Assembly: GCA_026415985.1 (NCBI GenBank)
Contig: JAOAGA010000002.1
Coordinates: forward strand, 261 to 58,887
Origin: Pseudomonadota bacterium
Lineage (GTDB): Bacteria > CALINM01
Direction of reading: 5' to 3'
Length of the DNA stretch: 58,627 bases
The notes under the pieces are model-generated. The model did not search any database and had not been told where the DNA came from. It was given only the letters and a program-made list of their open reading frames with translations. Below, in pieces: positions 1 through 58,627 of the stretch (positions within the stretch are counted from its first letter, which is position 1; every line of letters starts with the position of its first letter). Position numbers and translations under genes: made by a program.

Positions 1-59
1 GTGGTCAATATGCCTATACCACGTGCCAAACATTAATAGTCAGAGATTTATTTTATTTC

Positions 60-89
60 TTGTAAAATTTGAACGTTTAACTATATAAT
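60..89 (+). promoter_or_regulatory. Probable promoter of aroA, nearly leaderless
   Basis: TTGTAA at 60-65 and TATAAT at 84-89 are separated by 18 bases. Transcription would start near base 96, two bases before the aroA ATG at 98, and there is no Shine-Dalgarno sequence. AT-rich sequence makes chance -10 boxes common, so the evidence is the exact spacing and the missing ribosome binding site. Confidence 0.45.
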
Positions 90-97
90 TTTTCACT

Positions 98-1381
98 ATG
101 ATATTTAAGAATATAAACAGACTTGAAGGTGAGATTTATTTTCCCGGTGATAAGTCAATTACTCATAGAGCTATTATGTTTGCGTCTCTTTCTAATGGAA
201 GATGTGAGATAAAAAATCTCGGTTTGGGAAGGGATAACTTATCTACAATAAGAATTTTTAGAGACTTAGGCATAGAAATAAAAAAAAATAAAGATAGGGT
301 AGTTATTTTTGGGAGAGGACTAAATGGATTAAAGGAACCGCAAAACATCCTTGATGCTGAGAACTCGGGAACAACCATAAGGATTTTATCAGGTATTCTG
401 TCAGCTCAACCCTTTTTTTCCGTTATAACAGGCGATAAATATCTTGTTAAAAGACCTATGAAAAGGGTCATAGAGCCCTTAAGTCTGATGGGAGCGGAGA
501 TTTCAGGAAGGGAGGGAAACAGATATCCGCCCCTTGCAATTAAAGGTAATCCAAAATTGAAGGCAATTGAATATGAGCTTTCTATAGCGAGTGCACAGGT
601 AAAGTCTGCCATTTTAATGGCAGGTATGTATGCAGAGGGAACTACTGTCGTTTCTGAACCATCAAAATCAAGAGATCATACTGAAAGATTTATGAAATCA
701 CTGGGGCTACCGGTTAAAGTTAACCAAAAAAAGGTCTCCATTTCAAAGGTTTCTGAAATACCATCTTTTGATATAGTTATACCCGGTGATATCTCTTCAT
801 CAGCCTTTTTTATGGTTGCTGGTTCTCTGATAAAAGGTTCTCATCTAATTCTTAAAAATGTCGGGATAAATCCAACAAGAACAGGAATTGTAGAAGTTCT
901 AAAAAAAATGGGTGCGGATATTAGTGTTTTCAATGAAAGATATATTAATGAAGAACCGGTAGGTGATATACTCGTCAAAGGAACAGGCTCTTTAAAAGGG
1001 GTTGAAATAAAAGGCGATATTATACCAAGACTTATTGATGAGATACCAGTTATTGCGGTGGCTGGTGCCTTTGCAGAGGGTGTAACGTTGATTGACGATG
1101 CCGAGGAGTTGAGGGTTAAAGAGAGCGACAGAATTAAGGCTATGGTGACTGAGTTAAAAAAAATGGGTGTTGATGTTGAAGAACTACCTAAGGGGATGTT
1201 GATAAAAGGTGGTAGAAAATATAAATGTGGGAAGATAAATACCTATGGTGATCATAGAGTTGCAATGGCAATGATCGTTTTTGGTCTTATTTCAAAGGAA
1301 GGTGTTATGACCGATGACAGAAGCTCTATAGAGGTATCTTTCCCAGATTTTATTCAAAAACTTAATGAGGTGATAAAATGA
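98..1381 (+). CDS. aroA: 3-phosphoshikimate 1-carboxyvinyltransferase (EPSP synthase)
   Basis: Cytoplasmic shikimate-pathway enzyme that transfers enolpyruvyl from PEP to shikimate-3-phosphate. The 427 residues match the usual length of about 430. Visible signatures are GDKSITHR at 17-24 (phosphate-binding Lys19 and Arg24), AENSGTTIRILSG at 87-99, the RPM loop at 119-121, a DHTERF motif near 195, the KESDR motif near 340 and YGDHRVAMA near 390. The start is chosen because the GDKS motif sits at its normal distance; there is no Shine-Dalgarno sequence and the gene may be read from a nearly leaderless transcript. Its stop overlaps the cmk start by four bases (ATGA), heading a cmk-ispH-rpsA-sppA operon. 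Identification is secure. Confidence 0.97.
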   Translation: MIFKNINRLEGEIYFPGDKSITHRAIMFASLSNGRCEIKNLGLGRDNLSTIRIFRDLGIEIKKNKDRVVIFGRGLNGLKEPQNILDAENSGTTIRILSGILSAQPFFSVITGDKYLVKRPMKRVIEPLSLMGAEISGREGNRYPPLAIKGNPKLKAIEYELSIASAQVKSAILMAGMYAEGTTVVSEPSKSRDHTERFMKSLGLPVKVNQKKVSISKVSEIPSFDIVIPGDISSSAFFMVAGSLIKGSHLILKNVGINPTRTGIVEVLKKMGADISVFNERYINEEPVGDILVKGTGSLKGVEIKGDIIPRLIDEIPVIAVAGAFAEGVTLIDDAEELRVKESDRIKAMVTELKKMGVDVEELPKGMLIKGGRKYKCGKINTYGDHRVAMAMIVFGLISKEGVMTDDRSSIEVSFPDFIQKLNEVIK

Positions 1382-2055
1382 TAGAGGTTGTAACCATAGA
1401 TGGTCCCTCAGGCTCTGGTAAAAGTACTGCTTCTAAATTAATAGCGAAAAAATTAGGATATAACTATTTGGATACAGGCGCAATGTACAGAGCTTTTGCA
1501 CTAATTGTACTTGAAAAGGGTTTCGAATATAATAAATCAAAATATGTTAAGCTGTTAAGGAATTTTGAAGTTGAGTTTAAAACAAGAAACAATAATCAAC
1601 GGGTCTATTGCGAGGAGAGAGACATTACTGAGGCTATCAGAATGCCGGATGTTTCTATGTGGGCATCAACCCTTTCTAAGGAAAAAGAAGTGCGTGATAG
1701 AATGTTTGTCCTTCAAAGAAAAATAGGTGAAAACGGAAAAATTGTTGCTGAAGGAAGAGACATGGGAACAGTTGTTTTTAAAGATGCCTTTGCAAAGTTC
1801 TTCCTAAATGCTTCATTGGAGGTTCGTGCAGAAAGAAGGTGGAAAGAGTTAAAAGAAAAAGGCATTAATCAATCACTTCAGGACGTTATAAATGATATCC
1901 AGAAAAGAGATGAACAGGATACCCACAGAGATATAGCTCCCCTTAAACCAGCAGAGGATGCGTTAATAATTGATACCTCAGAATTAACACTCGATGAGGT
2001 TGTATCAAAAATTTATGAGAATGTTATTCAGAAACTAAAAGTATGGAAATCTTAG
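1378..2055 (+). CDS. cmk: (d)CMP kinase
   Basis: Phosphorylates CMP and dCMP with ATP in pyrimidine nucleotide recycling. The 225-residue protein has the P-loop GPSGSGKST at 9-17, the LDTGAMYRA substrate motif near 36-44 and the EGRDMGTVVF motif characteristic of bacterial cytidylate kinases near 125, followed by an Arg-rich lid (RAERRWKEL). Length is normal. It is coupled to aroA by a four-base overlap and its 3' end overlaps ispH by 13 bases. aroA-cmk-ispH/rpsA order is widespread in bacteria, which supports the call. Confidence 0.96.
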   Translation: MIEVVTIDGPSGSGKSTASKLIAKKLGYNYLDTGAMYRAFALIVLEKGFEYNKSKYVKLLRNFEVEFKTRNNNQRVYCEERDITEAIRMPDVSMWASTLSKEKEVRDRMFVLQRKIGENGKIVAEGRDMGTVVFKDAFAKFFLNASLEVRAERRWKELKEKGINQSLQDVINDIQKRDEQDTHRDIAPLKPAEDALIIDTSELTLDEVVSKIYENVIQKLKVWKS

Positions 2056-2897
2056 TCGCCAAATCAGCGGGATTTTGCTATGGTGTAAAAAGGGCAATAA
2101 AAATGGCAAAAGATACCATAGAAAAATCTAAAGTAAACTGTTTTTCTTTAGGACCGATAATTCATAATCCCATTGTGGTAAGGGATCTTGAGAAAGAAGG
2201 TTTGAAAGTTATTGAAAACGTAAGAGATATTAAGAAAGGGACTCTTGTTATCAGGTCTCATGGAATATCAAAGGATGAGAGTGAGTATCTTAAAAAAAAT
2301 CCAAAAATATCCGTTGTAGATACAACTTGTCCTTTTGTTACTAAATCGAAGAAATTTTTGGTAAGACTTATAAGGGGTGGTTATAATATTTTTTTTCTCG
2401 GTGATAAAGACCATCCGGAGGTTAAAGGATTGCTGAGTTATATCAATAATAGGGCAGTTGTTTTCAAAGATCCCGATGAGCTTGAGATAAAAAACTATAA
2501 AAAAGTTGGGTTAATATCTCAGACAACCCAAAAGATAGAGCTTTTAAAAAAGGCTGTAGACAGATTGCTGTCAAGCACCGAAGAGTTAAGAGTTTTCAAC
2601 ACTATATGCAAAACAACCTCTATTAGACAAAAAGAAGCAGTAGAACTTGCTAAAAAGGTTGATTTAATGTTGGTTCTTGGTGGTAAGAATAGTTCTAATA
2701 CAAAAAAACTTTATGAGGTTTGCAAATCAGTTTTAAATAAAAGTTTTCACATCGAATCTCCCAAAGAGATAGATACAAGATGGCTTGAAGGGGTTAAAAA
2801 GGTAGGAATTACCGCAGGTGCCTCAACACCTAAAGAGCATATTAATGATGTAATTAAGTTTTTAAGAGATAACAGTACGGAGGAAAATAATGGATAA
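2043..2897 (+). CDS. ispH: 4-hydroxy-3-methylbut-2-enyl diphosphate reductase
   Basis: Last enzyme of the MEP isoprenoid pathway; an iron-sulfur enzyme that reduces HMBPP to IPP and DMAPP. The three cluster cysteines are visible at Cys12 (GFCYGV), Cys96 (TTCPFV) and Cys189 (TICKTT). Substrate-binding His41, His73 and His124 and the catalytic Glu126 (HPEVKG) are present. At 284 residues it is a normal stand-alone enzyme. In some bacteria ispH is fused to ribosomal S1; here the two are separate but overlap by eight bases, so translation is probably coupled. Confidence 0.97.
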   Translation: MEILVAKSAGFCYGVKRAIKMAKDTIEKSKVNCFSLGPIIHNPIVVRDLEKEGLKVIENVRDIKKGTLVIRSHGISKDESEYLKKNPKISVVDTTCPFVTKSKKFLVRLIRGGYNIFFLGDKDHPEVKGLLSYINNRAVVFKDPDELEIKNYKKVGLISQTTQKIELLKKAVDRLLSSTEELRVFNTICKTTSIRQKEAVELAKKVDLMLVLGGKNSSNTKKLYEVCKSVLNKSFHIESPKEIDTRWLEGVKKVGITAGASTPKEHINDVIKFLRDNSTEENNG

Positions 2898-4479
2898 TGA
2901 AAAGTTTGAAGATCTACTTAACCATAGCCTTTTTATGAAGAAAGAAGGGCTTGTTAAAGGGATAATTGTAAAAAAATTAAACGATGGTGTATTAATTAAT
3001 CTTGGTATAAAAACTGATAAGTTTATACCTAAGACAGAGTTCTTGGATGATGAATGGGACAGATTAAGTATTAATGATGAGATAGAAGTTGTTTTAAGGG
3101 GCGGAAATGTATCTTATAAAGAGGCAAGAAAAAGTATTGCCCTTGAAGAAATAAGTCAGGCCTATAAATCACAAAGCCCCATCAGTATAGTCATTAAATC
3201 TGAGACTAAAGGTGGGTATACGGCAGATTACAAAGGTTTTCAGATATTTGTTCCCGGTTCACAGGCTAAAGGTAAAAAGGATATACAATCAGGAGATACC
3301 TTCTTTGCCTTTATAAAAAAGTTTGAAGAAGGAGATAATAATATAGTCTGTTCCATTAGCGAGTATGAAAGTTATATGAAAAACAAAACCTTAGAAAATT
3401 TCTTTAGTAATTATAAAACAGGCGATGTTCTTGAAGGTGAGGTTAAAAATATAATTGATAAAGGAGTTTTTGTAAATATTGAAGGCGTTGAGGGTTTTAT
3501 ACCATTTTCTGAAATTACTCACAGAAGAATTAAATCGCCCGGAGAGTTTTTTAGTATCGGTCAAAAGATAAAGGTAAAAATAATAAGACTTGATAAGGAA
3601 AATAACAGGATTGTCATTAGTACAAAAGCCCTTGAACAAGATCCCTTTCAGGTTTTTACGGGTAAATATAAAGAAGGAGATAAGATTGATGGTATAGTTA
3701 GGAATATTATCGACAAGGGTGTATTTGTGGAGATTATGGATGGTCTTGATGGCTTCCTGCCCCTTTCAGAAATTTCATGGACAGAGAGAGTTAAAAATCC
3801 TGATAAATATTTTAAAATTGGCGACAAAGTTTCTGTAATAATTAAAAAAATAGACACAAAAGACAAAAAAATATCCCTTAGCTTTAAGGATTTGCTGAAT
3901 AACCCCTGGGACGAGTTTAAGGACAAAAATCCTGTTGGTTCTGTAGTTAATGCTGTTATTAAAGATATAGTAGAAAAAGGGTTAGTGGTTAATACCGATT
4001 ATAATTTAGAGGCCTTTATCCCCAATGAAAACATTGGTTATGGCAGGCTTTCTGAAGAAAAGAAGAACTATAAAAAGGGCGATAAGATAGAAGCGAAGGT
4101 AATTGAAATCGATTCTTCAAGAAGGAGGATAATTTTATCCATCAAGGAAATGCTTGATGATCCTTTTAATATAGCAATGGCAAATATAAAAATCGGTGAT
4201 GAGGTTAAGGGAAAAATTTCCGGATTTACTGAAAATGTTGTTTTTTTTGAGATAATGCCTAAGGTAGAAGGTATAGTAAAAAGACGGGAGTTTAAGAAAG
4301 AAGATTCTATAAAGATTGGTGATAGCTACTCACTTTTAGTTACTGATATTGACGATAAAAAAAGAAAGTTTGTTTTAAGCATCGAGGAGCTTAAAAAAAT
4401 TAATGAAAAAAGGGAGTTGGAGGATCATAAACAAAAAAATAAAGTAAATGTTACATTGGGAGATTTTTTTAAGAAATGA
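2890..4479 (+). CDS. rpsA: 30S ribosomal protein S1 (six S1 domains)
   Basis: RNA-binding protein expected to help the 30S subunit capture mRNA. The 529-residue protein contains six consecutive S1/OB-type domains, roughly at 18-85, 92-160, 175-245, 262-330, 345-412 and 430-500. Domains 3 and 4 are the most canonical, with the signature G-x-V-x-x-I-x-D-K-G-V-F-V and G-F-x-P-x-S-E. Domain 2 is the most divergent. Length is close to the six-domain E. coli form (557 residues). It overlaps ispH upstream and sppA downstream (ATGA at 4476-4479). Several AT-rich genes in this window lack strong Shine-Dalgarno sequences, where S1 would be expected to matter. Confidence 0.93.
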   Translation: MDNEKFEDLLNHSLFMKKEGLVKGIIVKKLNDGVLINLGIKTDKFIPKTEFLDDEWDRLSINDEIEVVLRGGNVSYKEARKSIALEEISQAYKSQSPISIVIKSETKGGYTADYKGFQIFVPGSQAKGKKDIQSGDTFFAFIKKFEEGDNNIVCSISEYESYMKNKTLENFFSNYKTGDVLEGEVKNIIDKGVFVNIEGVEGFIPFSEITHRRIKSPGEFFSIGQKIKVKIIRLDKENNRIVISTKALEQDPFQVFTGKYKEGDKIDGIVRNIIDKGVFVEIMDGLDGFLPLSEISWTERVKNPDKYFKIGDKVSVIIKKIDTKDKKISLSFKDLLNNPWDEFKDKNPVGSVVNAVIKDIVEKGLVVNTDYNLEAFIPNENIGYGRLSEEKKNYKKGDKIEAKVIEIDSSRRRIILSIKEMLDDPFNIAMANIKIGDEVKGKISGFTENVVFFEIMPKVEGIVKRREFKKEDSIKIGDSYSLLVTDIDDKKRKFVLSIEELKKINEKRELEDHKQKNKVNVTLGDFFKK

Positions 4480-5381
4480 AAAAAAAGAGAATATTTATAG
4501 CCATTCTGGTAATTATTGTTTTAGTGGTGGTAATCACTTTAGCTGATAACTATTTGGGTGGAGGTTATGGCAAAGCTGTGTCAGGTGATAAGATAGGAGT
4601 TGTAGAGATTACTGGTGTTATAAAGTCTTCGGATGAGGTGGTTAAACAGCTCTCTGAGTTTGGAAGGGATAAAAAAATAAAAGCAATAATCGTAAGAATT
4701 GATTCTCCCGGTGGTGCGGTGGCACCTTCTCAGGAAATATATAGGGAGATAATGAAAGTAAGAAAGGAAAAACCCGTCATTGCTTCTATAGGGACTTTAG
4801 GTGCTTCGGGCGGTTATTATATAGCATCTGCTGCAACAAAAATTGTGGCAAGTGAAGGTTCTATAACAGGAAGTATCGGTGTTATAATTCAGTTTTTCAA
4901 TTTCCAGCAACTTTTGGGAAAGATTGGTGTGAAAGGTAATGTTATAAAAAGCGGAGAGTATAAAGATTCCGGTTCACCTATCAGAGATATGACAAAGGAA
5001 GAAAGGGAGCTTATTCAAGGTGTAATAGATGATGTCCATAATCAGTTTGTTGAAGCAATAGTTAAGGGTAGAGGACTTAAAAAGGATGAAGTTTTGAAGA
5101 TTGCCGATGGTAGAATAATTACGGGTAGATATGCTAAAGAGCTTAAATTGGTTGATGAACTTGGTAATCTCAGCGATTCTGTTGAGCTTGCCAAAAGAAT
5201 AGCCAAGATTGAGGGTGAGCCTAAGCTCATTTATCCAAAAAAGAAAAAGATCGGGTTTTTAGAGATTTTAAATGGTCTTTCTGAAAATGATGCAAGTTCA
5301 AAGCTTTACCTTCTACTTTCTGATATTAGAATTCCCTTTTTTATGTCTGATATAATTAATAAATTGGCAAATGAGCAATAG
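4476..5381 (+). CDS. sppA: Signal peptide peptidase SppA, short form
   Basis: Membrane-anchored serine protease of family S49 that degrades cleaved signal peptides. One N-terminal transmembrane segment (about 5-23) is followed by a single protease domain, the 301-residue short form rather than the 618-residue tandem E. coli form. Visible motifs are R-I-D-S-P-G-G at 74-80, the nucleophile Ser111 in GASGGYY, and the Lys of the Ser-Lys dyad within the KSGEYK stretch at 158-163. The 3' end overlaps the following phosphoesterase by 11 bases. Confidence 0.94.
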   Translation: MKKKRIFIAILVIIVLVVVITLADNYLGGGYGKAVSGDKIGVVEITGVIKSSDEVVKQLSEFGRDKKIKAIIVRIDSPGGAVAPSQEIYREIMKVRKEKPVIASIGTLGASGGYYIASAATKIVASEGSITGSIGVIIQFFNFQQLLGKIGVKGNVIKSGEYKDSGSPIRDMTKEERELIQGVIDDVHNQFVEAIVKGRGLKKDEVLKIADGRIITGRYAKELKLVDELGNLSDSVELAKRIAKIEGEPKLIYPKKKKIGFLEILNGLSENDASSKLYLLLSDIRIPFFMSDIINKLANEQ

Positions 5382-5856
5382 AGTAATAACTATCGGGGTT
5401 GTTTCGGATACCCATCTTGATAGGGATGATGGGTCTTTTTTAAAACTCATAGAAAGATTTTTTAGAGATTGTCATCTGATTATTCATTGCGGAGACATAA
5501 CCAATGAGGACATTTTTTTGTCTGTTAAAAGGGATATTGTAGCAGTCAGAGGCAATATGGATTTAAACAGTAATTTACCAATAAAAAAAGAGCTAAATAT
5601 ATTGAACAAAAAAATCGGTATTATTCATGGCTATGGTTCTCCAACGGGTATCAGAGAAAGAATAAGGAAGGTGTTTGATGAGGTTGACTGCATCCTCTAT
5701 GGACATACTCATAATCCCTTTTGTGATTATGAAAAAGGAGTTCTTTTTTTTAACCCTGGGTCCGCCTTTGATAAAAGATGGGCGCCTAAAAGAACGATTG
5801 GCTATTTGATTGTAACAGAAGACAAGATAGATGGTAAAATAGTTGAAATCGACTGA
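5371..5856 (+). CDS. YfcE/MJ0936-type metallophosphoesterase
   Basis: Small cytoplasmic metal-dependent phosphodiesterase. The 161-residue protein carries the complete calcineurin-like motif set: SDTHLD near 11-16, HCGDI near 39-43, RGNMD near 59-63, a lone HGYG motif near 85 and GHTHNP near 115-120. These residues bind two divalent metals. Family members hydrolyse model phosphodiesters and the natural substrate is usually unknown. It is the last gene of the aroA operon by packing; 64 bases separate it from the HIT gene. Confidence 0.88.
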   Translation: MSNRVITIGVVSDTHLDRDDGSFLKLIERFFRDCHLIIHCGDITNEDIFLSVKRDIVAVRGNMDLNSNLPIKKELNILNKKIGIIHGYGSPTGIRERIRKVFDEVDCILYGHTHNPFCDYEKGVLFFNPGSAFDKRWAPKRTIGYLIVTEDKIDGKIVEID

Positions 5857-5920
5857 TTTAAAAGTAATGTCAGGTTGTTTTGGCTAAGACTTAACTTGAT
5901 TTTAATGGAGGTGGAAGGAT

Positions 5921-6421
5921 ATGGAACATATTTACGCGCCCTGGCGAAAGGACTTCATAGAAAAAAAAGAAAAGGAGGAAGGCTGTATATTCTGTAAAAG
6001 AAAGGATCTCGATATATCAATAGAAAGCTTGGTTATCTTCAAAGGTAAGCTAAGTTTTATATTGCTTAACAAATATCCATATAATAACGGACATCTTATG
6101 GTTGCTCCCTACTCTCATAAGGGCGATTTTACCGAGTTAGACGATGATGAAATAAACGATTTATCAAAAAATATTAAGTTTGCCCTGTCTGCTTTAAAAA
6201 AGGCATATAATCCGCAAGGTTTTAATATAGGAATGAATCTTGGTTCTGTGGCAGGGGCAGGAGTGGCAGATCATCTCCATTGGCACATCGTTCCAAGATG
6301 GGGTGGGGACACAAACTTTATGCCAGTAACAGGTGAAACTAAGGTTTTACACGAAATACTTTCAGATACCTTTGAGAGATTATTGCCGGTTATAAATGAT
6401 CTGAAGAACCATATAAAATAA
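5921..6421 (+). CDS. HIT family nucleotide hydrolase/phosphorylase
   Basis: Histidine-triad protein of the Ap4A phosphorylase-like branch. The 166 residues show an N-terminal CIFC motif (probable zinc site), N-K-x-P-Y-N-N-G-H-L in the nucleotide-binding region and the triad HLHWHIVPRW at about 121-130. A strong ribosome binding site (GGAGGTGG, 5906-5913) precedes the ATG. The trailing W-G-G-D-T-N-F-M is typical of this branch, which cleaves dinucleoside polyphosphates or nucleotidyl adducts. The true substrate cannot be read from sequence. Confidence 0.9.
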   Translation: MEHIYAPWRKDFIEKKEKEEGCIFCKRKDLDISIESLVIFKGKLSFILLNKYPYNNGHLMVAPYSHKGDFTELDDDEINDLSKNIKFALSALKKAYNPQGFNIGMNLGSVAGAGVADHLHWHIVPRWGGDTNFMPVTGETKVLHEILSDTFERLLPVINDLKNHIK

Positions 6422-6462
6422 GCCATGATTGAAATGGTTTTAAATAAAAAGGAGTGAATATT

Positions 6463-7437
6463 TTGGATATAAAGAGATTAATAGAGGATGCCTTCGATAA
6501 AGACAAGGATATAATAGATTTTTTCATAGAGATTTCGAGCCTCTATTCCGAAACAGGAAATATTGACAAGGCAATAAACATTAAAGAACTGCTCTTGGCC
6601 TTACCTATCAATAAAGAAAAAAAAGAAGAAGTTATGCTTAACCTTGCGAAAGATTTTCATAGGGCTGGGATGTATGATAATGCTATCTCAGTTTTGGAAG
6701 ATCTTTTTTTAATAAGCGATAATAAAGACGAAATACTTGATATGCAATCTCATCTTTACTCGGAACTTAAAGAATGGAAAAAGATTCTTGATATACAAAA
6801 AATGAAAAAAGTTAAGGATCCTGATTTTATTCTCTTTGCCCTCTGCAACTTTTCAAAGGAAGTATTACTGGATGGTGATCTTAAAAAGGCACAGCTTCTT
6901 CTTAAAGAGGCAGAACTCATATCTAAAGATCATCCCCATATATTATTGCATTGGGTTGATGTTTTCGTTAAAGAGGATAATTGTAAAAAGATATTAGAAA
7001 TTGGTGAAAAGATAAGCAAAGATTGTCCCGACTTTTTTGGTATTTTTCTGGAAAAGGTTATCTCTTTGGCTGACAACAACTTTGACTCATTATTACAACT
7101 GGTTATTAACCACTTAAGATACAGGTCTCAAGATTATTATACAATTTATATCTTATCCGGTCATCTTTTCAAAAAAGAAAGGTTTCAGGATGTTGTAAAT
7201 ATATTGAAAGGTCACATTTCAAAGGAACTCAGGATTCCTGCCTTAATTAAGCTATTTATCCAAAGTTTGGAAAGAGTTGGTGGGGATATAGATAAGGTTT
7301 ACTTAAAATCTATTATTAACAATATTCCTGATCACACAAAGTGGTTTAGATGTTCAAATTGTGGTCAGGAAGTTGAGCTTTATTCCTTTAACTGTATCAG
7401 ATGTTCATCTATTAACAGTCTTAAGCATCTATGGTAG
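6463..7437 (+). CDS. TPR-repeat protein with LapB-like C-terminal zinc ribbon
   Basis: About 324 residues of alpha-helical tetratricopeptide-type repeats end in a four-cysteine module (CSNC...CIRC, then a terminal HLW), as in LapB/YciM. E. coli LapB controls lipopolysaccharide synthesis through LpxC turnover and is anchored by an N-terminal membrane helix; no such helix is seen here, so this form would be soluble. TTG at 6463 is chosen because AAGGAG (6449-6454) lies eight bases upstream; the in-frame GTG at 6454 overlaps that ribosome binding site and is less likely. The end overlaps mutS by seven bases. The exact role is unknown. Confidence 0.75.
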   Translation: MDIKRLIEDAFDKDKDIIDFFIEISSLYSETGNIDKAINIKELLLALPINKEKKEEVMLNLAKDFHRAGMYDNAISVLEDLFLISDNKDEILDMQSHLYSELKEWKKILDIQKMKKVKDPDFILFALCNFSKEVLLDGDLKKAQLLLKEAELISKDHPHILLHWVDVFVKEDNCKKILEIGEKISKDCPDFFGIFLEKVISLADNNFDSLLQLVINHLRYRSQDYYTIYILSGHLFKKERFQDVVNILKGHISKELRIPALIKLFIQSLERVGGDIDKVYLKSIINNIPDHTKWFRCSNCGQEVELYSFNCIRCSSINSLKHLW

Positions 7438-9938
7438 AGACAATCAAAGATAAAATAACTCCCATGATGAGGCAGTATCTTGAAGTCAAGTCAAGATATA
7501 AAGACGCCTTTGTGTTTTTTAGGGTGGGGGATTTTTATGAACTTTTCTACGATGATGCGATCAATGCCTCCGCTATTTTGGGCATTGCCCTTACATCGAG
7601 AGATAAAAGTGAAAAAGATGCGGTCCCGCTATGCGGAGTTCCCTATCATTCCGTTGATAACTATATAAATAAGTTGCTCAGAGAAGGCCATAAGGTAGTC
7701 ATATGCGACCAGATTGAGGATCCAAAACTTGCCAAGGGAGTTGTGAAGAGAGAAGTCACAAGGGTCTTTACTCCCGGAACCGTCGTTGATATGGATAGGT
7801 TGGATCCGAAAGAGAGTAACTACATCTTTTCATTATATTTTTTGAATGAAAAAGAAGTCTCCGTGGCAATGGCTGATATCTCCTGTGGCAATGTGTTATA
7901 TTTTCTAACAGATGATATAGAAAAAGATGTGATTGAGAAAATGAAACCTAAAGAAATGGTTCTTTTGGAATCCCAAAGGGGTTTTCTGACTGATAACTTT
8001 CATAAAAAAAATTTACTTATAAGCTTTCTTAACCTTAGCGATGATGAGATTGTAAAAGATGAGACAGAAAAAATATCTCTTGAATTAATAAAAAAATACA
8101 TAAGAAATGTTATTCTTATCAGAGACTTTAATTTTCAAAACCCAAAAAAAATATCAGTTAAGGACTACCTTTATCTTGATGAGAATGCCATAAGAGATTT
8201 GGAAATTTTTGAACCAGTTTTGAAAGGCGAGAAAAACTCTTCTTTACTATCAGTACTTGACAATACAAAAACTTCCATGGGTGGCAGAAAACTAAGAGAT
8301 TTTCTGACTTTTCCTTTAACAGACAGGAAAGAGATAGCAAGAAGGTTGTCAATAGTTGAGGAGTTTATAAAAAATCCTCAAATTATTGAACCATTAAGAG
8401 GTGGACTTGCCAATATTTTAGATATTGAAAGGATTATAGGTAGTCTTCTAAATCTGAGTTTGTCTCCTAAGTATTTAATATCACTTAAAAATTCTCTAAA
8501 AGAATTGCCAAAAATCAAAGAGTTAATATTTCAGTATGATTTTTTTAAGGAGTTCTTTACTCTTGATGAGTTAAATGAGTTAGTCAGGCTCATAGAAGAT
8601 TCTGTTATGTCAGATCCGCCTTTTACGCTAAAGGAAGGGAATGTAATAAAAAGTGGCTATTCAAAAGAACTGGATGAGCTAAGAAACGTGGTGGAAGGTA
8701 ATACAAATTTTTTATTTGAATATGAACAAAAAGAAAGAGAAAGAACAGGTATATCATCTTTGAAGGTAGGTTTTAATAAAATCTTCGGATATTACATCGA
8801 AGTAACAAAATCTAATCTTAAAAACGTACCTCTAAATTATATCAGAAAGCAAACCCTTGTTAATGCGGAAAGATTTATCACCGACGAGCTTAAATCCTAT
8901 GAAGACAAGGTTCTTAGCGCCTCATCAAAGATAAAGGAGCTGGAAGAAAGCCTCTATAAAGAAATATTGGTTTCAATAAGGGAGTTTATACCTAAATTAA
9001 AGGAACTGGCTAATGAACTTGCTCTTTTGGATATTTTCAGTTCCTTCGCCCTTAATGCTATAAGATATAATTATTGCAGACCAGTCTTCAACGATGGAGA
9101 GTATATCTTAATTGAAGATGGAAGACACCCCTTTGTTGAAAGAAAGTTAAAGAACTTTGTCTCTAACGACCTGAAGCTTTCTAAAGATAGTTATAACATA
9201 ATGGTTATTACAGGACCTAATATGGCGGGAAAATCAACTTATATGAGACAAACCGCCCTCATTGCTATAATGGCTCAGATAGGTTCCTATGTTCCGGCAA
9301 AAAAGGCAGAGATTCCTGTTTTTGACAGGATTTTTACAAGAATTGGCAGTGCAGACTTTTTAGCATCCGGTAAAAGCACCTTTATGGTTGAAATGGTTGA
9401 AACTGCAAATATCCTGAGAGGACTTACAGAAAAGAGTTTAATAATCTTAGACGAAGTAGGCAGGGGAACAAGCACCTTTGACGGTATGTCCATAGCGGAG
9501 GCATTGCTTGAGTATCTTTCTGATAAAACAGAGAAACCTTACGTTCTTTTTTCCACCCATTACCATGAATTAACCGAGCTGGCAAAGAGGAGAAAAAATA
9601 TTAAAAACTTTACGATACCAGCCAAGGAATGGAAAGATGATATTATATTTCTTCACAAATTAACAGAAGGTGTCGCCAATAAAAGTTATGGTATTTATGT
9701 GGCCAAATTAGCAGGGCTTCCCGAAAAGGTAATTGCCCGTGCAAAGGAGATATTAGCGGTTCTTGAAAGGTCGGATATTAAAGGAGACAGAGATAATCTC
9801 TTTCCTTTAAAAAAACAACCCTCACTTTTTGAGGATAATGAGAAAAGGATAATTAAAGAGATTGAGGGTGTAAATATTGAAGAATTAACTCCTCTGCAGG
9901 CTTTTGATCTTTTAAGAAGATTAAAAAATATGCTATGA
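7431..9938 (+). CDS. mutS: DNA mismatch repair protein MutS
   Basis: Mismatch-recognition ATPase. The 835-residue protein has the mismatch-binding Phe-x-Glu (F35, E37 in GDFYELF), connector and lever domains, and a complete ABC-type ATPase with Walker A GPNMAGKST near 595-603, Walker B IILDEVGRGTSTFDG near 670 and the STHYHEL switch near 709. The C-terminal P-L-Q-A-F-D-L-L helix typical of MutS is present. Length and motifs are those of MutS1, distinct from mutS2 at 43.6 kb. It begins inside the end of the TPR gene. Confidence 0.97.
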   Translation: MVETIKDKITPMMRQYLEVKSRYKDAFVFFRVGDFYELFYDDAINASAILGIALTSRDKSEKDAVPLCGVPYHSVDNYINKLLREGHKVVICDQIEDPKLAKGVVKREVTRVFTPGTVVDMDRLDPKESNYIFSLYFLNEKEVSVAMADISCGNVLYFLTDDIEKDVIEKMKPKEMVLLESQRGFLTDNFHKKNLLISFLNLSDDEIVKDETEKISLELIKKYIRNVILIRDFNFQNPKKISVKDYLYLDENAIRDLEIFEPVLKGEKNSSLLSVLDNTKTSMGGRKLRDFLTFPLTDRKEIARRLSIVEEFIKNPQIIEPLRGGLANILDIERIIGSLLNLSLSPKYLISLKNSLKELPKIKELIFQYDFFKEFFTLDELNELVRLIEDSVMSDPPFTLKEGNVIKSGYSKELDELRNVVEGNTNFLFEYEQKERERTGISSLKVGFNKIFGYYIEVTKSNLKNVPLNYIRKQTLVNAERFITDELKSYEDKVLSASSKIKELEESLYKEILVSIREFIPKLKELANELALLDIFSSFALNAIRYNYCRPVFNDGEYILIEDGRHPFVERKLKNFVSNDLKLSKDSYNIMVITGPNMAGKSTYMRQTALIAIMAQIGSYVPAKKAEIPVFDRIFTRIGSADFLASGKSTFMVEMVETANILRGLTEKSLIILDEVGRGTSTFDGMSIAEALLEYLSDKTEKPYVLFSTHYHELTELAKRRKNIKNFTIPAKEWKDDIIFLHKLTEGVANKSYGIYVAKLAGLPEKVIARAKEILAVLERSDIKGDRDNLFPLKKQPSLFEDNEKRIIKEIEGVNIEELTPLQAFDLLRRLKNML

Positions 9939-9945
9939 TAACTTA

Positions 9946-10701
9946 ATGTTTGCTAAATTACTGAGACTGTTTTTAAATCAGAGAGTTCCGAGAAGTAACA
10001 GTGAACTTCTCAACATCCTCTACGGAAGGAAATCCTGCAGGAATTTTAAAAATCAGGCGGTCTCGAAAGAGATAATTGAAGAGATCGTCAAAATCGGAGC
10101 CCTTACTCCATCTACCGTTAATCTCCAAACGTGGAGTTTTTTTCCATTTACAAAAGATGAATGGCAGGAAAAATTTCAAAGTCCCATTCCCTTTGGTGCA
10201 GGTGGTGCTATTATAATTTGTGCTGATCTGAAAAGATTAGAAGTTGTTGACACAGCTTTTAAGAGTTATCCACTCTTTTTTTATACCCTTGCGGTTATGA
10301 ACGCTTCCCTGTCTGCTATGAATATGACGTTAGCGGTAGAAGCTTTGGGTATGAAATCAATAATGCTTTCACAAACCGGAAGAACTGGTCTTTGTGATAT
10401 TAAATACCTTAAAGAAAAATTAGTACTACCTAAGATGGTGTTTCCTATTACAACCTTAGCTTTTGGTTATCCCGCTTCAGAAGTTCTTTTTTCACCGCCT
10501 AAGCTAAAGCCTTCCGTGGTATCACATACAAGAGAGTATCATCTTGATTCTGATGAGATGAAGAAATGGTTTGAAGATATGAATTTTGTTTGTAAAATGA
10601 TAGATAGAGAACATTTAACAGAGAAGTTTGAAAAATATCTAAAACTACTTCCTCAGGCAGAAAAGGAGTTAAATGCTGTACTCGAAGAAATTAAGGATTA
10701 G
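9946..10701 (+). CDS. Nitroreductase family protein
   Basis: FMN-dependent oxidoreductase fold. The signature R-K-S-C-R-N-F near 29-35 binds the flavin phosphate, followed by L-T-P-S-T-V-N-L-Q-T-W near 53-63 and a G-Y-P motif near 174. At 251 residues it is longer than the usual 170-220; the extra length is a Lys/Glu-rich C-terminal helical tail from about residue 190. The start has no clear ribosome binding site. The 3' end overlaps the amidase gene by 29 bases. Substrate cannot be predicted. Confidence 0.85.
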   Translation: MFAKLLRLFLNQRVPRSNSELLNILYGRKSCRNFKNQAVSKEIIEEIVKIGALTPSTVNLQTWSFFPFTKDEWQEKFQSPIPFGAGGAIIICADLKRLEVVDTAFKSYPLFFYTLAVMNASLSAMNMTLAVEALGMKSIMLSQTGRTGLCDIKYLKEKLVLPKMVFPITTLAFGYPASEVLFSPPKLKPSVVSHTREYHLDSDEMKKWFEDMNFVCKMIDREHLTEKFEKYLKLLPQAEKELNAVLEEIKD

Positions 10702-12250
10702 CATACTTTTACTAATCTTTTTCATAATTTTTACCGGTGCTAAGGAAAGAAAACAGAAAAAAACACAAAGACTCTCTCTTTTTGAAAAGATTAAATCGGA
10801 ATATTTAATTTATAAAAACTCCAAAAATGAACTGAAAGATAATGTTTTGAAAGGATATATCCTTAAGTTTGACCGGTTCTCAAAGAGTGGTAAAGAGTCA
10901 GAAGTAGTTGCAAGTAAATATTTTAAGGCTGACATTAATGAAAAGCTCTTTGAAATAACAGGTGATAAATCTTATCTGGTTGAAGCTATTAAATTATATG
11001 AGGAAGTAAGTAAAAACAGAGGGACCAATCTTTCTCTTGCTGCCCAGAAAAAAATAGAGCTTCTGAAAAAGCCCTCAAATCAGGACGATCCTGAAGTTGT
11101 AAATACAGAAAAAAAGAAAGAAGATTTACCAGTTACTGGTCTTATTAATCTTACAAATATAAAATACTGGTCAGATAATAATTATACAAGGGTAGTAGTG
11201 GAACTTGAAAAACAAACGCTCTATGATATTAAAACACTCAAAGAAGATTATGAAAACAAAAAACCGCCGAGGATTGTAATAGATTTTAAAAATAGCATTG
11301 CCAACAAAGAACTTCTTAAAAATGCCATCGAGATTAACGATAATCTTCTTGAAAAAATAAGAGTCGGTCAGTATAGAGATGATCTGGCAAGGGTGGTATT
11401 AGATCTTAAGTCTATCGGTAAATATAACGTATTTAGTCTGACAGATCCCTTCAGGGTTGTGGTGGATATATATGCATCTGATAAGGGGGGTTCTGTTAAT
11501 TTGGTACCTCAGGACTCCAAAAAGATTCAGGAAAAAAAGATTGAAAGCAAGCATATATTTCATAATATTAAATCTATTGTCATCGATACAGGTCATGGTG
11601 ATCACGATCCCGGGGCTATAGGTATTGATGGATTAAGAGAGAAAGACGTAGTTCTTGACATTGGGTTAAGACTTGGCAGGCTTATAAAGGAATACTTTCC
11701 TGATATAAATATCTATTACACAAGGGACAGGGATATTTTTCTGCCTCTTGAAGAAAGGACAGCCTTTGCCAATTCCAAGAAGGCAGATCTGTTTATATCC
11801 ATTCATGCCAATGCGAGCAAGAACAAATCTGCCAGTGGAATTGAAACCTATTTTCTTAATTTTGCCAAGGAAAAAAGGGCTATGGAGGTTGTAGCAAGAG
11901 AAAATGCTACAACAATTGAAGGGGTCGATGAAGTTCAGACAATATTAAAAGATTTGCTTATAAGCAGTAAATACAACGAATCGAGCTTATTCGCATCGGT
12001 TATTCAGAAAAATCTTGTTTCAAGGTTATCTCAGGAGTATAACGATATTGTTGATTTAGGGGTAAAACAGGGTCCTTTTTATGTATTGCTTGGTTCTGCC
12101 ATGCCAAGTATCCTTGTAGAGGTTTCTTTTATTACCCATCCTACCGAGGGCAGAAGGCTTGCCAGTGAGTCCTATAGAGAGAAGATAGCAGAAGGAATAA
12201 TGAATGGTATTAAAGAGTATATAGAAAGAACTGCTTTGGTTAAAAACTAA
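10673..12250 (+). CDS. N-acetylmuramoyl-L-alanine amidase (AmiC-like)
   Basis: Periplasmic zinc amidase that cuts the peptide from peptidoglycan during cell separation. An N-terminal signal/anchor (about 8-23) is followed by a helical Lys-rich segment, an AMIN domain (about 155-275) that targets the septum or peptidoglycan, and an Amidase_3 domain (about 300-520). Visible catalytic elements are D-T-G-H-G near 303-307, R-E-K-D near 318, S-I-H-A-N-A near 375 and the catalytic Glu in V-E-V-S-F near 482. The 525-residue length exceeds AmiC (417) because of the helical segment. AAGGAG 5' of the ATG supports the start inside the nitroreductase gene. Confidence 0.92.
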   Translation: MLYSKKLRISILLLIFFIIFTGAKERKQKKTQRLSLFEKIKSEYLIYKNSKNELKDNVLKGYILKFDRFSKSGKESEVVASKYFKADINEKLFEITGDKSYLVEAIKLYEEVSKNRGTNLSLAAQKKIELLKKPSNQDDPEVVNTEKKKEDLPVTGLINLTNIKYWSDNNYTRVVVELEKQTLYDIKTLKEDYENKKPPRIVIDFKNSIANKELLKNAIEINDNLLEKIRVGQYRDDLARVVLDLKSIGKYNVFSLTDPFRVVVDIYASDKGGSVNLVPQDSKKIQEKKIESKHIFHNIKSIVIDTGHGDHDPGAIGIDGLREKDVVLDIGLRLGRLIKEYFPDINIYYTRDRDIFLPLEERTAFANSKKADLFISIHANASKNKSASGIETYFLNFAKEKRAMEVVARENATTIEGVDEVQTILKDLLISSKYNESSLFASVIQKNLVSRLSQEYNDIVDLGVKQGPFYVLLGSAMPSILVEVSFITHPTEGRRLASESYREKIAEGIMNGIKEYIERTALVKN

Positions 12251-12252
12251 AA

Positions 12253-14817
12253 ATGATTAATAGGTTTATAAACAAGATAAATAATTTTTCCGGGCTTGAG
12301 AAAGATTTTTTTCTGAAGCATAAAAACTCCCTTTCTCTTCTTAAAAAAAGAACTGAGTTTTTTGATAAATTAATTTCAGATACTGTTTGTGAAATTACCG
12401 GAAACATTGGAAAAGAAAGATTTTTCATCTGTGCGGTTGGCGGATACGGCAGAAGAGAGTTGTATCCTCAGTCAGATATTGATATGGTAATAATCTCACA
12501 AAAGGAGTCTGAAGATTGTTTGAAAAATATTTATCAAAAAGTTATCGTTTCGTTACTTGACTCAAAAGTTGAGGTAGGGTATGCCTTCAGAGAGATTAAT
12601 GATTTACCTGATGACATTGAAAAAGATATAACCATAATAACGTCTTATCTAAACGCCAGATATCTTTGTGGCAATTATATGTTATTTGATAAATGGAAGA
12701 GAGAGTTTCTGTCTCCATATCTGAAAAAGATACGAATACCATATTTAAAGTCAAAACTAAAGGAGTACGACAAAAGGCTCTTAAAATACAATCAAAACCC
12801 CTATATATTAGAGCCGAACATAAAAGAAGGCATAGGTGGTCTCAGAGATTTTCATTATATAAACTGGTTAAGCAAAGTGGCGATAAAACAGGGTGATCCA
12901 TTAGGATTATATTATCTCAATATAATAAGCAAAAGAGAGCTTGAGGAGTTAAATAACGCCTATCAGTTTCTTTCAAAGATAAGATGTTATATCCATCTTT
13001 TCAAGTATATAAAAAAGGAAACACTTACTTTTGAGGTACAACAGGAGGTAGCGGAGTTTTTAAACTATAAGGATAGAGAAGATGCCTCCTTTGTTGAAGT
13101 TTTCATGCAGGATTATTATAAGCATACCAATAATGTATACATGATAACAAAAAAGGTCTTTCATAACCTCAACATACTGATGAGCAAGAAAAAAAATTTT
13201 GTGAAAAATGAAGTTGATGCAGGAATTTTTTTAGAAGGATTGGGTGGCGGAGAGATAAATATCAACCCCTTTAAGGCAGATAAAAATCCGAGAATAATTT
13301 TCAAAGTCTTTCTCTACAGCAAGAATCTGGAAAGACCGATATCTTTCAAATCCATTGACTTTATAAAAAATATTGCTGAAAACTTTAATATAAAAGTATG
13401 GGATGAAGAGCTAAGAAATATCCTTTTTCAACTGTTTACGCCATTAAAAGCAAATGATTTTAATGTAATAATGGATATGTATTACTCTAATTTTTTAAAG
13501 ATTATCTTTCCCGAGTTTGGAAATATTTATCATAAAATGCAGTTTGATGCCTATCATATATATACCATTGATATTCACTCTCTGTATTCCGTTAAAAATA
13601 TTTTTGATTATTTTCACAACGATAAAAATGGTATAAGAAAGAAAATCAGGAAGCCCCATATTCTTGCACTGGCAGGGCTTCTGCATGATATTGGCAAGGG
13701 GCTTGGCAAGGAACACTCGGAAAAAGGTGCTGTGATAGTAGATTCAATTTGCAAAAGACTCGGACTTTCAATAGAAGACAAGGAACTGTTGATTTTTTTG
13801 GTTAAAAACCATTTGCTTTTATCTAAGATAGCTCAGAGAAGGGATATTTCCGATTTAAAATTTTTAGCTAAAGTATATGAAGATGATATAAAAAGTAGAG
13901 ATAATTTTGAGTATCTTTATTTTCTTACATTGGCAGACCTGATGTCTGTGGGGGAGGGAGTTTTCAGTCAGTGGAAGGAAAATCTCTTCAACACACTGTA
14001 TCTAAATTTCGAAAGGGTTATCTCTTCGAGTAAAGAAGGCTTTGACTACATTGAAGAATATGGCAAATTAAAGAAAGCTGAGCTAATAGACTATTTGAAA
14101 AACAGAAAATTAGAGACATTAATCCCCTATGTTGAGTATCTGCCTGCTAATTATGTCATTACAAATAATTATGAGGATATCGAGAAACATCTTTATATTG
14201 ACAGGGAGTTTCATCTTTCAGGAAAAAAATATCTTACCAGTATAAAACCAAACCATGAAAATAAGGTTACAGAAATAATAATAGCAAGCGAAGATAAAAA
14301 GGGGTTATTCTATAAGTTAGCAGGTATAATGACTTACACAGGCTTTAATATCCTTAGCGCTAATATAAACACAAGAACTAATGGTTCCGTTTTAGATGTT
14401 TTTTATGTTGATCTGGGTAAAAGAGAATATGAGTTTGACGTACATTTAAATGAAAGATTAATTGAGCTTCTTGAGGAAGTTCTTGTGGAAGGAAAGGATA
14501 TTGATGAAAAGATAACAAAAAAGGTAAAAGCCTTTCATAGAAAAACGGTCTTTAAGGAAAAAGATGAGATTTATTTTGATAACACGAGTTCAGAAGATTA
14601 TACGATCATAGATATCTTTACAAGAGATCATATAGGACTTCTTTATGAGATTACGAAGAAGTTATATCAACTGAACTTGGATATTTATTTTTCCAAGATT
14701 GCGACCTTAGGCGAAAGGGCTATAGACGTATTTTATGTGCAGAAAAACGGAAAAAAAGTGGTTGAGCAACAGGAGCTGGAAAATATAAGGAATGCCCTTT
14801 TAAAAACACTTTCTTAG
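12253..14817 (+). CDS. glnD: [Protein-PII] uridylyltransferase/uridylyl-removing enzyme
   Basis: Sensor of glutamine that uridylylates and deuridylylates PII. The 854-residue protein shows the full domain order: nucleotidyltransferase (GGYGRREL then D-I-D-M near 62-77), linker, HD hydrolase domain with L-L-H-D-I-G-K-G near 475, and two C-terminal ACT domains (about 675-745 and 785-850) that bind glutamine. Length is slightly below the typical 860-890. No PII gene is in the window. Its stop codon interlocks with the stop of the convergent TVP38 gene, leaving no room for a separate terminator. Confidence 0.95.
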   Translation: MINRFINKINNFSGLEKDFFLKHKNSLSLLKKRTEFFDKLISDTVCEITGNIGKERFFICAVGGYGRRELYPQSDIDMVIISQKESEDCLKNIYQKVIVSLLDSKVEVGYAFREINDLPDDIEKDITIITSYLNARYLCGNYMLFDKWKREFLSPYLKKIRIPYLKSKLKEYDKRLLKYNQNPYILEPNIKEGIGGLRDFHYINWLSKVAIKQGDPLGLYYLNIISKRELEELNNAYQFLSKIRCYIHLFKYIKKETLTFEVQQEVAEFLNYKDREDASFVEVFMQDYYKHTNNVYMITKKVFHNLNILMSKKKNFVKNEVDAGIFLEGLGGGEININPFKADKNPRIIFKVFLYSKNLERPISFKSIDFIKNIAENFNIKVWDEELRNILFQLFTPLKANDFNVIMDMYYSNFLKIIFPEFGNIYHKMQFDAYHIYTIDIHSLYSVKNIFDYFHNDKNGIRKKIRKPHILALAGLLHDIGKGLGKEHSEKGAVIVDSICKRLGLSIEDKELLIFLVKNHLLLSKIAQRRDISDLKFLAKVYEDDIKSRDNFEYLYFLTLADLMSVGEGVFSQWKENLFNTLYLNFERVISSSKEGFDYIEEYGKLKKAELIDYLKNRKLETLIPYVEYLPANYVITNNYEDIEKHLYIDREFHLSGKKYLTSIKPNHENKVTEIIIASEDKKGLFYKLAGIMTYTGFNILSANINTRTNGSVLDVFYVDLGKREYEFDVHLNERLIELLEEVLVEGKDIDEKITKKVKAFHRKTVFKEKDEIYFDNTSSEDYTIIDIFTRDHIGLLYEITKKLYQLNLDIYFSKIATLGERAIDVFYVQKNGKKVVEQQELENIRNALLKTLS

Positions 14818-15497
14818 TCGTCTTTGTGTAACAAAGAATGGATCTTTTTCTCTAAAGGGTCTTTATAAATATAGATTATTAGCATAATTATACCAACCAG
14901 AACTGCAAGGGTAATGAAAGATTTATAATACTCATTTCTTATTAGTGTCCCTGCTACTGATAAAAGATAGGTACTGACAAGTCTTCCAAAGGTAGAGATT
15001 ATAAAAAAGACCCTCAATCTCATATTACTTAGACCAAGAATATAACATAGATAGTCCTTTGGAAAGCCGGGCATTAAAAACAGTATGGCAGAGATGGCGG
15101 TTCCTCTGTGGGTCATTAAATAATCGAACTTCTCGAGATATTTTCTGTTTACGAATAAAAGCACAAAGGGCCTTCCGAAAAACCTCGCCAATGAAAAAGC
15201 TACCATGGAACCTAAAGTAAGCCCTATGGTTGAATAAAAGGTCCCTAATATTACTCCGAAAAGGTAACCGCCAATAAATCCGGTAACCTCTCCGGGTATG
15301 AAGGCTATGGTTACTTGTAATATTTGTAATCCTATGAAAATGAATACAGAGAGTGTTTTGTATTTGTTAATAAAAGAAATTATTTGATTTTTATCAGAAA
15401 AAAACTGCCACAGCTGATATTTAAAGGTTAGATAAGTAGAGACCGAAAATATAAGAATGAGTAAGACTGCTTTTAAATAAATAATCTTTCTGTTCAT
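14814..15497 (-). CDS. TVP38/TMEM64-family membrane protein
   Basis: Integral inner-membrane protein of 227 residues with about six hydrophobic segments. The TVP38/DedA-like signature is visible as I-P-G-E-V-T-G-F-I-G-G-Y-L-F-G, followed by G-S-M-V-A-F and a second re-entrant-type P-G-F-P-K-D-Y-L-C-Y motif. DedA/TVP38 proteins are linked to lipid scrambling and membrane homeostasis. It is one of only two - strand genes seen. A -10 box (TATAAT, - strand, 15519-15514) puts its transcript start about 10 bases before the ATG, and no Shine-Dalgarno sequence is visible. Confidence 0.87.
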   Translation of the reverse strand: MNRKIIYLKAVLLILIFSVSTYLTFKYQLWQFFSDKNQIISFINKYKTLSVFIFIGLQILQVTIAFIPGEVTGFIGGYLFGVILGTFYSTIGLTLGSMVAFSLARFFGRPFVLLFVNRKYLEKFDYLMTHRGTAISAILFLMPGFPKDYLCYILGLSNMRLRVFFIISTFGRLVSTYLLSVAGTLIRNEYYKSFITLAVLVGIIMLIIYIYKDPLEKKIHSLLHKDD

Positions 15498-15528
15498 TCG
15501 GTTAAATTAAAAGATTATATAAAAAAAG

Positions 15529-15540
15529 TTGTAATTACAA
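15529..15540. promoter_or_regulatory. 12-bp perfect palindrome in the divergent TVP38/xer promoter region
   Basis: TTGTAATTACAA reads identically on both strands. It lies between the start of the - strand TVP38 gene and the promoter of the + strand recombinase, and overlaps the place where the TVP38 -35 element would fall (15 bases from its -10). It could be an operator for both genes, but AT-rich palindromes of this size also occur by chance. Confidence 0.3.
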
Positions 15541-15549
15541 GTTTTTTCT

Positions 15550-15579
15550 TTGTTTTTTGGCAATGATTTAAAATATAAT
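15550..15579 (+). promoter_or_regulatory. Probable promoter giving a leaderless xer transcript
   Basis: TTGTTT at 15550-15555 and TATAAT at 15574-15579 are 18 bases apart. The expected first transcribed base is 15586, which is exactly the G of the GTG start that best matches the recombinase family. No ribosome binding site precedes that codon. Confidence 0.45.
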
Positions 15580-15585
15580 TTTCTT

Positions 15586-16443
15586 GTGGAGAGAGAGGTA
15601 GAAAGATTTCTTGAATACCTGAAAATAGAGAAAGGTTTATCAAAAAATACAATAGAATCTTATTACTTCGATTTAAAAAGTTTCTCTGAATACTTTAAAG
15701 GTAAAGAGGTTAAAGAAATTGGTTACAACGAGTTTCTCGACTATTTTGAGAGTCTCCATAGGGGAGAAAAAGAAATAACCACTATTATCAGAAATATAGT
15801 TACCATAAGAAGATTTACCAAATTCTTGCTGGCAGTGGGGTTGATTGAAAAGGATCCTTTAGCCAGTTTTGAACTTCCTAAGATGAAAAGGAGTCTTCCT
15901 CACTTTCTGTCGGAGGAAGAGGTGGAAGCTTTGATAAACTCTGTAGATATGTCGGAGAAAAATGCTTTAAGAGATAGAGTGATAGTAGAGCTTTTGTATG
16001 GTTGTGGTTTAAGGGTTTCTGAGCTTACAAGTTTAAAACTCAATCAGATAAACTTAAAATCTGGTTTTATAATAGTGTTAGGAAAAGGTAGTAAGGAAAG
16101 GGTAGTCCCAATGGGAGAAGAGCTTATTTTCTGGCTTAAGAAATATCTTGAAGATAAAGGTTATGGAGTATATTTGTTCCAGGGCAGAAACAAAAAACCT
16201 ATAACGAGGCAGTATGTATGGAAGATTTTAAAAAAACTTGCGTCTAAAGTAAATATAAACTATATAACTCCCCATACTTTAAGACATAGTTTTGCTACCC
16301 ATCTTTTACAAAGAGGTGCAGACTTACACACGGTTCAGCTGTTATTGGGACATTCAGATATTTCAACTACGGAGATATATACCCATATTACTATGGACAG
16401 ACTAAAAGAGGTTTATTACGAGTATCATCCGAGGGCTAAATGA
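15586..16443 (+). CDS. Tyrosine recombinase XerC/XerD
   Basis: Site-specific recombinase that resolves chromosome dimers. The N-terminal SAM-like domain (E-K-G-L-S-K-N-T-I-E-S-Y) precedes a catalytic domain with the full R-H-R-H-Y set: Arg in C-G-L-R-V-S-E-L, H-T-L-R-H-S-F-A-T-H, then G-H-S-D-I-S-T-T-E-I-Y-T-H with the nucleophile Tyr. GTG at 15586 places the family N-terminus correctly (285 residues); an in-frame TTG at 15550 would add 12 residues but falls on the -35 box. Only one Xer gene is visible, so XerC and XerD cannot be told apart. It overlaps the next gene by four bases. Confidence 0.93.
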   Translation: MEREVERFLEYLKIEKGLSKNTIESYYFDLKSFSEYFKGKEVKEIGYNEFLDYFESLHRGEKEITTIIRNIVTIRRFTKFLLAVGLIEKDPLASFELPKMKRSLPHFLSEEEVEALINSVDMSEKNALRDRVIVELLYGCGLRVSELTSLKLNQINLKSGFIIVLGKGSKERVVPMGEELIFWLKKYLEDKGYGVYLFQGRNKKPITRQYVWKILKKLASKVNINYITPHTLRHSFATHLLQRGADLHTVQLLLGHSDISTTEIYTHITMDRLKEVYYEYHPRAK

Positions 16444-19073
16444 ATAAAAAAGAGCTAATTACTACCCATATAAATGCTGATTTTGATGCCATTGCCTCTC
16501 TTATAGGTGCGAAAAAACTTTATCCTTCCGCAACAGTTTTTTTCCCGGGGTCACAGGAGAAGTCTGCCAAAGATGATTTTGTCAGAAAAGTTCTTGAGGA
16601 TATTGATGCGGTTAAGCAGAAAAATATTAATCTCAGAGATATTAAGAAGATTATAATAGTAGATACGAGAAACCCGAAAAGGTTGGATATTCCCTCCGAT
16701 CTTTTTTCAAAAAAAGATGCAGAAATAATAATTTATGACCACCATCCTTATCAGGAAGGGGATTTGGTACCCCACAAACTTTTTTATCAAAAAACAGGTT
16801 CAACTACAACCATAATAACTTTAATACTGAGAGAAAAAGGTATATCTCTTACTCCAGATGAAGCAACTATTATGCTTACAGGAATATATGAAGATACAGG
16901 AAACCTGACCTATGAATCAACCTCTCCTGATGATTATTTAGCCTGTTCCTTTTTGTTATCTCAGGGAGGTAACTTGAAGATAGTGAGAAACCTTTTAAGC
17001 AGGGAGATTTCCAAAGAAGAGATAAAATTACTTAATGAGATGTTAAGTTCATTAAAGATTTATTCAATCTATGGGATAGATGTTGGGATATCAACAATTT
17101 TTAGTGAAGATTATATAAGGGACTTTGCGGTGATTGTTCAGAAGGTTAAGGATATTGAAAATCTCCCCGTAATGTTTGGTATAGGAAGTTTGGGTGATAG
17201 AATTATAGTTTCAGCAAGGAGCAGGTTGCCGGAAGTTGATGTGTCAAGAATACTTGCCAGGTTAGGCGGTGGTGGTCATGCCTTTGCAGGATCTGCTGTT
17301 GTTAAGGATTTAACAACAATTCAGGTGGAGGAGATAATTTTAACAGAGCTTAAGGAAGTTATTAAAAAACCCAAAGAGGCACGGGATATTATGTCTATGC
17401 CTGTTAAGTATATAAGTCCCGATACAACTATAATTGATGCGGAAGAGATTCTTACCAAATACAATATTAATATGGTTCCCGTTTGTGAGAACACCGGAGG
17501 TAAAAATAAGATTATAGGATTAATATCGAGACAAAATGTTGAAAAAGCAGATTTTCATGGTTTTGGTAAGTTACCGGTCAAAAACTTTATGACTACAGAG
17601 TTTTACACTGTCAAGCCCGGTTCTGACATCAAAGAGATAAAGGATCTTATTTTTAGAGGAAGACAGAGGCTTCTTCCCGTAATTAATGAGTATGAAGAGC
17701 CCATAGGTGTTATTACGAGAACCGATTTTTTAAGGATTCTTCAGGATGAAAAAATCATTACTGAAAAAGAGAGTGAACAAAAGGATGAATATTTCAAAAA
17801 TCTTCGTTCTCTAATGAAAGATCTGATTGATGAGAATATTTATGAAAGATTGGTTAAGATCGGAGAGGTAGCGGAAGCGCTTGGTTATAACGCCTTTTTG
17901 GTCGGTGGTATAGTAAGAGATCTGATTCTGAGGAAAAAGAATTTAGATATAGATATTGTAGTTGAAGGAGATGGTATCAGGCTTGCCAATACTGTATCAA
18001 AATTGCTTTCCGTTAAGGTTACGGAACACAAAAAGTTTGGTACAGCCCATTTGATTTATTCTGATGGTACCAAAATTGATATTGCAACGGCGAGAATTGA
18101 GTATTATCCTCATCCTGCAAGTCTGCCAACCGTAGAGAAGGGGTCACTGAAATTAGATCTTTACAGACGAGACTTTACTATAAATACACTTGCGGTGAAA
18201 CTAAATCCGAATGGTTTCGGTGAGCTTATTGATTACTTTGGCGGGTTGAGAGATTTGAAAGAGGGAATGATAAGAGTTCTTCACAACCTGAGTTTCGTTG
18301 AAGATCCTACGAGAGTTTTCAGGGCAGTTAGGTTCGAGGTCAGATTTGATTTCAAAATCAGTAAACACTCTTTGTATCTTATTAAAAATGCCATAAAGAT
18401 GAATGTCTTTGATATGCTTTCCGGTAACAGGCTTTTTAGCGAGCTACTCCTCATTCTTGAAGAAGAGTATCCTGAGAAGATATTTGACAGACTCGATGAG
18501 TTATCTCTTATTCAATATATCCATAGAGATTTAAAATGGAAGAAAATAAAATCACTTTTTATAAGGGCTAAAGAGATAATTAAATGGTATGAGTTACTTT
18601 ATACCGGGAGAGAAGTTGATAAAAGAATAGTTCTTTTTTCGGCGCTTTTTGACGGCATTGAGTACGCTATGTTGAAAGATTTGGTTCATAATTTTTCCAT
18701 AACCGGTCAGTTTGGGAAAAAGATTTTAGAGATTAAAAATAAAGAAAATCTGACCTTTGAAAAACTTTCAAAAATGTCCGATGAAAGCGATGTATATTTT
18801 ATATTCAGAGACTTATCTGTCGAAGCAATTATTTTTTATATGGCCAAGTTTAATGACAGCTCTGTAAAAAAGCTTGTTTCCCGGTATTTCAAAGAAATGA
18901 TTAATATTAAACCGGTGATAACAGGAGAAGATTTAATTGCCCTTGGGTTAAAACCGTCTGCGATATTTACGGAGATTTTCGAAGCACTGATAAGGGCTTA
19001 CATAAAGGGTGAGGTTAAAAACAGAGATGATGAGATAAATCTTGTAAAAAAAATGTTTCTAAAAAATCCTTAG
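16440..19073 (+). CDS. DHH-CBS-tRNA nucleotidyltransferase (A-adding type)
   Basis: An 877-residue multidomain enzyme. A DHH phosphoesterase module (N-A-D-F-D-A-I-A near 12-19, V-D-T-R near 77, D-H-H near 99-101) is followed by a DHHA1 part (G-G-G-G-H-A-F-A-G near 277), two CBS domains (about 310-430), a class II nucleotidyltransferase head (V-G-G-I-V-R-D then D-I-D-I near 484-505, and R-R-D-F-T-I-N near 575) and a helical RNA-binding tail. This architecture is known from Aquifex and deltaproteobacteria, where it is a tRNA CCA-end or A-adding enzyme. Whether it adds A only, CC only or CCA cannot be decided here. It starts within the recombinase stop (ATGA). Confidence 0.9.
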   Translation: MNKKELITTHINADFDAIASLIGAKKLYPSATVFFPGSQEKSAKDDFVRKVLEDIDAVKQKNINLRDIKKIIIVDTRNPKRLDIPSDLFSKKDAEIIIYDHHPYQEGDLVPHKLFYQKTGSTTTIITLILREKGISLTPDEATIMLTGIYEDTGNLTYESTSPDDYLACSFLLSQGGNLKIVRNLLSREISKEEIKLLNEMLSSLKIYSIYGIDVGISTIFSEDYIRDFAVIVQKVKDIENLPVMFGIGSLGDRIIVSARSRLPEVDVSRILARLGGGGHAFAGSAVVKDLTTIQVEEIILTELKEVIKKPKEARDIMSMPVKYISPDTTIIDAEEILTKYNINMVPVCENTGGKNKIIGLISRQNVEKADFHGFGKLPVKNFMTTEFYTVKPGSDIKEIKDLIFRGRQRLLPVINEYEEPIGVITRTDFLRILQDEKIITEKESEQKDEYFKNLRSLMKDLIDENIYERLVKIGEVAEALGYNAFLVGGIVRDLILRKKNLDIDIVVEGDGIRLANTVSKLLSVKVTEHKKFGTAHLIYSDGTKIDIATARIEYYPHPASLPTVEKGSLKLDLYRRDFTINTLAVKLNPNGFGELIDYFGGLRDLKEGMIRVLHNLSFVEDPTRVFRAVRFEVRFDFKISKHSLYLIKNAIKMNVFDMLSGNRLFSELLLILEEEYPEKIFDRLDELSLIQYIHRDLKWKKIKSLFIRAKEIIKWYELLYTGREVDKRIVLFSALFDGIEYAMLKDLVHNFSITGQFGKKILEIKNKENLTFEKLSKMSDESDVYFIFRDLSVEAIIFYMAKFNDSSVKKLVSRYFKEMINIKPVITGEDLIALGLKPSAIFTEIFEALIRAYIKGEVKNRDDEINLVKKMFLKNP

Positions 19074-19078
19074 CAAGA

Positions 19079-19107
19079 TTGATTAATTGTTTTTTATTTA
19101 ATATAAT
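19079..19107 (+). promoter_or_regulatory. Sigma-70-type promoter of the outer-membrane protein gene
   Basis: TTGATT at 19079-19084 and TATAAT at 19102-19107 with a 17-base spacer, the best-formed promoter in this part of the window. Transcription would begin near 19114, leaving a short leader that contains AGGAGG at 19120-19125. Confidence 0.65.
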
Positions 19108-19129
19108 TAAAGAAAAAATAGGAGGCTCT

Positions 19130-19870
19130 ATGAAAAAGTTTATTTTATCACTGTTTCTGATTTGTATTGTAGTAAACAAATCCTTTGCAATTGATGATAT
19201 TAAGTTTAGCTCAGGAATGACACAGGATCTGTTTAAGAAGTTTAGCGAAGAGATTGGCGTTGCCTTATCGTATAAACCTGTATCACCTGCAGAACCTTAC
19301 GGGCTAACTGGTTTTGACTTAGGAGTAGAGCTTTCTGCTATAAAGATTGATGATAAATATTGGAAAAATGCCCTTAAAGATCTTGATGCTCCATCATACT
19401 TGTTTGTCCCTAAGATTCACGCCATAAAGGGTCTTCCCTTTGGTATAGACATCGGTGCTGTCTATTCTCAGATTCCCGGTTCTAATGTGAAATATTTTGG
19501 CGGTGAGCTTAAATATGCAATAATTCAGGGGGGAGCGGTTTTTCCTGCTGTTGCTGTAAGAGGTACCTATACACAACTTTCTGGAGTAGACGAGCTTGAT
19601 TTTAAAACTTATGGTGCCGAGGCATCTATAAGTAAAGGTTTTGGTATCGGAGTTAAAATTACTCCCTATGCAGGTGTGGGCATGAACTATTTCAAAAGCA
19701 CACCTAAAGGTAACGCAAAGAATGTCTTAGGCTTGAAAGAGGAAACTTTTACCAAACCCAAAGCCTATCTGGGTGCAAGGTTAAATGTTCTTTTGCTGAC
19801 CGTAACAGGAGAAGTAGAGTATAATAATATTACACCTGTTTATTCAATTAAAGCGGGGCTATCTTTTTAG
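19130..19870 (+). CDS. Probable outer-membrane beta-barrel protein
   Basis: About 246 residues. A clear Sec signal peptide (MKK, hydrophobic core, cleavage after S-F-A near residue 21) is followed by alternating hydrophobic/polar strands rich in Gly and aromatics and ending in Phe (K-A-G-L-S-F), as expected for a beta-barrel inserted by BAM. The ATG at 19130 is chosen over an in-frame upstream start at 19079 because AGGAGG lies just before it and the upstream start lies on the -35 box. It has its own promoter and resembles generic OmpA/DUF-type barrels; no specific function is recognised. Confidence 0.75.
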   Translation: MKKFILSLFLICIVVNKSFAIDDIKFSSGMTQDLFKKFSEEIGVALSYKPVSPAEPYGLTGFDLGVELSAIKIDDKYWKNALKDLDAPSYLFVPKIHAIKGLPFGIDIGAVYSQIPGSNVKYFGGELKYAIIQGGAVFPAVAVRGTYTQLSGVDELDFKTYGAEASISKGFGIGVKITPYAGVGMNYFKSTPKGNAKNVLGLKEETFTKPKAYLGARLNVLLLTVTGEVEYNNITPVYSIKAGLSF

Positions 19871-19931
19871 TAAAATTTTCAACCTCTCATATCCTTAAAC
19901 AGGGGGAAATTCATCTTATAAGAGGTGAAAA

Positions 19932-21398
19932 ATGATAATTCAATGTGATAAATGTCAAAGTAAGTTTAAGATTGATGACTCGAAAGTTACGGTGAAGGGT
20001 GTAAAGGTAAAGTGTAAAAAGTGCGCTAATCTTTTTACTGTGTATCCGACAACCGGCGAAAAGATTGAGGAAAAACTTTTTGAGGAAAAACCTGAGATAA
20101 GGCAGGAACCTAAAAAAGAAGAAATATCTTTTGATCTACCTTCCTTCGAGTTTACCATGGAAGAAAAAAAGGAAGAGAAGACTGAGATTAAAGAAGAGAC
20201 TAAAGAAGAGTTTTCCTGGGATCAGTTTAATTTAGACATTTCAGAGAAAAAGCCTGAAACAACAGAGAAGGAGGAGGTTCCCCTCGGAGAGGAGTTAAAA
20301 TTTGATTTCGAAAGTACCCCTGAGCCAAAAAAAGAGAGTGAGGAAGTGGACCTTAGTTTTGACTTTGATAAACTTGAAACAGAGAAAAAAGATTTACCGG
20401 AAGAGACAGTGGCAAAGAAAGAACCATTAGAAGAGTTTATAAAATCAGAGGGAGAGTCTAAGGAGACCTTTGAGTTTAATTTTTCCTTTGAGGAAAAAAA
20501 GGAAGCGGAAGTTCCAAAAGAGTCAGAAAAGGAAACAGAATCATTTAGCTTTGATAGCTTTGGTTTTGAAGAAGATAAAAAAGAAGAAAAGACTGAGGAA
20601 AAGTCCTTTTTAGATGAATTCAAGTTTGAAGAAACGGAAAAAGAGCCGGAAGAGAGTTTTCAGTCCTTTGAAATCAAGAAAGAACCAGAGAAAGAAGAGA
20701 TCGAAGGTTCTCAAGGTTTTGATTTCGTTTTTCAGGAAGAAAAGCCTTCAGAAAAAAAAGAATCTAAGGAAGATTTAAGCTTTGAAGAAGACAGGACTCC
20801 TGATCATAAAGAAGAGCTAAACTTTACGTTCCTTGAAGAAGATAAGAAAATTTCTTTCCCTCAGGAAGAGTTTACTAAAACGGAGGAAGAGCCGAAACCA
20901 TTAATAACTGAAGAAGTCAAACCAAAATCAGGTATTCTTACCTTTGTAGTATCTCTTTTAATTATAATTCTTTTTTCCGGGACAGGGGTTGGTTTTGTCT
21001 GGTGGCAGAAAACCAAAATTCTGGAAACTGAAGGATCTTTTGGAATCAGCGAGGTTAAATCGGAGTTTTATGAAAGCAAGACTTTAGGCAATGTTTTTGT
21101 AGTTAAAGGTAAGATTACAAATGGGTATAGAGTTCCTAAAAGTTTTTTAAAGGTCAAATGTGTTCTATATGACAAAAGTAATAAAAAACTGGCAGAAAAG
21201 ATTGCCTTTGCAAGCAATGTTTTTACCAAGGACGAGATAAGAGAGTTAACCTATGCCGAGATAGAGAAGGGCTTAAATAATAAGATGGGTAAATCCATGA
21301 TGAATGTTGATGTCTCACCGGGTAAGGCTATCCCGTTTATGATAATATTTGATAAAATCCCTGAAGGGGTGAGTTATCTGGAAGTAGAAGCCATCTAA
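19932..21398 (+). CDS. MJ0042 zinc-ribbon membrane protein with Phe-patterned acidic linker and DUF3426-like domain
   Basis: 488 residues. An N-terminal zinc ribbon (Cys5, Cys8, Cys28, Cys31) of the MJ0042/zinc-finger family is followed by about 290 low-complexity Glu/Lys/Ser residues in which short Phe clusters such as F-E-F, F-D-F, F-N-F-S-F and F-S-F-D-S-F recur every 20-30 residues. One membrane helix lies at about 334-356, then an exported C-terminal domain like DUF3426 (F-V-V-K-G-K-I-T-N-G-Y). Proteins of this layout are common in deltaproteobacteria without an assigned role. The zinc ribbon and linker would be cytoplasmic. Confidence 0.82.
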   Translation: MIIQCDKCQSKFKIDDSKVTVKGVKVKCKKCANLFTVYPTTGEKIEEKLFEEKPEIRQEPKKEEISFDLPSFEFTMEEKKEEKTEIKEETKEEFSWDQFNLDISEKKPETTEKEEVPLGEELKFDFESTPEPKKESEEVDLSFDFDKLETEKKDLPEETVAKKEPLEEFIKSEGESKETFEFNFSFEEKKEAEVPKESEKETESFSFDSFGFEEDKKEEKTEEKSFLDEFKFEETEKEPEESFQSFEIKKEPEKEEIEGSQGFDFVFQEEKPSEKKESKEDLSFEEDRTPDHKEELNFTFLEEDKKISFPQEEFTKTEEEPKPLITEEVKPKSGILTFVVSLLIIILFSGTGVGFVWWQKTKILETEGSFGISEVKSEFYESKTLGNVFVVKGKITNGYRVPKSFLKVKCVLYDKSNKKLAEKIAFASNVFTKDEIRELTYAEIEKGLNNKMGKSMMNVDVSPGKAIPFMIIFDKIPEGVSYLEVEAI

Positions 21399-21430
21399 AG
21401 CTTAATAACTATAGAAAGGAATCGGAGAGA

Positions 21431-22312
21431 ATGCATAAAACCCTCGAAAAAATTTACTATGAGGTCAGAGAACCACAGATAGATTTTGATGATATCGGTG
21501 GGCTATGGGATGCCAAGAAAAAGGTAGATGAGTTAATAGTTTTTCCTCTATTGAAAGATAAAGAAATATCAAAAAGCGGTCTTGAGAAACCAAAGGGTGT
21601 ATTACTTTGGGGTCCCCTTGGTGTTGGAATGACCATGCTTGCCGAAGCGTCTGCTAAAAGGGCAAAGGTCCCCTTTGTTTATGTGTCAGGACAAGAAGTT
21701 CTCGGGAAAAAAACAGCCCTGAAAGAAGCAATCGATACCGCCATTGAGGAGAAACCTTGTGTTCTTTATATCTCCGATTGTGACTGGATCTGCCCGAGAC
21801 CTAATTGCAGTTACGAATGGAAAAGGGGAAACTTCAGGGGAAAACCACCTACCTTTGCCGATGATGATTTCAGAACTTTTTTTATTAGAGAGATCGACAG
21901 AGTTCAGGAATTCGATGAAGTTAGGTTAGTAGGTGGTTGTTACAGAGTTGATGTGGTAGATCAGGCTATAATCAAGGAAAAAAAACGGTTTAACAGAAAA
22001 ATTTTTTTACATCCTCCTGAATATGAAGATAGATTAGATATGTTAAAGATTTATCTCAAAAAGGTCAAAAATCTTGGAAAAGACGTTGATATTAAGATAC
22101 TTGCTCAAAAAACAAGAGGATATGTCGGCTGGGATATAGAAAGTCTTTATAAAAAGGCTGTTCTTTTTTCTATTATGGATGGGAAAAAATCAGTGGATAT
22201 GAAATCTTTTGAAAAGGCTTTGAAAGATATAGAGCCGTGGCTTTCCGAGGATATGATTATTGGCTATTATGATATCTATAACAAAGATTGTCCTCATCAT
22301 TATACCTTCTGA
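21431..22312 (+). CDS. Degenerate AAA+ (Cdc48/FtsH-like) protein
   Basis: 293 residues with the full AAA+ framework: D-F-D-D-I-G-G-L near 18-25, a Walker A-like loop G-P-L-G-V-G-M-T at 61-68, and a C-terminal helical lid (T-R-G-Y-V-G-W-D-I near 227). The essential Walker A Lys is replaced by Met67 and the Walker B Asp-Glu pair is replaced (V-L-Y-I-S-D-C-D, 111-118), so ATP hydrolysis is not expected. The arginine-finger region keeps R-F-N-R. A Cys cluster (110, 117, 121, 126) replaces part of the normal core and could bind metal. Its stop shares one base with the start of the FmdE-like gene, so the two are co-translated. Confidence 0.8.
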   Translation: MHKTLEKIYYEVREPQIDFDDIGGLWDAKKKVDELIVFPLLKDKEISKSGLEKPKGVLLWGPLGVGMTMLAEASAKRAKVPFVYVSGQEVLGKKTALKEAIDTAIEEKPCVLYISDCDWICPRPNCSYEWKRGNFRGKPPTFADDDFRTFFIREIDRVQEFDEVRLVGGCYRVDVVDQAIIKEKKRFNRKIFLHPPEYEDRLDMLKIYLKKVKNLGKDVDIKILAQKTRGYVGWDIESLYKKAVLFSIMDGKKSVDMKSFEKALKDIEPWLSEDMIIGYYDIYNKDCPHHYTF

Positions 22313-22749
22313 TGAATAAAAGCGGGTTAAAGTTAGTATATTGGTTTCACGGTCACAGTTGCCCTATGTCTACCTTAGGGTATAGGGCAGGTGTTGTGGC
22401 AAAAAAGTTGCTTAAGGTTAAAAGGAAAGATTACTATAAAGTTTCTGTTAAAGTGTTTTTTAAAAGCTGTGCTGTTGACGGTATTCAGATAAGTTTTCCT
22501 GCTACCTATGCGAATGGTAATTTAACATTACAGGATGAAAAGAGATTTGCTTTTGAGTTTCTTGACAATGAAAAAAAGAGAGGCGTAAGCATAACATTCA
22601 ACAAACCATTGTTAGACTTTATGGAAAGATATGCCCATATAAAAAAAACAGAAAAAGATGAAAAAAAGATTATTGGTTTCTTTAAAAAATTTATTAAGTA
22701 TACCCAATCGGCAAAACTGAATGATATCTTCATTATAAAAGAGATTTAA
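22312..22749 (+). CDS. FmdE-like protein
   Basis: 145 residues matching the FmdE fold (named after formylmethanofuran dehydrogenase subunit E). The signature F-H-G-H-S-C-P is at 12-18, then L-G-Y-R-A-G near 22-27 and C-A-V-D-G-I-Q from Cys53. The His/Cys pair (His13, His15, Cys17) with Cys53 forms the putative metal site. The C-terminal zinc ribbon of full-length FmdE is absent. The ATG at 22312 overlaps the previous stop (TGATG), giving a tightly coupled pair; an in-frame start at 22288 lies inside the upstream gene and is less likely. There is no formylmethanofuran dehydrogenase here, so the role is open. Confidence 0.82.
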   Translation: MNKSGLKLVYWFHGHSCPMSTLGYRAGVVAKKLLKVKRKDYYKVSVKVFFKSCAVDGIQISFPATYANGNLTLQDEKRFAFEFLDNEKKRGVSITFNKPLLDFMERYAHIKKTEKDEKKIIGFFKKFIKYTQSAKLNDIFIIKEI

Positions 22750-22763
22750 CTCTAAAATAATCT

Positions 22764-23714
22764 ATGCAGGAACTAATATCAAAATTTCTCAATATCATTT
22801 ACATAGAGATCTCCAAGATGTGGGTTTTTACCTTCATTAGTATAATTATTGCATCTTTGATAAAGACATATCAGATTGATTTAAAGATAAGGTTTCTTAT
22901 GCAGAAAAAGATTAAAACGGGTATTCTTTTTGCCACATTTGCGGGACTTGTGTCACCCCTTTGTTCCTGTGGAATTTTACCAATTGCCATCTCTCTTTCT
23001 GCTGCGGGAGTTCCATTGCCACCAATAACAGCTCTTCTTTTTACCTCGCCTGCTATGGGGCCGGAAGCTCTTGTGTTGACTTACGGAGGTCTTGGAATTA
23101 AGTATGCGTTAGTGAAATTAATCTTTGCTACTATTTTTGGAATTATAATTGGCTTTGTTTTTCTGTTTCTTCAGAGACTTAATTTCTATACCGAGGATGC
23201 CATAAGGATAAAACCGGTTTTTGATGAAAGGGGCGAGCTTTTATCGTCATACCAGATTGCCTGTGCTAATGATATTTCAATTAAAACTATGAATGTAATA
23301 CCAAGGGAAAGCAGATTTAGGTTTTTTCTTGACAGATTTTACGATATGGCTCTTTTTATTGGTGGGTTAACCTTCTTGGCGATAGTTATAGAAGCTTTAC
23401 TTCATATTTTTATAAGCCAGGATATTCTTAAAAGTTTACTCTCCTATAGTGGTATGTTTTCGGTATTAATTACCGCCTTTATAGGAGGGCTCATTCCCTT
23501 GAATCAGATTGCCTTTGTCCCCATAGCAAAGGGGCTTCAGTCTTTAGGAGCAAGTGATGCGGTAATAGTTACATTAATGTTTGCAGGCCCGACTATTAGT
23601 ATTCCATCTATAATTGTTTTATACAAGATGTTTAAATGGAGGGTTTTCATAACTTTTGTAACAGTTTCTTTTTTGCTTTCTTTGGTAGCAGGTTTAATTT
23701 TTCTCGTTATATAG
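22764..23714 (+). CDS. ArsP/YraQ-type permease (DUF318)
   Basis: 316-residue integral membrane protein with about eight helices in two halves, each carrying a family repeat: L-V-S-P-L-C-S-C-G near 62-70 and L-I-P-L-N-Q near 247-252 with the conserved F-x-G-P-x-I/L-S pattern near 277. Cys67 and Cys69 are the paired cysteines used by ArsP to extrude trivalent organoarsenicals; other YraQ permeases have unknown substrates. It follows the FmdE-like gene by 14 bases. There is no arsenic resistance regulator or methyltransferase nearby, so a different soft-metal or redox substrate is possible. Confidence 0.85.
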   Translation: MQELISKFLNIIYIEISKMWVFTFISIIIASLIKTYQIDLKIRFLMQKKIKTGILFATFAGLVSPLCSCGILPIAISLSAAGVPLPPITALLFTSPAMGPEALVLTYGGLGIKYALVKLIFATIFGIIIGFVFLFLQRLNFYTEDAIRIKPVFDERGELLSSYQIACANDISIKTMNVIPRESRFRFFLDRFYDMALFIGGLTFLAIVIEALLHIFISQDILKSLLSYSGMFSVLITAFIGGLIPLNQIAFVPIAKGLQSLGASDAVIVTLMFAGPTISIPSIIVLYKMFKWRVFITFVTVSFLLSLVAGLIFLVI

Positions 23715-23728
23715 CGGAAATTAAATGT

Positions 23729-23850
23729 TAAATATTAGTAAAATGACGTAAAAAGAAAAAGTTGGTAATTTTATATCAGATTTATTTATTTTGTTTTAAC
23801 TTTTATCTTCATTAATTTTTTTAAGAGGCATATTTTTTGCATAATATTTA
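23729..23850. promoter_or_regulatory. Widely spaced inverted 9-mers upstream of the FG-GAP gene
   Basis: TAAATATTA at 23729-23737 and its inverse TAATATTTA at 23842-23850 flank the intergenic region; the second copy sits directly before the -35 box. The same pair forms the compact palindrome over the mdh promoter at 51.4 kb. Both are pure A/T and each 9-mer is expected a few times by chance, so a shared regulator is only a suggestion. Confidence 0.25.
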
Positions 23851-23852
23851 AC

Positions 23853-23881
23853 TTGAAATTACTAATTTTTAAAGATATAAT
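23853..23881 (+). promoter_or_regulatory. Sigma-70-type promoter of the FG-GAP gene
   Basis: TTGAAA at 23853-23858, a 17-base spacer and a perfect TATAAT at 23876-23881. Transcription would start near 23888, followed by an AAAGGAG ribosome binding site and the ATG at 23912. Confidence 0.7.
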
Positions 23882-23911
23882 TTAAAAAACTCTAATAAAA
23901 GGAGTTAGATT

Positions 23912-25369
23912 ATGAAGGTTAAATTGCTTGCTTTTTTCTTAGTTTTATTACTTCCGGTTTTTGCATCTGCACAGAATGTTAAGTTTGAGGATTATTCTGA
24001 GAAGGCAGGTGTGGCTTTTAAAGGAAATGGAAAAGGAGTTGCTATAGCAGATTATAATAATGATGGCCTCCTTGATATCCTGATTTCTAACAAAGGTGGC
24101 GGGATCAGATTGTACAAAAATAATGGCAACGGCACCTTTTCCGATGTCACAAAAGCTGTTGGTTTAGAAGATCTCGGTTATTGTTTAGGCTCTGTATGGG
24201 GTGACATAGACAATGACGGGTGGGTTGATTTATACGTTCCCAAAGGTGGTGTTTATGAGGTGGAAACCAATAGGCTTTTTAGGAACGAAGGTGGCAAGTT
24301 TGTTGATATTACAGATAAGGCCGGTGTTGCAGGTATAGTAGATGGTAAACCCGCTTTTACTTATGGTGCCGCTATGGCTGATTACGATAAAGATGGCTTC
24401 CTTGATATCTATCTTGCAAATTACGGTGTAGGTGCAAAAAATATTCTCTATAGAAATAATGGTAATCTCACTTTTACTGATGTTACTGATACTGCAGGAG
24501 TTGGTGATAAAAGCTGGAGTTGGAGTGCCACCTTTGCAGATGTTAATGGAGATGGTTGGCCTGATATTTATGTAGCCAACGGAAGATATCCTGCTGGTGA
24601 GCCAAATAAGCTATATATTAACAAAGGTGACGGGACTTTCGTTGAAATGGCAGAAAAGTTAGGAGTTGCCGATGACAACTGGTCATTAGGGGCATCCTTT
24701 GCAGATATTGATAACGATGGAGACCTTGACTTGTATGTGTCTAACTATATCGGAGACAATAATCTTTATATAAACGACGGTAAGGGTAACTTTACTAAGG
24801 CGACCAAAAATATTTCAGGTGCGCCTAAAGATCATTGGGGTAAAGGACCAACCTTTGGCGATATTAACAATGACGGTCTTTTAGATTTATACGAAGGTGA
24901 TTGCAAGCTTGCAAATCAGTTATATCTTAATACAGGTGGCGGTAAGTTTAAGAATATTATAAACACTATGCCCGCTTTGAAGTGCGAAACCGTCAGGACG
25001 AAAGGAACGGTCTTTGCTGATTTTAATAACGATGGTCAGCTCGATTTATATGTAGTTAACTGGGGTGCGGCAAATAAACTTTTTATAAACAAATCTAAGA
25101 ATCCAAACTGGTTAGAAATCAAACTCGTAGGTAGCAAGAGTAATAAAGATGCAATAGGCTCAAAAGTCTATGTATACGATGAAAAGGGAAAACTTGTTGG
25201 TTTCAGAGAAGTTGTTACATCTTCCGGCTTCTGTACACAGCCACCAAAGGTACAGCATTTTGGTTTTGCAAAGGCTGGAAAATATGATGTTAAGGTATTG
25301 TTCCCATCAGGTAAATCTGTAGAAAAGAAAGCAGTTGCATTAGGTCAGATACTAACAATCAACGAATAA
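23912..25369 (+). CDS. Exported seven-repeat FG-GAP propeller with ASPIC/UnbV domain (CRTAC-like)
   Basis: 485 residues. A Sec signal peptide (cleavage after A-S-A near residue 20) precedes seven FG-GAP/VCBS repeats, each with a calcium-loop motif of the type D-x-(N/D)-x-D-G-x-x-D-(I/L): N-N-D-G-L-L-D, N-D-G-W-V-D, K-D-G-F-L-D, G-D-G-W-P-D, N-D-G-D-L-D, N-D-G-L-L-D and N-D-G-Q-L-D. Seven repeats imply a closed seven-bladed propeller stabilised by Ca2+. The last 90 residues match the ASPIC/UnbV domain (N-W-L-E-I-K-L-V-G, D-A-I-G-S-K-V, H-F-G). Strong promoter, strong ribosome binding site and a hairpin terminator suggest high, single-gene expression. Likely extracellular or surface; ligand unknown. 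Confidence 0.88.
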   Translation: MKVKLLAFFLVLLLPVFASAQNVKFEDYSEKAGVAFKGNGKGVAIADYNNDGLLDILISNKGGGIRLYKNNGNGTFSDVTKAVGLEDLGYCLGSVWGDIDNDGWVDLYVPKGGVYEVETNRLFRNEGGKFVDITDKAGVAGIVDGKPAFTYGAAMADYDKDGFLDIYLANYGVGAKNILYRNNGNLTFTDVTDTAGVGDKSWSWSATFADVNGDGWPDIYVANGRYPAGEPNKLYINKGDGTFVEMAEKLGVADDNWSLGASFADIDNDGDLDLYVSNYIGDNNLYINDGKGNFTKATKNISGAPKDHWGKGPTFGDINNDGLLDLYEGDCKLANQLYLNTGGGKFKNIINTMPALKCETVRTKGTVFADFNNDGQLDLYVVNWGAANKLFINKSKNPNWLEIKLVGSKSNKDAIGSKVYVYDEKGKLVGFREVVTSSGFCTQPPKVQHFGFAKAGKYDVKVLFPSGKSVEKKAVALGQILTINE

Positions 25370-25385
25370 ACTAATGGACTAAGAA

Positions 25386-25409
25386 GGGGGCTTTAGCCCC
25401 CTTTTTTTT
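25386..25409 (+). terminator. Rho-independent terminator after the FG-GAP gene
   Basis: GGGGGC at 25386-25391, a TTTA loop and GCCCCC at 25396-25401, followed by eight T at 25402-25409. This is the only textbook intrinsic terminator I noticed in the window and it separates the FG-GAP gene from the following operon. Confidence 0.93.
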
Positions 25410-25437
25410 CGGCTCATTTCTTGTTAATCACTAATTT

Positions 25438-26415
25438 ATGAAGTTTTTATTCTTTTTTTTGTTTCTTTTCCTTTCACAAAAGGTCTATTCAGTTGAAATT
25501 ACAGTAAAAACATCTTTTAACTCTCAAAACGTGGAAGGAGTTGATGTTTTAGTTTATAAGGCAGAAGAACATATATATAGAGATAAATATCTTTTTAGTT
25601 CTCAGACAGATAAAGAAGGAAATGCAAGATTTAGACTCTCCGAAGGCAAATATTTTTTAGCGGCAGAAAAAAAGCTGAAAGACGGGATTTTGTTTGGGTT
25701 TTACGGACTCAACCCTATTTATATAAGGGAACCACAGACGATTAATTTGATTCTCGTGAAATATGAAAAAGATTTTATCAGGGAGTTAAGGGAAAAAAGG
25801 ATAGAAGGTTTTGTCTTTTATGAAGGCAATCCTGTTGAAAATGCAGGAATTTACATCTATCTTGATCTTTCCACGGAACTTAAGGGCCCGCCCTATTTAT
25901 TTGCAGTTACAGATGAAAGAGGTTTTTTTTCGTTAGATATACCTGAAGGAAGTTATTATATTATTTTTAGGAAAAGGCAGAATTCTGGGTTTGGTCCGCC
26001 ATCTTCTGGGGATTTAATAGGCTTTTTCCCTCAATTTCCTCTTGTTATAAATAAAAAGGGTGTAAAAATTTCGACAAACCTTTTTAAGATTCCTGAAAAG
26101 AGAGACCTCTCGAAAAACAAGAATCTCTTTCTTATAAAAGGAAAACTTGTCCTAAAAGATGGTAACCCTGCAGAAAAATATTATGTTGGACTATACGATA
26201 ATAGGGAACTTTTAGGAAAACCAGTTTATGTATCGACTCAAACGGATAGTAATGGAAATTTTTCAGTATATGTTAAAGAAAAAGGAAAATATTATGTTGG
26301 TATAAGAAACAATCTTGGTGATACTCCCTCTGAAGACGAGGAAGTCTTTTATTTTAACGAAATAGATATCACTGATGCCAATAAGGAGATGTATTTTGAG
26401 ATTATTATTGATTAA
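25438..26415 (+). CDS. Exported protein of three transthyretin-like domains (paralogue A)
   Basis: 325 residues with a Sec signal peptide (cleavage near residue 19) and three beta-sandwich domains of the carboxypeptidase-regulatory/transthyretin-like type at about 20-107, 120-215 and 228-325. Domain 2 contains L-K-G-P-P-Y, D-E-R-G-F-F-S, E-G-S-Y-Y-I and S-G-D-L-I-G-F-F; domain 3 contains G-K-P-V-Y-V-S and G-K-Y-Y-V-G-I-R. The same domain-specific motifs recur in the genes at 30496, 31536 and 33858. First gene of an eleven-gene operon; I see no strong promoter in the 28 bases after the terminator hairpin. No enzymatic motif; probably a structural or binding module in the envelope. Confidence 0.75.
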   Translation: MKFLFFFLFLFLSQKVYSVEITVKTSFNSQNVEGVDVLVYKAEEHIYRDKYLFSSQTDKEGNARFRLSEGKYFLAAEKKLKDGILFGFYGLNPIYIREPQTINLILVKYEKDFIRELREKRIEGFVFYEGNPVENAGIYIYLDLSTELKGPPYLFAVTDERGFFSLDIPEGSYYIIFRKRQNSGFGPPSSGDLIGFFPQFPLVINKKGVKISTNLFKIPEKRDLSKNKNLFLIKGKLVLKDGNPAEKYYVGLYDNRELLGKPVYVSTQTDSNGNFSVYVKEKGKYYVGIRNNLGDTPSEDEEVFYFNEIDITDANKEMYFEIIID

Positions 26416-28162
26416 GATTGGTCTTTTGTCAGTATTTTGCCTTATTTTAAATACTAAAAATCTACAGGCCGATGAGATACTCAAGAATACAATAATAAAA
26501 AACAACAAAACTATAAGTGGCAGAGTCATAATAGAAGGCAAGGTGACCGTTGAAAAGGGGGCTGTTTTATATATTCAGCCGGGCACACAGATATTATTTA
26601 AAAACCTTGATACTGATGGAGATGGTATTTCTGAAACTTCCCTTTGGATATACGGTAATATAATAGCAAAGGGCGAGAAGGGCAGAAAAATCCTTTTTAC
26701 TTCCTATGAAAAGGAGAAAAAATGGGGAGACTGGAAGGAAATACAGATTAATCATGTGAAGGGTTTTGTATTTGATTATGTTGAGATTCAGTATAGTGAG
26801 TATGGGCTTCATATTCATTTTTCTGAAGGAGAGATTACAAACTCTATATTCAGATATAACAATGATTGCACAAGATTGGGAAACTCAAAAATTTCTTTCA
26901 AAGACAATCTCTTTGAGAAAAATACCGGTAAGGCACTGAATTTCACTAATTGTAATATCCTATTTGAAAGAAATGTTGTAAGAGAAAACAGAGAGGGGAT
27001 TTTTGTATTTGAAAAGAGTGGTTTTGTAACGATAAGAGAAAACAATATTTATAATAATTTCAAAAATATAAAAACGGGAGATTTTTTTAAAGACAAACTT
27101 GTTTTAGAAAGAAATTTTATATATCCCGCAAATAATATCGAAGGTGAAGTAAGATTTGTCGCTGTTAATGAGCCATTTTACGGAATTCTTCCCGACGATA
27201 AAGATGCCTATATAAATTTTATTATCGAGACACAAGGATATGTTGATGGTGGCGGGGTAATAGATGGAGAGAGGTTATACTTTCCCTCCTTTGATGGCAA
27301 TATTTATGAGTATGATTTAAAAAATGGGTATGTCAGGAAATTTTTCATAGATGATTTTTCCGATGCTGTTCCTGTTCTTTATGGCAAAAAACTTTTTTCC
27401 CAAAACTGGCGGGGAGATATAGTTACCTTTGATTTACTTACAGGTAATAAAAAAATCATAGCGTCCTTTGACAAAACATTAAAAGATGATCACAGAAACC
27501 CATCTCCGGTGGTGTTTGATAATAAAGGAGTCTTTTTAAGCCCCGGTGGGAGCCTTTTAGTAATAAATCTTACTGACAATAAAGAATTATTCAGAACAAA
27601 ACTTAACGGAGAGTTCAGGGCAAAACCTTTATTAAATGGTGATCTTTTGTATATTCCTTCGGTAACAGGCGATATATATACGCTATCATTTATTGATTAT
27701 AGTTTAAATAAAGTAAGTTTTGATGGAAGTTTTTATTCCTCTCCTGTTTTTTATGAAGATTCTATAGTTATTCTGAGCAAAGAAGGAAAAGTTTTTTTTC
27801 TCGATAAAAATCTGATTGTAAAAAGAGTTGTCGATTTAAAAAGCTCTTTCAGATACCAATCTCCGATAGTCTTTAATGAAAGTTTATATTTATTTTCTCT
27901 TGATGGTAAAATATTTAAACTTAAGCAGAACGGAGAGCCTGTTCTTTTGAAAGAGACGGAAGAAATATTTACATCAACACCTATTTTATATAAAGGCTTT
28001 ATTGTTATACCGGGATTTTATGGTAATCTTTACTTCTATAGAGATGACAAAACGATAAGAATATCAAATCTGGGAGAGATGCAATTTTCTCCTTTAGTAT
28101 ATGATGATTTTATAATAATTGGCTCAAGGGCAAACAGGGTCTATGGAATTAAAATCTGGTAA
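26396..28162 (+). CDS. Exported beta-helix plus PQQ-like propeller protein
   Basis: About 588 residues. TTG at 26396 is chosen because AAGGAG (26383-26388) lies seven bases upstream and it gives a clean signal peptide (cleavage after L-Q-A near residue 25); an in-frame ATG at 26375 lacks a ribosome binding site. Residues about 30-245 form a right-handed beta-helix (stacked N-x-I-x-x-N, E-N-x-x-x-I patterns). Residues about 250-588 are short repeats such as S-S-P-V-F-Y and S-T-P-I-L-Y-K-G typical of PQQ-type eight-bladed propellers, without visible quinone-binding catalytic residues. The N-terminal part resembles the beta-helix protein at 34871. It overlaps its neighbours by about 20 bases on each side. 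Confidence 0.72.
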   Translation: MRLLLIKIGLLSVFCLILNTKNLQADEILKNTIIKNNKTISGRVIIEGKVTVEKGAVLYIQPGTQILFKNLDTDGDGISETSLWIYGNIIAKGEKGRKILFTSYEKEKKWGDWKEIQINHVKGFVFDYVEIQYSEYGLHIHFSEGEITNSIFRYNNDCTRLGNSKISFKDNLFEKNTGKALNFTNCNILFERNVVRENREGIFVFEKSGFVTIRENNIYNNFKNIKTGDFFKDKLVLERNFIYPANNIEGEVRFVAVNEPFYGILPDDKDAYINFIIETQGYVDGGGVIDGERLYFPSFDGNIYEYDLKNGYVRKFFIDDFSDAVPVLYGKKLFSQNWRGDIVTFDLLTGNKKIIASFDKTLKDDHRNPSPVVFDNKGVFLSPGGSLLVINLTDNKELFRTKLNGEFRAKPLLNGDLLYIPSVTGDIYTLSFIDYSLNKVSFDGSFYSSPVFYEDSIVILSKEGKVFFLDKNLIVKRVVDLKSSFRYQSPIVFNESLYLFSLDGKIFKLKQNGEPVLLKETEEIFTSTPILYKGFIVIPGFYGNLYFYRDDKTIRISNLGEMQFSPLVYDDFIIIGSRANRVYGIKIW

Positions 28163-30512
28163 AAAGGCCTTTTATCTGATTTTTTTTGTTTCTTTTTCTG
28201 CCTTTACCTTTGAGCTGTTACTAACAAGAATATTTTCAGTTCTTATGTGGTATCATTTTGCTTCTCTCTCCATAGGTGTGGCAATGCTTGGACTGGGTGG
28301 AGGCGGTATTTTTTCTTATGTGATAAAAGATAAGTTAAAAGAACGAACTATCTATAATGTCCTTATCATTTACTTTTTATCCTTTATCCTGATACATAGC
28401 TTTTTTTTCTATTTTCAACATAGTCCGGAAAAGATAACCCCCTTTCTTGCCTTTTTTCATCAGCCCTATTTTCAGCCCTTTCAGAGAGGTGTGTTTTTTA
28501 GTTTTAATTTTTCAACACTTATTATATTAACAATTGCCTATATTGTTATTACAATCCCCTTTTTTTTAGCAGGTTTTGTAATTTCCTCACTTTTTAAGAT
28601 CCGCTCGAGAGAGATTAAAAGACTATACTTTTATGATCTTTTGGGTGCATCTTCAGGGGCACTTTTTGTTGCAGTTGTTCTTAACTATGTAAGTCCAATG
28701 GCTCTCTTTTCACTTATTGCCGTAATTGGTTTTGCTTTGTTGGCAAAAGAGATTAAGGTCTTATCTATTCCGTTTTTTATAATAGGCATTGTTTTTCTTT
28801 ATTTTAGCTTATTTCAGAAAAGTGATGAAATACCCATAGCAAGAGGTAAGGTAGCAAATGAGATAATCTGGGTTAAGTGGAATAATTTTTCAAGGGTGAT
28901 CCTCTATAATTTAAAAGAAGACGAGTGGTCAAGCCCCTTTGGGCAAAGTAAATATTACCATGGTTATGTTCCGAAACAGTGGGGACTTTTGGTTGATGAT
29001 ACTGGTTACACTGTAGCTTCAGAGTTTCCTGATAATAGAGATAAGTTGGAATTTTTCAGATGGAACATAATATCTTTACCATATCTTATTAATAATAACA
29101 GTGCTTTGATAATAGGTCCCGGAGGAGGAAAGGATATACTTTGTGCCATAGCTATGGGAGTTAAAAATGAAAATATCACTGCCGTTGAACTAAACCCCCT
29201 TATTGTGTCTGCGGTAAATGACGTTCTAAGCAAAGAGACAGGTAGGCTCTATGATAAGGTAAATACACATGTTTCTGAGGGGCGGAGTTTTTTAGAAAAA
29301 AGGGGTGGACAAACTAAGTTCGATGTTATACAGGCAACTTCAGTTTACGGAAGAATTCCACCTGCAGCGGGTATTTTTACCTTTGCTGAAGACAATCTCT
29401 ATACTAAAGAGGCCTTTAGAACCTATTTTTCTTCGTTAAGAGAAGGTGGGCTATTATCTTTATCGAGATTTATCTATGAACAAACTGTTCCTAAAATGAT
29501 TGCCCTTTCTATAACGGGGCTTAAAGATTGTGGGATAGAAGATTTTTCTAAGTCAATCTTTTTAGCTAAGGAAAGAGGTCTTGCAATGGTTCTTACTAAG
29601 AAAGGAATATTTACAAAAGATGAGATAGACATATTGATTAAATACTGTGATGAAAAAGGTTTTGATGTGTTATATTCACCATATTATGATTATGATAATC
29701 TTTACAGCAATTTAATTAAAAGCAGATATGAAGATATAAAAATACCCACCGATGATAGCCCCTTTTATTACTATAACTTATCTAAAAGGGATTTTTTGAA
29801 ATCCTTTTTTAGCCATAACGATAAATTTGAAGAGAGAGGTATGGAGATCTTAAAATTTTTTATTATCATAAGTCTTCTCTTTATATTTTTAATTCTTTTT
29901 TTCCCACTAATTCTTAGGAGAGATAAAAACTATGTCATAAATCGCAATAACTATCTTGTGGGATTATACTTTTTTTTAATTGGTGTTGGTTATATATTGA
30001 TAGAGATAATATTCATTAAGTCTTTCTCACTTTTTTTAGAGACTCCTATGTATTCCATGATCTTTGTTACCTCTGCTATGTTATTTTTTTCAGCACTTGG
30101 TTCTCTTTTTTCTATAAAAGTAAATGAAAGAAAATCTATGATAAAACTTTTTGTGGCATTGATATTGCTCTTATTTTTATTTGGATTTATGTTAGATTTC
30201 ATCAATAAGATTCTTTATCTCAATCTGTATGTGAAAATCGTTATAACATTAATATTCGTAGGTATTCCATCCTTTTTTATGGGGATGCCATTTCCTTATT
30301 TATTAAACTCTCTTGGCAAAAGAGATGAAGGACTAATCCCCTGGGCAATAGCGGTTAACAGCGGAGCCTCTGTTTTAGGAAGTTTTCTTTGTCTTATCAG
30401 TGTTGTAAACTTAGGTTTTAAAGGTTCCTTTTTTATAGGGGCGCTGTTATACATCTTTGTTTTTATAGTTTTTTTGTTAATAAAAGGTAGCGAAAATGAA
30501 AACTTTGTTTAG
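28143..30512 (+). CDS. Polytopic membrane protein with spermidine-synthase-like domain
   Basis: About 789 residues: some seven N-terminal membrane helices, a Rossmann/SAM-type domain (about 235-560) and about seven C-terminal helices. The nucleotide-binding motif I-I-G-P-G-G-G-K-D and the acidic strand end A-V-E-L-N-P are intact. The position of the catalytic Asp of aminopropyltransferases (D-x-x-D-P) reads Q-A-T-S, so polyamine synthesis is unlikely. ATG at 28143 is preferred to a TTG at 28119 because the TTG has no ribosome binding site. Such membrane-fused spermidine-synthase homologues are widespread and uncharacterised. In this operon it may modify or transport a component of the exported scaffold; that is inference. 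Confidence 0.75.
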   Translation: MELKSGKKAFYLIFFVSFSAFTFELLLTRIFSVLMWYHFASLSIGVAMLGLGGGGIFSYVIKDKLKERTIYNVLIIYFLSFILIHSFFFYFQHSPEKITPFLAFFHQPYFQPFQRGVFFSFNFSTLIILTIAYIVITIPFFLAGFVISSLFKIRSREIKRLYFYDLLGASSGALFVAVVLNYVSPMALFSLIAVIGFALLAKEIKVLSIPFFIIGIVFLYFSLFQKSDEIPIARGKVANEIIWVKWNNFSRVILYNLKEDEWSSPFGQSKYYHGYVPKQWGLLVDDTGYTVASEFPDNRDKLEFFRWNIISLPYLINNNSALIIGPGGGKDILCAIAMGVKNENITAVELNPLIVSAVNDVLSKETGRLYDKVNTHVSEGRSFLEKRGGQTKFDVIQATSVYGRIPPAAGIFTFAEDNLYTKEAFRTYFSSLREGGLLSLSRFIYEQTVPKMIALSITGLKDCGIEDFSKSIFLAKERGLAMVLTKKGIFTKDEIDILIKYCDEKGFDVLYSPYYDYDNLYSNLIKSRYEDIKIPTDDSPFYYYNLSKRDFLKSFFSHNDKFEERGMEILKFFIIISLLFIFLILFFPLILRRDKNYVINRNNYLVGLYFFLIGVGYILIEIIFIKSFSLFLETPMYSMIFVTSAMLFFSALGSLFSIKVNERKSMIKLFVALILLLFLFGFMLDFINKILYLNLYVKIVITLIFVGIPSFFMGMPFPYLLNSLGKRDEGLIPWAIAVNSGASVLGSFLCLISVVNLGFKGSFFIGALLYIFVFIVFLLIKGSENENFV

Positions 30513-31542
30513 ATTAATGTTTTTATCATTACTGTTTCTTAGTGCCTGTGGTAAGGATGAGTTTTCGGTCAGAGGCAGGGTCTTATATAATGATAGGCCC
30601 CTGGAAGATGCTGAAGTATCGGTCTATCTCAAGTTAGAAAAGGACAAGGAAAGACCACCGGTAAAGGTTGTAGCTACTGATAAAAATGGTTTTTTTGAGG
30701 TGAGGCTTAAGAGAGGAAAATATTTTCTGACGGGGAGGAAAAGGTTAGAAGATCAGGGCGAGATAGATATGCTTGTCGGGAGTTACTCTGATACTCCCAT
30801 TGATGTAAAATCAGATCTGGTTTTAAAAGACTGGACCCTTCTTTCCAAAAAAAACAAGGAAGATTTCAAAAAAGGCACAGGAATTAAAGGTATTGTGAAA
30901 AATTTTAAAGATTTTAGAAAGGTAAGAGTCTATGCATATAAAGATACAAATAGCGGGCTTAAAGGTCCCGATTATATTTCCTTTAGTAAAATAGATAAAG
31001 ATGGACAGTTTCAGATGGATTTAAAAGAAGGTGATTTTTATATATCTGTCAGGGAGAGAAAAGGTAGTTTTGCAGGTCCACTGAAGGAAGGTGACAGGGC
31101 TTATGATTATCCAAATAATCCAATAAGACTAACCAAAGATAAATATTTAGATTTAGGTATCATGAATCTGAAAGAAGTTGATAGAAAAAAATTAGAGGAA
31201 CTTAGAAAGACAGGATATTTAAGGGAAGGGGCAATAACAATAAAAGGGGTTGTAGTCGATGAAAATAAAAAACCAGTCAAAAATGTTTATGTGATGATTT
31301 ACAAAGATAGTGAGATGATTGGCAGACCTTTTACAATATCGCTACCTTCCAAAGAAGACGGGACATTTACCATCACTTTGCCTGAGGAAGGTAAATATTA
31401 TGTAGGAGCAAGAACAAAGATCGGCGGGCCTGCGGAACCGGGTGAAAAAATTGGTTACATAAAAGGTTCATCCGATAAGTCAATAAGTGTCAAAAAGGGT
31501 GAGATAAAAAATATAATTATAGAGGTAAAGGAGATATGGTAA
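30496..31542 (+). CDS. Lipoprotein of three transthyretin-like domains (paralogue B)
   Basis: 348 residues with a canonical lipobox (L-F-L-S-A-C, lipidated Cys18), so it is membrane-anchored, unlike the other three paralogues. Three beta-sandwich domains lie at about 24-115, 128-222 and 245-348. Domain 2 shows L-K-G-P-D-Y, E-G-D-F-Y-I and K-E-G-D-R-A; domain 3 shows I-G-R-P-F and G-K-Y-Y-V-G-A-R with G-G-P-A-E-P-G-E. It overlaps the preceding membrane protein by 17 bases and the next paralogue by seven. It may anchor the assembly to the inner or outer membrane. Confidence 0.77.
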   Translation: MKTLFRLMFLSLLFLSACGKDEFSVRGRVLYNDRPLEDAEVSVYLKLEKDKERPPVKVVATDKNGFFEVRLKRGKYFLTGRKRLEDQGEIDMLVGSYSDTPIDVKSDLVLKDWTLLSKKNKEDFKKGTGIKGIVKNFKDFRKVRVYAYKDTNSGLKGPDYISFSKIDKDGQFQMDLKEGDFYISVRERKGSFAGPLKEGDRAYDYPNNPIRLTKDKYLDLGIMNLKEVDRKKLEELRKTGYLREGAITIKGVVVDENKKPVKNVYVMIYKDSEMIGRPFTISLPSKEDGTFTITLPEEGKYYVGARTKIGGPAEPGEKIGYIKGSSDKSISVKKGEIKNIIIEVKEIW

Positions 31543-32573
31543 AAGCTCTGATTTTTCTTTTAAATTTTGTTTTCTTATCCACAATAATTCAGGCAGAAGA
31601 GTTTGGTACAGTTAAAGGCAGAACCGCCTATAAAGGTGAGGTAATAGAGAATGTTTCAATTCTTGTTTATAGAGATAGTGAAAATATCGACTTGAAAAAG
31701 CCGGATAGTGTCTCAGCTAAAACTGCCATTGACGGAACTTATGAGTTTAATTTAAAACCCGGAAAATACTATCTTATTGCCTTAAAAAAACAAGGAAACA
31801 ACAGTAACTTCATCCCGGAAACGGGCGATTATTATTGTTTTTATAGTGGAGCCCCCGTTGAGGTTGTTTCCGGAGGTATAAGTTATGTTGGTTTCAATCT
31901 TATAAAGGTTGGTAAGGAAGGACCAATAAAAAGGGTAAAGGGAGATGGCGGAATATATGGAGAGGTTTTTTTTGAAGGTAAAAGATTAGAAAAATCCTAT
32001 ATCTATGTATATAAGGATTTAAAAACAGGGCTTAGGGGGCCTGCGTATTTTGTCTATCCCTCAAAGGACGGCAGTTTTTCGATAAATCTGCCGGATGGTA
32101 AATACTATATTATCGCAAGAAAAAGAGCAAAAGGCGGGATGTATGGACCTGTGGAAGAAGGGGATTATTTTAATTTTTATTATGGAAATCCTGTAGAGAT
32201 AAAAAAGGGGCAGATGAAGAGTGTAAATATTGAGTGTGTTAAAAGGTTAAGTCAGCTTGAGGAGGGAGTGGGGTTTTCTGAGATTAGTGGCTATGTTAAA
32301 GATAAGAATGGTAACCCTGTAGCAGGTCTTTTTGTTTTATTTTATCAGAGTAAAAACATGCAGGGGAAACCTCTTTATATCTCAGCAAGAACTGACAGTA
32401 AAGGCAGATACTCTATGAAAGTTCCCAAAGGAACCTATTATTTATTGGCGAGAGAAAATATTGGCGGACCTCCCTCTTCAGGTGAGTGGTATGGTCAGTA
32501 TAAAGAAGCCATAACTGTAAAAGACAGTGAAAAGCTTGATTTAATCAACGTAATCATAGAGAGGGTAAAATAG
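31536..32573 (+). CDS. Exported protein of three transthyretin-like domains (paralogue C)
   Basis: 345 residues with a signal peptide (cleavage after I-I-Q-A near residue 20) and domains at about 22-120, 128-230 and 245-345. Domain 1 carries K-P-G-K-Y-Y-L-I-A-L-K-K, domain 2 L-R-G-P-A-Y, D-G-K-Y-Y-I-I-A-R-K-R and E-E-G-D-Y-F, domain 3 Q-G-K-P-L-Y-I-S-A-R-T and G-G-P-P-S-S-G-E. Adjacent paralogues B and C are probably a tandem duplication. No cysteine-rich, haem or enzymatic motif is visible. Confidence 0.75.
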   Translation: MVKALIFLLNFVFLSTIIQAEEFGTVKGRTAYKGEVIENVSILVYRDSENIDLKKPDSVSAKTAIDGTYEFNLKPGKYYLIALKKQGNNSNFIPETGDYYCFYSGAPVEVVSGGISYVGFNLIKVGKEGPIKRVKGDGGIYGEVFFEGKRLEKSYIYVYKDLKTGLRGPAYFVYPSKDGSFSINLPDGKYYIIARKRAKGGMYGPVEEGDYFNFYYGNPVEIKKGQMKSVNIECVKRLSQLEEGVGFSEISGYVKDKNGNPVAGLFVLFYQSKNMQGKPLYISARTDSKGRYSMKVPKGTYYLLARENIGGPPSSGEWYGQYKEAITVKDSEKLDLINVIIERVK

Positions 32574-32574
32574 A

Positions 32575-33861
32575 ATGAAAAAGATAGTTTTAATAATGGC
32601 TATTTTTCTATTATCTTTGGAAAACTCCTTTTCACAGCCTGTTTTGGAAGGAAAGGTAAAGATAGAGGGCAGGAAGGAGTTTGCTGAAGGGGCGTTAATA
32701 AAGTCCGGAACAGAGATAATTATTGAAAAGGATAGTGAGTTAGTATTTAAGGGAAAAGTTGAGTCACAAAATATAAAAAAGTCAGAAATAAAGATATTGG
32801 GGAAGGAAAACAGCAAAATATCTTTCGAGCAGGCGGGTGTAAACATTAATTATCTTTCAGTGGAAAATCTTGGCATTCTTGAATTTATAGAAAGTAATGT
32901 AAATTTAAAAAATGTAAAAATAGAAAGGGCTAAGGTTGGTTTGAAAGTTACAAAAAACACCACAGGCTTTATTGAGAATTTAAATATAAGGGATTCGGAG
33001 ATAGGGTTTGTAACAGAGCTAAAGGCAAAGGTTGTTGTTTTAAACAGTACCTTTAACAATAACCAAACAGCCTTTATAGCAGATCAGGCGGGAGTTGCCG
33101 AGATAAAGAACTCCAACTTTTTCAAAAATAATCTGGCCATAGGTGTAAATTTAGATGGGGGAATAAGGATTTTTAACTCAAATATCTATGAAAATGAGGC
33201 GGGAATTACCTTTGTAAAACATATCGGCAGTATTATAAACGAGAATACCTTTAAAAATAATAAAATGGCCATTTATGCTGAGTATATGACAAACATAAAT
33301 ATTGAAAAGAATCAGTTTTTAAAGAATGATACCGCTGTTAAGTTTTATCAGCTTGTTAACGGTAAAATAAGAGGAAATAATTTCAGCAAAAACAGGGAAG
33401 CACTGTGGATAGAGAAAAAATCAAATCCGGATATCCGGTATAATACCTTTACTGAAAACAAGGTGGGGATTTTCTGTGATTTCTCTTCCTATCCGACTAT
33501 AACTTTAAATAATTTTCTTAATAATGATCTTCATATTAAATTGGGTATATATCAATCAGCTGACTTTGAAAACACTACAAGCTCATTTCTGACACAGATG
33601 CAGGAGATGTTGACTCAACAAAGCAAGAGATTATCCCCAAAGGATCAGAAAAGAAAAAGGTATGTGGGAGAGATTTTTGCAAAAAAGAACTACTGGGATG
33701 AGAAAACAAGAAAAGAGATTGATACTAAAGAAAATGTCTCAACCATCTATGATGGATATGATATGGGTGAGGTTTCTTATGAAGGTTTTGGCGATACAAA
33801 ATATAAGGTTGACACAGTTGCCCTTAAACCCTATCTCACTGAGTTAGTCAAAGATAAATGA
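32575..33861 (+). CDS. Exported right-handed beta-helix protein
   Basis: 428 residues with a signal peptide (cleavage near residue 20). From about 75 to 330 the sequence is a ladder of short strands with Asn/Ile-rich turns (for example I-R-D-S-E-I-G-F, N-S-N-F-F-K-N-N, N-I-Y-E-N-E-A-G-I), the pattern of NosD/pectate-lyase-type parallel beta-helices. The tail has the K-K-N-Y-W-D-E-K-T ending that follows many such helices. Neither catalytic carbohydrate-lyase residues nor a copper site is obvious. It sits one base after paralogue C and overlaps paralogue D by four. Confidence 0.75.
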   Translation: MKKIVLIMAIFLLSLENSFSQPVLEGKVKIEGRKEFAEGALIKSGTEIIIEKDSELVFKGKVESQNIKKSEIKILGKENSKISFEQAGVNINYLSVENLGILEFIESNVNLKNVKIERAKVGLKVTKNTTGFIENLNIRDSEIGFVTELKAKVVVLNSTFNNNQTAFIADQAGVAEIKNSNFFKNNLAIGVNLDGGIRIFNSNIYENEAGITFVKHIGSIINENTFKNNKMAIYAEYMTNINIEKNQFLKNDTAVKFYQLVNGKIRGNNFSKNREALWIEKKSNPDIRYNTFTENKVGIFCDFSSYPTITLNNFLNNDLHIKLGIYQSADFENTTSSFLTQMQEMLTQQSKRLSPKDQKRKRYVGEIFAKKNYWDEKTRKEIDTKENVSTIYDGYDMGEVSYEGFGDTKYKVDTVALKPYLTELVKDK

Positions 33862-34874
33862 AAAAACTGTTATTTTTTCTTTTCTTCTTTTTAATTTCAG
33901 AATCTTACGGAAAAGAAGGTAAAAATCTGTCTGGCAGGGTTTTGTTAGATAACTCTCCGGTTGGTAAGGGAGAGGTTATAGCACGGGAAATTGATAAAAA
34001 TGAAATATTTAAAACAGAGACCGATGAGAATGGTTATTATAATATTACACTCAAAGAAGGTGTTTACTCTGTTGAAGCCCAAAAAAGGATAGGTAACATT
34101 TTATATATCGGTTTTTCCGGCAAGAACCCTATCTTGTTAAAGGAAGATACCTATGCGGGAATAAAACTCCTTCCCCCATCTAAAATGACAAGAAAAAAAC
34201 TCAGCGATAGCAAAACAGAAATTGTATTAAAGATTTTATACAACGGAAAGCCTGTTTCTTCAGCGAGAGCCTATCTTTACTTAAAGGAAAAGGATATGAA
34301 AGGGATGCCCTTCTTTTATTCTGAACCTACAGATAAAAGCGGTATTATAAAAATCAGAAATATAATTGAAGGCAGTTATTATATCGTAGTTAGAAAGAAA
34401 AAAGACCATAAACCGTTAGGACCTATTTCAGAAGGTGATTTAATTGGGTTTTTTAGCCAAAATCCTTTAAATATAAAGGATGGCTACAGATATACCATTG
34501 AGATAAATATGTTTCAAAAGATACAGGATGAGATTACAAGCCCATTAGATATCCAAAATGTTAAAAAGATTACCGGGATAGCTCTCAGTGAAAGCGGTGA
34601 ACCTGTTTCAGGAGTCTATGCCTTTTTATATACAAAAAAAGAGATGGGCCATGAAAGACCTATATCTATATCCCGCAAAACTGGAGATGATGGAAAATTT
34701 GAATTATTAGCACCCTTTACAGGCAAGTTTTATTTAGGCGTAAGACAGTTTTACGGTGGAACACCGGTTCAGGGAGAGCTATACGGGTTGTATGATAAAA
34801 CTCATGATCATCATATTAATGTCTTTGATAATATAACAGGGATTATTATAAGGGTTAAAAAGATATTGAGATGA
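33858..34874 (+). CDS. Exported protein of three transthyretin-like domains (paralogue D)
   Basis: 338 residues with a signal peptide (cleavage near residue 19) and three domains at about 20-112, 120-220 and 232-338. Domain 2 has M-K-G-M-P-F-F, E-G-S-Y-Y-I-V-V-R-K-K and S-E-G-D-L-I-G-F-F; domain 3 has H-E-R-P-I-S-I-S-R-K-T and G-G-T-P-V-Q-G-E-L-Y-G. Domain 2 is closest by eye to paralogue A, which also shares G-D-L-I-G-F-F. It starts in the previous stop (ATGA) and ends in the next start (ATGA). Confidence 0.75.
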   Translation: MKKLLFFLFFFLISESYGKEGKNLSGRVLLDNSPVGKGEVIAREIDKNEIFKTETDENGYYNITLKEGVYSVEAQKRIGNILYIGFSGKNPILLKEDTYAGIKLLPPSKMTRKKLSDSKTEIVLKILYNGKPVSSARAYLYLKEKDMKGMPFFYSEPTDKSGIIKIRNIIEGSYYIVVRKKKDHKPLGPISEGDLIGFFSQNPLNIKDGYRYTIEINMFQKIQDEITSPLDIQNVKKITGIALSESGEPVSGVYAFLYTKKEMGHERPISISRKTGDDGKFELLAPFTGKFYLGVRQFYGGTPVQGELYGLYDKTHDHHINVFDNITGIIIRVKKILR

Positions 34875-35704
34875 AGAAGATTTTATTTTTCCTTTTGTTT
34901 ATACCGTCTATTCTTTATTCAGGTGATATTAAGATATATGAGATTAATGGCGTAGAAATCTGGTCCGGTGAGAGGGTTATAGATGGGATTGTTGTAGTGA
35001 AAGAAGGCGCAAAACTTATAATAAAAGGGGGCACGAAGGTTTACTTTAAACCTTTTGATACAGATGGAGATGAGATAGGAGATGGCGAGCTTTATGTTGA
35101 GGGAGAAATATATGTATATGGCGAAAAAGATCAGCCCGTAATATTCACCGCTCTTGCTGACAGGGTAGAACCTAAGATGTGGAAATATGTTATGGTTAAT
35201 CATTCAAGGTATGCTCACATAGAGTATGCTATATTTGAAGGCGCTTTTTCAGGCCTTCAGGTACATTTTTCAAAGGCAAAAGTGAGAAATAGTATATTTC
35301 GAAATAATATTGATGGCTTTAGGTTTTCGACCGCTAATATTGATGTTTGCAATTGCGAGATGCGGGAAAATAAGTATGGCATTCGGTATGAAGAGAGAGA
35401 CTCAACAGGTATAATTCGCTATTGTAACATAACCGGTAACGAGGTTGGCATATTTCCTGTTACTAAAGCAGAAGGTAAAGTGATTTTTAGTTATAACAAT
35501 GTAGTTCAAAACGAGTATAATATAAGGATGGGCGAAGATCAGAAAAAAGATTTAGACTTTTCTAACAATTATTATGGTTTTACCAATGAGAGAGGTATAA
35601 GAAAAACCTTTTATGACAGAGGACGTGATAAAAATTTGTCCACCGTTAAAATAAGGTCTTTTTTAAAGAAAAAAGTTACTTTAGGAGAAGATAAATGTCA
35701 GTAA
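34871..35704 (+). CDS. Exported short beta-helix protein
   Basis: 277 residues with a signal peptide (cleavage near residue 17). It matches the N-terminal half of the protein at 26396: both have F-D-T-D-G-D followed by an L-x-V/I-x-G-x-I strand, a G-E-K turn, F-T, a W, N-H, then G-L-x-x-H-F-S and N-S-I-F-R-x-N. This implies a shared ancestor without the propeller. The C-terminal N-N-Y-Y-G-F-T is the usual end cap. It overlaps its neighbours by four and ten bases. Confidence 0.74.
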   Translation: MKKILFFLLFIPSILYSGDIKIYEINGVEIWSGERVIDGIVVVKEGAKLIIKGGTKVYFKPFDTDGDEIGDGELYVEGEIYVYGEKDQPVIFTALADRVEPKMWKYVMVNHSRYAHIEYAIFEGAFSGLQVHFSKAKVRNSIFRNNIDGFRFSTANIDVCNCEMRENKYGIRYEERDSTGIIRYCNITGNEVGIFPVTKAEGKVIFSYNNVVQNEYNIRMGEDQKKDLDFSNNYYGFTNERGIRKTFYDRGRDKNLSTVKIRSFLKKKVTLGEDKCQ

Positions 35705-36234
35705 AAAAAATTTTTTTTACAGTTTTATTTGTGGTTCTTTTAATCAGAATTTCAGATGCCTGCGTTGGCAAGACAATTTATGTCGGCCATCTTTCCGGAA
35801 AGGGCGATGAGATTGTAGGAAATATATTGGCTCGGCTTATTACTGAAAGGACCGGTACCTCGGTAAAGTTAAAAAAATACAATGATACCAGCTCACTATT
35901 AAAGGCAGGCACAGGTGGAGAAGTTGATATTTTTGTGGTAGATGATAGGTTTATAGCTGAAACAACGGGACTTAAAAACCGAGACGAAGCAAAAAATATT
36001 TACAACGTTAACCATAATCTGATCTGGCTTAAGGCAATAAATGAAAAAGAAGACTTTTTAGCACCCGTTATAAGAAAAGATACGTTGAAAAAATTTCCCG
36101 CACTGCCAAGATTGCTGGAGAAATTAACAGGTCTTATAAATAATACACAGATAGAGGAGTTAAAGACTGAGGTAGAGAAGAAAGGTATGAAAGATACCAT
36201 AAAGGATTTTTTAAAGAAAAAGAGTTTAATTTAA
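35695..36234 (+). CDS. Shortened OpuAC-like substrate-binding protein
   Basis: 179 residues with a signal peptide ending near S-D-A-C; Cys24 could be lipidated but the lipobox is poor. The mature part starts I-Y-V-G-H-L-S-G-K-G-D-E-I-V-G and reads as lobe 1 of glycine-betaine-type (OpuAC) binding proteins, with G-E-V-D-I-F near 77. The C-terminal K-F-P-A-L-P-R-L-L-E-K-L resembles the end of that family. Family members are about 280-300 residues, so the middle lobe is largely missing. No ABC permease or ATPase is nearby, so it is not a normal transporter component. Confidence 0.65.
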   Translation: MSVKKIFFTVLFVVLLIRISDACVGKTIYVGHLSGKGDEIVGNILARLITERTGTSVKLKKYNDTSSLLKAGTGGEVDIFVVDDRFIAETTGLKNRDEAKNIYNVNHNLIWLKAINEKEDFLAPVIRKDTLKKFPALPRLLEKLTGLINNTQIEELKTEVEKKGMKDTIKDFLKKKSLI

Positions 36235-36246
36235 AAGAGTAAAAAA

Positions 36247-37125
36247 ATGAACAGAAGAAACTTTTTAAAATATCTTGCCTTTTTAGGAGCCAATTTTGCC
36301 TTTACAAAGGATATTCTTGCCCAAAGTAAAAAAGAACTTGCTATTTCTGAGGGTAAGGATTATGAAAAAATAACCAAAAATGCCATTGATGCACTCGGTG
36401 GTATCTCGAAGTTTGTAAAAAAAGGAGATGTTGTTGTTATCAAACCCAACATAGGCTGGGACAGAAAACCTGAAGAAGGTGCAAACACCCATCCTCTTGT
36501 TGTTAAAGCTGTTACTGAAGAATGTTTAAAGGCAGGTGCCAGAAAGGTAAAGATTTTTGACAGAACCTGCAATGATCCGAGAAGATGTTACGTAAACAGC
36601 GGTATGGCTAATCTTTTACAAAACATAAAAGGTGTTGAACTTAAACACCTGGACAATGAAAAGTATAAGAATTATAAAATTAACGGTGTCTTTATTAAAG
36701 AATGGGAGCTTTATGAAGAGGCTATCAACTGTGATGTATATATAAATATCCCGGTGGCAAAACATCACGGATTGACAGGCTTGACTTTGGCGTTAAAAAA
36801 CATTATGGGAATTATGGGTGGTAACAGAGGATACATTCACAGAGAAATTGAAGAATCTCTTTGTGATTTTAATAGTTTTGTTAAAATTCATCTTCACATA
36901 GTAGATGCTACAAGAATATTATTAAGAAACGGTCCTCAGGGTGGGGGAGTTAAAGATGTTAAAATTTTAAACACGGTATTGGCATCTACGGATCCTGTTC
37001 TTGCAGATGCCTATGCGACAACACTATTCGGTATAAAGCCAGAGGAAATATCTATCACCAAAAGAGCCTATGAAAGAGGTTTGGGTGAGATAAATATCAA
37101 CAGGGCAAAAATAATAAAAGTTTAA
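36247..37125 (+). CDS. Tat-exported DUF362 protein
   Basis: 292 residues. The N-terminus has a twin-arginine motif (N-R-R-N-F-L-K) followed by a hydrophobic stretch, predicting folded export with a cofactor. The DUF362 core is clear: V-V-I-K-P-N-I-G-W near 64-72, N-T-H-P near 80-83, N-I-P-V-A-K-H-H near 168-175 and A-L-K-N-I-M-G near 183-189, then D-P-V-L-A-D near 251. DUF362 proteins are frequently next to polyferredoxins and their activity is not established. The next gene begins one base after the stop. Confidence 0.85.
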   Translation: MNRRNFLKYLAFLGANFAFTKDILAQSKKELAISEGKDYEKITKNAIDALGGISKFVKKGDVVVIKPNIGWDRKPEEGANTHPLVVKAVTEECLKAGARKVKIFDRTCNDPRRCYVNSGMANLLQNIKGVELKHLDNEKYKNYKINGVFIKEWELYEEAINCDVYINIPVAKHHGLTGLTLALKNIMGIMGGNRGYIHREIEESLCDFNSFVKIHLHIVDATRILLRNGPQGGGVKDVKILNTVLASTDPVLADAYATTLFGIKPEEISITKRAYERGLGEININRAKIIKV

Positions 37126-37126
37126 G

Positions 37127-38617
37127 ATGAAAATAACAATTCCCCGATTATCACAAATAGTCTTCTTTATAATTTTTCTGGTTCTTTTTATTAATACCGA
37201 TTACAGAGGCAAAGACGAGATTAATATTGCTATTAATAGCTTCTTTCGGGCAGATCCGCTTGTTCTTGTAACTTATATTCTTTCAACCTTTTCTTTCATT
37301 ACCCTGCTAATTCCTGCTCTTCTCATGGTGATAGCAACATTTTTCCTGGGAAGATTTTTCTGCGGATGGATATGTCCCCTCGGTGCTTTCCTGGATTTTG
37401 TGTCACTTAAGATAAAAAAAAACAGTCAGTTAAAAATATTTAAAGGAAAATTTAAATATTACTTTCTTTTTACACTACTTTTTCTTTCATTGTTTAATAT
37501 CAATTATGGCGGTGTTTTTGATCCCATTGCCATCTTTATACGGTTTCTTACCTTTTTTGTATATCCCTTATTCGGATATGTTGTTAAATCAGGATGGGGT
37601 TGGCTATACGGTATATTCGGAAACAAGATTGAGTTTGCAGAGGGTTTTTACAAAATTATCAAATATAACATTCTGCCTTTTAGGGATACCTTTTACCCCC
37701 TTGCCTTTTTATCAAGCTTTCTTTTTATACTTATAGTTTTCTTGGAAAGATATGAAAAGAGATACTGGTGTAGGCATCTCTGTCCTTTAGGCACACTTCT
37801 TGGGATTTTCAGCAAATTTTCAATATTTAAGAGATTGCCAAAAAAATTATGTTCCGACTGTGGTGAATGTAAAAACATCTGTCCAACAGCTTTCGACAGA
37901 GAGATTTTAAACGAGGAAAATTGTATTATCTGTCTTGATTGTCAGGTTAAATGTAAGTTTGGTAGGGTGAAGTTTAGTCCTTTTAAGTTTAACATTAAAT
38001 CTGCAAATCCTGATTTAAATAAGAGGTTTTTTATAAACTCTTTTATCTTTGGGTTTGTATTATCAAATATCTTTAAAAACGGAAATTACAATAACAAATT
38101 GCTTCGCCCCCCCGGCGTAGCCGATGAAAAAGAGTTTCTGAAAAAATGTGTCCGGTGTGGTGAGTGCATGAAAATTTGCCTTAAAAATGCCCTATATCCT
38201 TCCTATTTAGAGGGGGGTGTATATAGCTTATACACACCCATTTTAATACCAAGAAAAGGTTATTGTGAGTATAATTGTAGTCTCTGCGGTCAGGTTTGTC
38301 CTACAAAGGCTATACCTAAGCTACCTATTGAAGAAAAGAAAAAGCAGGTTATAGGAATTGCCCATTTTGACAAAAACCATTGTCTTCCCTATGCAAAGAA
38401 AACAAACTGTCTTGTTTGTGAAGAACATTGCCCGATTCCCGGTAAGGCAATAAAGATTAAAAAGAGAAGAGAAATAGGTTATAATGACAAAGCTTTTGAA
38501 CTATTGGAACCCTATGTTGATGAGAAGCTATGCAACGGTTGTGGTATCTGTGAGTATGTATGCCCCTTGACAGGAAAGTCAGGAATAGAAGTTTTCCGTG
38601 AGAAACACAGCTTTTAG
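37127..38617 (+). CDS. NapH-NapG-type membrane polyferredoxin fusion
   Basis: 496 residues. The N-terminal half is a NapH/MauN-like membrane protein (about five helices) with F-C-G-W-I-C-P-L-G near 82-90 and W-C-R-H-L-C-P-L-G near 215-223. Two 4Fe-4S motifs follow (C-S-D-C-G-E-C and C-I-I-C-L-D-C). The second half begins with the R-P-P-G-x motif of NapG/MauM and adds C-V-R-C-G-E-C, C-S-L-C-G-Q-V-C, C-L-V-C-E-E-H-C and C-N-G-C-G-I-C-E-Y-V-C clusters. It probably carries electrons from the quinone pool to periplasmic acceptors. No CxxCH haem motif is present. It ends the accessory operon, 15 bases before def. Confidence 0.87.
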   Translation: MKITIPRLSQIVFFIIFLVLFINTDYRGKDEINIAINSFFRADPLVLVTYILSTFSFITLLIPALLMVIATFFLGRFFCGWICPLGAFLDFVSLKIKKNSQLKIFKGKFKYYFLFTLLFLSLFNINYGGVFDPIAIFIRFLTFFVYPLFGYVVKSGWGWLYGIFGNKIEFAEGFYKIIKYNILPFRDTFYPLAFLSSFLFILIVFLERYEKRYWCRHLCPLGTLLGIFSKFSIFKRLPKKLCSDCGECKNICPTAFDREILNEENCIICLDCQVKCKFGRVKFSPFKFNIKSANPDLNKRFFINSFIFGFVLSNIFKNGNYNNKLLRPPGVADEKEFLKKCVRCGECMKICLKNALYPSYLEGGVYSLYTPILIPRKGYCEYNCSLCGQVCPTKAIPKLPIEEKKKQVIGIAHFDKNHCLPYAKKTNCLVCEEHCPIPGKAIKIKKRREIGYNDKAFELLEPYVDEKLCNGCGICEYVCPLTGKSGIEVFREKHSF

Positions 38618-38632
38618 TGGGAGGTGGAAATT

Positions 38633-39142
38633 ATGGCAGTTCTTGAGATATTAAAGGTTCCCGATAAAAGATTAAGAGAAAAGGCAAATGAAATAACAGT
38701 TATAGATGACAATATAAAAAGGCTTGCCTATGATATGATTGAGACAATGTATGCTGGAAGTGGCGTTGGTCTCGCAGGAACTCAGGTGGGTGTTCCTCTG
38801 AGAATTATTGTTATTGATGTGGACCAAATTGATGGTGAGCCTAATCCTATGGTTTTTATCAATCCTGAAATTCTTGAAGGAAGAGATAAAGTTGTTAAAG
38901 AAGAAGGTTGTCTCAGTGTTCCAGGATTTACCGCTAAAATAGAGAGGTTTGGATATGTGAAGGTAAGATATAAAAACTTAGATAATGAAACACAGGAAAT
39001 GTCGGCTGAAGGACTTCTTGCAAGGGCCTTTCAGCATGAGATTGATCACTTGAATGGTATCCTTTTTATAGATTATTTAAGCAAACTAAAAAGGGAGTTA
39101 TTCTTGAAAAAACTAAAAAAATCTCTGGAAAGAAGTTTATGA
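38633..39142 (+). CDS. def: Peptide deformylase
   Basis: Removes the formyl group from nascent proteins. The 169-residue enzyme has all three motifs: G-V-G-L-A-G-T-Q, E-G-C-L-S-V-P-G and Q-H-E-I-D-H (metal ligands Cys and two His). The ATG at 38633 is preferred to an in-frame GTG at 38624 because GGGAGGTGG lies directly upstream of the ATG and the family starts M-A-x-L-x-I-L. Overlaps fmt by four bases. Confidence 0.95.
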   Translation: MAVLEILKVPDKRLREKANEITVIDDNIKRLAYDMIETMYAGSGVGLAGTQVGVPLRIIVIDVDQIDGEPNPMVFINPEILEGRDKVVKEEGCLSVPGFTAKIERFGYVKVRYKNLDNETQEMSAEGLLARAFQHEIDHLNGILFIDYLSKLKRELFLKKLKKSLERSL

Positions 39143-40071
39143 GTTTAAATATTGGTTTTTTTGGTTCTGCTGATTTTGTTGTTTCTTTTCTCGAAGCTAT
39201 TTATAACTCCAATCATAGGATAAATTTTATAGTAACCTCTCCGGACAAGCCGAAGGGTAGGGGAATGAAGCTAACACCACCCGAACCGAAAGTTTTTGCA
39301 GAAGAAAAAAAAATACCGGTATTTCAGCCGGAAAAGATCAAAGATGATAAAGTTGTCAGTATACTGAATAACTTCAACTGTGACATCTATCTTGTAATAG
39401 CCTACGGGAAGATATTGCCAAAAGAACTTTTATTTTATCCCAAGTCTGGCTCAATAAACCTACATTTTTCATTGCTTCCAAGATGGAGAGGGGCAGGACC
39501 TGTTAACTGGGCTATAATAAGCGGAGACAAGGTTACCGGTTTGACAATTATTGAAATGGATGAAGGACTTGACACCGGTGATATCCTTTTTCAGGAAGAG
39601 ATTATCATAGAAGAAGATGACAACACGATTACAATGTTTGAAAAGATGATAAATAAAGGCAAAGTTTTTTTGATAAACTCGCTAAATAAGATTGAAAAAG
39701 GTGATTTTATAGCAAAAAGGCAAGATAATAGTATGGCAACATATGCAAGAATGCTAAAAAAGGAAGATGGCCTTATAGACTGGAATGAATCTGCTGTTCA
39801 GATAAACAATAAAATAAGAGGACTTCAGCCCTGGCCATGTGCATATTCTTTCCTGGACGAAAAAAGGGTTCTTTTGTTAAAGGCGAAGGTTATGGAAGGT
39901 AAAGAAAGTCCCGGCTTAATTAAAGATTTTAAGGAAGAAGGGATTATAGCTGGCACCGGCGACGGGTTATTAAAGATCCTTGAGATAAAAGAAGAAGGGA
40001 AAAAGGTTTTGTCCGCAAAAGATTTTTATAATGGCAGAAAAGACATCATAGGTAAATTTTTCAAGAAATAA
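39139..40071 (+). CDS. fmt: Methionyl-tRNA formyltransferase
   Basis: Formylates initiator Met-tRNA using 10-formyl-THF. The 310 residues show F-F-G-S-A-D-F near 7-13, S-P-D-K-P-K-G-R-G near 34-42, the catalytic Asn and His in N-L-H-F-S-L-L-P-R-W-R-G near 109-120 and Asp in D-E-G-L-D-T-G-D near 144-151, plus a C-terminal tRNA-binding domain with G-L-Q-P-W-P. Length is normal. Coupled to def, as in most bacteria. Confidence 0.96.
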   Translation: MSLNIGFFGSADFVVSFLEAIYNSNHRINFIVTSPDKPKGRGMKLTPPEPKVFAEEKKIPVFQPEKIKDDKVVSILNNFNCDIYLVIAYGKILPKELLFYPKSGSINLHFSLLPRWRGAGPVNWAIISGDKVTGLTIIEMDEGLDTGDILFQEEIIIEEDDNTITMFEKMINKGKVFLINSLNKIEKGDFIAKRQDNSMATYARMLKKEDGLIDWNESAVQINNKIRGLQPWPCAYSFLDEKRVLLLKAKVMEGKESPGLIKDFKEEGIIAGTGDGLLKILEIKEEGKKVLSAKDFYNGRKDIIGKFFKK

Positions 40072-40072
40072 A

Positions 40073-40606
40073 ATGTTAAAAAAACTCTCTCTTTTGGTTA
40101 TTTACCCTATATCAAAATTTTTTTGTAGGATATTTGCAAAAAATAAGTTAGAAAATTTAGAAAGATTTTTTATAGATATAAACAACTGGTTGGTTATCAG
40201 AACAATCAGAAAAAAACCGGAAAAACTTTTACTTCTTATGCCTCACTGTCTTCAGTTTTCAGACTGTGAGTATAGGGTTACCGGAAAAGAGATAAAATGT
40301 AAGATGTGCGGAAAATGTGAGATAAAAGATCTAATGGATATATCAAAAAAGTATGATGTTAGACTCTCTGTTGCCACCGGTGGGACTATGGCAAGAAATA
40401 TAATAAAAGAGATTAAACCAGATCTTATTATTGCTACCGCCTGTGAGAGAGATCTTATTTCTGGTCTGAAAGACACTGTTTCTCTGCCGGTTATAGGAAT
40501 ATTAAATGAAAGACCGAACGGGCCCTGTATAGATACAAGGGTGGATCTGTGTAAAATTACAACTTTAATAGATTTTCTTAAGGGGTTAAGTTATGAAAAA
40601 AAATAG
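40073..40606 (+). CDS. DUF116 protein
   Basis: 177 residues with a cysteine-rich centre: C-L-Q near 61, C-x-x-x-V near 67, then C-K-M-C-G-K-C near 76-82, followed by D-L-I-I-A-T-A-C-E-R-D and N-x-R-P-N-G-P-C. The Cys set suggests a metal or Fe-S site. The gene usually sits between fmt and rsmB in clostridia and deltaproteobacteria; rsmB is absent here and rpe follows directly. Function is unknown. Confidence 0.85.
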   Translation: MLKKLSLLVIYPISKFFCRIFAKNKLENLERFFIDINNWLVIRTIRKKPEKLLLLMPHCLQFSDCEYRVTGKEIKCKMCGKCEIKDLMDISKKYDVRLSVATGGTMARNIIKEIKPDLIIATACERDLISGLKDTVSLPVIGILNERPNGPCIDTRVDLCKITTLIDFLKGLSYEKK

Positions 40607-41258
40607 TGTATTGATTGCTCCCTCAATGCTTTCGGCAGATTTCGCAAATTTAAAAGAAGAGATTGAAAAAATTGAGAAGGCTGGTGCTGATCTACTCCAT
40701 CTTGATATAATGGATGGTCATTTTGTTCCTAACTTAACTTTTGGCCCCTATGGTGTCTCCTGTATAAAAAAATATGCCACAAAGCCATTGGATGTTCATT
40801 TAATGCTTACGAATCCTGAAGATTTTATAAAACCCTTTGCAGATGCGGGAGCGAACATGATATCTGTTCATATAGAAGCGGTTCTGCATATCCAAAGAAC
40901 AATCGAGGAGATAAAAAACTTAGGTATAAAGGCAGGAGTGGCTCTCAATCCTGCCACATCTCTTGATACCTTAAAATACATAATCTCATACATTGATTTT
41001 ATTCTTATAATGTCTGTCAATCCCGGTTTTGGTGGACAGAAATTTTTAAAGCCTGTTTTAAAAAAGATAGAAGAGTGTAAAAAAATATGTCAAAAAGAAA
41101 ATCCTGAATGTCTTATTGAAGTAGATGGTGGTATTGATTTAAGTAACGTGAAAGAGATTAGAAAGGCAGGAACTGATATTGTTGTTTCCGGAAATACAAT
41201 TTTCAGAGAAAAAGATTATGGCAAAGTTATTAAAAAGATGAGAGATCTATGCAGGTAA
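40593..41258 (+). CDS. rpe: Ribulose-phosphate 3-epimerase
   Basis: TIM-barrel enzyme interconverting ribulose-5-P and xylulose-5-P. The 221 residues show I-A-P-S-M-L-S-A-D-F near 8-17, the metal/catalytic H-L-D-I-M-D-G-H-F-V-P near 37-47, H-L-M-L near 70-73, N-P-G-F-G-G-Q near 146-152 and E-V-D-G-G-I near 177-182. It overlaps DUF116 by 14 bases and the MgtC-like gene by ten. Confidence 0.96.
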   Translation: MKKNSVLIAPSMLSADFANLKEEIEKIEKAGADLLHLDIMDGHFVPNLTFGPYGVSCIKKYATKPLDVHLMLTNPEDFIKPFADAGANMISVHIEAVLHIQRTIEEIKNLGIKAGVALNPATSLDTLKYIISYIDFILIMSVNPGFGGQKFLKPVLKKIEECKKICQKENPECLIEVDGGIDLSNVKEIRKAGTDIVVSGNTIFREKDYGKVIKKMRDLCR

Positions 41259-41902
41259 TGTTTTTAGATGAACTATTTAAATTAATCCTTTCTGCAACCT
41301 TAGGTGGATTAATTGGTTTGGAAAGACAGATACAGGGGCAGAAAGCGGGCTTCAGAACACAGTTGATACTATGTTTAGGCTCGGCCCTATATACAATCAC
41401 CTCTATAAAATTTTATGAATATTACGGAAAGGTTACCGATCCTTCAAGGATTTCCGCTCAGATAGTAGTAGGAATCGGTTTTTTAGGTGCAGGAGCGATT
41501 ATTAAATACAGAAACTATGTAAGAGGTCTTACAACAGCAGCAACTATCTGGGTGGTAAGTGCTATTGGAGTTGCTGTGGGACTTGGAGAGTATTTTATCG
41601 CTACAATTACAACCTTTATAGCCCTTTTTAACCTTATGTTGCTTAAAAAAATTGAATCTCTTCTCCCATCGGATCTTTATTCAAACATTATTATTACTAC
41701 ATACATAGACAGAGAGATTAATATCAAGGAAATTCTAAAATCAAGCAGACTTAGCCTGATTGAGTATAGAGAAAATTATCTCATAGATGAAAAAAAATCA
41801 GAGTATATAATGACGGTAAAATACAAAAACAGAAAAGAGCTTCTCGACTTCATAAATTGCTTGAAAACAAATAACAGCGTATTAAGGGTATATATAGATT
41901 AA
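41249..41902 (+). CDS. MgtC/SapB-family membrane protein
   Basis: 217 residues. Four to five N-terminal helices carry the MgtC signature (G-G-L-I-G-L-E-R near 18-25, K-A-G-F-R-T near 31-36, G-I-G-F-L-G-A-G near 77-84), followed by a cytoplasmic ACT-like domain of about 75 residues. MgtC inhibits F-ATPase in Salmonella, but most homologues are of unknown role. A hairpin at 41952-41968 lies between this gene and the convergent C_GCAxxG gene. Confidence 0.87.
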   Translation: MQVMFLDELFKLILSATLGGLIGLERQIQGQKAGFRTQLILCLGSALYTITSIKFYEYYGKVTDPSRISAQIVVGIGFLGAGAIIKYRNYVRGLTTAATIWVVSAIGVAVGLGEYFIATITTFIALFNLMLLKKIESLLPSDLYSNIIITTYIDREINIKEILKSSRLSLIEYRENYLIDEKKSEYIMTVKYKNRKELLDFINCLKTNNSVLRVYID

Positions 41903-41951
41903 AGGATCATAAAGCCGACTAATTACATAGTTAAAATTTATAAACGTAATA

Positions 41952-41968
41952 CCGGATAGACTATCCGG
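41952..41968. repeat. Hairpin between convergent genes
   Basis: CCGGATA at 41952-41958 and TATCCGG at 41962-41968 enclose a GAC loop. It stands in the 79-base gap between the MgtC-like gene and the - strand C_GCAxxG gene. Neither side has a U-run, so it is not a standard intrinsic terminator, though it could block transcription or protect 3' ends in both directions. Confidence 0.55.
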
Positions 41969-41981
41969 GTAAACCACTGCC

Positions 41982-42545
41982 TCAGGTACCTTCTTTGCAG
42001 GAAGAATTATCCTTCAGATTTTCCACATTTTCACCGAAAGGTAAATTAGCCACCGCATCTTTACCTGAAAGAATTAGATCAGCTGCTATTCCCGCTGCAT
42101 CAGTTATTATTTCTCTGCAGTGCAGGGCATGTTCTCTGCAAAGCCAGTTTTCTTGCCAGTTTATTGTGATCTTTCTACATAATGTTTCACCATATTTTTG
42201 CTTTAATCTATTTGGTATCTGATTAAATATCCTGTAAAGCCCGGGCTTACCATATAGTTCAGCAGCAGATAGTTTCATCGCCTCTTTCCCCTCACCTTCA
42301 GGTAGCTTTGACCTGCCATATACCGCACTTACGGAGAGAACCGCGCCTGTTAAAGCACCACAGGTGTCTCCAAAAAGTCCAACTCCTCCTCCAAAGCCTG
42401 TTGCAACTTTTAAAACTTCTTTTGGAAGTCCTGTATCAATGTAGTGAAGGACAGATTCAAAAACGCATTCTGAACAGTTATAACCTAAGGAAAAATTCTT
42501 CCTTGCCCGCTGTTTAATTGCTTCTACAAGTTTTTGTTTTTCCAT
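41982..42545 (-). CDS. C_GCAxxG_C_C family protein
   Basis: 187 residues. Family cysteines are in Y-N-C-S-E-C near 18-23, G-D-T-C-G-A-L-T-G-A near 54-63 (the C-G-A-x-x-G core), L-C-R-K-I and C-R-E-I. They probably bind a metal or Fe-S cluster; the family is common in anaerobes and has no established function. The start at 42545 is chosen because GGGGAGAG (- strand, 42558-42551) precedes it; extending to 42647 would add 34 atypical residues. One of two - strand genes. Confidence 0.85.
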   Translation of the reverse strand: MEKQKLVEAIKQRARKNFSLGYNCSECVFESVLHYIDTGLPKEVLKVATGFGGGVGLFGDTCGALTGAVLSVSAVYGRSKLPEGEGKEAMKLSAAELYGKPGLYRIFNQIPNRLKQKYGETLCRKITINWQENWLCREHALHCREIITDAAGIAADLILSGKDAVANLPFGENVENLKDNSSCKEGT

Positions 42546-42657
42546 ATTTTCTCTCCCCTTTTTAAAATCATTATAACACAATGTTTTAAAATAAAAAAAT
42601 TTTATGTTCTTTATTGTTGACTGAAAAATACTTTTTATTCTTATCATAATAACTGAG

Positions 42658-42686
42658 TTGACAAAAATAGTGAAAACAGTTTAATT
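42658..42686 (+). promoter_or_regulatory. Possible promoter of yjbQ
   Basis: A perfect TTGACA at 42658-42663 is followed 17 bases later by a weak TTAATT (42681-42686). The strong -35 and position in a divergent 171-base gap favour a promoter; the poor -10 keeps confidence low. Confidence 0.35.
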
Positions 42687-42716
42687 TAATCGTAAAGAAT
42701 ATTTTAGGGGGATGTT

Positions 42717-43112
42717 ATGGAGAAAATAGCAATTAAAACTACAAAAAGGATGGAAATTGTTGACTTAACCAGTTCTGTAGTTTCAATTGTCCACAAAAGC
42801 GGCGTTAAGGATGGTATATGTGTAGTTTATTGTCCTCATACAACATCTGCAATTGCTGTTAATGAGAATGCAGACCCTACGGTTAAACAGGATATAATCA
42901 ATAAACTTGCTGAGATTGTGCCACAGAATGCCAACTACAGACATCTTGAGAAAAACTCTGATGCCCATATAAAAAATGTCTTAATAGGTCCTTCTATTAC
43001 CTTTATAGTTGAAAACGGAAAATTAGAATTAGGTACATGGCAGGGTGTTTTTTTTGTGGAGGGGGATGGTCCCAGAACAAGGGAAGTTTGGGTTAAAGTT
43101 ATGGCGGGATAA
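42717..43112 (+). CDS. YjbQ family protein (UPF0047)
   Basis: 131 residues with the family signature: C-P-H-T-T-S-A-I-A-V-N-E-N-A-D near 40-54, H-I-K-N near 85-88 and the C-terminal G-T-W-Q-G-V-F-F-V-E-G-D-G-P-R. Some members have thiamine-phosphate-synthase-like activity when overexpressed, but the natural role is unclear. A GGGGG ribosome binding site precedes the ATG. Confidence 0.9.
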   Translation: MEKIAIKTTKRMEIVDLTSSVVSIVHKSGVKDGICVVYCPHTTSAIAVNENADPTVKQDIINKLAEIVPQNANYRHLEKNSDAHIKNVLIGPSITFIVENGKLELGTWQGVFFVEGDGPRTREVWVKVMAG

Positions 43113-43168
43113 TAAGAAAAGTTAATTTTTAATAGAAATTTACTGAAAATCTAACAAAAGGAGATGAA

Positions 43169-43612
43169 ATGAGTCTTAAAAAATCTATTGAAGATGCCAT
43201 GAAATCGGCACTTAAAGCAAAAGATGATCTTAAATTACAAACATTAAGGTTTTTGTTAGCCCAAATAAAAAACAAAGAGATAGATCTGAGAAGAGAGCTC
43301 AAGGATGACGAGATTTTCAAGGTAATACAGACACTTGTTAAACAAAGAAAAGAGGGAATAGAAATATTTGAGAAGGCAGGTAGAACAGAACTTTTGGAAA
43401 AAGAAAGAAAGGAGCTCGAGATATTAGAGTCCTATCTTCCTAAAATGCTTACTGATCAGGAAATAGAAAAAATTACCGAGGATATAATCAAAGAGCTTGG
43501 CGCAACCGGACAAAAAGACTTTGGGAGGGTTATGAAGGCAGTAATGTCAAAGGTTGCAGGAATGGCAGATGGTGGCAAGGTTAATGAGATAGTCAAGAAA
43601 AAGCTTGGTTAA
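43169..43612 (+). CDS. GatB/YqeY-domain protein
   Basis: 147 residues, all alpha-helical, beginning with an R-F-L-L-A-Q-I-K-N-K-E motif near 27-37 and containing E-S-Y-L-P-K-M-L near 86-93. The YqeY family resembles the tail domain of GatB and is thought to be tRNA-related. An AAAGGAG ribosome binding site supports the start. Eight bases before mutS2. Confidence 0.9.
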   Translation: MSLKKSIEDAMKSALKAKDDLKLQTLRFLLAQIKNKEIDLRRELKDDEIFKVIQTLVKQRKEGIEIFEKAGRTELLEKERKELEILESYLPKMLTDQEIEKITEDIIKELGATGQKDFGRVMKAVMSKVAGMADGGKVNEIVKKKLG

Positions 43613-43620
43613 TTTTAATA

Positions 43621-45933
43621 ATGCCCCTTTTTGGTTTTGATAGAAGGGATTTAGATAAAGTTCTCTCAGATGTGGCGTTTTTTGCGGAAACTGCTTATGG
43701 TAAAGAGACAGTTTTAAAACTTCCTGTGCTCCAATCTCTTAATGATATTTTAAGAGAACAGGAAAGGCTTAAAAAGGTACAGGAGTTATTGGTAAAAAAT
43801 GCCTATCAGATACCCTATATTGACGATATTAGAGGTTATTTAGACAGAACAGAAAAGATAGATTTCTTAACAGAAGAGGAAGCAGGGTTTATTTATATAA
43901 ATTTGTCCGCTCTGGTATCTTTTTTTGAAAGATATGAAAATCTTAAGTTAGGTTCAGTTTTGGATTATGACTATCCTTATAAGACAAAACTTAAAGATGC
44001 TCAAAAAGATTTATCCGGTTATCTCACAGAAAGAGGAAAAATAAATATCAACTGCTCTGAGGAGTTAAAGAAAATCTTTATAGAAAAGGATTTTTTCAGG
44101 GAGAGTATTGTATCAAAGTTAGAGAAGTTAATGAATTTTAAAACCAAGATATTTCAAGATAAATATTATACGATAAGAGATGGTAGATATGTTTTGCCCG
44201 TAAAGGCTAATTTTAAAAAGGATATCAAAGGGACAATCAGGGATACATCTCAGTCGGGGGATACTTTTTTTATAGAACCGGAAATTATTTCAGATCTCAA
44301 TGATAAATTAGTTTTTGCTGAAAAAAGAGAAGAGATAGAAAAAAGAAAAATCTTGTTAAAAGTTACGGATATTATTAAAAAAAATCTTAGGGAGATAAGA
44401 GAAGGTTTATATTTTTTCGGTTATGTCGACAGTCTCATTGCAAGGGTTAAATATTTGTTAAGATATGATTTGTATCTTCCTGAGATTTGCGAAAACAGTG
44501 ATATTTCTCTTTACAATGCCTATCATCCTCTTTTTATCAGTAAAAGTGATGTAGTAAAAAATGATTTTGTATTACCAAAAGATAAAAAAATTTTTCTCAT
44601 TACCGGTCCGAATGGCGGTGGTAAGACAGTATCGATAAAAACGATTATGATGATAACATTGCTTACCCATATGGCTGTTCCTGTTTCTGCATCTGAAAAG
44701 TCAAGGGTCTCCTTTTATAAAAGATTTTGTTTTGATATGGAAGATAAACAAAGTATTGAGGCCGGCGTTAGCAGTTTTACATCGAAAATGCTTTTATGGA
44801 AGGATATAATTGACAACCTGTCTGAAGATACCATAGTTTTCATAGATGAGTTGGGCAACTTTACCAATCCGGAAGAAGGATCCGCTATCTCAATAGCTTT
44901 ACTGGATTATCTGGTAAAAAAGGGCGGTAAGGTTATAGCGGGAACTCATATAGACGAGATAAAGGAGTACGTCTTTTCGAGAGAGGATGGAATTGTTTCT
45001 TCTATGCTTTGGGATAACAGGGAACACAGACCTACTTACAAAATATCCTATGGATTTTATTCAGGGAGCTTTGCCATAGAAGTATTAAAAAAGTTAGGAT
45101 TTCAAAGAGATTTTATAGAAAGTTGTGAAAAAAACTTAGCCAATGATTATATTTATATAGAGGAACTTAAAAAGAAAAGAGAGAAAGAGTATTTAGACTC
45201 TTTAGAGCTAAAAGAAGCTTTGGAAAGTAAAAAAAAGGAGTTGGAGAAAATTGAGGCTGAAAGATTATCTTTATTAAAAAGGATCGAAGACGAGAAATAT
45301 AATCTTTTAAAAAAATCTGTTAAAGAGATTGAGTTATTGAAGAATAGAATTGAAGAAGAGATAAAAGCACTTCCAAAGGATAGAAAGCTGGCAAGAGAGT
45401 TTTATAAAGCCTTTTCAAAAGAAGGTGATGAACTTTTAAAAAAATTAAGCGAAGTAAATATTATAGATTTTGAGGATGAAACTTTAAAGGTTGGTGATGA
45501 GGTTCTTTTGGTTAATTTAAATGAAAAAGGCAAAATTATTGATATTGATGGGGATAATTATAATATTTTAACGGGCAAACTAAAGATATGGGTTAATAAG
45601 TCTGAGATAAGAAAGATTGATAAAGTTGAAAAAAAATCTGAACAAAACAAGATAAACTTATCTTACTCTCTTCCAAAGACAGATATTATACCGGAAATAG
45701 ATGTAAGAGGGAAAAGGGTTGATGAAGCACTGGGCCTTATAGACAAATTTTTAGACAGGGCAATTCTTTCCGGTCTTGATAGGATAAAGATAATTCATGG
45801 TGCAGGATTGGGAAAGTTAAGAGAGAGTATTCATCTTTTTTTAAAAGAATCTTCAGTAGTATCAAGCTACAAGTTAGGAGATGCCAAAGAAAAGGGCGGA
45901 AGTTACTATACTGTTGTAGAACTTAAGAAATAG
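43621..45933 (+). CDS. mutS2: Endonuclease MutS2
   Basis: 770 residues. MutS-type ATPase core (Walker A G-P-N-G-G-G-K-T-V near 328-336, Walker B F-I-D-E-L-G-N near 412) without the mismatch-recognition domain, a coiled-coil Lys/Glu-rich stretch (about 510-610), a KOW-like segment and a C-terminal Smr domain (D-V-R-G-K-R near 695, I-H-G-A-G-L-G-K-L near 722). MutS2 suppresses recombination and acts on collided ribosomes in some bacteria. The start codon has no Shine-Dalgarno sequence; it lies upstream of dnaG-rpoD. Confidence 0.94.
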   Translation: MPLFGFDRRDLDKVLSDVAFFAETAYGKETVLKLPVLQSLNDILREQERLKKVQELLVKNAYQIPYIDDIRGYLDRTEKIDFLTEEEAGFIYINLSALVSFFERYENLKLGSVLDYDYPYKTKLKDAQKDLSGYLTERGKININCSEELKKIFIEKDFFRESIVSKLEKLMNFKTKIFQDKYYTIRDGRYVLPVKANFKKDIKGTIRDTSQSGDTFFIEPEIISDLNDKLVFAEKREEIEKRKILLKVTDIIKKNLREIREGLYFFGYVDSLIARVKYLLRYDLYLPEICENSDISLYNAYHPLFISKSDVVKNDFVLPKDKKIFLITGPNGGGKTVSIKTIMMITLLTHMAVPVSASEKSRVSFYKRFCFDMEDKQSIEAGVSSFTSKMLLWKDIIDNLSEDTIVFIDELGNFTNPEEGSAISIALLDYLVKKGGKVIAGTHIDEIKEYVFSREDGIVSSMLWDNREHRPTYKISYGFYSGSFAIEVLKKLGFQRDFIESCEKNLANDYIYIEELKKKREKEYLDSLELKEALESKKKELEKIEAERLSLLKRIEDEKYNLLKKSVKEIELLKNRIEEEIKALPKDRKLAREFYKAFSKEGDELLKKLSEVNIIDFEDETLKVGDEVLLVNLNEKGKIIDIDGDNYNILTGKLKIWVNKSEIRKIDKVEKKSEQNKINLSYSLPKTDIIPEIDVRGKRVDEALGLIDKFLDRAILSGLDRIKIIHGAGLGKLRESIHLFLKESSVVSSYKLGDAKEKGGSYYTVVELKK

Positions 45934-45972
45934 ATAGTTCCGTTAAGATTTAGTTTCCTTCATAAAGATTTT

Positions 45973-45999
45973 GGAGAGTTAATGATTGAAGATAAATAG
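45973..45999 (+). other. Ribosome binding site with mini-ORF overlapping the dnaG start
   Basis: GGAGAG at 45973-45978 serves two starts. The nearer is ATG at 45982, opening a five-codon frame (M-I-E-D-K, stop TAG 45997-45999). The second is TTG at 45986 in another frame, the only start that fits DnaG. An initiating ribosome must choose, so the mini-ORF may limit primase synthesis. No experimental support is known to me. Confidence 0.4.
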
Positions 46000-47689
46000 A
46001 GAGCTTATAAAAGAAAAGATAAACATCGTTGAGTATATATCCCGTTATGTTTCATTAAATAAACGGGGTAAAAATTATGTGGGTCTATGCCCCTTTCATC
46101 AGGAAAAGACACCTTCTTTTACAGTTAGTGAGAATAAACAGATATTTTATTGCTTTGGATGTCATATTGGTGGAGATATATTAGAGTTTTTAAAGAGATA
46201 TCTCAAATTAGATTATCTTCAGATACTTGAAATTCTTGAAAAGGAAACAGGCTTAAAACTCTTTGATAGAGACAAAGAATACGACAAAAAATTAAAGGAA
46301 GCCAGAAAAATAACGGAGATTAATAAAAGAGCAACAGTTTTTTTTATAAATAATTTATATAAAACCAGTGACGGTGCCAAGGCATTAAACTATCTAAAAA
46401 ACAGGAACTTAACAATCGAAACTATAAAAAGATTTTATTTAGGCTACGGTGGGGCTGACTGGGACAGACTATACAGAACTCTTATCTCAGAGAACTTCGA
46501 TAGAAAAGATATAGAAAAAACAGGTTTGATTTCAGTAAGTTCAGGTGGTGTAAGGGATTTTTTCAGAAACAGAGTAATATTTCCTATTGTAAATATTAAA
46601 GGAGAAATCATAGCTTTTGGAGGCAGGTCCCTTGACAGTAGCTTACCTAAATATGTAAATTCCCAGGAAACGATAGTTTTTTCAAAAAGAAATACCCTTT
46701 ATGGAATAAATATTGCAAAGGAAAATTTAGAGAGGTCAAAAAGGGTTTATATAGTTGAAGGCTATATGGATTGCTTAATGATGCATCAGGCAGGTTTTAA
46801 CAATACCGTGGCTACCCTCGGAACCGCCATTACAGAAGAACATATAAAATTTTTAAAGCCTCTTGTTGAAGTGTTTTATCTAATCTACGATGGAGATGTG
46901 GCCGGAAAAAAGGCTGCATTAAGAGGGGTAGAACTTTTTTTGAATCTTGGAATAAATCCTCATATTGTTATTCTTCCTGAGGGAGAAGATCCGGATAGTT
47001 TAATAGCAAAGGGATTGGAAAGTGAGTTGAAGAATGCCATAGACTCCGCTAAAAATGGTATTGACTTTTTGATAAATTTTTATAAAATGTTATATTCTCT
47101 GTCTTCTGTTACGGGACAGAGGGCTTTTATCCTACAGATTAAAAAACATATTGAAAACATTACAAATCCTTTGGAGCGCGCACTTTTGATTAGGTCAGTT
47201 TCGGAACAAACGGGTTTTACTAAGGAAGAGATTTTAGATATCTTTCAAATAAAAGAAAAAAGTGATATAATAAATTTAGAGGTTAATAATACGCCAGAAG
47301 ATACGATAACCGCTATCTTGATAAAAAATCCAGAATATATTACCCAGATAGAAAATGAGATTTTGGCTAATTTCAGCAAAGAACATATCTCTGTTATAGA
47401 TAAGTTTGTTACATCAAAAAAAACCGATGACCTCTCTGATGTTGAAAGTCAGCTTTACTACAGGTTGACAATATTGTCTGATTCCTTTGATGAAAATACC
47501 AATAAAATTTTTTTTGATAACTTAATCTTCCTAAAAAAGAGGCATTATGAAAGGATTAACGAGGAACTGACAAACAAGATTAAAATTGCTGAAAAAAGCG
47601 GAGATTTTACCCGGGTAAAAGAGTTGTTGAGAAAAAAAGATGAGATAAAAAACAAACAAAAGGAATTATTAAAACTAAGGAGTAACTAA
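45986..47689 (+). CDS. dnaG: DNA primase
   Basis: Makes RNA primers for replication. The 567 residues have an N-terminal zinc-binding domain (Cys35, His38, Cys56, Cys59), a TOPRIM core (V-E-G-Y-M-D near 258-263 and D-G-D-V-A-G near 308-313) and a helical C-terminal region that would contact DnaB. Length is normal. The start is TTG, the only candidate that keeps the usual distance to the zinc domain. It precedes rpoD by five bases, forming the widespread dnaG-rpoD pair. Confidence 0.95.
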
Positions 47690-47694
47690 AAGAT

Positions 47695-49422
47695 ATGAAA
47701 GGTAAGAAAAATCTAAAAGAAGACGTGATGATTGAAGAAATGATTGCTATGGGCAAGAAGAAAGGATATGTCACATACGATGATATTAACAACAAACTTC
47801 CGGAGGATTTTACCACTGATTACATTGATGAGGTCATAAGTATTTTTGAAGAGGTTGATATCCCTGTAGTGGATAATATAAGCAGTATGCCTGCCCGTAC
47901 CTATTTTGAAGAAGAAGTTGAATTGGAAGAGGGATATGAAGAGTTAGACGAGGAGCTTGCCAAGGGTAGTGACCCTGTCAGGTTGTATCTTAAAGAGATG
48001 GGAAGTGTTAATCTCCTTGACAGAGAGGGTGAGATTGATTTGGCGAAAAAGATTGAAAATGGTGATTTAAAAATTATTAAGGCTTTAATATCCTATACAC
48101 CTGTCTTTGAAGATTTCATTAAATTGGGGAGTCTGATAGAAAAGGGTGAGATTACAATTAAGGATGTAATAGGAGATTATGAGGAAGAGGAAGAAGAGGT
48201 TTACGAAGGGGAAGAAGTTGAGAGAGAGACCAATTACGGACATATAATAGAATATTTTAATACCTTACAGAAAAAATATGCTGAACTGAAGAAGGCAAGG
48301 AAAAGCAACAGTGAGAAGAAGATTAAAAAAATAGAACAGGAGATAATCGAAACAATTCTTGAGATGGATATTAATGAAAAGTTGATAGATACTTATCGCT
48401 TAAGAATGGAAGAAGATTACGAAAACTATTACAAAAAATACAAGGATTCGGCAATATCAAAGTTGAAAAAAGAGTTTAATCTGGATGATGAAAACTCTGA
48501 GATATTATATCAGTGTATCTTTAAGGGTGAACCCTTACCGAAGAAAAAGGTTACCTTACCAAAAGATGGTCTAACCAAAGCCAAAAAGCTTATAGCTACG
48601 GAGATTAAATCCATAAAGGATAATATTAACAAATTAGGAATCTATCCTGAGAATTTTGCAGAGTATTTACAATTATTAAAAGTCGGAGACGAAGAGAAAT
48701 CGAAGGCGAAAAAAAAGCTCATAGAAGCCAATTTAAGGTTAGTTGTAAGTATCGCAAAAAAATATACTAACAGGGGTTTGCAGTTTCTGGATTTAATTCA
48801 GGAAGGCAATATCGGTTTAATGAAGGCGGTAGATAAGTTTGAATATAAAAGAGGATATAAGTTCAGTACCTATGCTACATGGTGGATTAGGCAGGCTATT
48901 ACAAGGGCAATAGCTGATCAGGCAAGAACTATAAGGATACCGGTTCATATGATTGAGACCATAAATAAGTTAATCAGAGAATCCAGGGCATTGGTTCAGG
49001 AGCTTGGCAGAGAACCCACCGCAGAAGAGATAGCAGAACGGACCGAGTTACCTGTTGAGAAAGTCAGAAAAATATTAAAAATAGCCAAAGAACCGATATC
49101 ATTAGAGACACCAATCGGAGAGGAAGAGGATAGTCATTTGGGGGATTTTATTGAAGACAAGAAGAGCTTATCACCGGAAGACTCGGTAATTCAAAGTAAC
49201 CTGACGGAAACCGTAGCAAATGTCCTTGCTACTCTTACTCCCCGTGAAGAGAAGGTTATCAGGCTCAGATTCGGAATCGGGGAGAAATATGATCATACTT
49301 TAGAAGAGGTTGGACAGGAGTTTAAGGTTACCAGAGAAAGGATAAGACAGATAGAGGGTAAGGCACTAAGAAAGTTAAGGCATCCAATCAGAGCAAAGAA
49401 ATTAAAACCTTTTGTCGATTAA
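47695..49422 (+). CDS. rpoD: RNA polymerase primary sigma factor
   Basis: Directs transcription of housekeeping genes. The 575 residues include region 1.1, a highly acidic stretch (D-Y-E-E-E-E-E-E near 161-168), region 1.2 ([10 protein letters not shown] near 92-101), region 2 (F-L-D-L-I-Q-E-G-N then [10 protein letters not shown]), region 3, and region 4 ([16 protein letters not shown]). The -10 recognition helix in region 2.4 is standard, which fits the TTG(N)/TATAAT promoters seen in the window. Confidence 0.97.
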
Positions 49423-49449
49423 TTAAATAAAAACTATGCGGGAGGTATT

Positions 49450-50013
49450 ATGGACGTTAAGATCAATTTTTCAAACCTGGAACATAGCGACGCTATCAGG
49501 GAGTATGCAGAAACTAAGATTGCCAAAAAGTTAAAGAAGTATGTAGAAGAGCCCATCAGCCTTCAGATAACTCTTTCTTTAGAAAAACTTTCCCATATTG
49601 TAAAGGTCAACTTAAATGCCAATGGTTTTCTCATCCATGTTGAAGAGAGGGATAATAATATATATTCAGCCATTGACTTGGTTTCTGATATTTTAGAAAG
49701 AAAGCTTAAAAAATATTTTGAAAAGATTAAAGACAAAAAAAACAAGAACAACAAAAATAATAAAAATAAAGGGCTCATGATAAGAGAAGAGGTTTTGAGT
49801 TTGCCGGAAGAGGGTGAGGCTCAGTCTAAGAGAGAAGTTATAAAGGTCAAAAATTATGAGATTAAGCCTATGGATATAGAAGAAGCGGTAATGCAGATGG
49901 ATTTACTAAACAGGGATTTTCTTGTATTTATTAACACAGAGACCGATAAAGTTAATGTAATTTATAAAAGAAGAGATAACAACTACGGTCTCATTGAGGC
50001 TACGAAAAAATGA
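49450..50013 (+). CDS. hpf: Ribosome hibernation promoting factor, long form
   Basis: 187 residues: N-terminal S30AE/YfiA domain (about 1-98), a Lys/Asn-only linker (K-N-K-N-N-K-N-N-K-N-K near 99-110) and a C-terminal dimerisation domain (about 132-187) that pairs ribosomes into 100S particles. GGGAGGT precedes the ATG. hpf normally follows rpoN; here it follows rpoD and precedes rapZ. The linker DNA is nearly all A with C/T interruptions and prone to slippage. Confidence 0.93.
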   Translation: MDVKINFSNLEHSDAIREYAETKIAKKLKKYVEEPISLQITLSLEKLSHIVKVNLNANGFLIHVEERDNNIYSAIDLVSDILERKLKKYFEKIKDKKNKNNKNNKNKGLMIREEVLSLPEEGEAQSKREVIKVKNYEIKPMDIEEAVMQMDLLNRDFLVFINTETDKVNVIYKRRDNNYGLIEATKK

Positions 50014-50041
50014 AAATCATGTAATTTCGGATATCAGTTCG

Positions 50042-50887
50042 ATGAAGGTTTTTCTCGTAACAGGCGTTTCTGGTGCAGGTAAAACAATTTTTGTAAAGGC
50101 TCTGGAAGATATCGGCTATTTTTGTGTGGATAATCTACCCGTTCCTTTACTTGATAGTTTTTTTGATCTGTTGAAAAAAGAGAAAAGATATGTCAAGGTA
50201 GCGGTCGTTGTAGATATCAGAGAAAAATTTTATCTCAATAAATCAGATTTGCTTTTAAAAAACATTAAAAAGAAGATACCATCCCTCAAGATAGTTTTTC
50301 TTGATGCCCGGGATGAAGTCTTAATAAGAAGGTTCAATGAAACGAGAAGGAAGCATCCTCTTAACTCCTTTGATATTATTTCAAGCATAGATGAAGAAAG
50401 AAAAATTCTTAGTCTTTTCAAAAAAGAAGCTGATTACATAATTGATACTTCAACAAGTAGCAACTATGATCTCAGGAAAAAGGCTGAGCTTATATCGGAA
50501 GGTCAAATTGAACCTCAGAGAATACAGTTGAAGATAATAAGTTTCGGGTTTAAGTTTGGTATCCCCATTGAGGCAGATAATATTTTTGATGTAAGATTTA
50601 TTCCTAATCCTTATTATGTGCAGGAACTAAAAGATAAGACAGGATTGGATAAAGATGTTATATCTTTTATAGAACAAAAAGGGGTTACCGCTGATTTTTT
50701 AAAAAAGCTAAGAACTCTTTTACCCTTTATGATAAAAAACTATGACAAGGAAGGTAAAAATTTTATATCTTTCGCCTTTGGCTGTACAGGAGGTAAGCAT
50801 AGATCAGTTTATATTGCCAATTATTTTTACGACTACCTGAGACAAAAATACAAAAATATCTCGGTTTTTCATCGGGATTTATCATAA
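50042..50887 (+). CDS. rapZ: RNase adapter/nucleotide-binding protein RapZ
   Basis: 281 residues: P-loop G-V-S-G-A-G-K-T near 8-15, the V-D-N-L-P motif near 30-34 and the C-terminal G-C-T-G-G-K-H-R-S-V motif near 250-259. In E. coli it guides RNase E to GlmZ and so controls GlmS; in bacteria without that system it acts as a general nucleotide-binding regulator. ATG at 50042 fits the family N-terminus; an in-frame TTG at 49994 would start inside hpf and add 16 atypical residues. Confidence 0.94.
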   Translation: MKVFLVTGVSGAGKTIFVKALEDIGYFCVDNLPVPLLDSFFDLLKKEKRYVKVAVVVDIREKFYLNKSDLLLKNIKKKIPSLKIVFLDARDEVLIRRFNETRRKHPLNSFDIISSIDEERKILSLFKKEADYIIDTSTSSNYDLRKKAELISEGQIEPQRIQLKIISFGFKFGIPIEADNIFDVRFIPNPYYVQELKDKTGLDKDVISFIEQKGVTADFLKKLRTLLPFMIKNYDKEGKNFISFAFGCTGGKHRSVYIANYFYDYLRQKYKNISVFHRDLS

Positions 50888-50889
50888 TT

Positions 50890-51360
50890 GTGGGAAAATT
50901 AACGATAAATTTTTTTTTGTTTATAAGGAAGTTTATAGTTTTTATTTTGTTTTTTTTACTCACAATTCAGCTAAGCTGTGCTCCTATCCCAGCGGACAAT
51001 AACTCTGTAATAAAACTAAAAAACCGACTGGCTTTTCCCTATGTTTTCCTTGATTTTAATAGTTTTTCTCTTGTCATCTCTGAAATTGACGGCCAAAAAA
51101 CAGCTAAATTTGGCTGGATTGAACTACCTGCAGGTAAACACAATATACTTTTAGAGGTTATGAAGGGTCCGACAGGATATTTGGGAACAGCCCCCTTAAA
51201 AGGAGTTTGTTATTCAGCCATTGAGTTTGAATTTAAGCCCAATACATCTTATTTGATGGAGTTTCATAGAGAAAATAAAGAGGAATTTGTATTTCTGATA
51301 GATAAAACAACAGGAAGGATAGTTCTTAAGTCAGAGTGTATATCTAAAAAAATTTACTAA
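50890..51360 (+). CDS. Small putative lipoprotein
   Basis: 156 residues, GTG start two bases after rapZ, no Shine-Dalgarno sequence. A long hydrophobic segment (about 9-29) ends in Q-L-S-C-A-P, a weak lipobox around Cys30, followed by about 125 residues of mixed beta strands. There are G-K-H-N and C-Y-S-A-I-E-F-E-F motifs, but no family is recognised. It fills the gap between housekeeping and the mdh promoter and may be a carboxy-terminal PEGA-like or envelope-binding module; that is a guess. Confidence 0.6.
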   Translation: MGKLTINFFLFIRKFIVFILFFLLTIQLSCAPIPADNNSVIKLKNRLAFPYVFLDFNSFSLVISEIDGQKTAKFGWIELPAGKHNILLEVMKGPTGYLGTAPLKGVCYSAIEFEFKPNTSYLMEFHRENKEEFVFLIDKTTGRIVLKSECISKKIY

Positions 51361-51395
51361 TACTAAAATTATTTTGCTAATAGTAAAAATTTTAT

Positions 51396-52427
<1,032 letters not shown>

Positions 52428-52432
52428 TCTTT

Positions 52433-53278
52433 ATGAGAAAAATAGGTAGTGATGAGATAACAAAAGCGGTAAAAAATCTGTTCCTGGAAGCGGGTAGAAT
52501 ATTACCCGAAGATGTAACCTGTGCCTTTGTTTCCGCCCTCGATAATGAAATATCTCCTCTTGGCAAGGCAGTTCTTGAACAACTTATTGAAAATAAAGAG
52601 ATTGCAAAAAAAGAAGGTCTTGCCCTATGTCAGGATACAGGCTTTGCTGTTGTTTTTGTAGAGTGGGGTGAAAAGGTTCTCTTTGAAGGTGAGAATCTTT
52701 TTGAGGCTATTAATCAGGGAGTAAGGTTAGCCTATGATGAAGGTTATTACAGGAAATCTATTGTATCGGATCCGCTTTTTGACAGAAAAAATACAGGAGA
52801 CAATACCCCTGCCTTAATTCACTTTGAGATTGTTCCCGGTGAAAAGGTAAAAATTACCGCTGCCCCTAAAGGCGGTGGCAGTGAAAATATGAGTGCCATC
52901 AAGATGCTTAAACCTGCCGATGGTGTTGAGGGCGTTAAGAAATTTGTTCTTGAGACGGTAGAAAAGGCTGGTGGCAATCCATGCCCGCCAGTTATTGTAG
53001 GGGTTGGGATTGGTGGAACCTTTGAAAAATCAGCACTTTTAGCAAAAAAGGCCCTGCTTAGGGAGTTGGGTTCAAAAAACAAAGATGAGAGATATGCCAA
53101 ACTGGAAGAAGAGCTGTTAAAAGAGATAAATAAATTAGGTATCGGGCCTATGGGATTAGGGGGACGTATTACCGCACTGGGGGTACATATTGAGTTTTAT
53201 CCCTGCCATATAGCCAGTTTGCCAGTAGCGGTGAATATTCAGTGCCATAGTGCAAGACATAAGGAAATAATATTATAG
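52433..53278 (+). CDS. Fumarate hydratase class I, alpha subunit
   Basis: 281 residues. The [4Fe-4S] cluster cysteines are in L-C-Q-D-T-G-F (Cys66), N-P-C-P-P-V near 183 and the C-terminal Q-C-H-S-A-R-H near 273. Two-subunit fumarases of this type occur in anaerobes and in archaea. A related tartrate dehydratase fold exists, but the neighbouring mdh and sdh genes support fumarase. No clear ribosome binding site; five bases after mdh, so translation is probably coupled. Confidence 0.92.
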
Positions 53279-53285
53279 AGGTTTT

Positions 53286-53837
53286 ATGGTAAAGAAGATA
53301 ACCACACCATTAACAGAGGAAGTAATTACAGGACTGAAGGCTGGAGATCTGGTTTCTATTACCGGTTATATATATACCGCGAGAGATGCGGCTCATAAAA
53401 GGTTGGTTGAGTTGGTCAGAAATGGTAAAGAACTACCTTTTGATATTACGGGATCGGTAATTTACTACGTAGGACCTACTCCTGCCCCGCCGGGTAAGGT
53501 AATTGGTTCTGCAGGTCCTACCACAAGTTACAGAATGGATAGTTATGCTCCGGTTTTAATAGAGATTGGTTTAAAAGGAATGATTGGCAAAGGAAAGCGT
53601 GCACCGGAAGTTCGCTCTGCTATGATTAAACACAAAGCGGTCTATTTTGCTGCTACGGGCGGTGCTGCTGCGCTGATTTCAAAACATATAAGATCTTCCG
53701 AGCTTATTGCCTATGATGACTTAGGTCCAGAAGCTATTAGAAGGCTTTATGTAGAAGATTTTCCCGCGATAGTGGTTAATGATGTTTATGGCGGGGATTT
53801 ATACGAAGAAGGTGTAAAAAGATACAGGATCGATTAG
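53286..53837 (+). CDS. Fumarate hydratase class I, beta subunit
   Basis: 183 residues with G-D-L-V-S-I-T-G near 20-27, A-R-D-A-A-H-K-R near 32-39 and Y-Y-V-G-P-T-P-A-P-P-G-K near 60-71, all typical of the C-terminal half of class I fumarases. Forms the hydratase with the alpha subunit seven bases upstream; together they hydrate fumarate to L-malate. Confidence 0.93.
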   Translation: MVKKITTPLTEEVITGLKAGDLVSITGYIYTARDAAHKRLVELVRNGKELPFDITGSVIYYVGPTPAPPGKVIGSAGPTTSYRMDSYAPVLIEIGLKGMIGKGKRAPEVRSAMIKHKAVYFAATGGAAALISKHIRSSELIAYDDLGPEAIRRLYVEDFPAIVVNDVYGGDLYEEGVKRYRID

Positions 53838-53842
53838 ACATC

Positions 53843-54367
53843 GTGGAGAAAAAAATACAGTTTTATTTAAGAAGACTGCATGGGATAACGGGGATATTTC
53901 CCCTTGGTTATTTTCTTTTTTTTCATTTAAAAGAAGGTGATAGTTTTTCTTCAAGGGGCTTAATCTTTTCTTTAGTTTTTTTATGGATTCCCCTTTTGTT
54001 CCATAGTCTATACGGTCTTTATATAACCTATGAAGGCGGGATGAATCTTTGCTGTTACAGGCACCTGAGAAATATTATGTATTTTCTTCAGAGATGGAGC
54101 GGAATATTTTTGATAATTTTTCTTGGCTATCACATATATTTAATGAAATCAATGACATATAGCAATTTACCTCTTGAGAATTTTTTGCTTTTTTCCATTG
54201 TTGTAGTGTCTATTTTTCATTTTTCTAATGGTATATTTGGATTTTTAGTTGACTACGGAATTACTGTAGGAGAGAAAGCCCAATCAGTCGGTGTTTTAAT
54301 CAGCTTTATTTTTTTTATACTTTTCGGCATTTATGGAGTTATCAAATTTTTTAATTTTGTCGGTTAA
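53843..54367 (+). CDS. sdhC: Succinate dehydrogenase/fumarate reductase cytochrome b558 subunit
   Basis: 174 residues and five hydrophobic helices, matching the single-subunit anchor type of Bacillus and Wolinella. R-L-H-G-I-T-G-I-F-P-L-G-Y near 11-23 is the family start; His residues near 13, 28, 70, 113 and 130 are candidate ligands of two b haems. It anchors SdhAB and exchanges electrons with menaquinone. GTG start with no Shine-Dalgarno sequence, five bases after the fumarase beta gene. Confidence 0.88.
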   Translation: MEKKIQFYLRRLHGITGIFPLGYFLFFHLKEGDSFSSRGLIFSLVFLWIPLLFHSLYGLYITYEGGMNLCCYRHLRNIMYFLQRWSGIFLIIFLGYHIYLMKSMTYSNLPLENFLLFSIVVVSIFHFSNGIFGFLVDYGITVGEKAQSVGVLISFIFFILFGIYGVIKFFNFVG

Positions 54368-54375
54368 GGGAGTTT

Positions 54376-56109
54376 ATGTCCTGTGAAATAATTATTATTG
54401 GCGGTGGGTTGGCAGGTCTTTCTGCTACTATCAGCGCCTGTGAAAAAAACTTAAAGGTTAAGCTCTTTTCAGTTCTCCCTGTCAAAAGGTCTCACTCTGT
54501 CTGTGCTCAGGGAGGAATAAACGCATCTGTCAACTCAAAGGGGGAAGGTGACAGCCCCTATATTCATTTTTATGAAACCATTTACGGCGGAGACTTCTTG
54601 GCAAATCAGCCACCTGTTAAGGCAATGTGTGAGAATGCTCCAAACATTATATACCTTCTTGACAGGATGGGGGTTATGTTCAACCGCACACCGGAAGGGT
54701 TTCTTGATTTCAGAAGATTTGGAGGAACCAAATACCACAGAACTGCCTTTGCGGGTGCAACAACAGGACAGCAGATATTATATGCTCTTGACGAGCAGGT
54801 TAGAAGGTTTGAGGCAAATGGGCTTGTAGAAAAATACGAAGGATGGGAGTTCTTAAGGGCGGTTATAGATAATAAAGGAGTATGCAGAGGTATTATAGCG
54901 GGCAATATTAATAATTTAGATATAAATTATTTCCCTGCCGATGCAGTAATAATTGCTACGGGTGGGATAGGAATGATTTTTGGTAAAAGTACAAATTCTT
55001 ATATTTGTAATGGCTCCGCTCAGTCGGTTCTGTATCAGCAGGGTGTTAAGTATGCAAACGGTGAGTTTATACAGGTTCATCCGACTGCCATAGCAGGATT
55101 AGATAAACTGAGGCTTATTTCTGAATCTGTAAGGGGAGAAGGGGGACGTATCTGGACCTATAAAGATGGAAAAAAATGGTATTTCCTTGAAGAAAAGTAC
55201 CCCAGCTATGGAAATCTGGTGCCAAGAGATATAGCAAGCAGAGAGATATTCAAGGTCTGTGTTGAGATGGGGTTGGGTATCGATGGCAAAAATCAGGTTT
55301 ATCTTGATGTAACACATATAGATAGAAAAACCCTCGAGTATAAATTAGGTGGTGTCCTTGAGATTTATCAAAAGTTTACCGGCGAAGATCCCTATTCAAA
55401 GCCTATGAAGGTCTTTCCTGCGGTTCATTATACTATGGGTGGTTTGTGGGTTGACTTTAAACAAATGACTAATATCCCCGGACTTTTCGCTGTGGGAGAG
55501 TGCGAATACCAGTATCACGGTGCCAACAGATTAGGGGCCAACTCTCTTTTATCCTGTATCCACGCAGGTTTATCAGTAGGTGATAATGTTCTGAATTATA
55601 TCAGTTCATTAAGTGAGAGATGTGAGGATATTCCACTAAAAATATTTGAATCAGAAAAATCCTTGGTTGTATCAAAGTTTGAACAGTATAAAAGACTAAA
55701 TGGAGCAGAAAATCCTTATCTTCTTCACCAGGAACTTGGTGAGATAATGACAGAAAATGTAACAGTTGTTAGATATAACGAAAGGGTTTTGGCAACAATT
55801 AATAAGATTAAAGAGATTAGAGAAAGGCTTAATAACGTTAATATCCTTGACTCATCTGACTTTGGTAATCAGACACTCTTTTTTGTTAACCAGCTTTATA
55901 ATATGATTGAGTTAGCCCTTGTTATTGCAAAGGGTGCCTATTTAAGGAATGAAAGCAGAGGCAGTCATTACAAACCAGAATATCCCCATAGAGATGATCA
56001 AAATTTTCTTAAAACAACCATAGCTCTTTACGATAAGGAAGAGCCCGTAATAACCTATGAAGATGTTGATTTATCAATATTAAAACCGGTAGAGAGGAAG
56101 TATCAGTAA
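54376..56109 (+). CDS. sdhA: Succinate dehydrogenase/fumarate reductase flavoprotein
   Basis: 577 residues. FAD-binding G-G-G-L-A-G-L-S-A near 8-16, covalent-FAD His in R-S-H-S-V-C-A-Q-G-G-I near 39-49, H-P-T-A-I-A near 235 and the active-site Arg in V-P-R-D-I-A-S-R-E near 279-288, followed by H-Y-T-M-G-G near 355 and R-L-G-A-N-S-L near 391. It interconverts succinate and fumarate. Length fits the diheme b558 class. Direction (SDH versus QFR) cannot be set from sequence. Confidence 0.94.
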   Translation: MSCEIIIIGGGLAGLSATISACEKNLKVKLFSVLPVKRSHSVCAQGGINASVNSKGEGDSPYIHFYETIYGGDFLANQPPVKAMCENAPNIIYLLDRMGVMFNRTPEGFLDFRRFGGTKYHRTAFAGATTGQQILYALDEQVRRFEANGLVEKYEGWEFLRAVIDNKGVCRGIIAGNINNLDINYFPADAVIIATGGIGMIFGKSTNSYICNGSAQSVLYQQGVKYANGEFIQVHPTAIAGLDKLRLISESVRGEGGRIWTYKDGKKWYFLEEKYPSYGNLVPRDIASREIFKVCVEMGLGIDGKNQVYLDVTHIDRKTLEYKLGGVLEIYQKFTGEDPYSKPMKVFPAVHYTMGGLWVDFKQMTNIPGLFAVGECEYQYHGANRLGANSLLSCIHAGLSVGDNVLNYISSLSERCEDIPLKIFESEKSLVVSKFEQYKRLNGAENPYLLHQELGEIMTENVTVVRYNERVLATINKIKEIRERLNNVNILDSSDFGNQTLFFVNQLYNMIELALVIAKGAYLRNESRGSHYKPEYPHRDDQNFLKTTIALYDKEEPVITYEDVDLSILKPVERKYQ

Positions 56110-56849
56110 TGGAAGTTATTGTAACAATTGAAAGAAGGAAAAGTCCTGTTGAAAGCAGTTATATCGAGACTTTTAGGGTAGATTTGCCTGATAGTGCCAA
56201 TGTGATTATGATCTTAATGGAGATCAGAAAAAAGCCAATCAACATAAAGGGAGAAAAGGTTTCACCTGTTGCCTTTGAATGTAGCTGTTTAGAAGAAGTT
56301 TGTGGTGCCTGTACAATGAATATTAACGGCAGGGCAAGGCAGGCTTGCAGTACCCTCCTAAGAGATTTGGGGGGAAAAATTAACTTGGCGCCCTTGAGAA
56401 AATTCCCGGTAATTAGAGATCTGATAGTTGACAGGAGAAAGATTTTTGATGCCCTGAAGAGAGTTAAGGCTTGGATACCTATTGATGGAACCTATGGGAT
56501 GGGTCCAGGGCCTAAGGTGCCGGAAAAGGTGCAAAGAATTGGTTATAAACTGGCCAGATGTATGAGTTGTGGCATTTGTATGGAAGCATGCCCTCAGGTA
56601 AACGACAGGTCAAATTTTATAGGTCCTGCAGTAATAGCCCAGACTTACCTATTTAATTTACATCCAACTGGTGCTATGATAGAAGAGGATAGATTAGAGA
56701 CCCTTTTGGAAGATGGCGGAATAGGTGAGTGCGGAAATGCTCAGAATTGTGTTAAAGTGTGTCCAAAGGGTGTACCTCTAACTTATGCGTTAGGCAAGTT
56801 AAACAGAGATACGTTAATCTATAGTATCAAGAGATTGCTCGATACTTAA
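56109..56849 (+). CDS. sdhB: Succinate dehydrogenase/fumarate reductase iron-sulfur protein
   Basis: 246 residues with three cluster motifs: [2Fe-2S] C-S-C-L-E-E-V-C-G-A-C near 57-67, [4Fe-4S] C-M-S-C-G-I-C-M-E-A-C-P near 154-165, and [3Fe-4S]-type C-G-N-A-Q-N-C-V-K-V-C-P near 215-226. Its ATG shares a base with the sdhA stop. It wires the flavoprotein to the b558 anchor. Confidence 0.94.
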   Translation: MEVIVTIERRKSPVESSYIETFRVDLPDSANVIMILMEIRKKPINIKGEKVSPVAFECSCLEEVCGACTMNINGRARQACSTLLRDLGGKINLAPLRKFPVIRDLIVDRRKIFDALKRVKAWIPIDGTYGMGPGPKVPEKVQRIGYKLARCMSCGICMEACPQVNDRSNFIGPAVIAQTYLFNLHPTGAMIEEDRLETLLEDGGIGECGNAQNCVKVCPKGVPLTYALGKLNRDTLIYSIKRLLDT

Positions 56850-56859
56850 GGGGGATCAG

Positions 56860-57273
56860 ATGTTGCTCAAACTTTCTAAAGATATAGTTAACAGCGAGTT
56901 ATTCAGATCTGTTTCAGAGATTTCTGCTCAAAAGATAATGAGTTGTTACCAATGCGGTAAGTGTACCGCTGGTTGTCCCCTTGCTGATAAAATGGATTAT
57001 GTTCCCAATGAGATGATGCGGCTTTGTATGTTAGGACAGATAGAGGATCTTCTTGATTCAAAGGCAATCTGGCTATGTACTTCCTGTTTTCAGTGCGGAA
57101 CAAGATGTCCAAAGGGTATAGAAGTTCACAGGGTCTTTGAGGCACTGCGTAGTTTAGCCCTAAGAGAAGGTAAAAATTATACCGATATAGAAGAACTACC
57201 AAAAGAGGTTCTCGATGAGATGCCTCAGCAGGCAATCATCGCAGGATACAGAAAGTTTGAGTCTCTGGAATAA
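56860..57273 (+). CDS. hdrC: Heterodisulfide reductase subunit C-like protein
   Basis: 137 residues with two 4Fe-4S motifs, C-Y-Q-C-G-K-C-T-A-G-C-P near 29-40 and C-T-S-C-F-Q-C-G-T-R-C-P near 74-85, the HdrC pattern. It follows sdhB by ten bases and precedes HdrB, so it probably delivers electrons between HdrA and HdrB. The fixed linkage to SDH suggests coupling of fumarate/succinate chemistry with a thiol or ferredoxin pool. Confidence 0.9.
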   Translation: MLLKLSKDIVNSELFRSVSEISAQKIMSCYQCGKCTAGCPLADKMDYVPNEMMRLCMLGQIEDLLDSKAIWLCTSCFQCGTRCPKGIEVHRVFEALRSLALREGKNYTDIEELPKEVLDEMPQQAIIAGYRKFESLE

Positions 57274-57328
57274 GACTTATAAGCGATGATGGAACTAATG
57301 TTAACAAGAAAATAAAAAGGGGTTTTAG

Positions 57329-58213
57329 ATGATTAGTTATCCATACTTTCCCGGTTGTGCCCTTAGCACCAAGGCAAAAGCACTCGATATATCTGCCAGA
57401 GAGACCATGAAAGCGTTAGGCTATGAATTGAAAGAAATTGAAGACTGGACCTGTTGCGGTGCAGTCTTTCCCCTGGCAGAGGATGAACATATAAGGCTTG
57501 TCTCTCCTATGAGATCTATTTTTAAAGCAGGTAAAGATTCTGATAAGCTCATAACTCTTTGTTCCGCATGTTTTAATGTTTTAAGGAGAACACAAAGGCT
57601 TGTTAAGGAAAATAAAGTAAGAAGAGATAGAGTTTTTAACTATATGGAAGAGGAAGTTCCTGAAAATTTCAACGATAATGTGAAGGTGGTTCATCTTATA
57701 GAGATAATCAGGGATGAGATTGGTTTTGATAAGCTATCCGAAAGAATAAAAAAACCACTTACCGATTTAAAGGTTGCCCCCTTTTATGATTGCCTGACCT
57801 ATCGCCCACCTAAAGAGATGGAGTTTGAAGACCCTGAAAACCCTAAGATTTACACAAATTTAATTACTGCATTAGGGGGGATTAGCATAGATTTTCCCTT
57901 TAGAAGCGAGTGTTGCGGAGCCCATCTGTCGGTAAGTGACAGGTCTGCCTCTCTTGATTGTTCCTATAGAATTTTAAACTCTGCAAGATTAGCGGGAGCA
58001 GAGGCACTTCTTACCTCCTGTCCTCTTTGTCATTATAACTTAGACGCAAGACAACAGGAGATGATTGATAGTAAGGTTGGTTTTAAACCAATACCGGTTT
58101 TTTATCTGACTCAGATTATAGGTCTTTCCCTTGGTTTGGATGTCGAGTCTTTAGGTTTTGAGAAAAATAAAGTTTCGCCTGTTAATTTATTGAAAGAAAA
58201 GGGTCTTTTGTAA
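57329..58213 (+). CDS. hdrB: Heterodisulfide reductase subunit B-like protein (CCG domain)
   Basis: 294 residues with two CCG repeats: Y-F-P-G-C near 6-10, C-C-G near 42-44, L-C-S-A-C near 84-88; then S-E-C-C-G-A-H near 193-199 and S-C-P-L-C near 231-235. These ligate the noncubane clusters that split disulfides in methanogen HdrB. In bacteria the natural substrate is not known. AAAAAGGGG precedes the ATG. Confidence 0.91.
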   Translation: MISYPYFPGCALSTKAKALDISARETMKALGYELKEIEDWTCCGAVFPLAEDEHIRLVSPMRSIFKAGKDSDKLITLCSACFNVLRRTQRLVKENKVRRDRVFNYMEEEVPENFNDNVKVVHLIEIIRDEIGFDKLSERIKKPLTDLKVAPFYDCLTYRPPKEMEFEDPENPKIYTNLITALGGISIDFPFRSECCGAHLSVSDRSASLDCSYRILNSARLAGAEALLTSCPLCHYNLDARQQEMIDSKVGFKPIPVFYLTQIIGLSLGLDVESLGFEKNKVSPVNLLKEKGLL

Positions 58214-58223
58214 GGAGTAAGGG

Positions 58224-58627
58224 ATGAAAAAGATTGGTTTATATATCTGTCATTGTGGTAGCAATATTGCGGGAGTAGTAAACATAGAGAAGGTTAAAAA
58301 CTACTTTTCAGGTGTTGAAGGAGTTGAGATATCAGACGATTATAAATATATGTGTTCTGAGCCCGGACAGAAGAAGTTGAGAGATGCCATTGTTGAGAAG
58401 GGGCTTAATGGTGTGGTTGTTGCCTGTTGTTCTCCAAGAATGCATGAGATTACCTTTAGAAACGCTGCCTTATCAGCAGGGCTAAATCCCTATCAGGTAG
58501 AAATAGCAAATATCAGGGAACAGTGTAGCTGGGTTCATCAAAAAGACAAAGAAAAGGCCACCGATAAGGCTATAGAGATAATAAAGGTTATGCTTGAAAA
58601 GGTAAAAAAGGATGAGCCCCTTGAGCC
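58224..58627 (+). CDS. hdrA: Heterodisulfide reductase subunit A, 5' part (cut by window end)
   Basis: The first 134 codons. The start M-K-K-I-G-L-Y-I-C-H-C-G-S-N-I-A-G near 1-17, the C-S-E-P-G motif and C-C-S-P-R-M-H-E near 79-86 identify the N-terminal HdrA domain; the FAD and ferredoxin domains would lie beyond base 58627. TAAGGAG just before the ATG supports the start. HdrA would bifurcate or collect electrons for HdrBC. Confidence 0.92.
   Translation, partial: MKKIGLYICHCGSNIAGVVNIEKVKNYFSGVEGVEISDDYKYMCSEPGQKKLRDAIVEKGLNGVVVACCSPRMHEITFRNAALSAGLNPYQVEIANIREQCSWVHQKDKEKATDKAIEIIKVMLEKVKKDEPLE

Follow-up and report, generated by a model that had tools for sequence, protein, structure and literature searches.

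The eleven co-directional genes on the + strand at 25438-38617 of the window (the whole stretch of 58,627 nucleotides analysed here) are, judged by gene order across genomes, the 3' part of a conserved envelope operon of 15-17 genes. The reading favoured here, tentatively and at a little under an even chance, is that of a redox operon working with the GeoRSP system, in which a NapH-NapG fusion polyferredoxin (NapHG) feeds an exported DUF362 protein of LarA fold within an assembly of transthyretin-like (TTR) and beta-helix proteins. The features of the unit are listed in Table 1.

Conservation and boundaries of the gene unit

All eleven genes described in a preceding sequence-only reading are present in the list of open reading frames of the window, and the family labels given to them are backed by Pfam/NCBIfam matches. 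Counted from the first ATG/TTG of each frame, the junctions within the block range from -44 to +12 bases. The gaps of at most 12 bases reported in that reading were confirmed, but its range of 4-20 bases for the overlaps was too narrow, as two of them reach 41 and 44 bases; these become smaller with later starts, and if the membrane protein gene begins at 28143 the overlap is 20. Inspection of the translations by eye agreed with the earlier count of nine products carrying a signal peptide, a lipobox or a Tat motif. On the right, 6 bases separate the block from def. Searches for plasmid sequences and against Rfam gave no match.

The block had been regarded as a whole unit; however, in Desulfuromonadales and in family f109 the conserved unit extends from the AAA gene at 21431 to NapHG, and it also includes the FmdE, DUF318 permease and FG-GAP/ASPIC genes upstream of 25438. 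An operon start at 25438 as an evolutionary unit was rejected, since these four upstream genes are conserved together with the block. Predicted from the translations, most products of the unit are exported beta-rich proteins.

A strong, terminator-like hairpin lies between the end of the FG-GAP gene (25369) and the start of TTR1, with a minimum free energy of -20.1 kcal/mol over a 41-nt stretch (z -3.1). It was missing from the output of the terminator scan and was spotted by reading the sequence; at the same place, 13 of 18 other loci have a hairpin of at most -14 kcal/mol followed by a T-run. The site TTGAAA-17-TATAAT is the best + strand promoter match in the region, where the total number of such sites is not above chance. 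Position 25438 may either bound a transcript or be read through; with the hairpin placed after the FG-GAP gene and the best promoter-like site upstream of that gene, read-through from the upstream genes into the eleven genes is plausible.

The same ordered unit is present in distantly related lineages, as gene-by-gene comparison shows. Indeed, (i) the order of 15 genes in the window is identical in L033 and in L260, a locus of genome G260, (ii) 14-17 genes stand in order in L197, L211, L214, L217, L220-L223 and L226-L228, and (iii) the order is found again in another genus of the same family (G002, where collinearity extends over the whole block and its neighbours), in family f109, whose kinship to the genome of the window is at domain level only, and in many Desulfuromonadales. 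Between lineages, nearly all operon proteins share 26-61% identity. The TTR, beta-helix and DUF362/NapH genes, whose conserved co-occurrence had been proposed as a check, form one co-directional unit in the same order in these distant lineages. Homologues scattered singly, named by the sequence-only reading as the finding that would speak against it, are not what is seen for the unit as a whole; the description half holds for DUF362-NapHG, since Geobacterales and Syntrophorhabdia also have this pair on its own. Chance clustering and a chimeric metagenome-assembled genome were both rejected because the order is common to three lineages. Of the 147 genomes around G062, 65 encode TTR-family proteins, as do 15 of the 386 genomes of a broad sample. 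The earlier remark that no described system has such a composition stands for the literature that could be searched, where no description of the operon was found.

Lineages differ in detail. Units of Desulfuromonadales carry one more NosD-like gene and, found in this taxon only, a small gene that separates TTR4 from the beta-helix gene and looks DUF3467-like by eye (L154 7225-7548 and others). In one Desulfuromonadales subclade no DUF362-NapHG was found in the fetched stretch, and the NapH-like protein of GeoRSP itself is encoded nearby. On contig C42 of G001 (L079, ~5192-5298), a Zn-ribbon gene (a homologue of w19932) is directly followed by the C-terminal part of TTR4; the genes between them are missing, by deletion or by assembly collapse.

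Table 1. Features of the conserved unit in the window, with their basis and conservation
Feature	Position	Strand	Basis	Conservation and remarks
AAA ATPase, first gene of conserved unit	21431..22312	+	Pfam AAA	First gene also in Desulfuromonadales and f109, with 53-55% identity
FmdE-family protein	22288..22749	+	Pfam FmdE	Same place in L202, L217, L220, L221, L260; scores low outside family
DUF318/ArsP-type permease	22764..23714	+	Pfam ArsP_1; SaoE and SO_0444 matches below cut-off	39-41% identity to distant lineages
Promoter-like site TTGAAA-17-TATAAT, upstream of FG-GAP gene	23853..23881	+	11/12 match	
Secreted FG-GAP/ASPIC (CRTAC1-like) beta-propeller protein	23912..25369	+	Pfam FG-GAP_3, UnbV_ASPIC	58-61% identity to distant lineages
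Intrinsic-terminator-like hairpin with U-run, after FG-GAP gene	25385..25411	+	Sequence reading, MFE	
TTR1, tri-domain transthyretin-like secreted protein	25438..26415	+	Pfam DUF4198/CarboxypepD_reg/TTR-52	
Beta-helix + propeller exported protein	26375..28162	+	Pfam Beta_helix, Beta-prop_ACSF4, PQQ_2	
Multi-spanning membrane protein, spermidine-synthase-like Rossmann domain	28119..30512, likely start 28143	+	PRK00811 E 0.0012; weak polyamine aminopropyltransferase match	Motifs GPGGGKD, ELN, QAT-VYGR conserved in 28 sequences
TTR2, tri-domain lipoprotein	30496..31542	+	Lipobox LSAC; Pfam CarboxypepD_reg	
TTR3, tri-domain secreted protein	31536..32573	+		Best conserved TTR; 40-46% identity to distant lineages
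NosD-like beta-helix exported protein	32575..33861	+	Pfam NosD E 1.7e-18	
TTR4, tri-domain secreted protein	33858..34874	+	Pfam DUF4198/CarboxypepD_reg	
Beta-helix exported protein	34871..35704	+	Pfam Beta_helix	37-44% identity to distant lineages
One-lobe OpuAC-type binding-protein homologue	35695..36234	+	Pfam OpuAC	
Tat-exported DUF362 protein, LarA fold	36247..37125	+	Pfam DUF362; AF2 model	
NapH-NapG fusion polyferredoxin, six [4Fe-4S] motifs	37127..38617	+	NapG, NapH models, below cut-off	

The DUF362 protein and its NapHG partner

LarA is a nickel-pincer racemase, and the lactate racemase superfamily corresponds to DUF2088. The DUF362 protein of the window matches PF04015 as its sole Pfam family, and no Lar_N (PF09861) match was obtained. 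Its AF2 model (pLDDT 91.8) aligns with members of the LarA family at Z 16-19 (top 19.3), the next unrelated row being at 5.9; the N-terminal domain superposes on 9eid over 206 residues (Z 19.3, rmsd 2.6) and has the LarA fold. Among 56 DUF362 sequences, K184, H174, H198 and R194 are invariant, R73 is found in 55 and C108 in 52. H174 and K184 are spaced (H174-x9-K184) as His174 and Lys184 are in LarA, and R73 and H198 fit LarA R75 and H200, an equivalence by fold and spacing only. Neither a hhalign comparison of DUF362 with LarA, which gave no alignment over the active site, nor a search of PDB sequences with a DUF362 profile, which gave no LarA match, recovered the likeness. DUF362 and LarA are placed in one Pfam clan, and the LarA1 residues have been named (PMC11770544). 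In brief, the DUF362 protein shares with the LarA superfamily the fold of the N-terminal domain and the Lys/His spacing, but it is shorter, Tat-exported and paired with a polyferredoxin, and it has an almost invariant Cys near the position of the catalytic LarA His108. A second, ferredoxin-containing DUF362 protein (L306 6544-7662; L307 5485-6603) is weakly matched by the Lar_N profile, and this match falls in the Lys/His region.

As regards genes of the Lar type, LarB scores above cut-off in the genome of the window and in G002, and LarC is complete in G002 and present as a contig-end piece in the genome of the window; LarB and LarC are neighbours (L304, G000:C99, 900-1655; L299, G002, 7453-10054). 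LarC was detected in 14 of the 15 operon genomes, counting that contig-end fragment, and was not seen in G001. LarA was not found in the genome of the window (a draft, 84% complete) or in G002, and Lar_N is absent or gives a weak partial match in G000-G002, G378, G238, G507 and G437. In the broad sample, LarC is encoded in 32 of the 38 genomes with strong DUF362 homologues versus 163 of the 348 others. However, five good genomes with strong DUF362 homologues are LarC-negative (G472, G056, G047, G435, G496), and a strict rule that DUF362 needs LarC was rejected. Since DUF362 keeps K184 and H198 in the LarC-negative genomes examined, these residues do not prove the presence of nickel-pincer nucleotide (NPN), and such genomes count against a strict nickel-pincer claim.

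In NapHG, the NapH half has CX3CP motifs at 79 and 215, 4Fe-4S motifs at 242 and 266 and six hydrophobic segments, and the NapG domain has four [4Fe-4S] motifs at 341, 380, 428 and 469. The protein matches PRK09476 below cut-off (E 1e-28), and also Fer4_5. NapGH has been assigned one of two roles, quinol dehydrogenase or maturation factor (PMC6195509). As in the NapGH modules of nap and c-nos clusters, a NapH-type membrane polyferredoxin and a NapG-type four-cluster domain adjoin a Tat-exported protein; here, in contrast, NapH and NapG are fused and score below their cut-offs, and no NapA, NapB or NosZ was recognised among the Pfam/NCBIfam matches of the unit.

In the tree, the DUF362 protein of the window groups with free-standing pairs of Syntrophia/Syntrophorhabdia (support 99/90) and is separate from the operon types of Desulfuromonas and f109; both it and NapHG share 57-62% identity with the free-standing forms versus 37-50% with the operon types. 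The phylogeny suggests that the 3' pair may have been exchanged in place; an ancient duplication with loss is the alternative.

Exported beta-rich proteins and the GeoRSP cluster

Four proteins of the block match CarboxypepD_reg/DUF4198/TTR families, and three match Beta_helix/NosD, one of them also with a PQQ/ACSF4-type propeller. TTR3 is modelled as three successive all-beta blocks (AlphaFold model m938c73ac26e8), and its best Foldseek matches are CnaB-type pilins and surface adhesins. These matches, the well-conserved FG-GAP protein and the separability of DUF362-NapHG in distribution and phylogeny would fit a structural assembly at the cell surface, similar to a pilus or an S-layer, through which the cell adheres or touches a solid electron acceptor; the TTR and beta-helix proteins would then do the work, with DUF362-NapHG as a passenger redox module. 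This explanation is considered unlikely: the TM-scores are ~0.2, a likeness at the level of domains only, the operon has no gene recognisable as coding for a sortase, for secretion or for pilus assembly, and the NapHG pair stands at the same place in distant lineages.

The GeoRSP cluster of the same genome (L044, G000:C72, 743-11443) is collinear in G002 and encodes an EB_dh protein, a two-domain TTR lipoprotein, a HEAT protein, a NapH-like protein, a one-lobe OpuAC protein, beta-helix proteins, a PhnD-like protein, YedE, PqqD and the GeoRSP radical SAM proteins. The radical SAM protein and seleno_YedE score above their cut-offs and PqqD below its own; a weak selenate-type binding-protein match and a cysteine-desulfurase-family protein were also found in the cluster. 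GeoRSP (NCBIfam TIGR04302-04304, uncharacterised) resembles the window operon in having its own TTR, one-lobe OpuAC, beta-helix and NapH-like paralogues, and differs from it in that the radical SAM/SPASM, SPASM and PqqD genes, present on C72, are absent from the window unit. The two are adjacent in eight Desulfuromonadales loci (L212, L215, L216, L218, L219, L224, L225, L230) and in two f109 genomes (L260-L263), and their genes are mixed in f222 and f251. Genomes with an operon-type TTR usually also carry GeoRSP, as comparison of gene content showed: when operon-type TTR was defined by a best E of at most 1e-60, which sets aside the TTR of GeoRSP itself, GeoRSP was present in 43 of 50 such genomes versus 12 of 97 others (Fisher 7e-19, with no correction for relatedness). 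The occurrence of TTR in all 55 GeoRSP-positive genomes was discarded as evidence, being partly circular. The absence of cytochromes noted earlier holds for the operon, but in the associated cluster the EB_dh-type protein may bind haem at its conserved CX3CH and CHHG motifs (L199 10308, L212 4922 and others).

With this partner, the operon could also be a reductive maturation machine, which would serve an envelope enzyme whose gene lies elsewhere by loading or reducing its metal or sulfur cofactor, in the manner proposed for NapGH and known from nos clusters with NosD. The co-occurrence of NosD-like beta-helix proteins with NapH/G, the maturation role discussed for NapGH, and the YedE, PhnD-like and cysteine-desulfurase-family proteins brought by GeoRSP point that way. 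It is nevertheless judged quite unlikely, as no client enzyme was identified and the likeness to the NosD/NosDFY-NosL machinery ends with the beta-helix proteins, whose NosD-like score of 38.4 is far below the TIGR04247 cut-off of 300 bits; no NosFY-type ABC transporter (NosF, NosY), NosL or NosZ was recognised.

The supposed OpuAC fragment proved to be a conserved one-lobe protein rather than a decayed gene. Its Pfam match ends at profile position 256 of 257, PDB alignments span only the two ends of OpuAC-type proteins, and the short form is found in 21 loci with an invariant C23 at the predicted mature N-terminus; a pseudogene was rejected since this form is conserved. Uptake or detoxification of metal, sulfur or selenium species through this lobe, the DUF318 permease and FmdE with the partner YedE and PhnD-like proteins, to which the ArsP_1, FmdE and OpuAC matches and the seleno_YedE and selenate-type matches of the partner cluster would be relevant, is very improbable, as the second lobe normally needed for ligand closure is missing, the unit has no ABC ATPase, and many large exported beta proteins would be left unexplained.

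Proposed mechanism and its meaning

The gene content supports the electron-supply module that the sequence-only reading placed at the 3' end; its further idea, that the scaffold receives electrons or a modification through this module, stays conjectural. For the favoured redox operon, we infer the electron path, cofactor, function and scaffold role as follows. NapHG would draw electrons from menaquinol (or cytoplasmic ferredoxin) via its membrane NapH half and hand them through four [4Fe-4S] clusters to the outer face. The DUF362 protein would be folded around its cofactor in the cytoplasm and then exported by Tat, a route that fits cytoplasmic cofactor insertion; once exported, it could accept these electrons and carry out a reduction or a hydride-type reaction. 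A periplasmic or outer-surface assembly made of the four TTR, three beta-helix, FG-GAP and one-lobe OpuAC proteins would hold the enzyme or its substrate; such a scaffold or binding role is proposed for them because they have no recognisable catalytic part. In the most speculative step, the cofactor could be NPN or a close relative. A LarA-fold periplasmic redox enzyme with a nickel-pincer-type cofactor, exported by Tat, reduced by a quinol-linked polyferredoxin and held in a TTR/beta-helix complex with GeoRSP, is possible, if doubtful.

If true, this would be a redox use for a cofactor known from racemases, and it raises the question of which protein uses the nickel-pincer cofactor in LarB/LarC genomes where LarA was not found. 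DUF362 and GeoRSP gain a shared context, and an order-conserved operon of distant anaerobes, for which no described system was found, offers a whole envelope machine that is testable, including in culturable Desulfuromonadales relatives.
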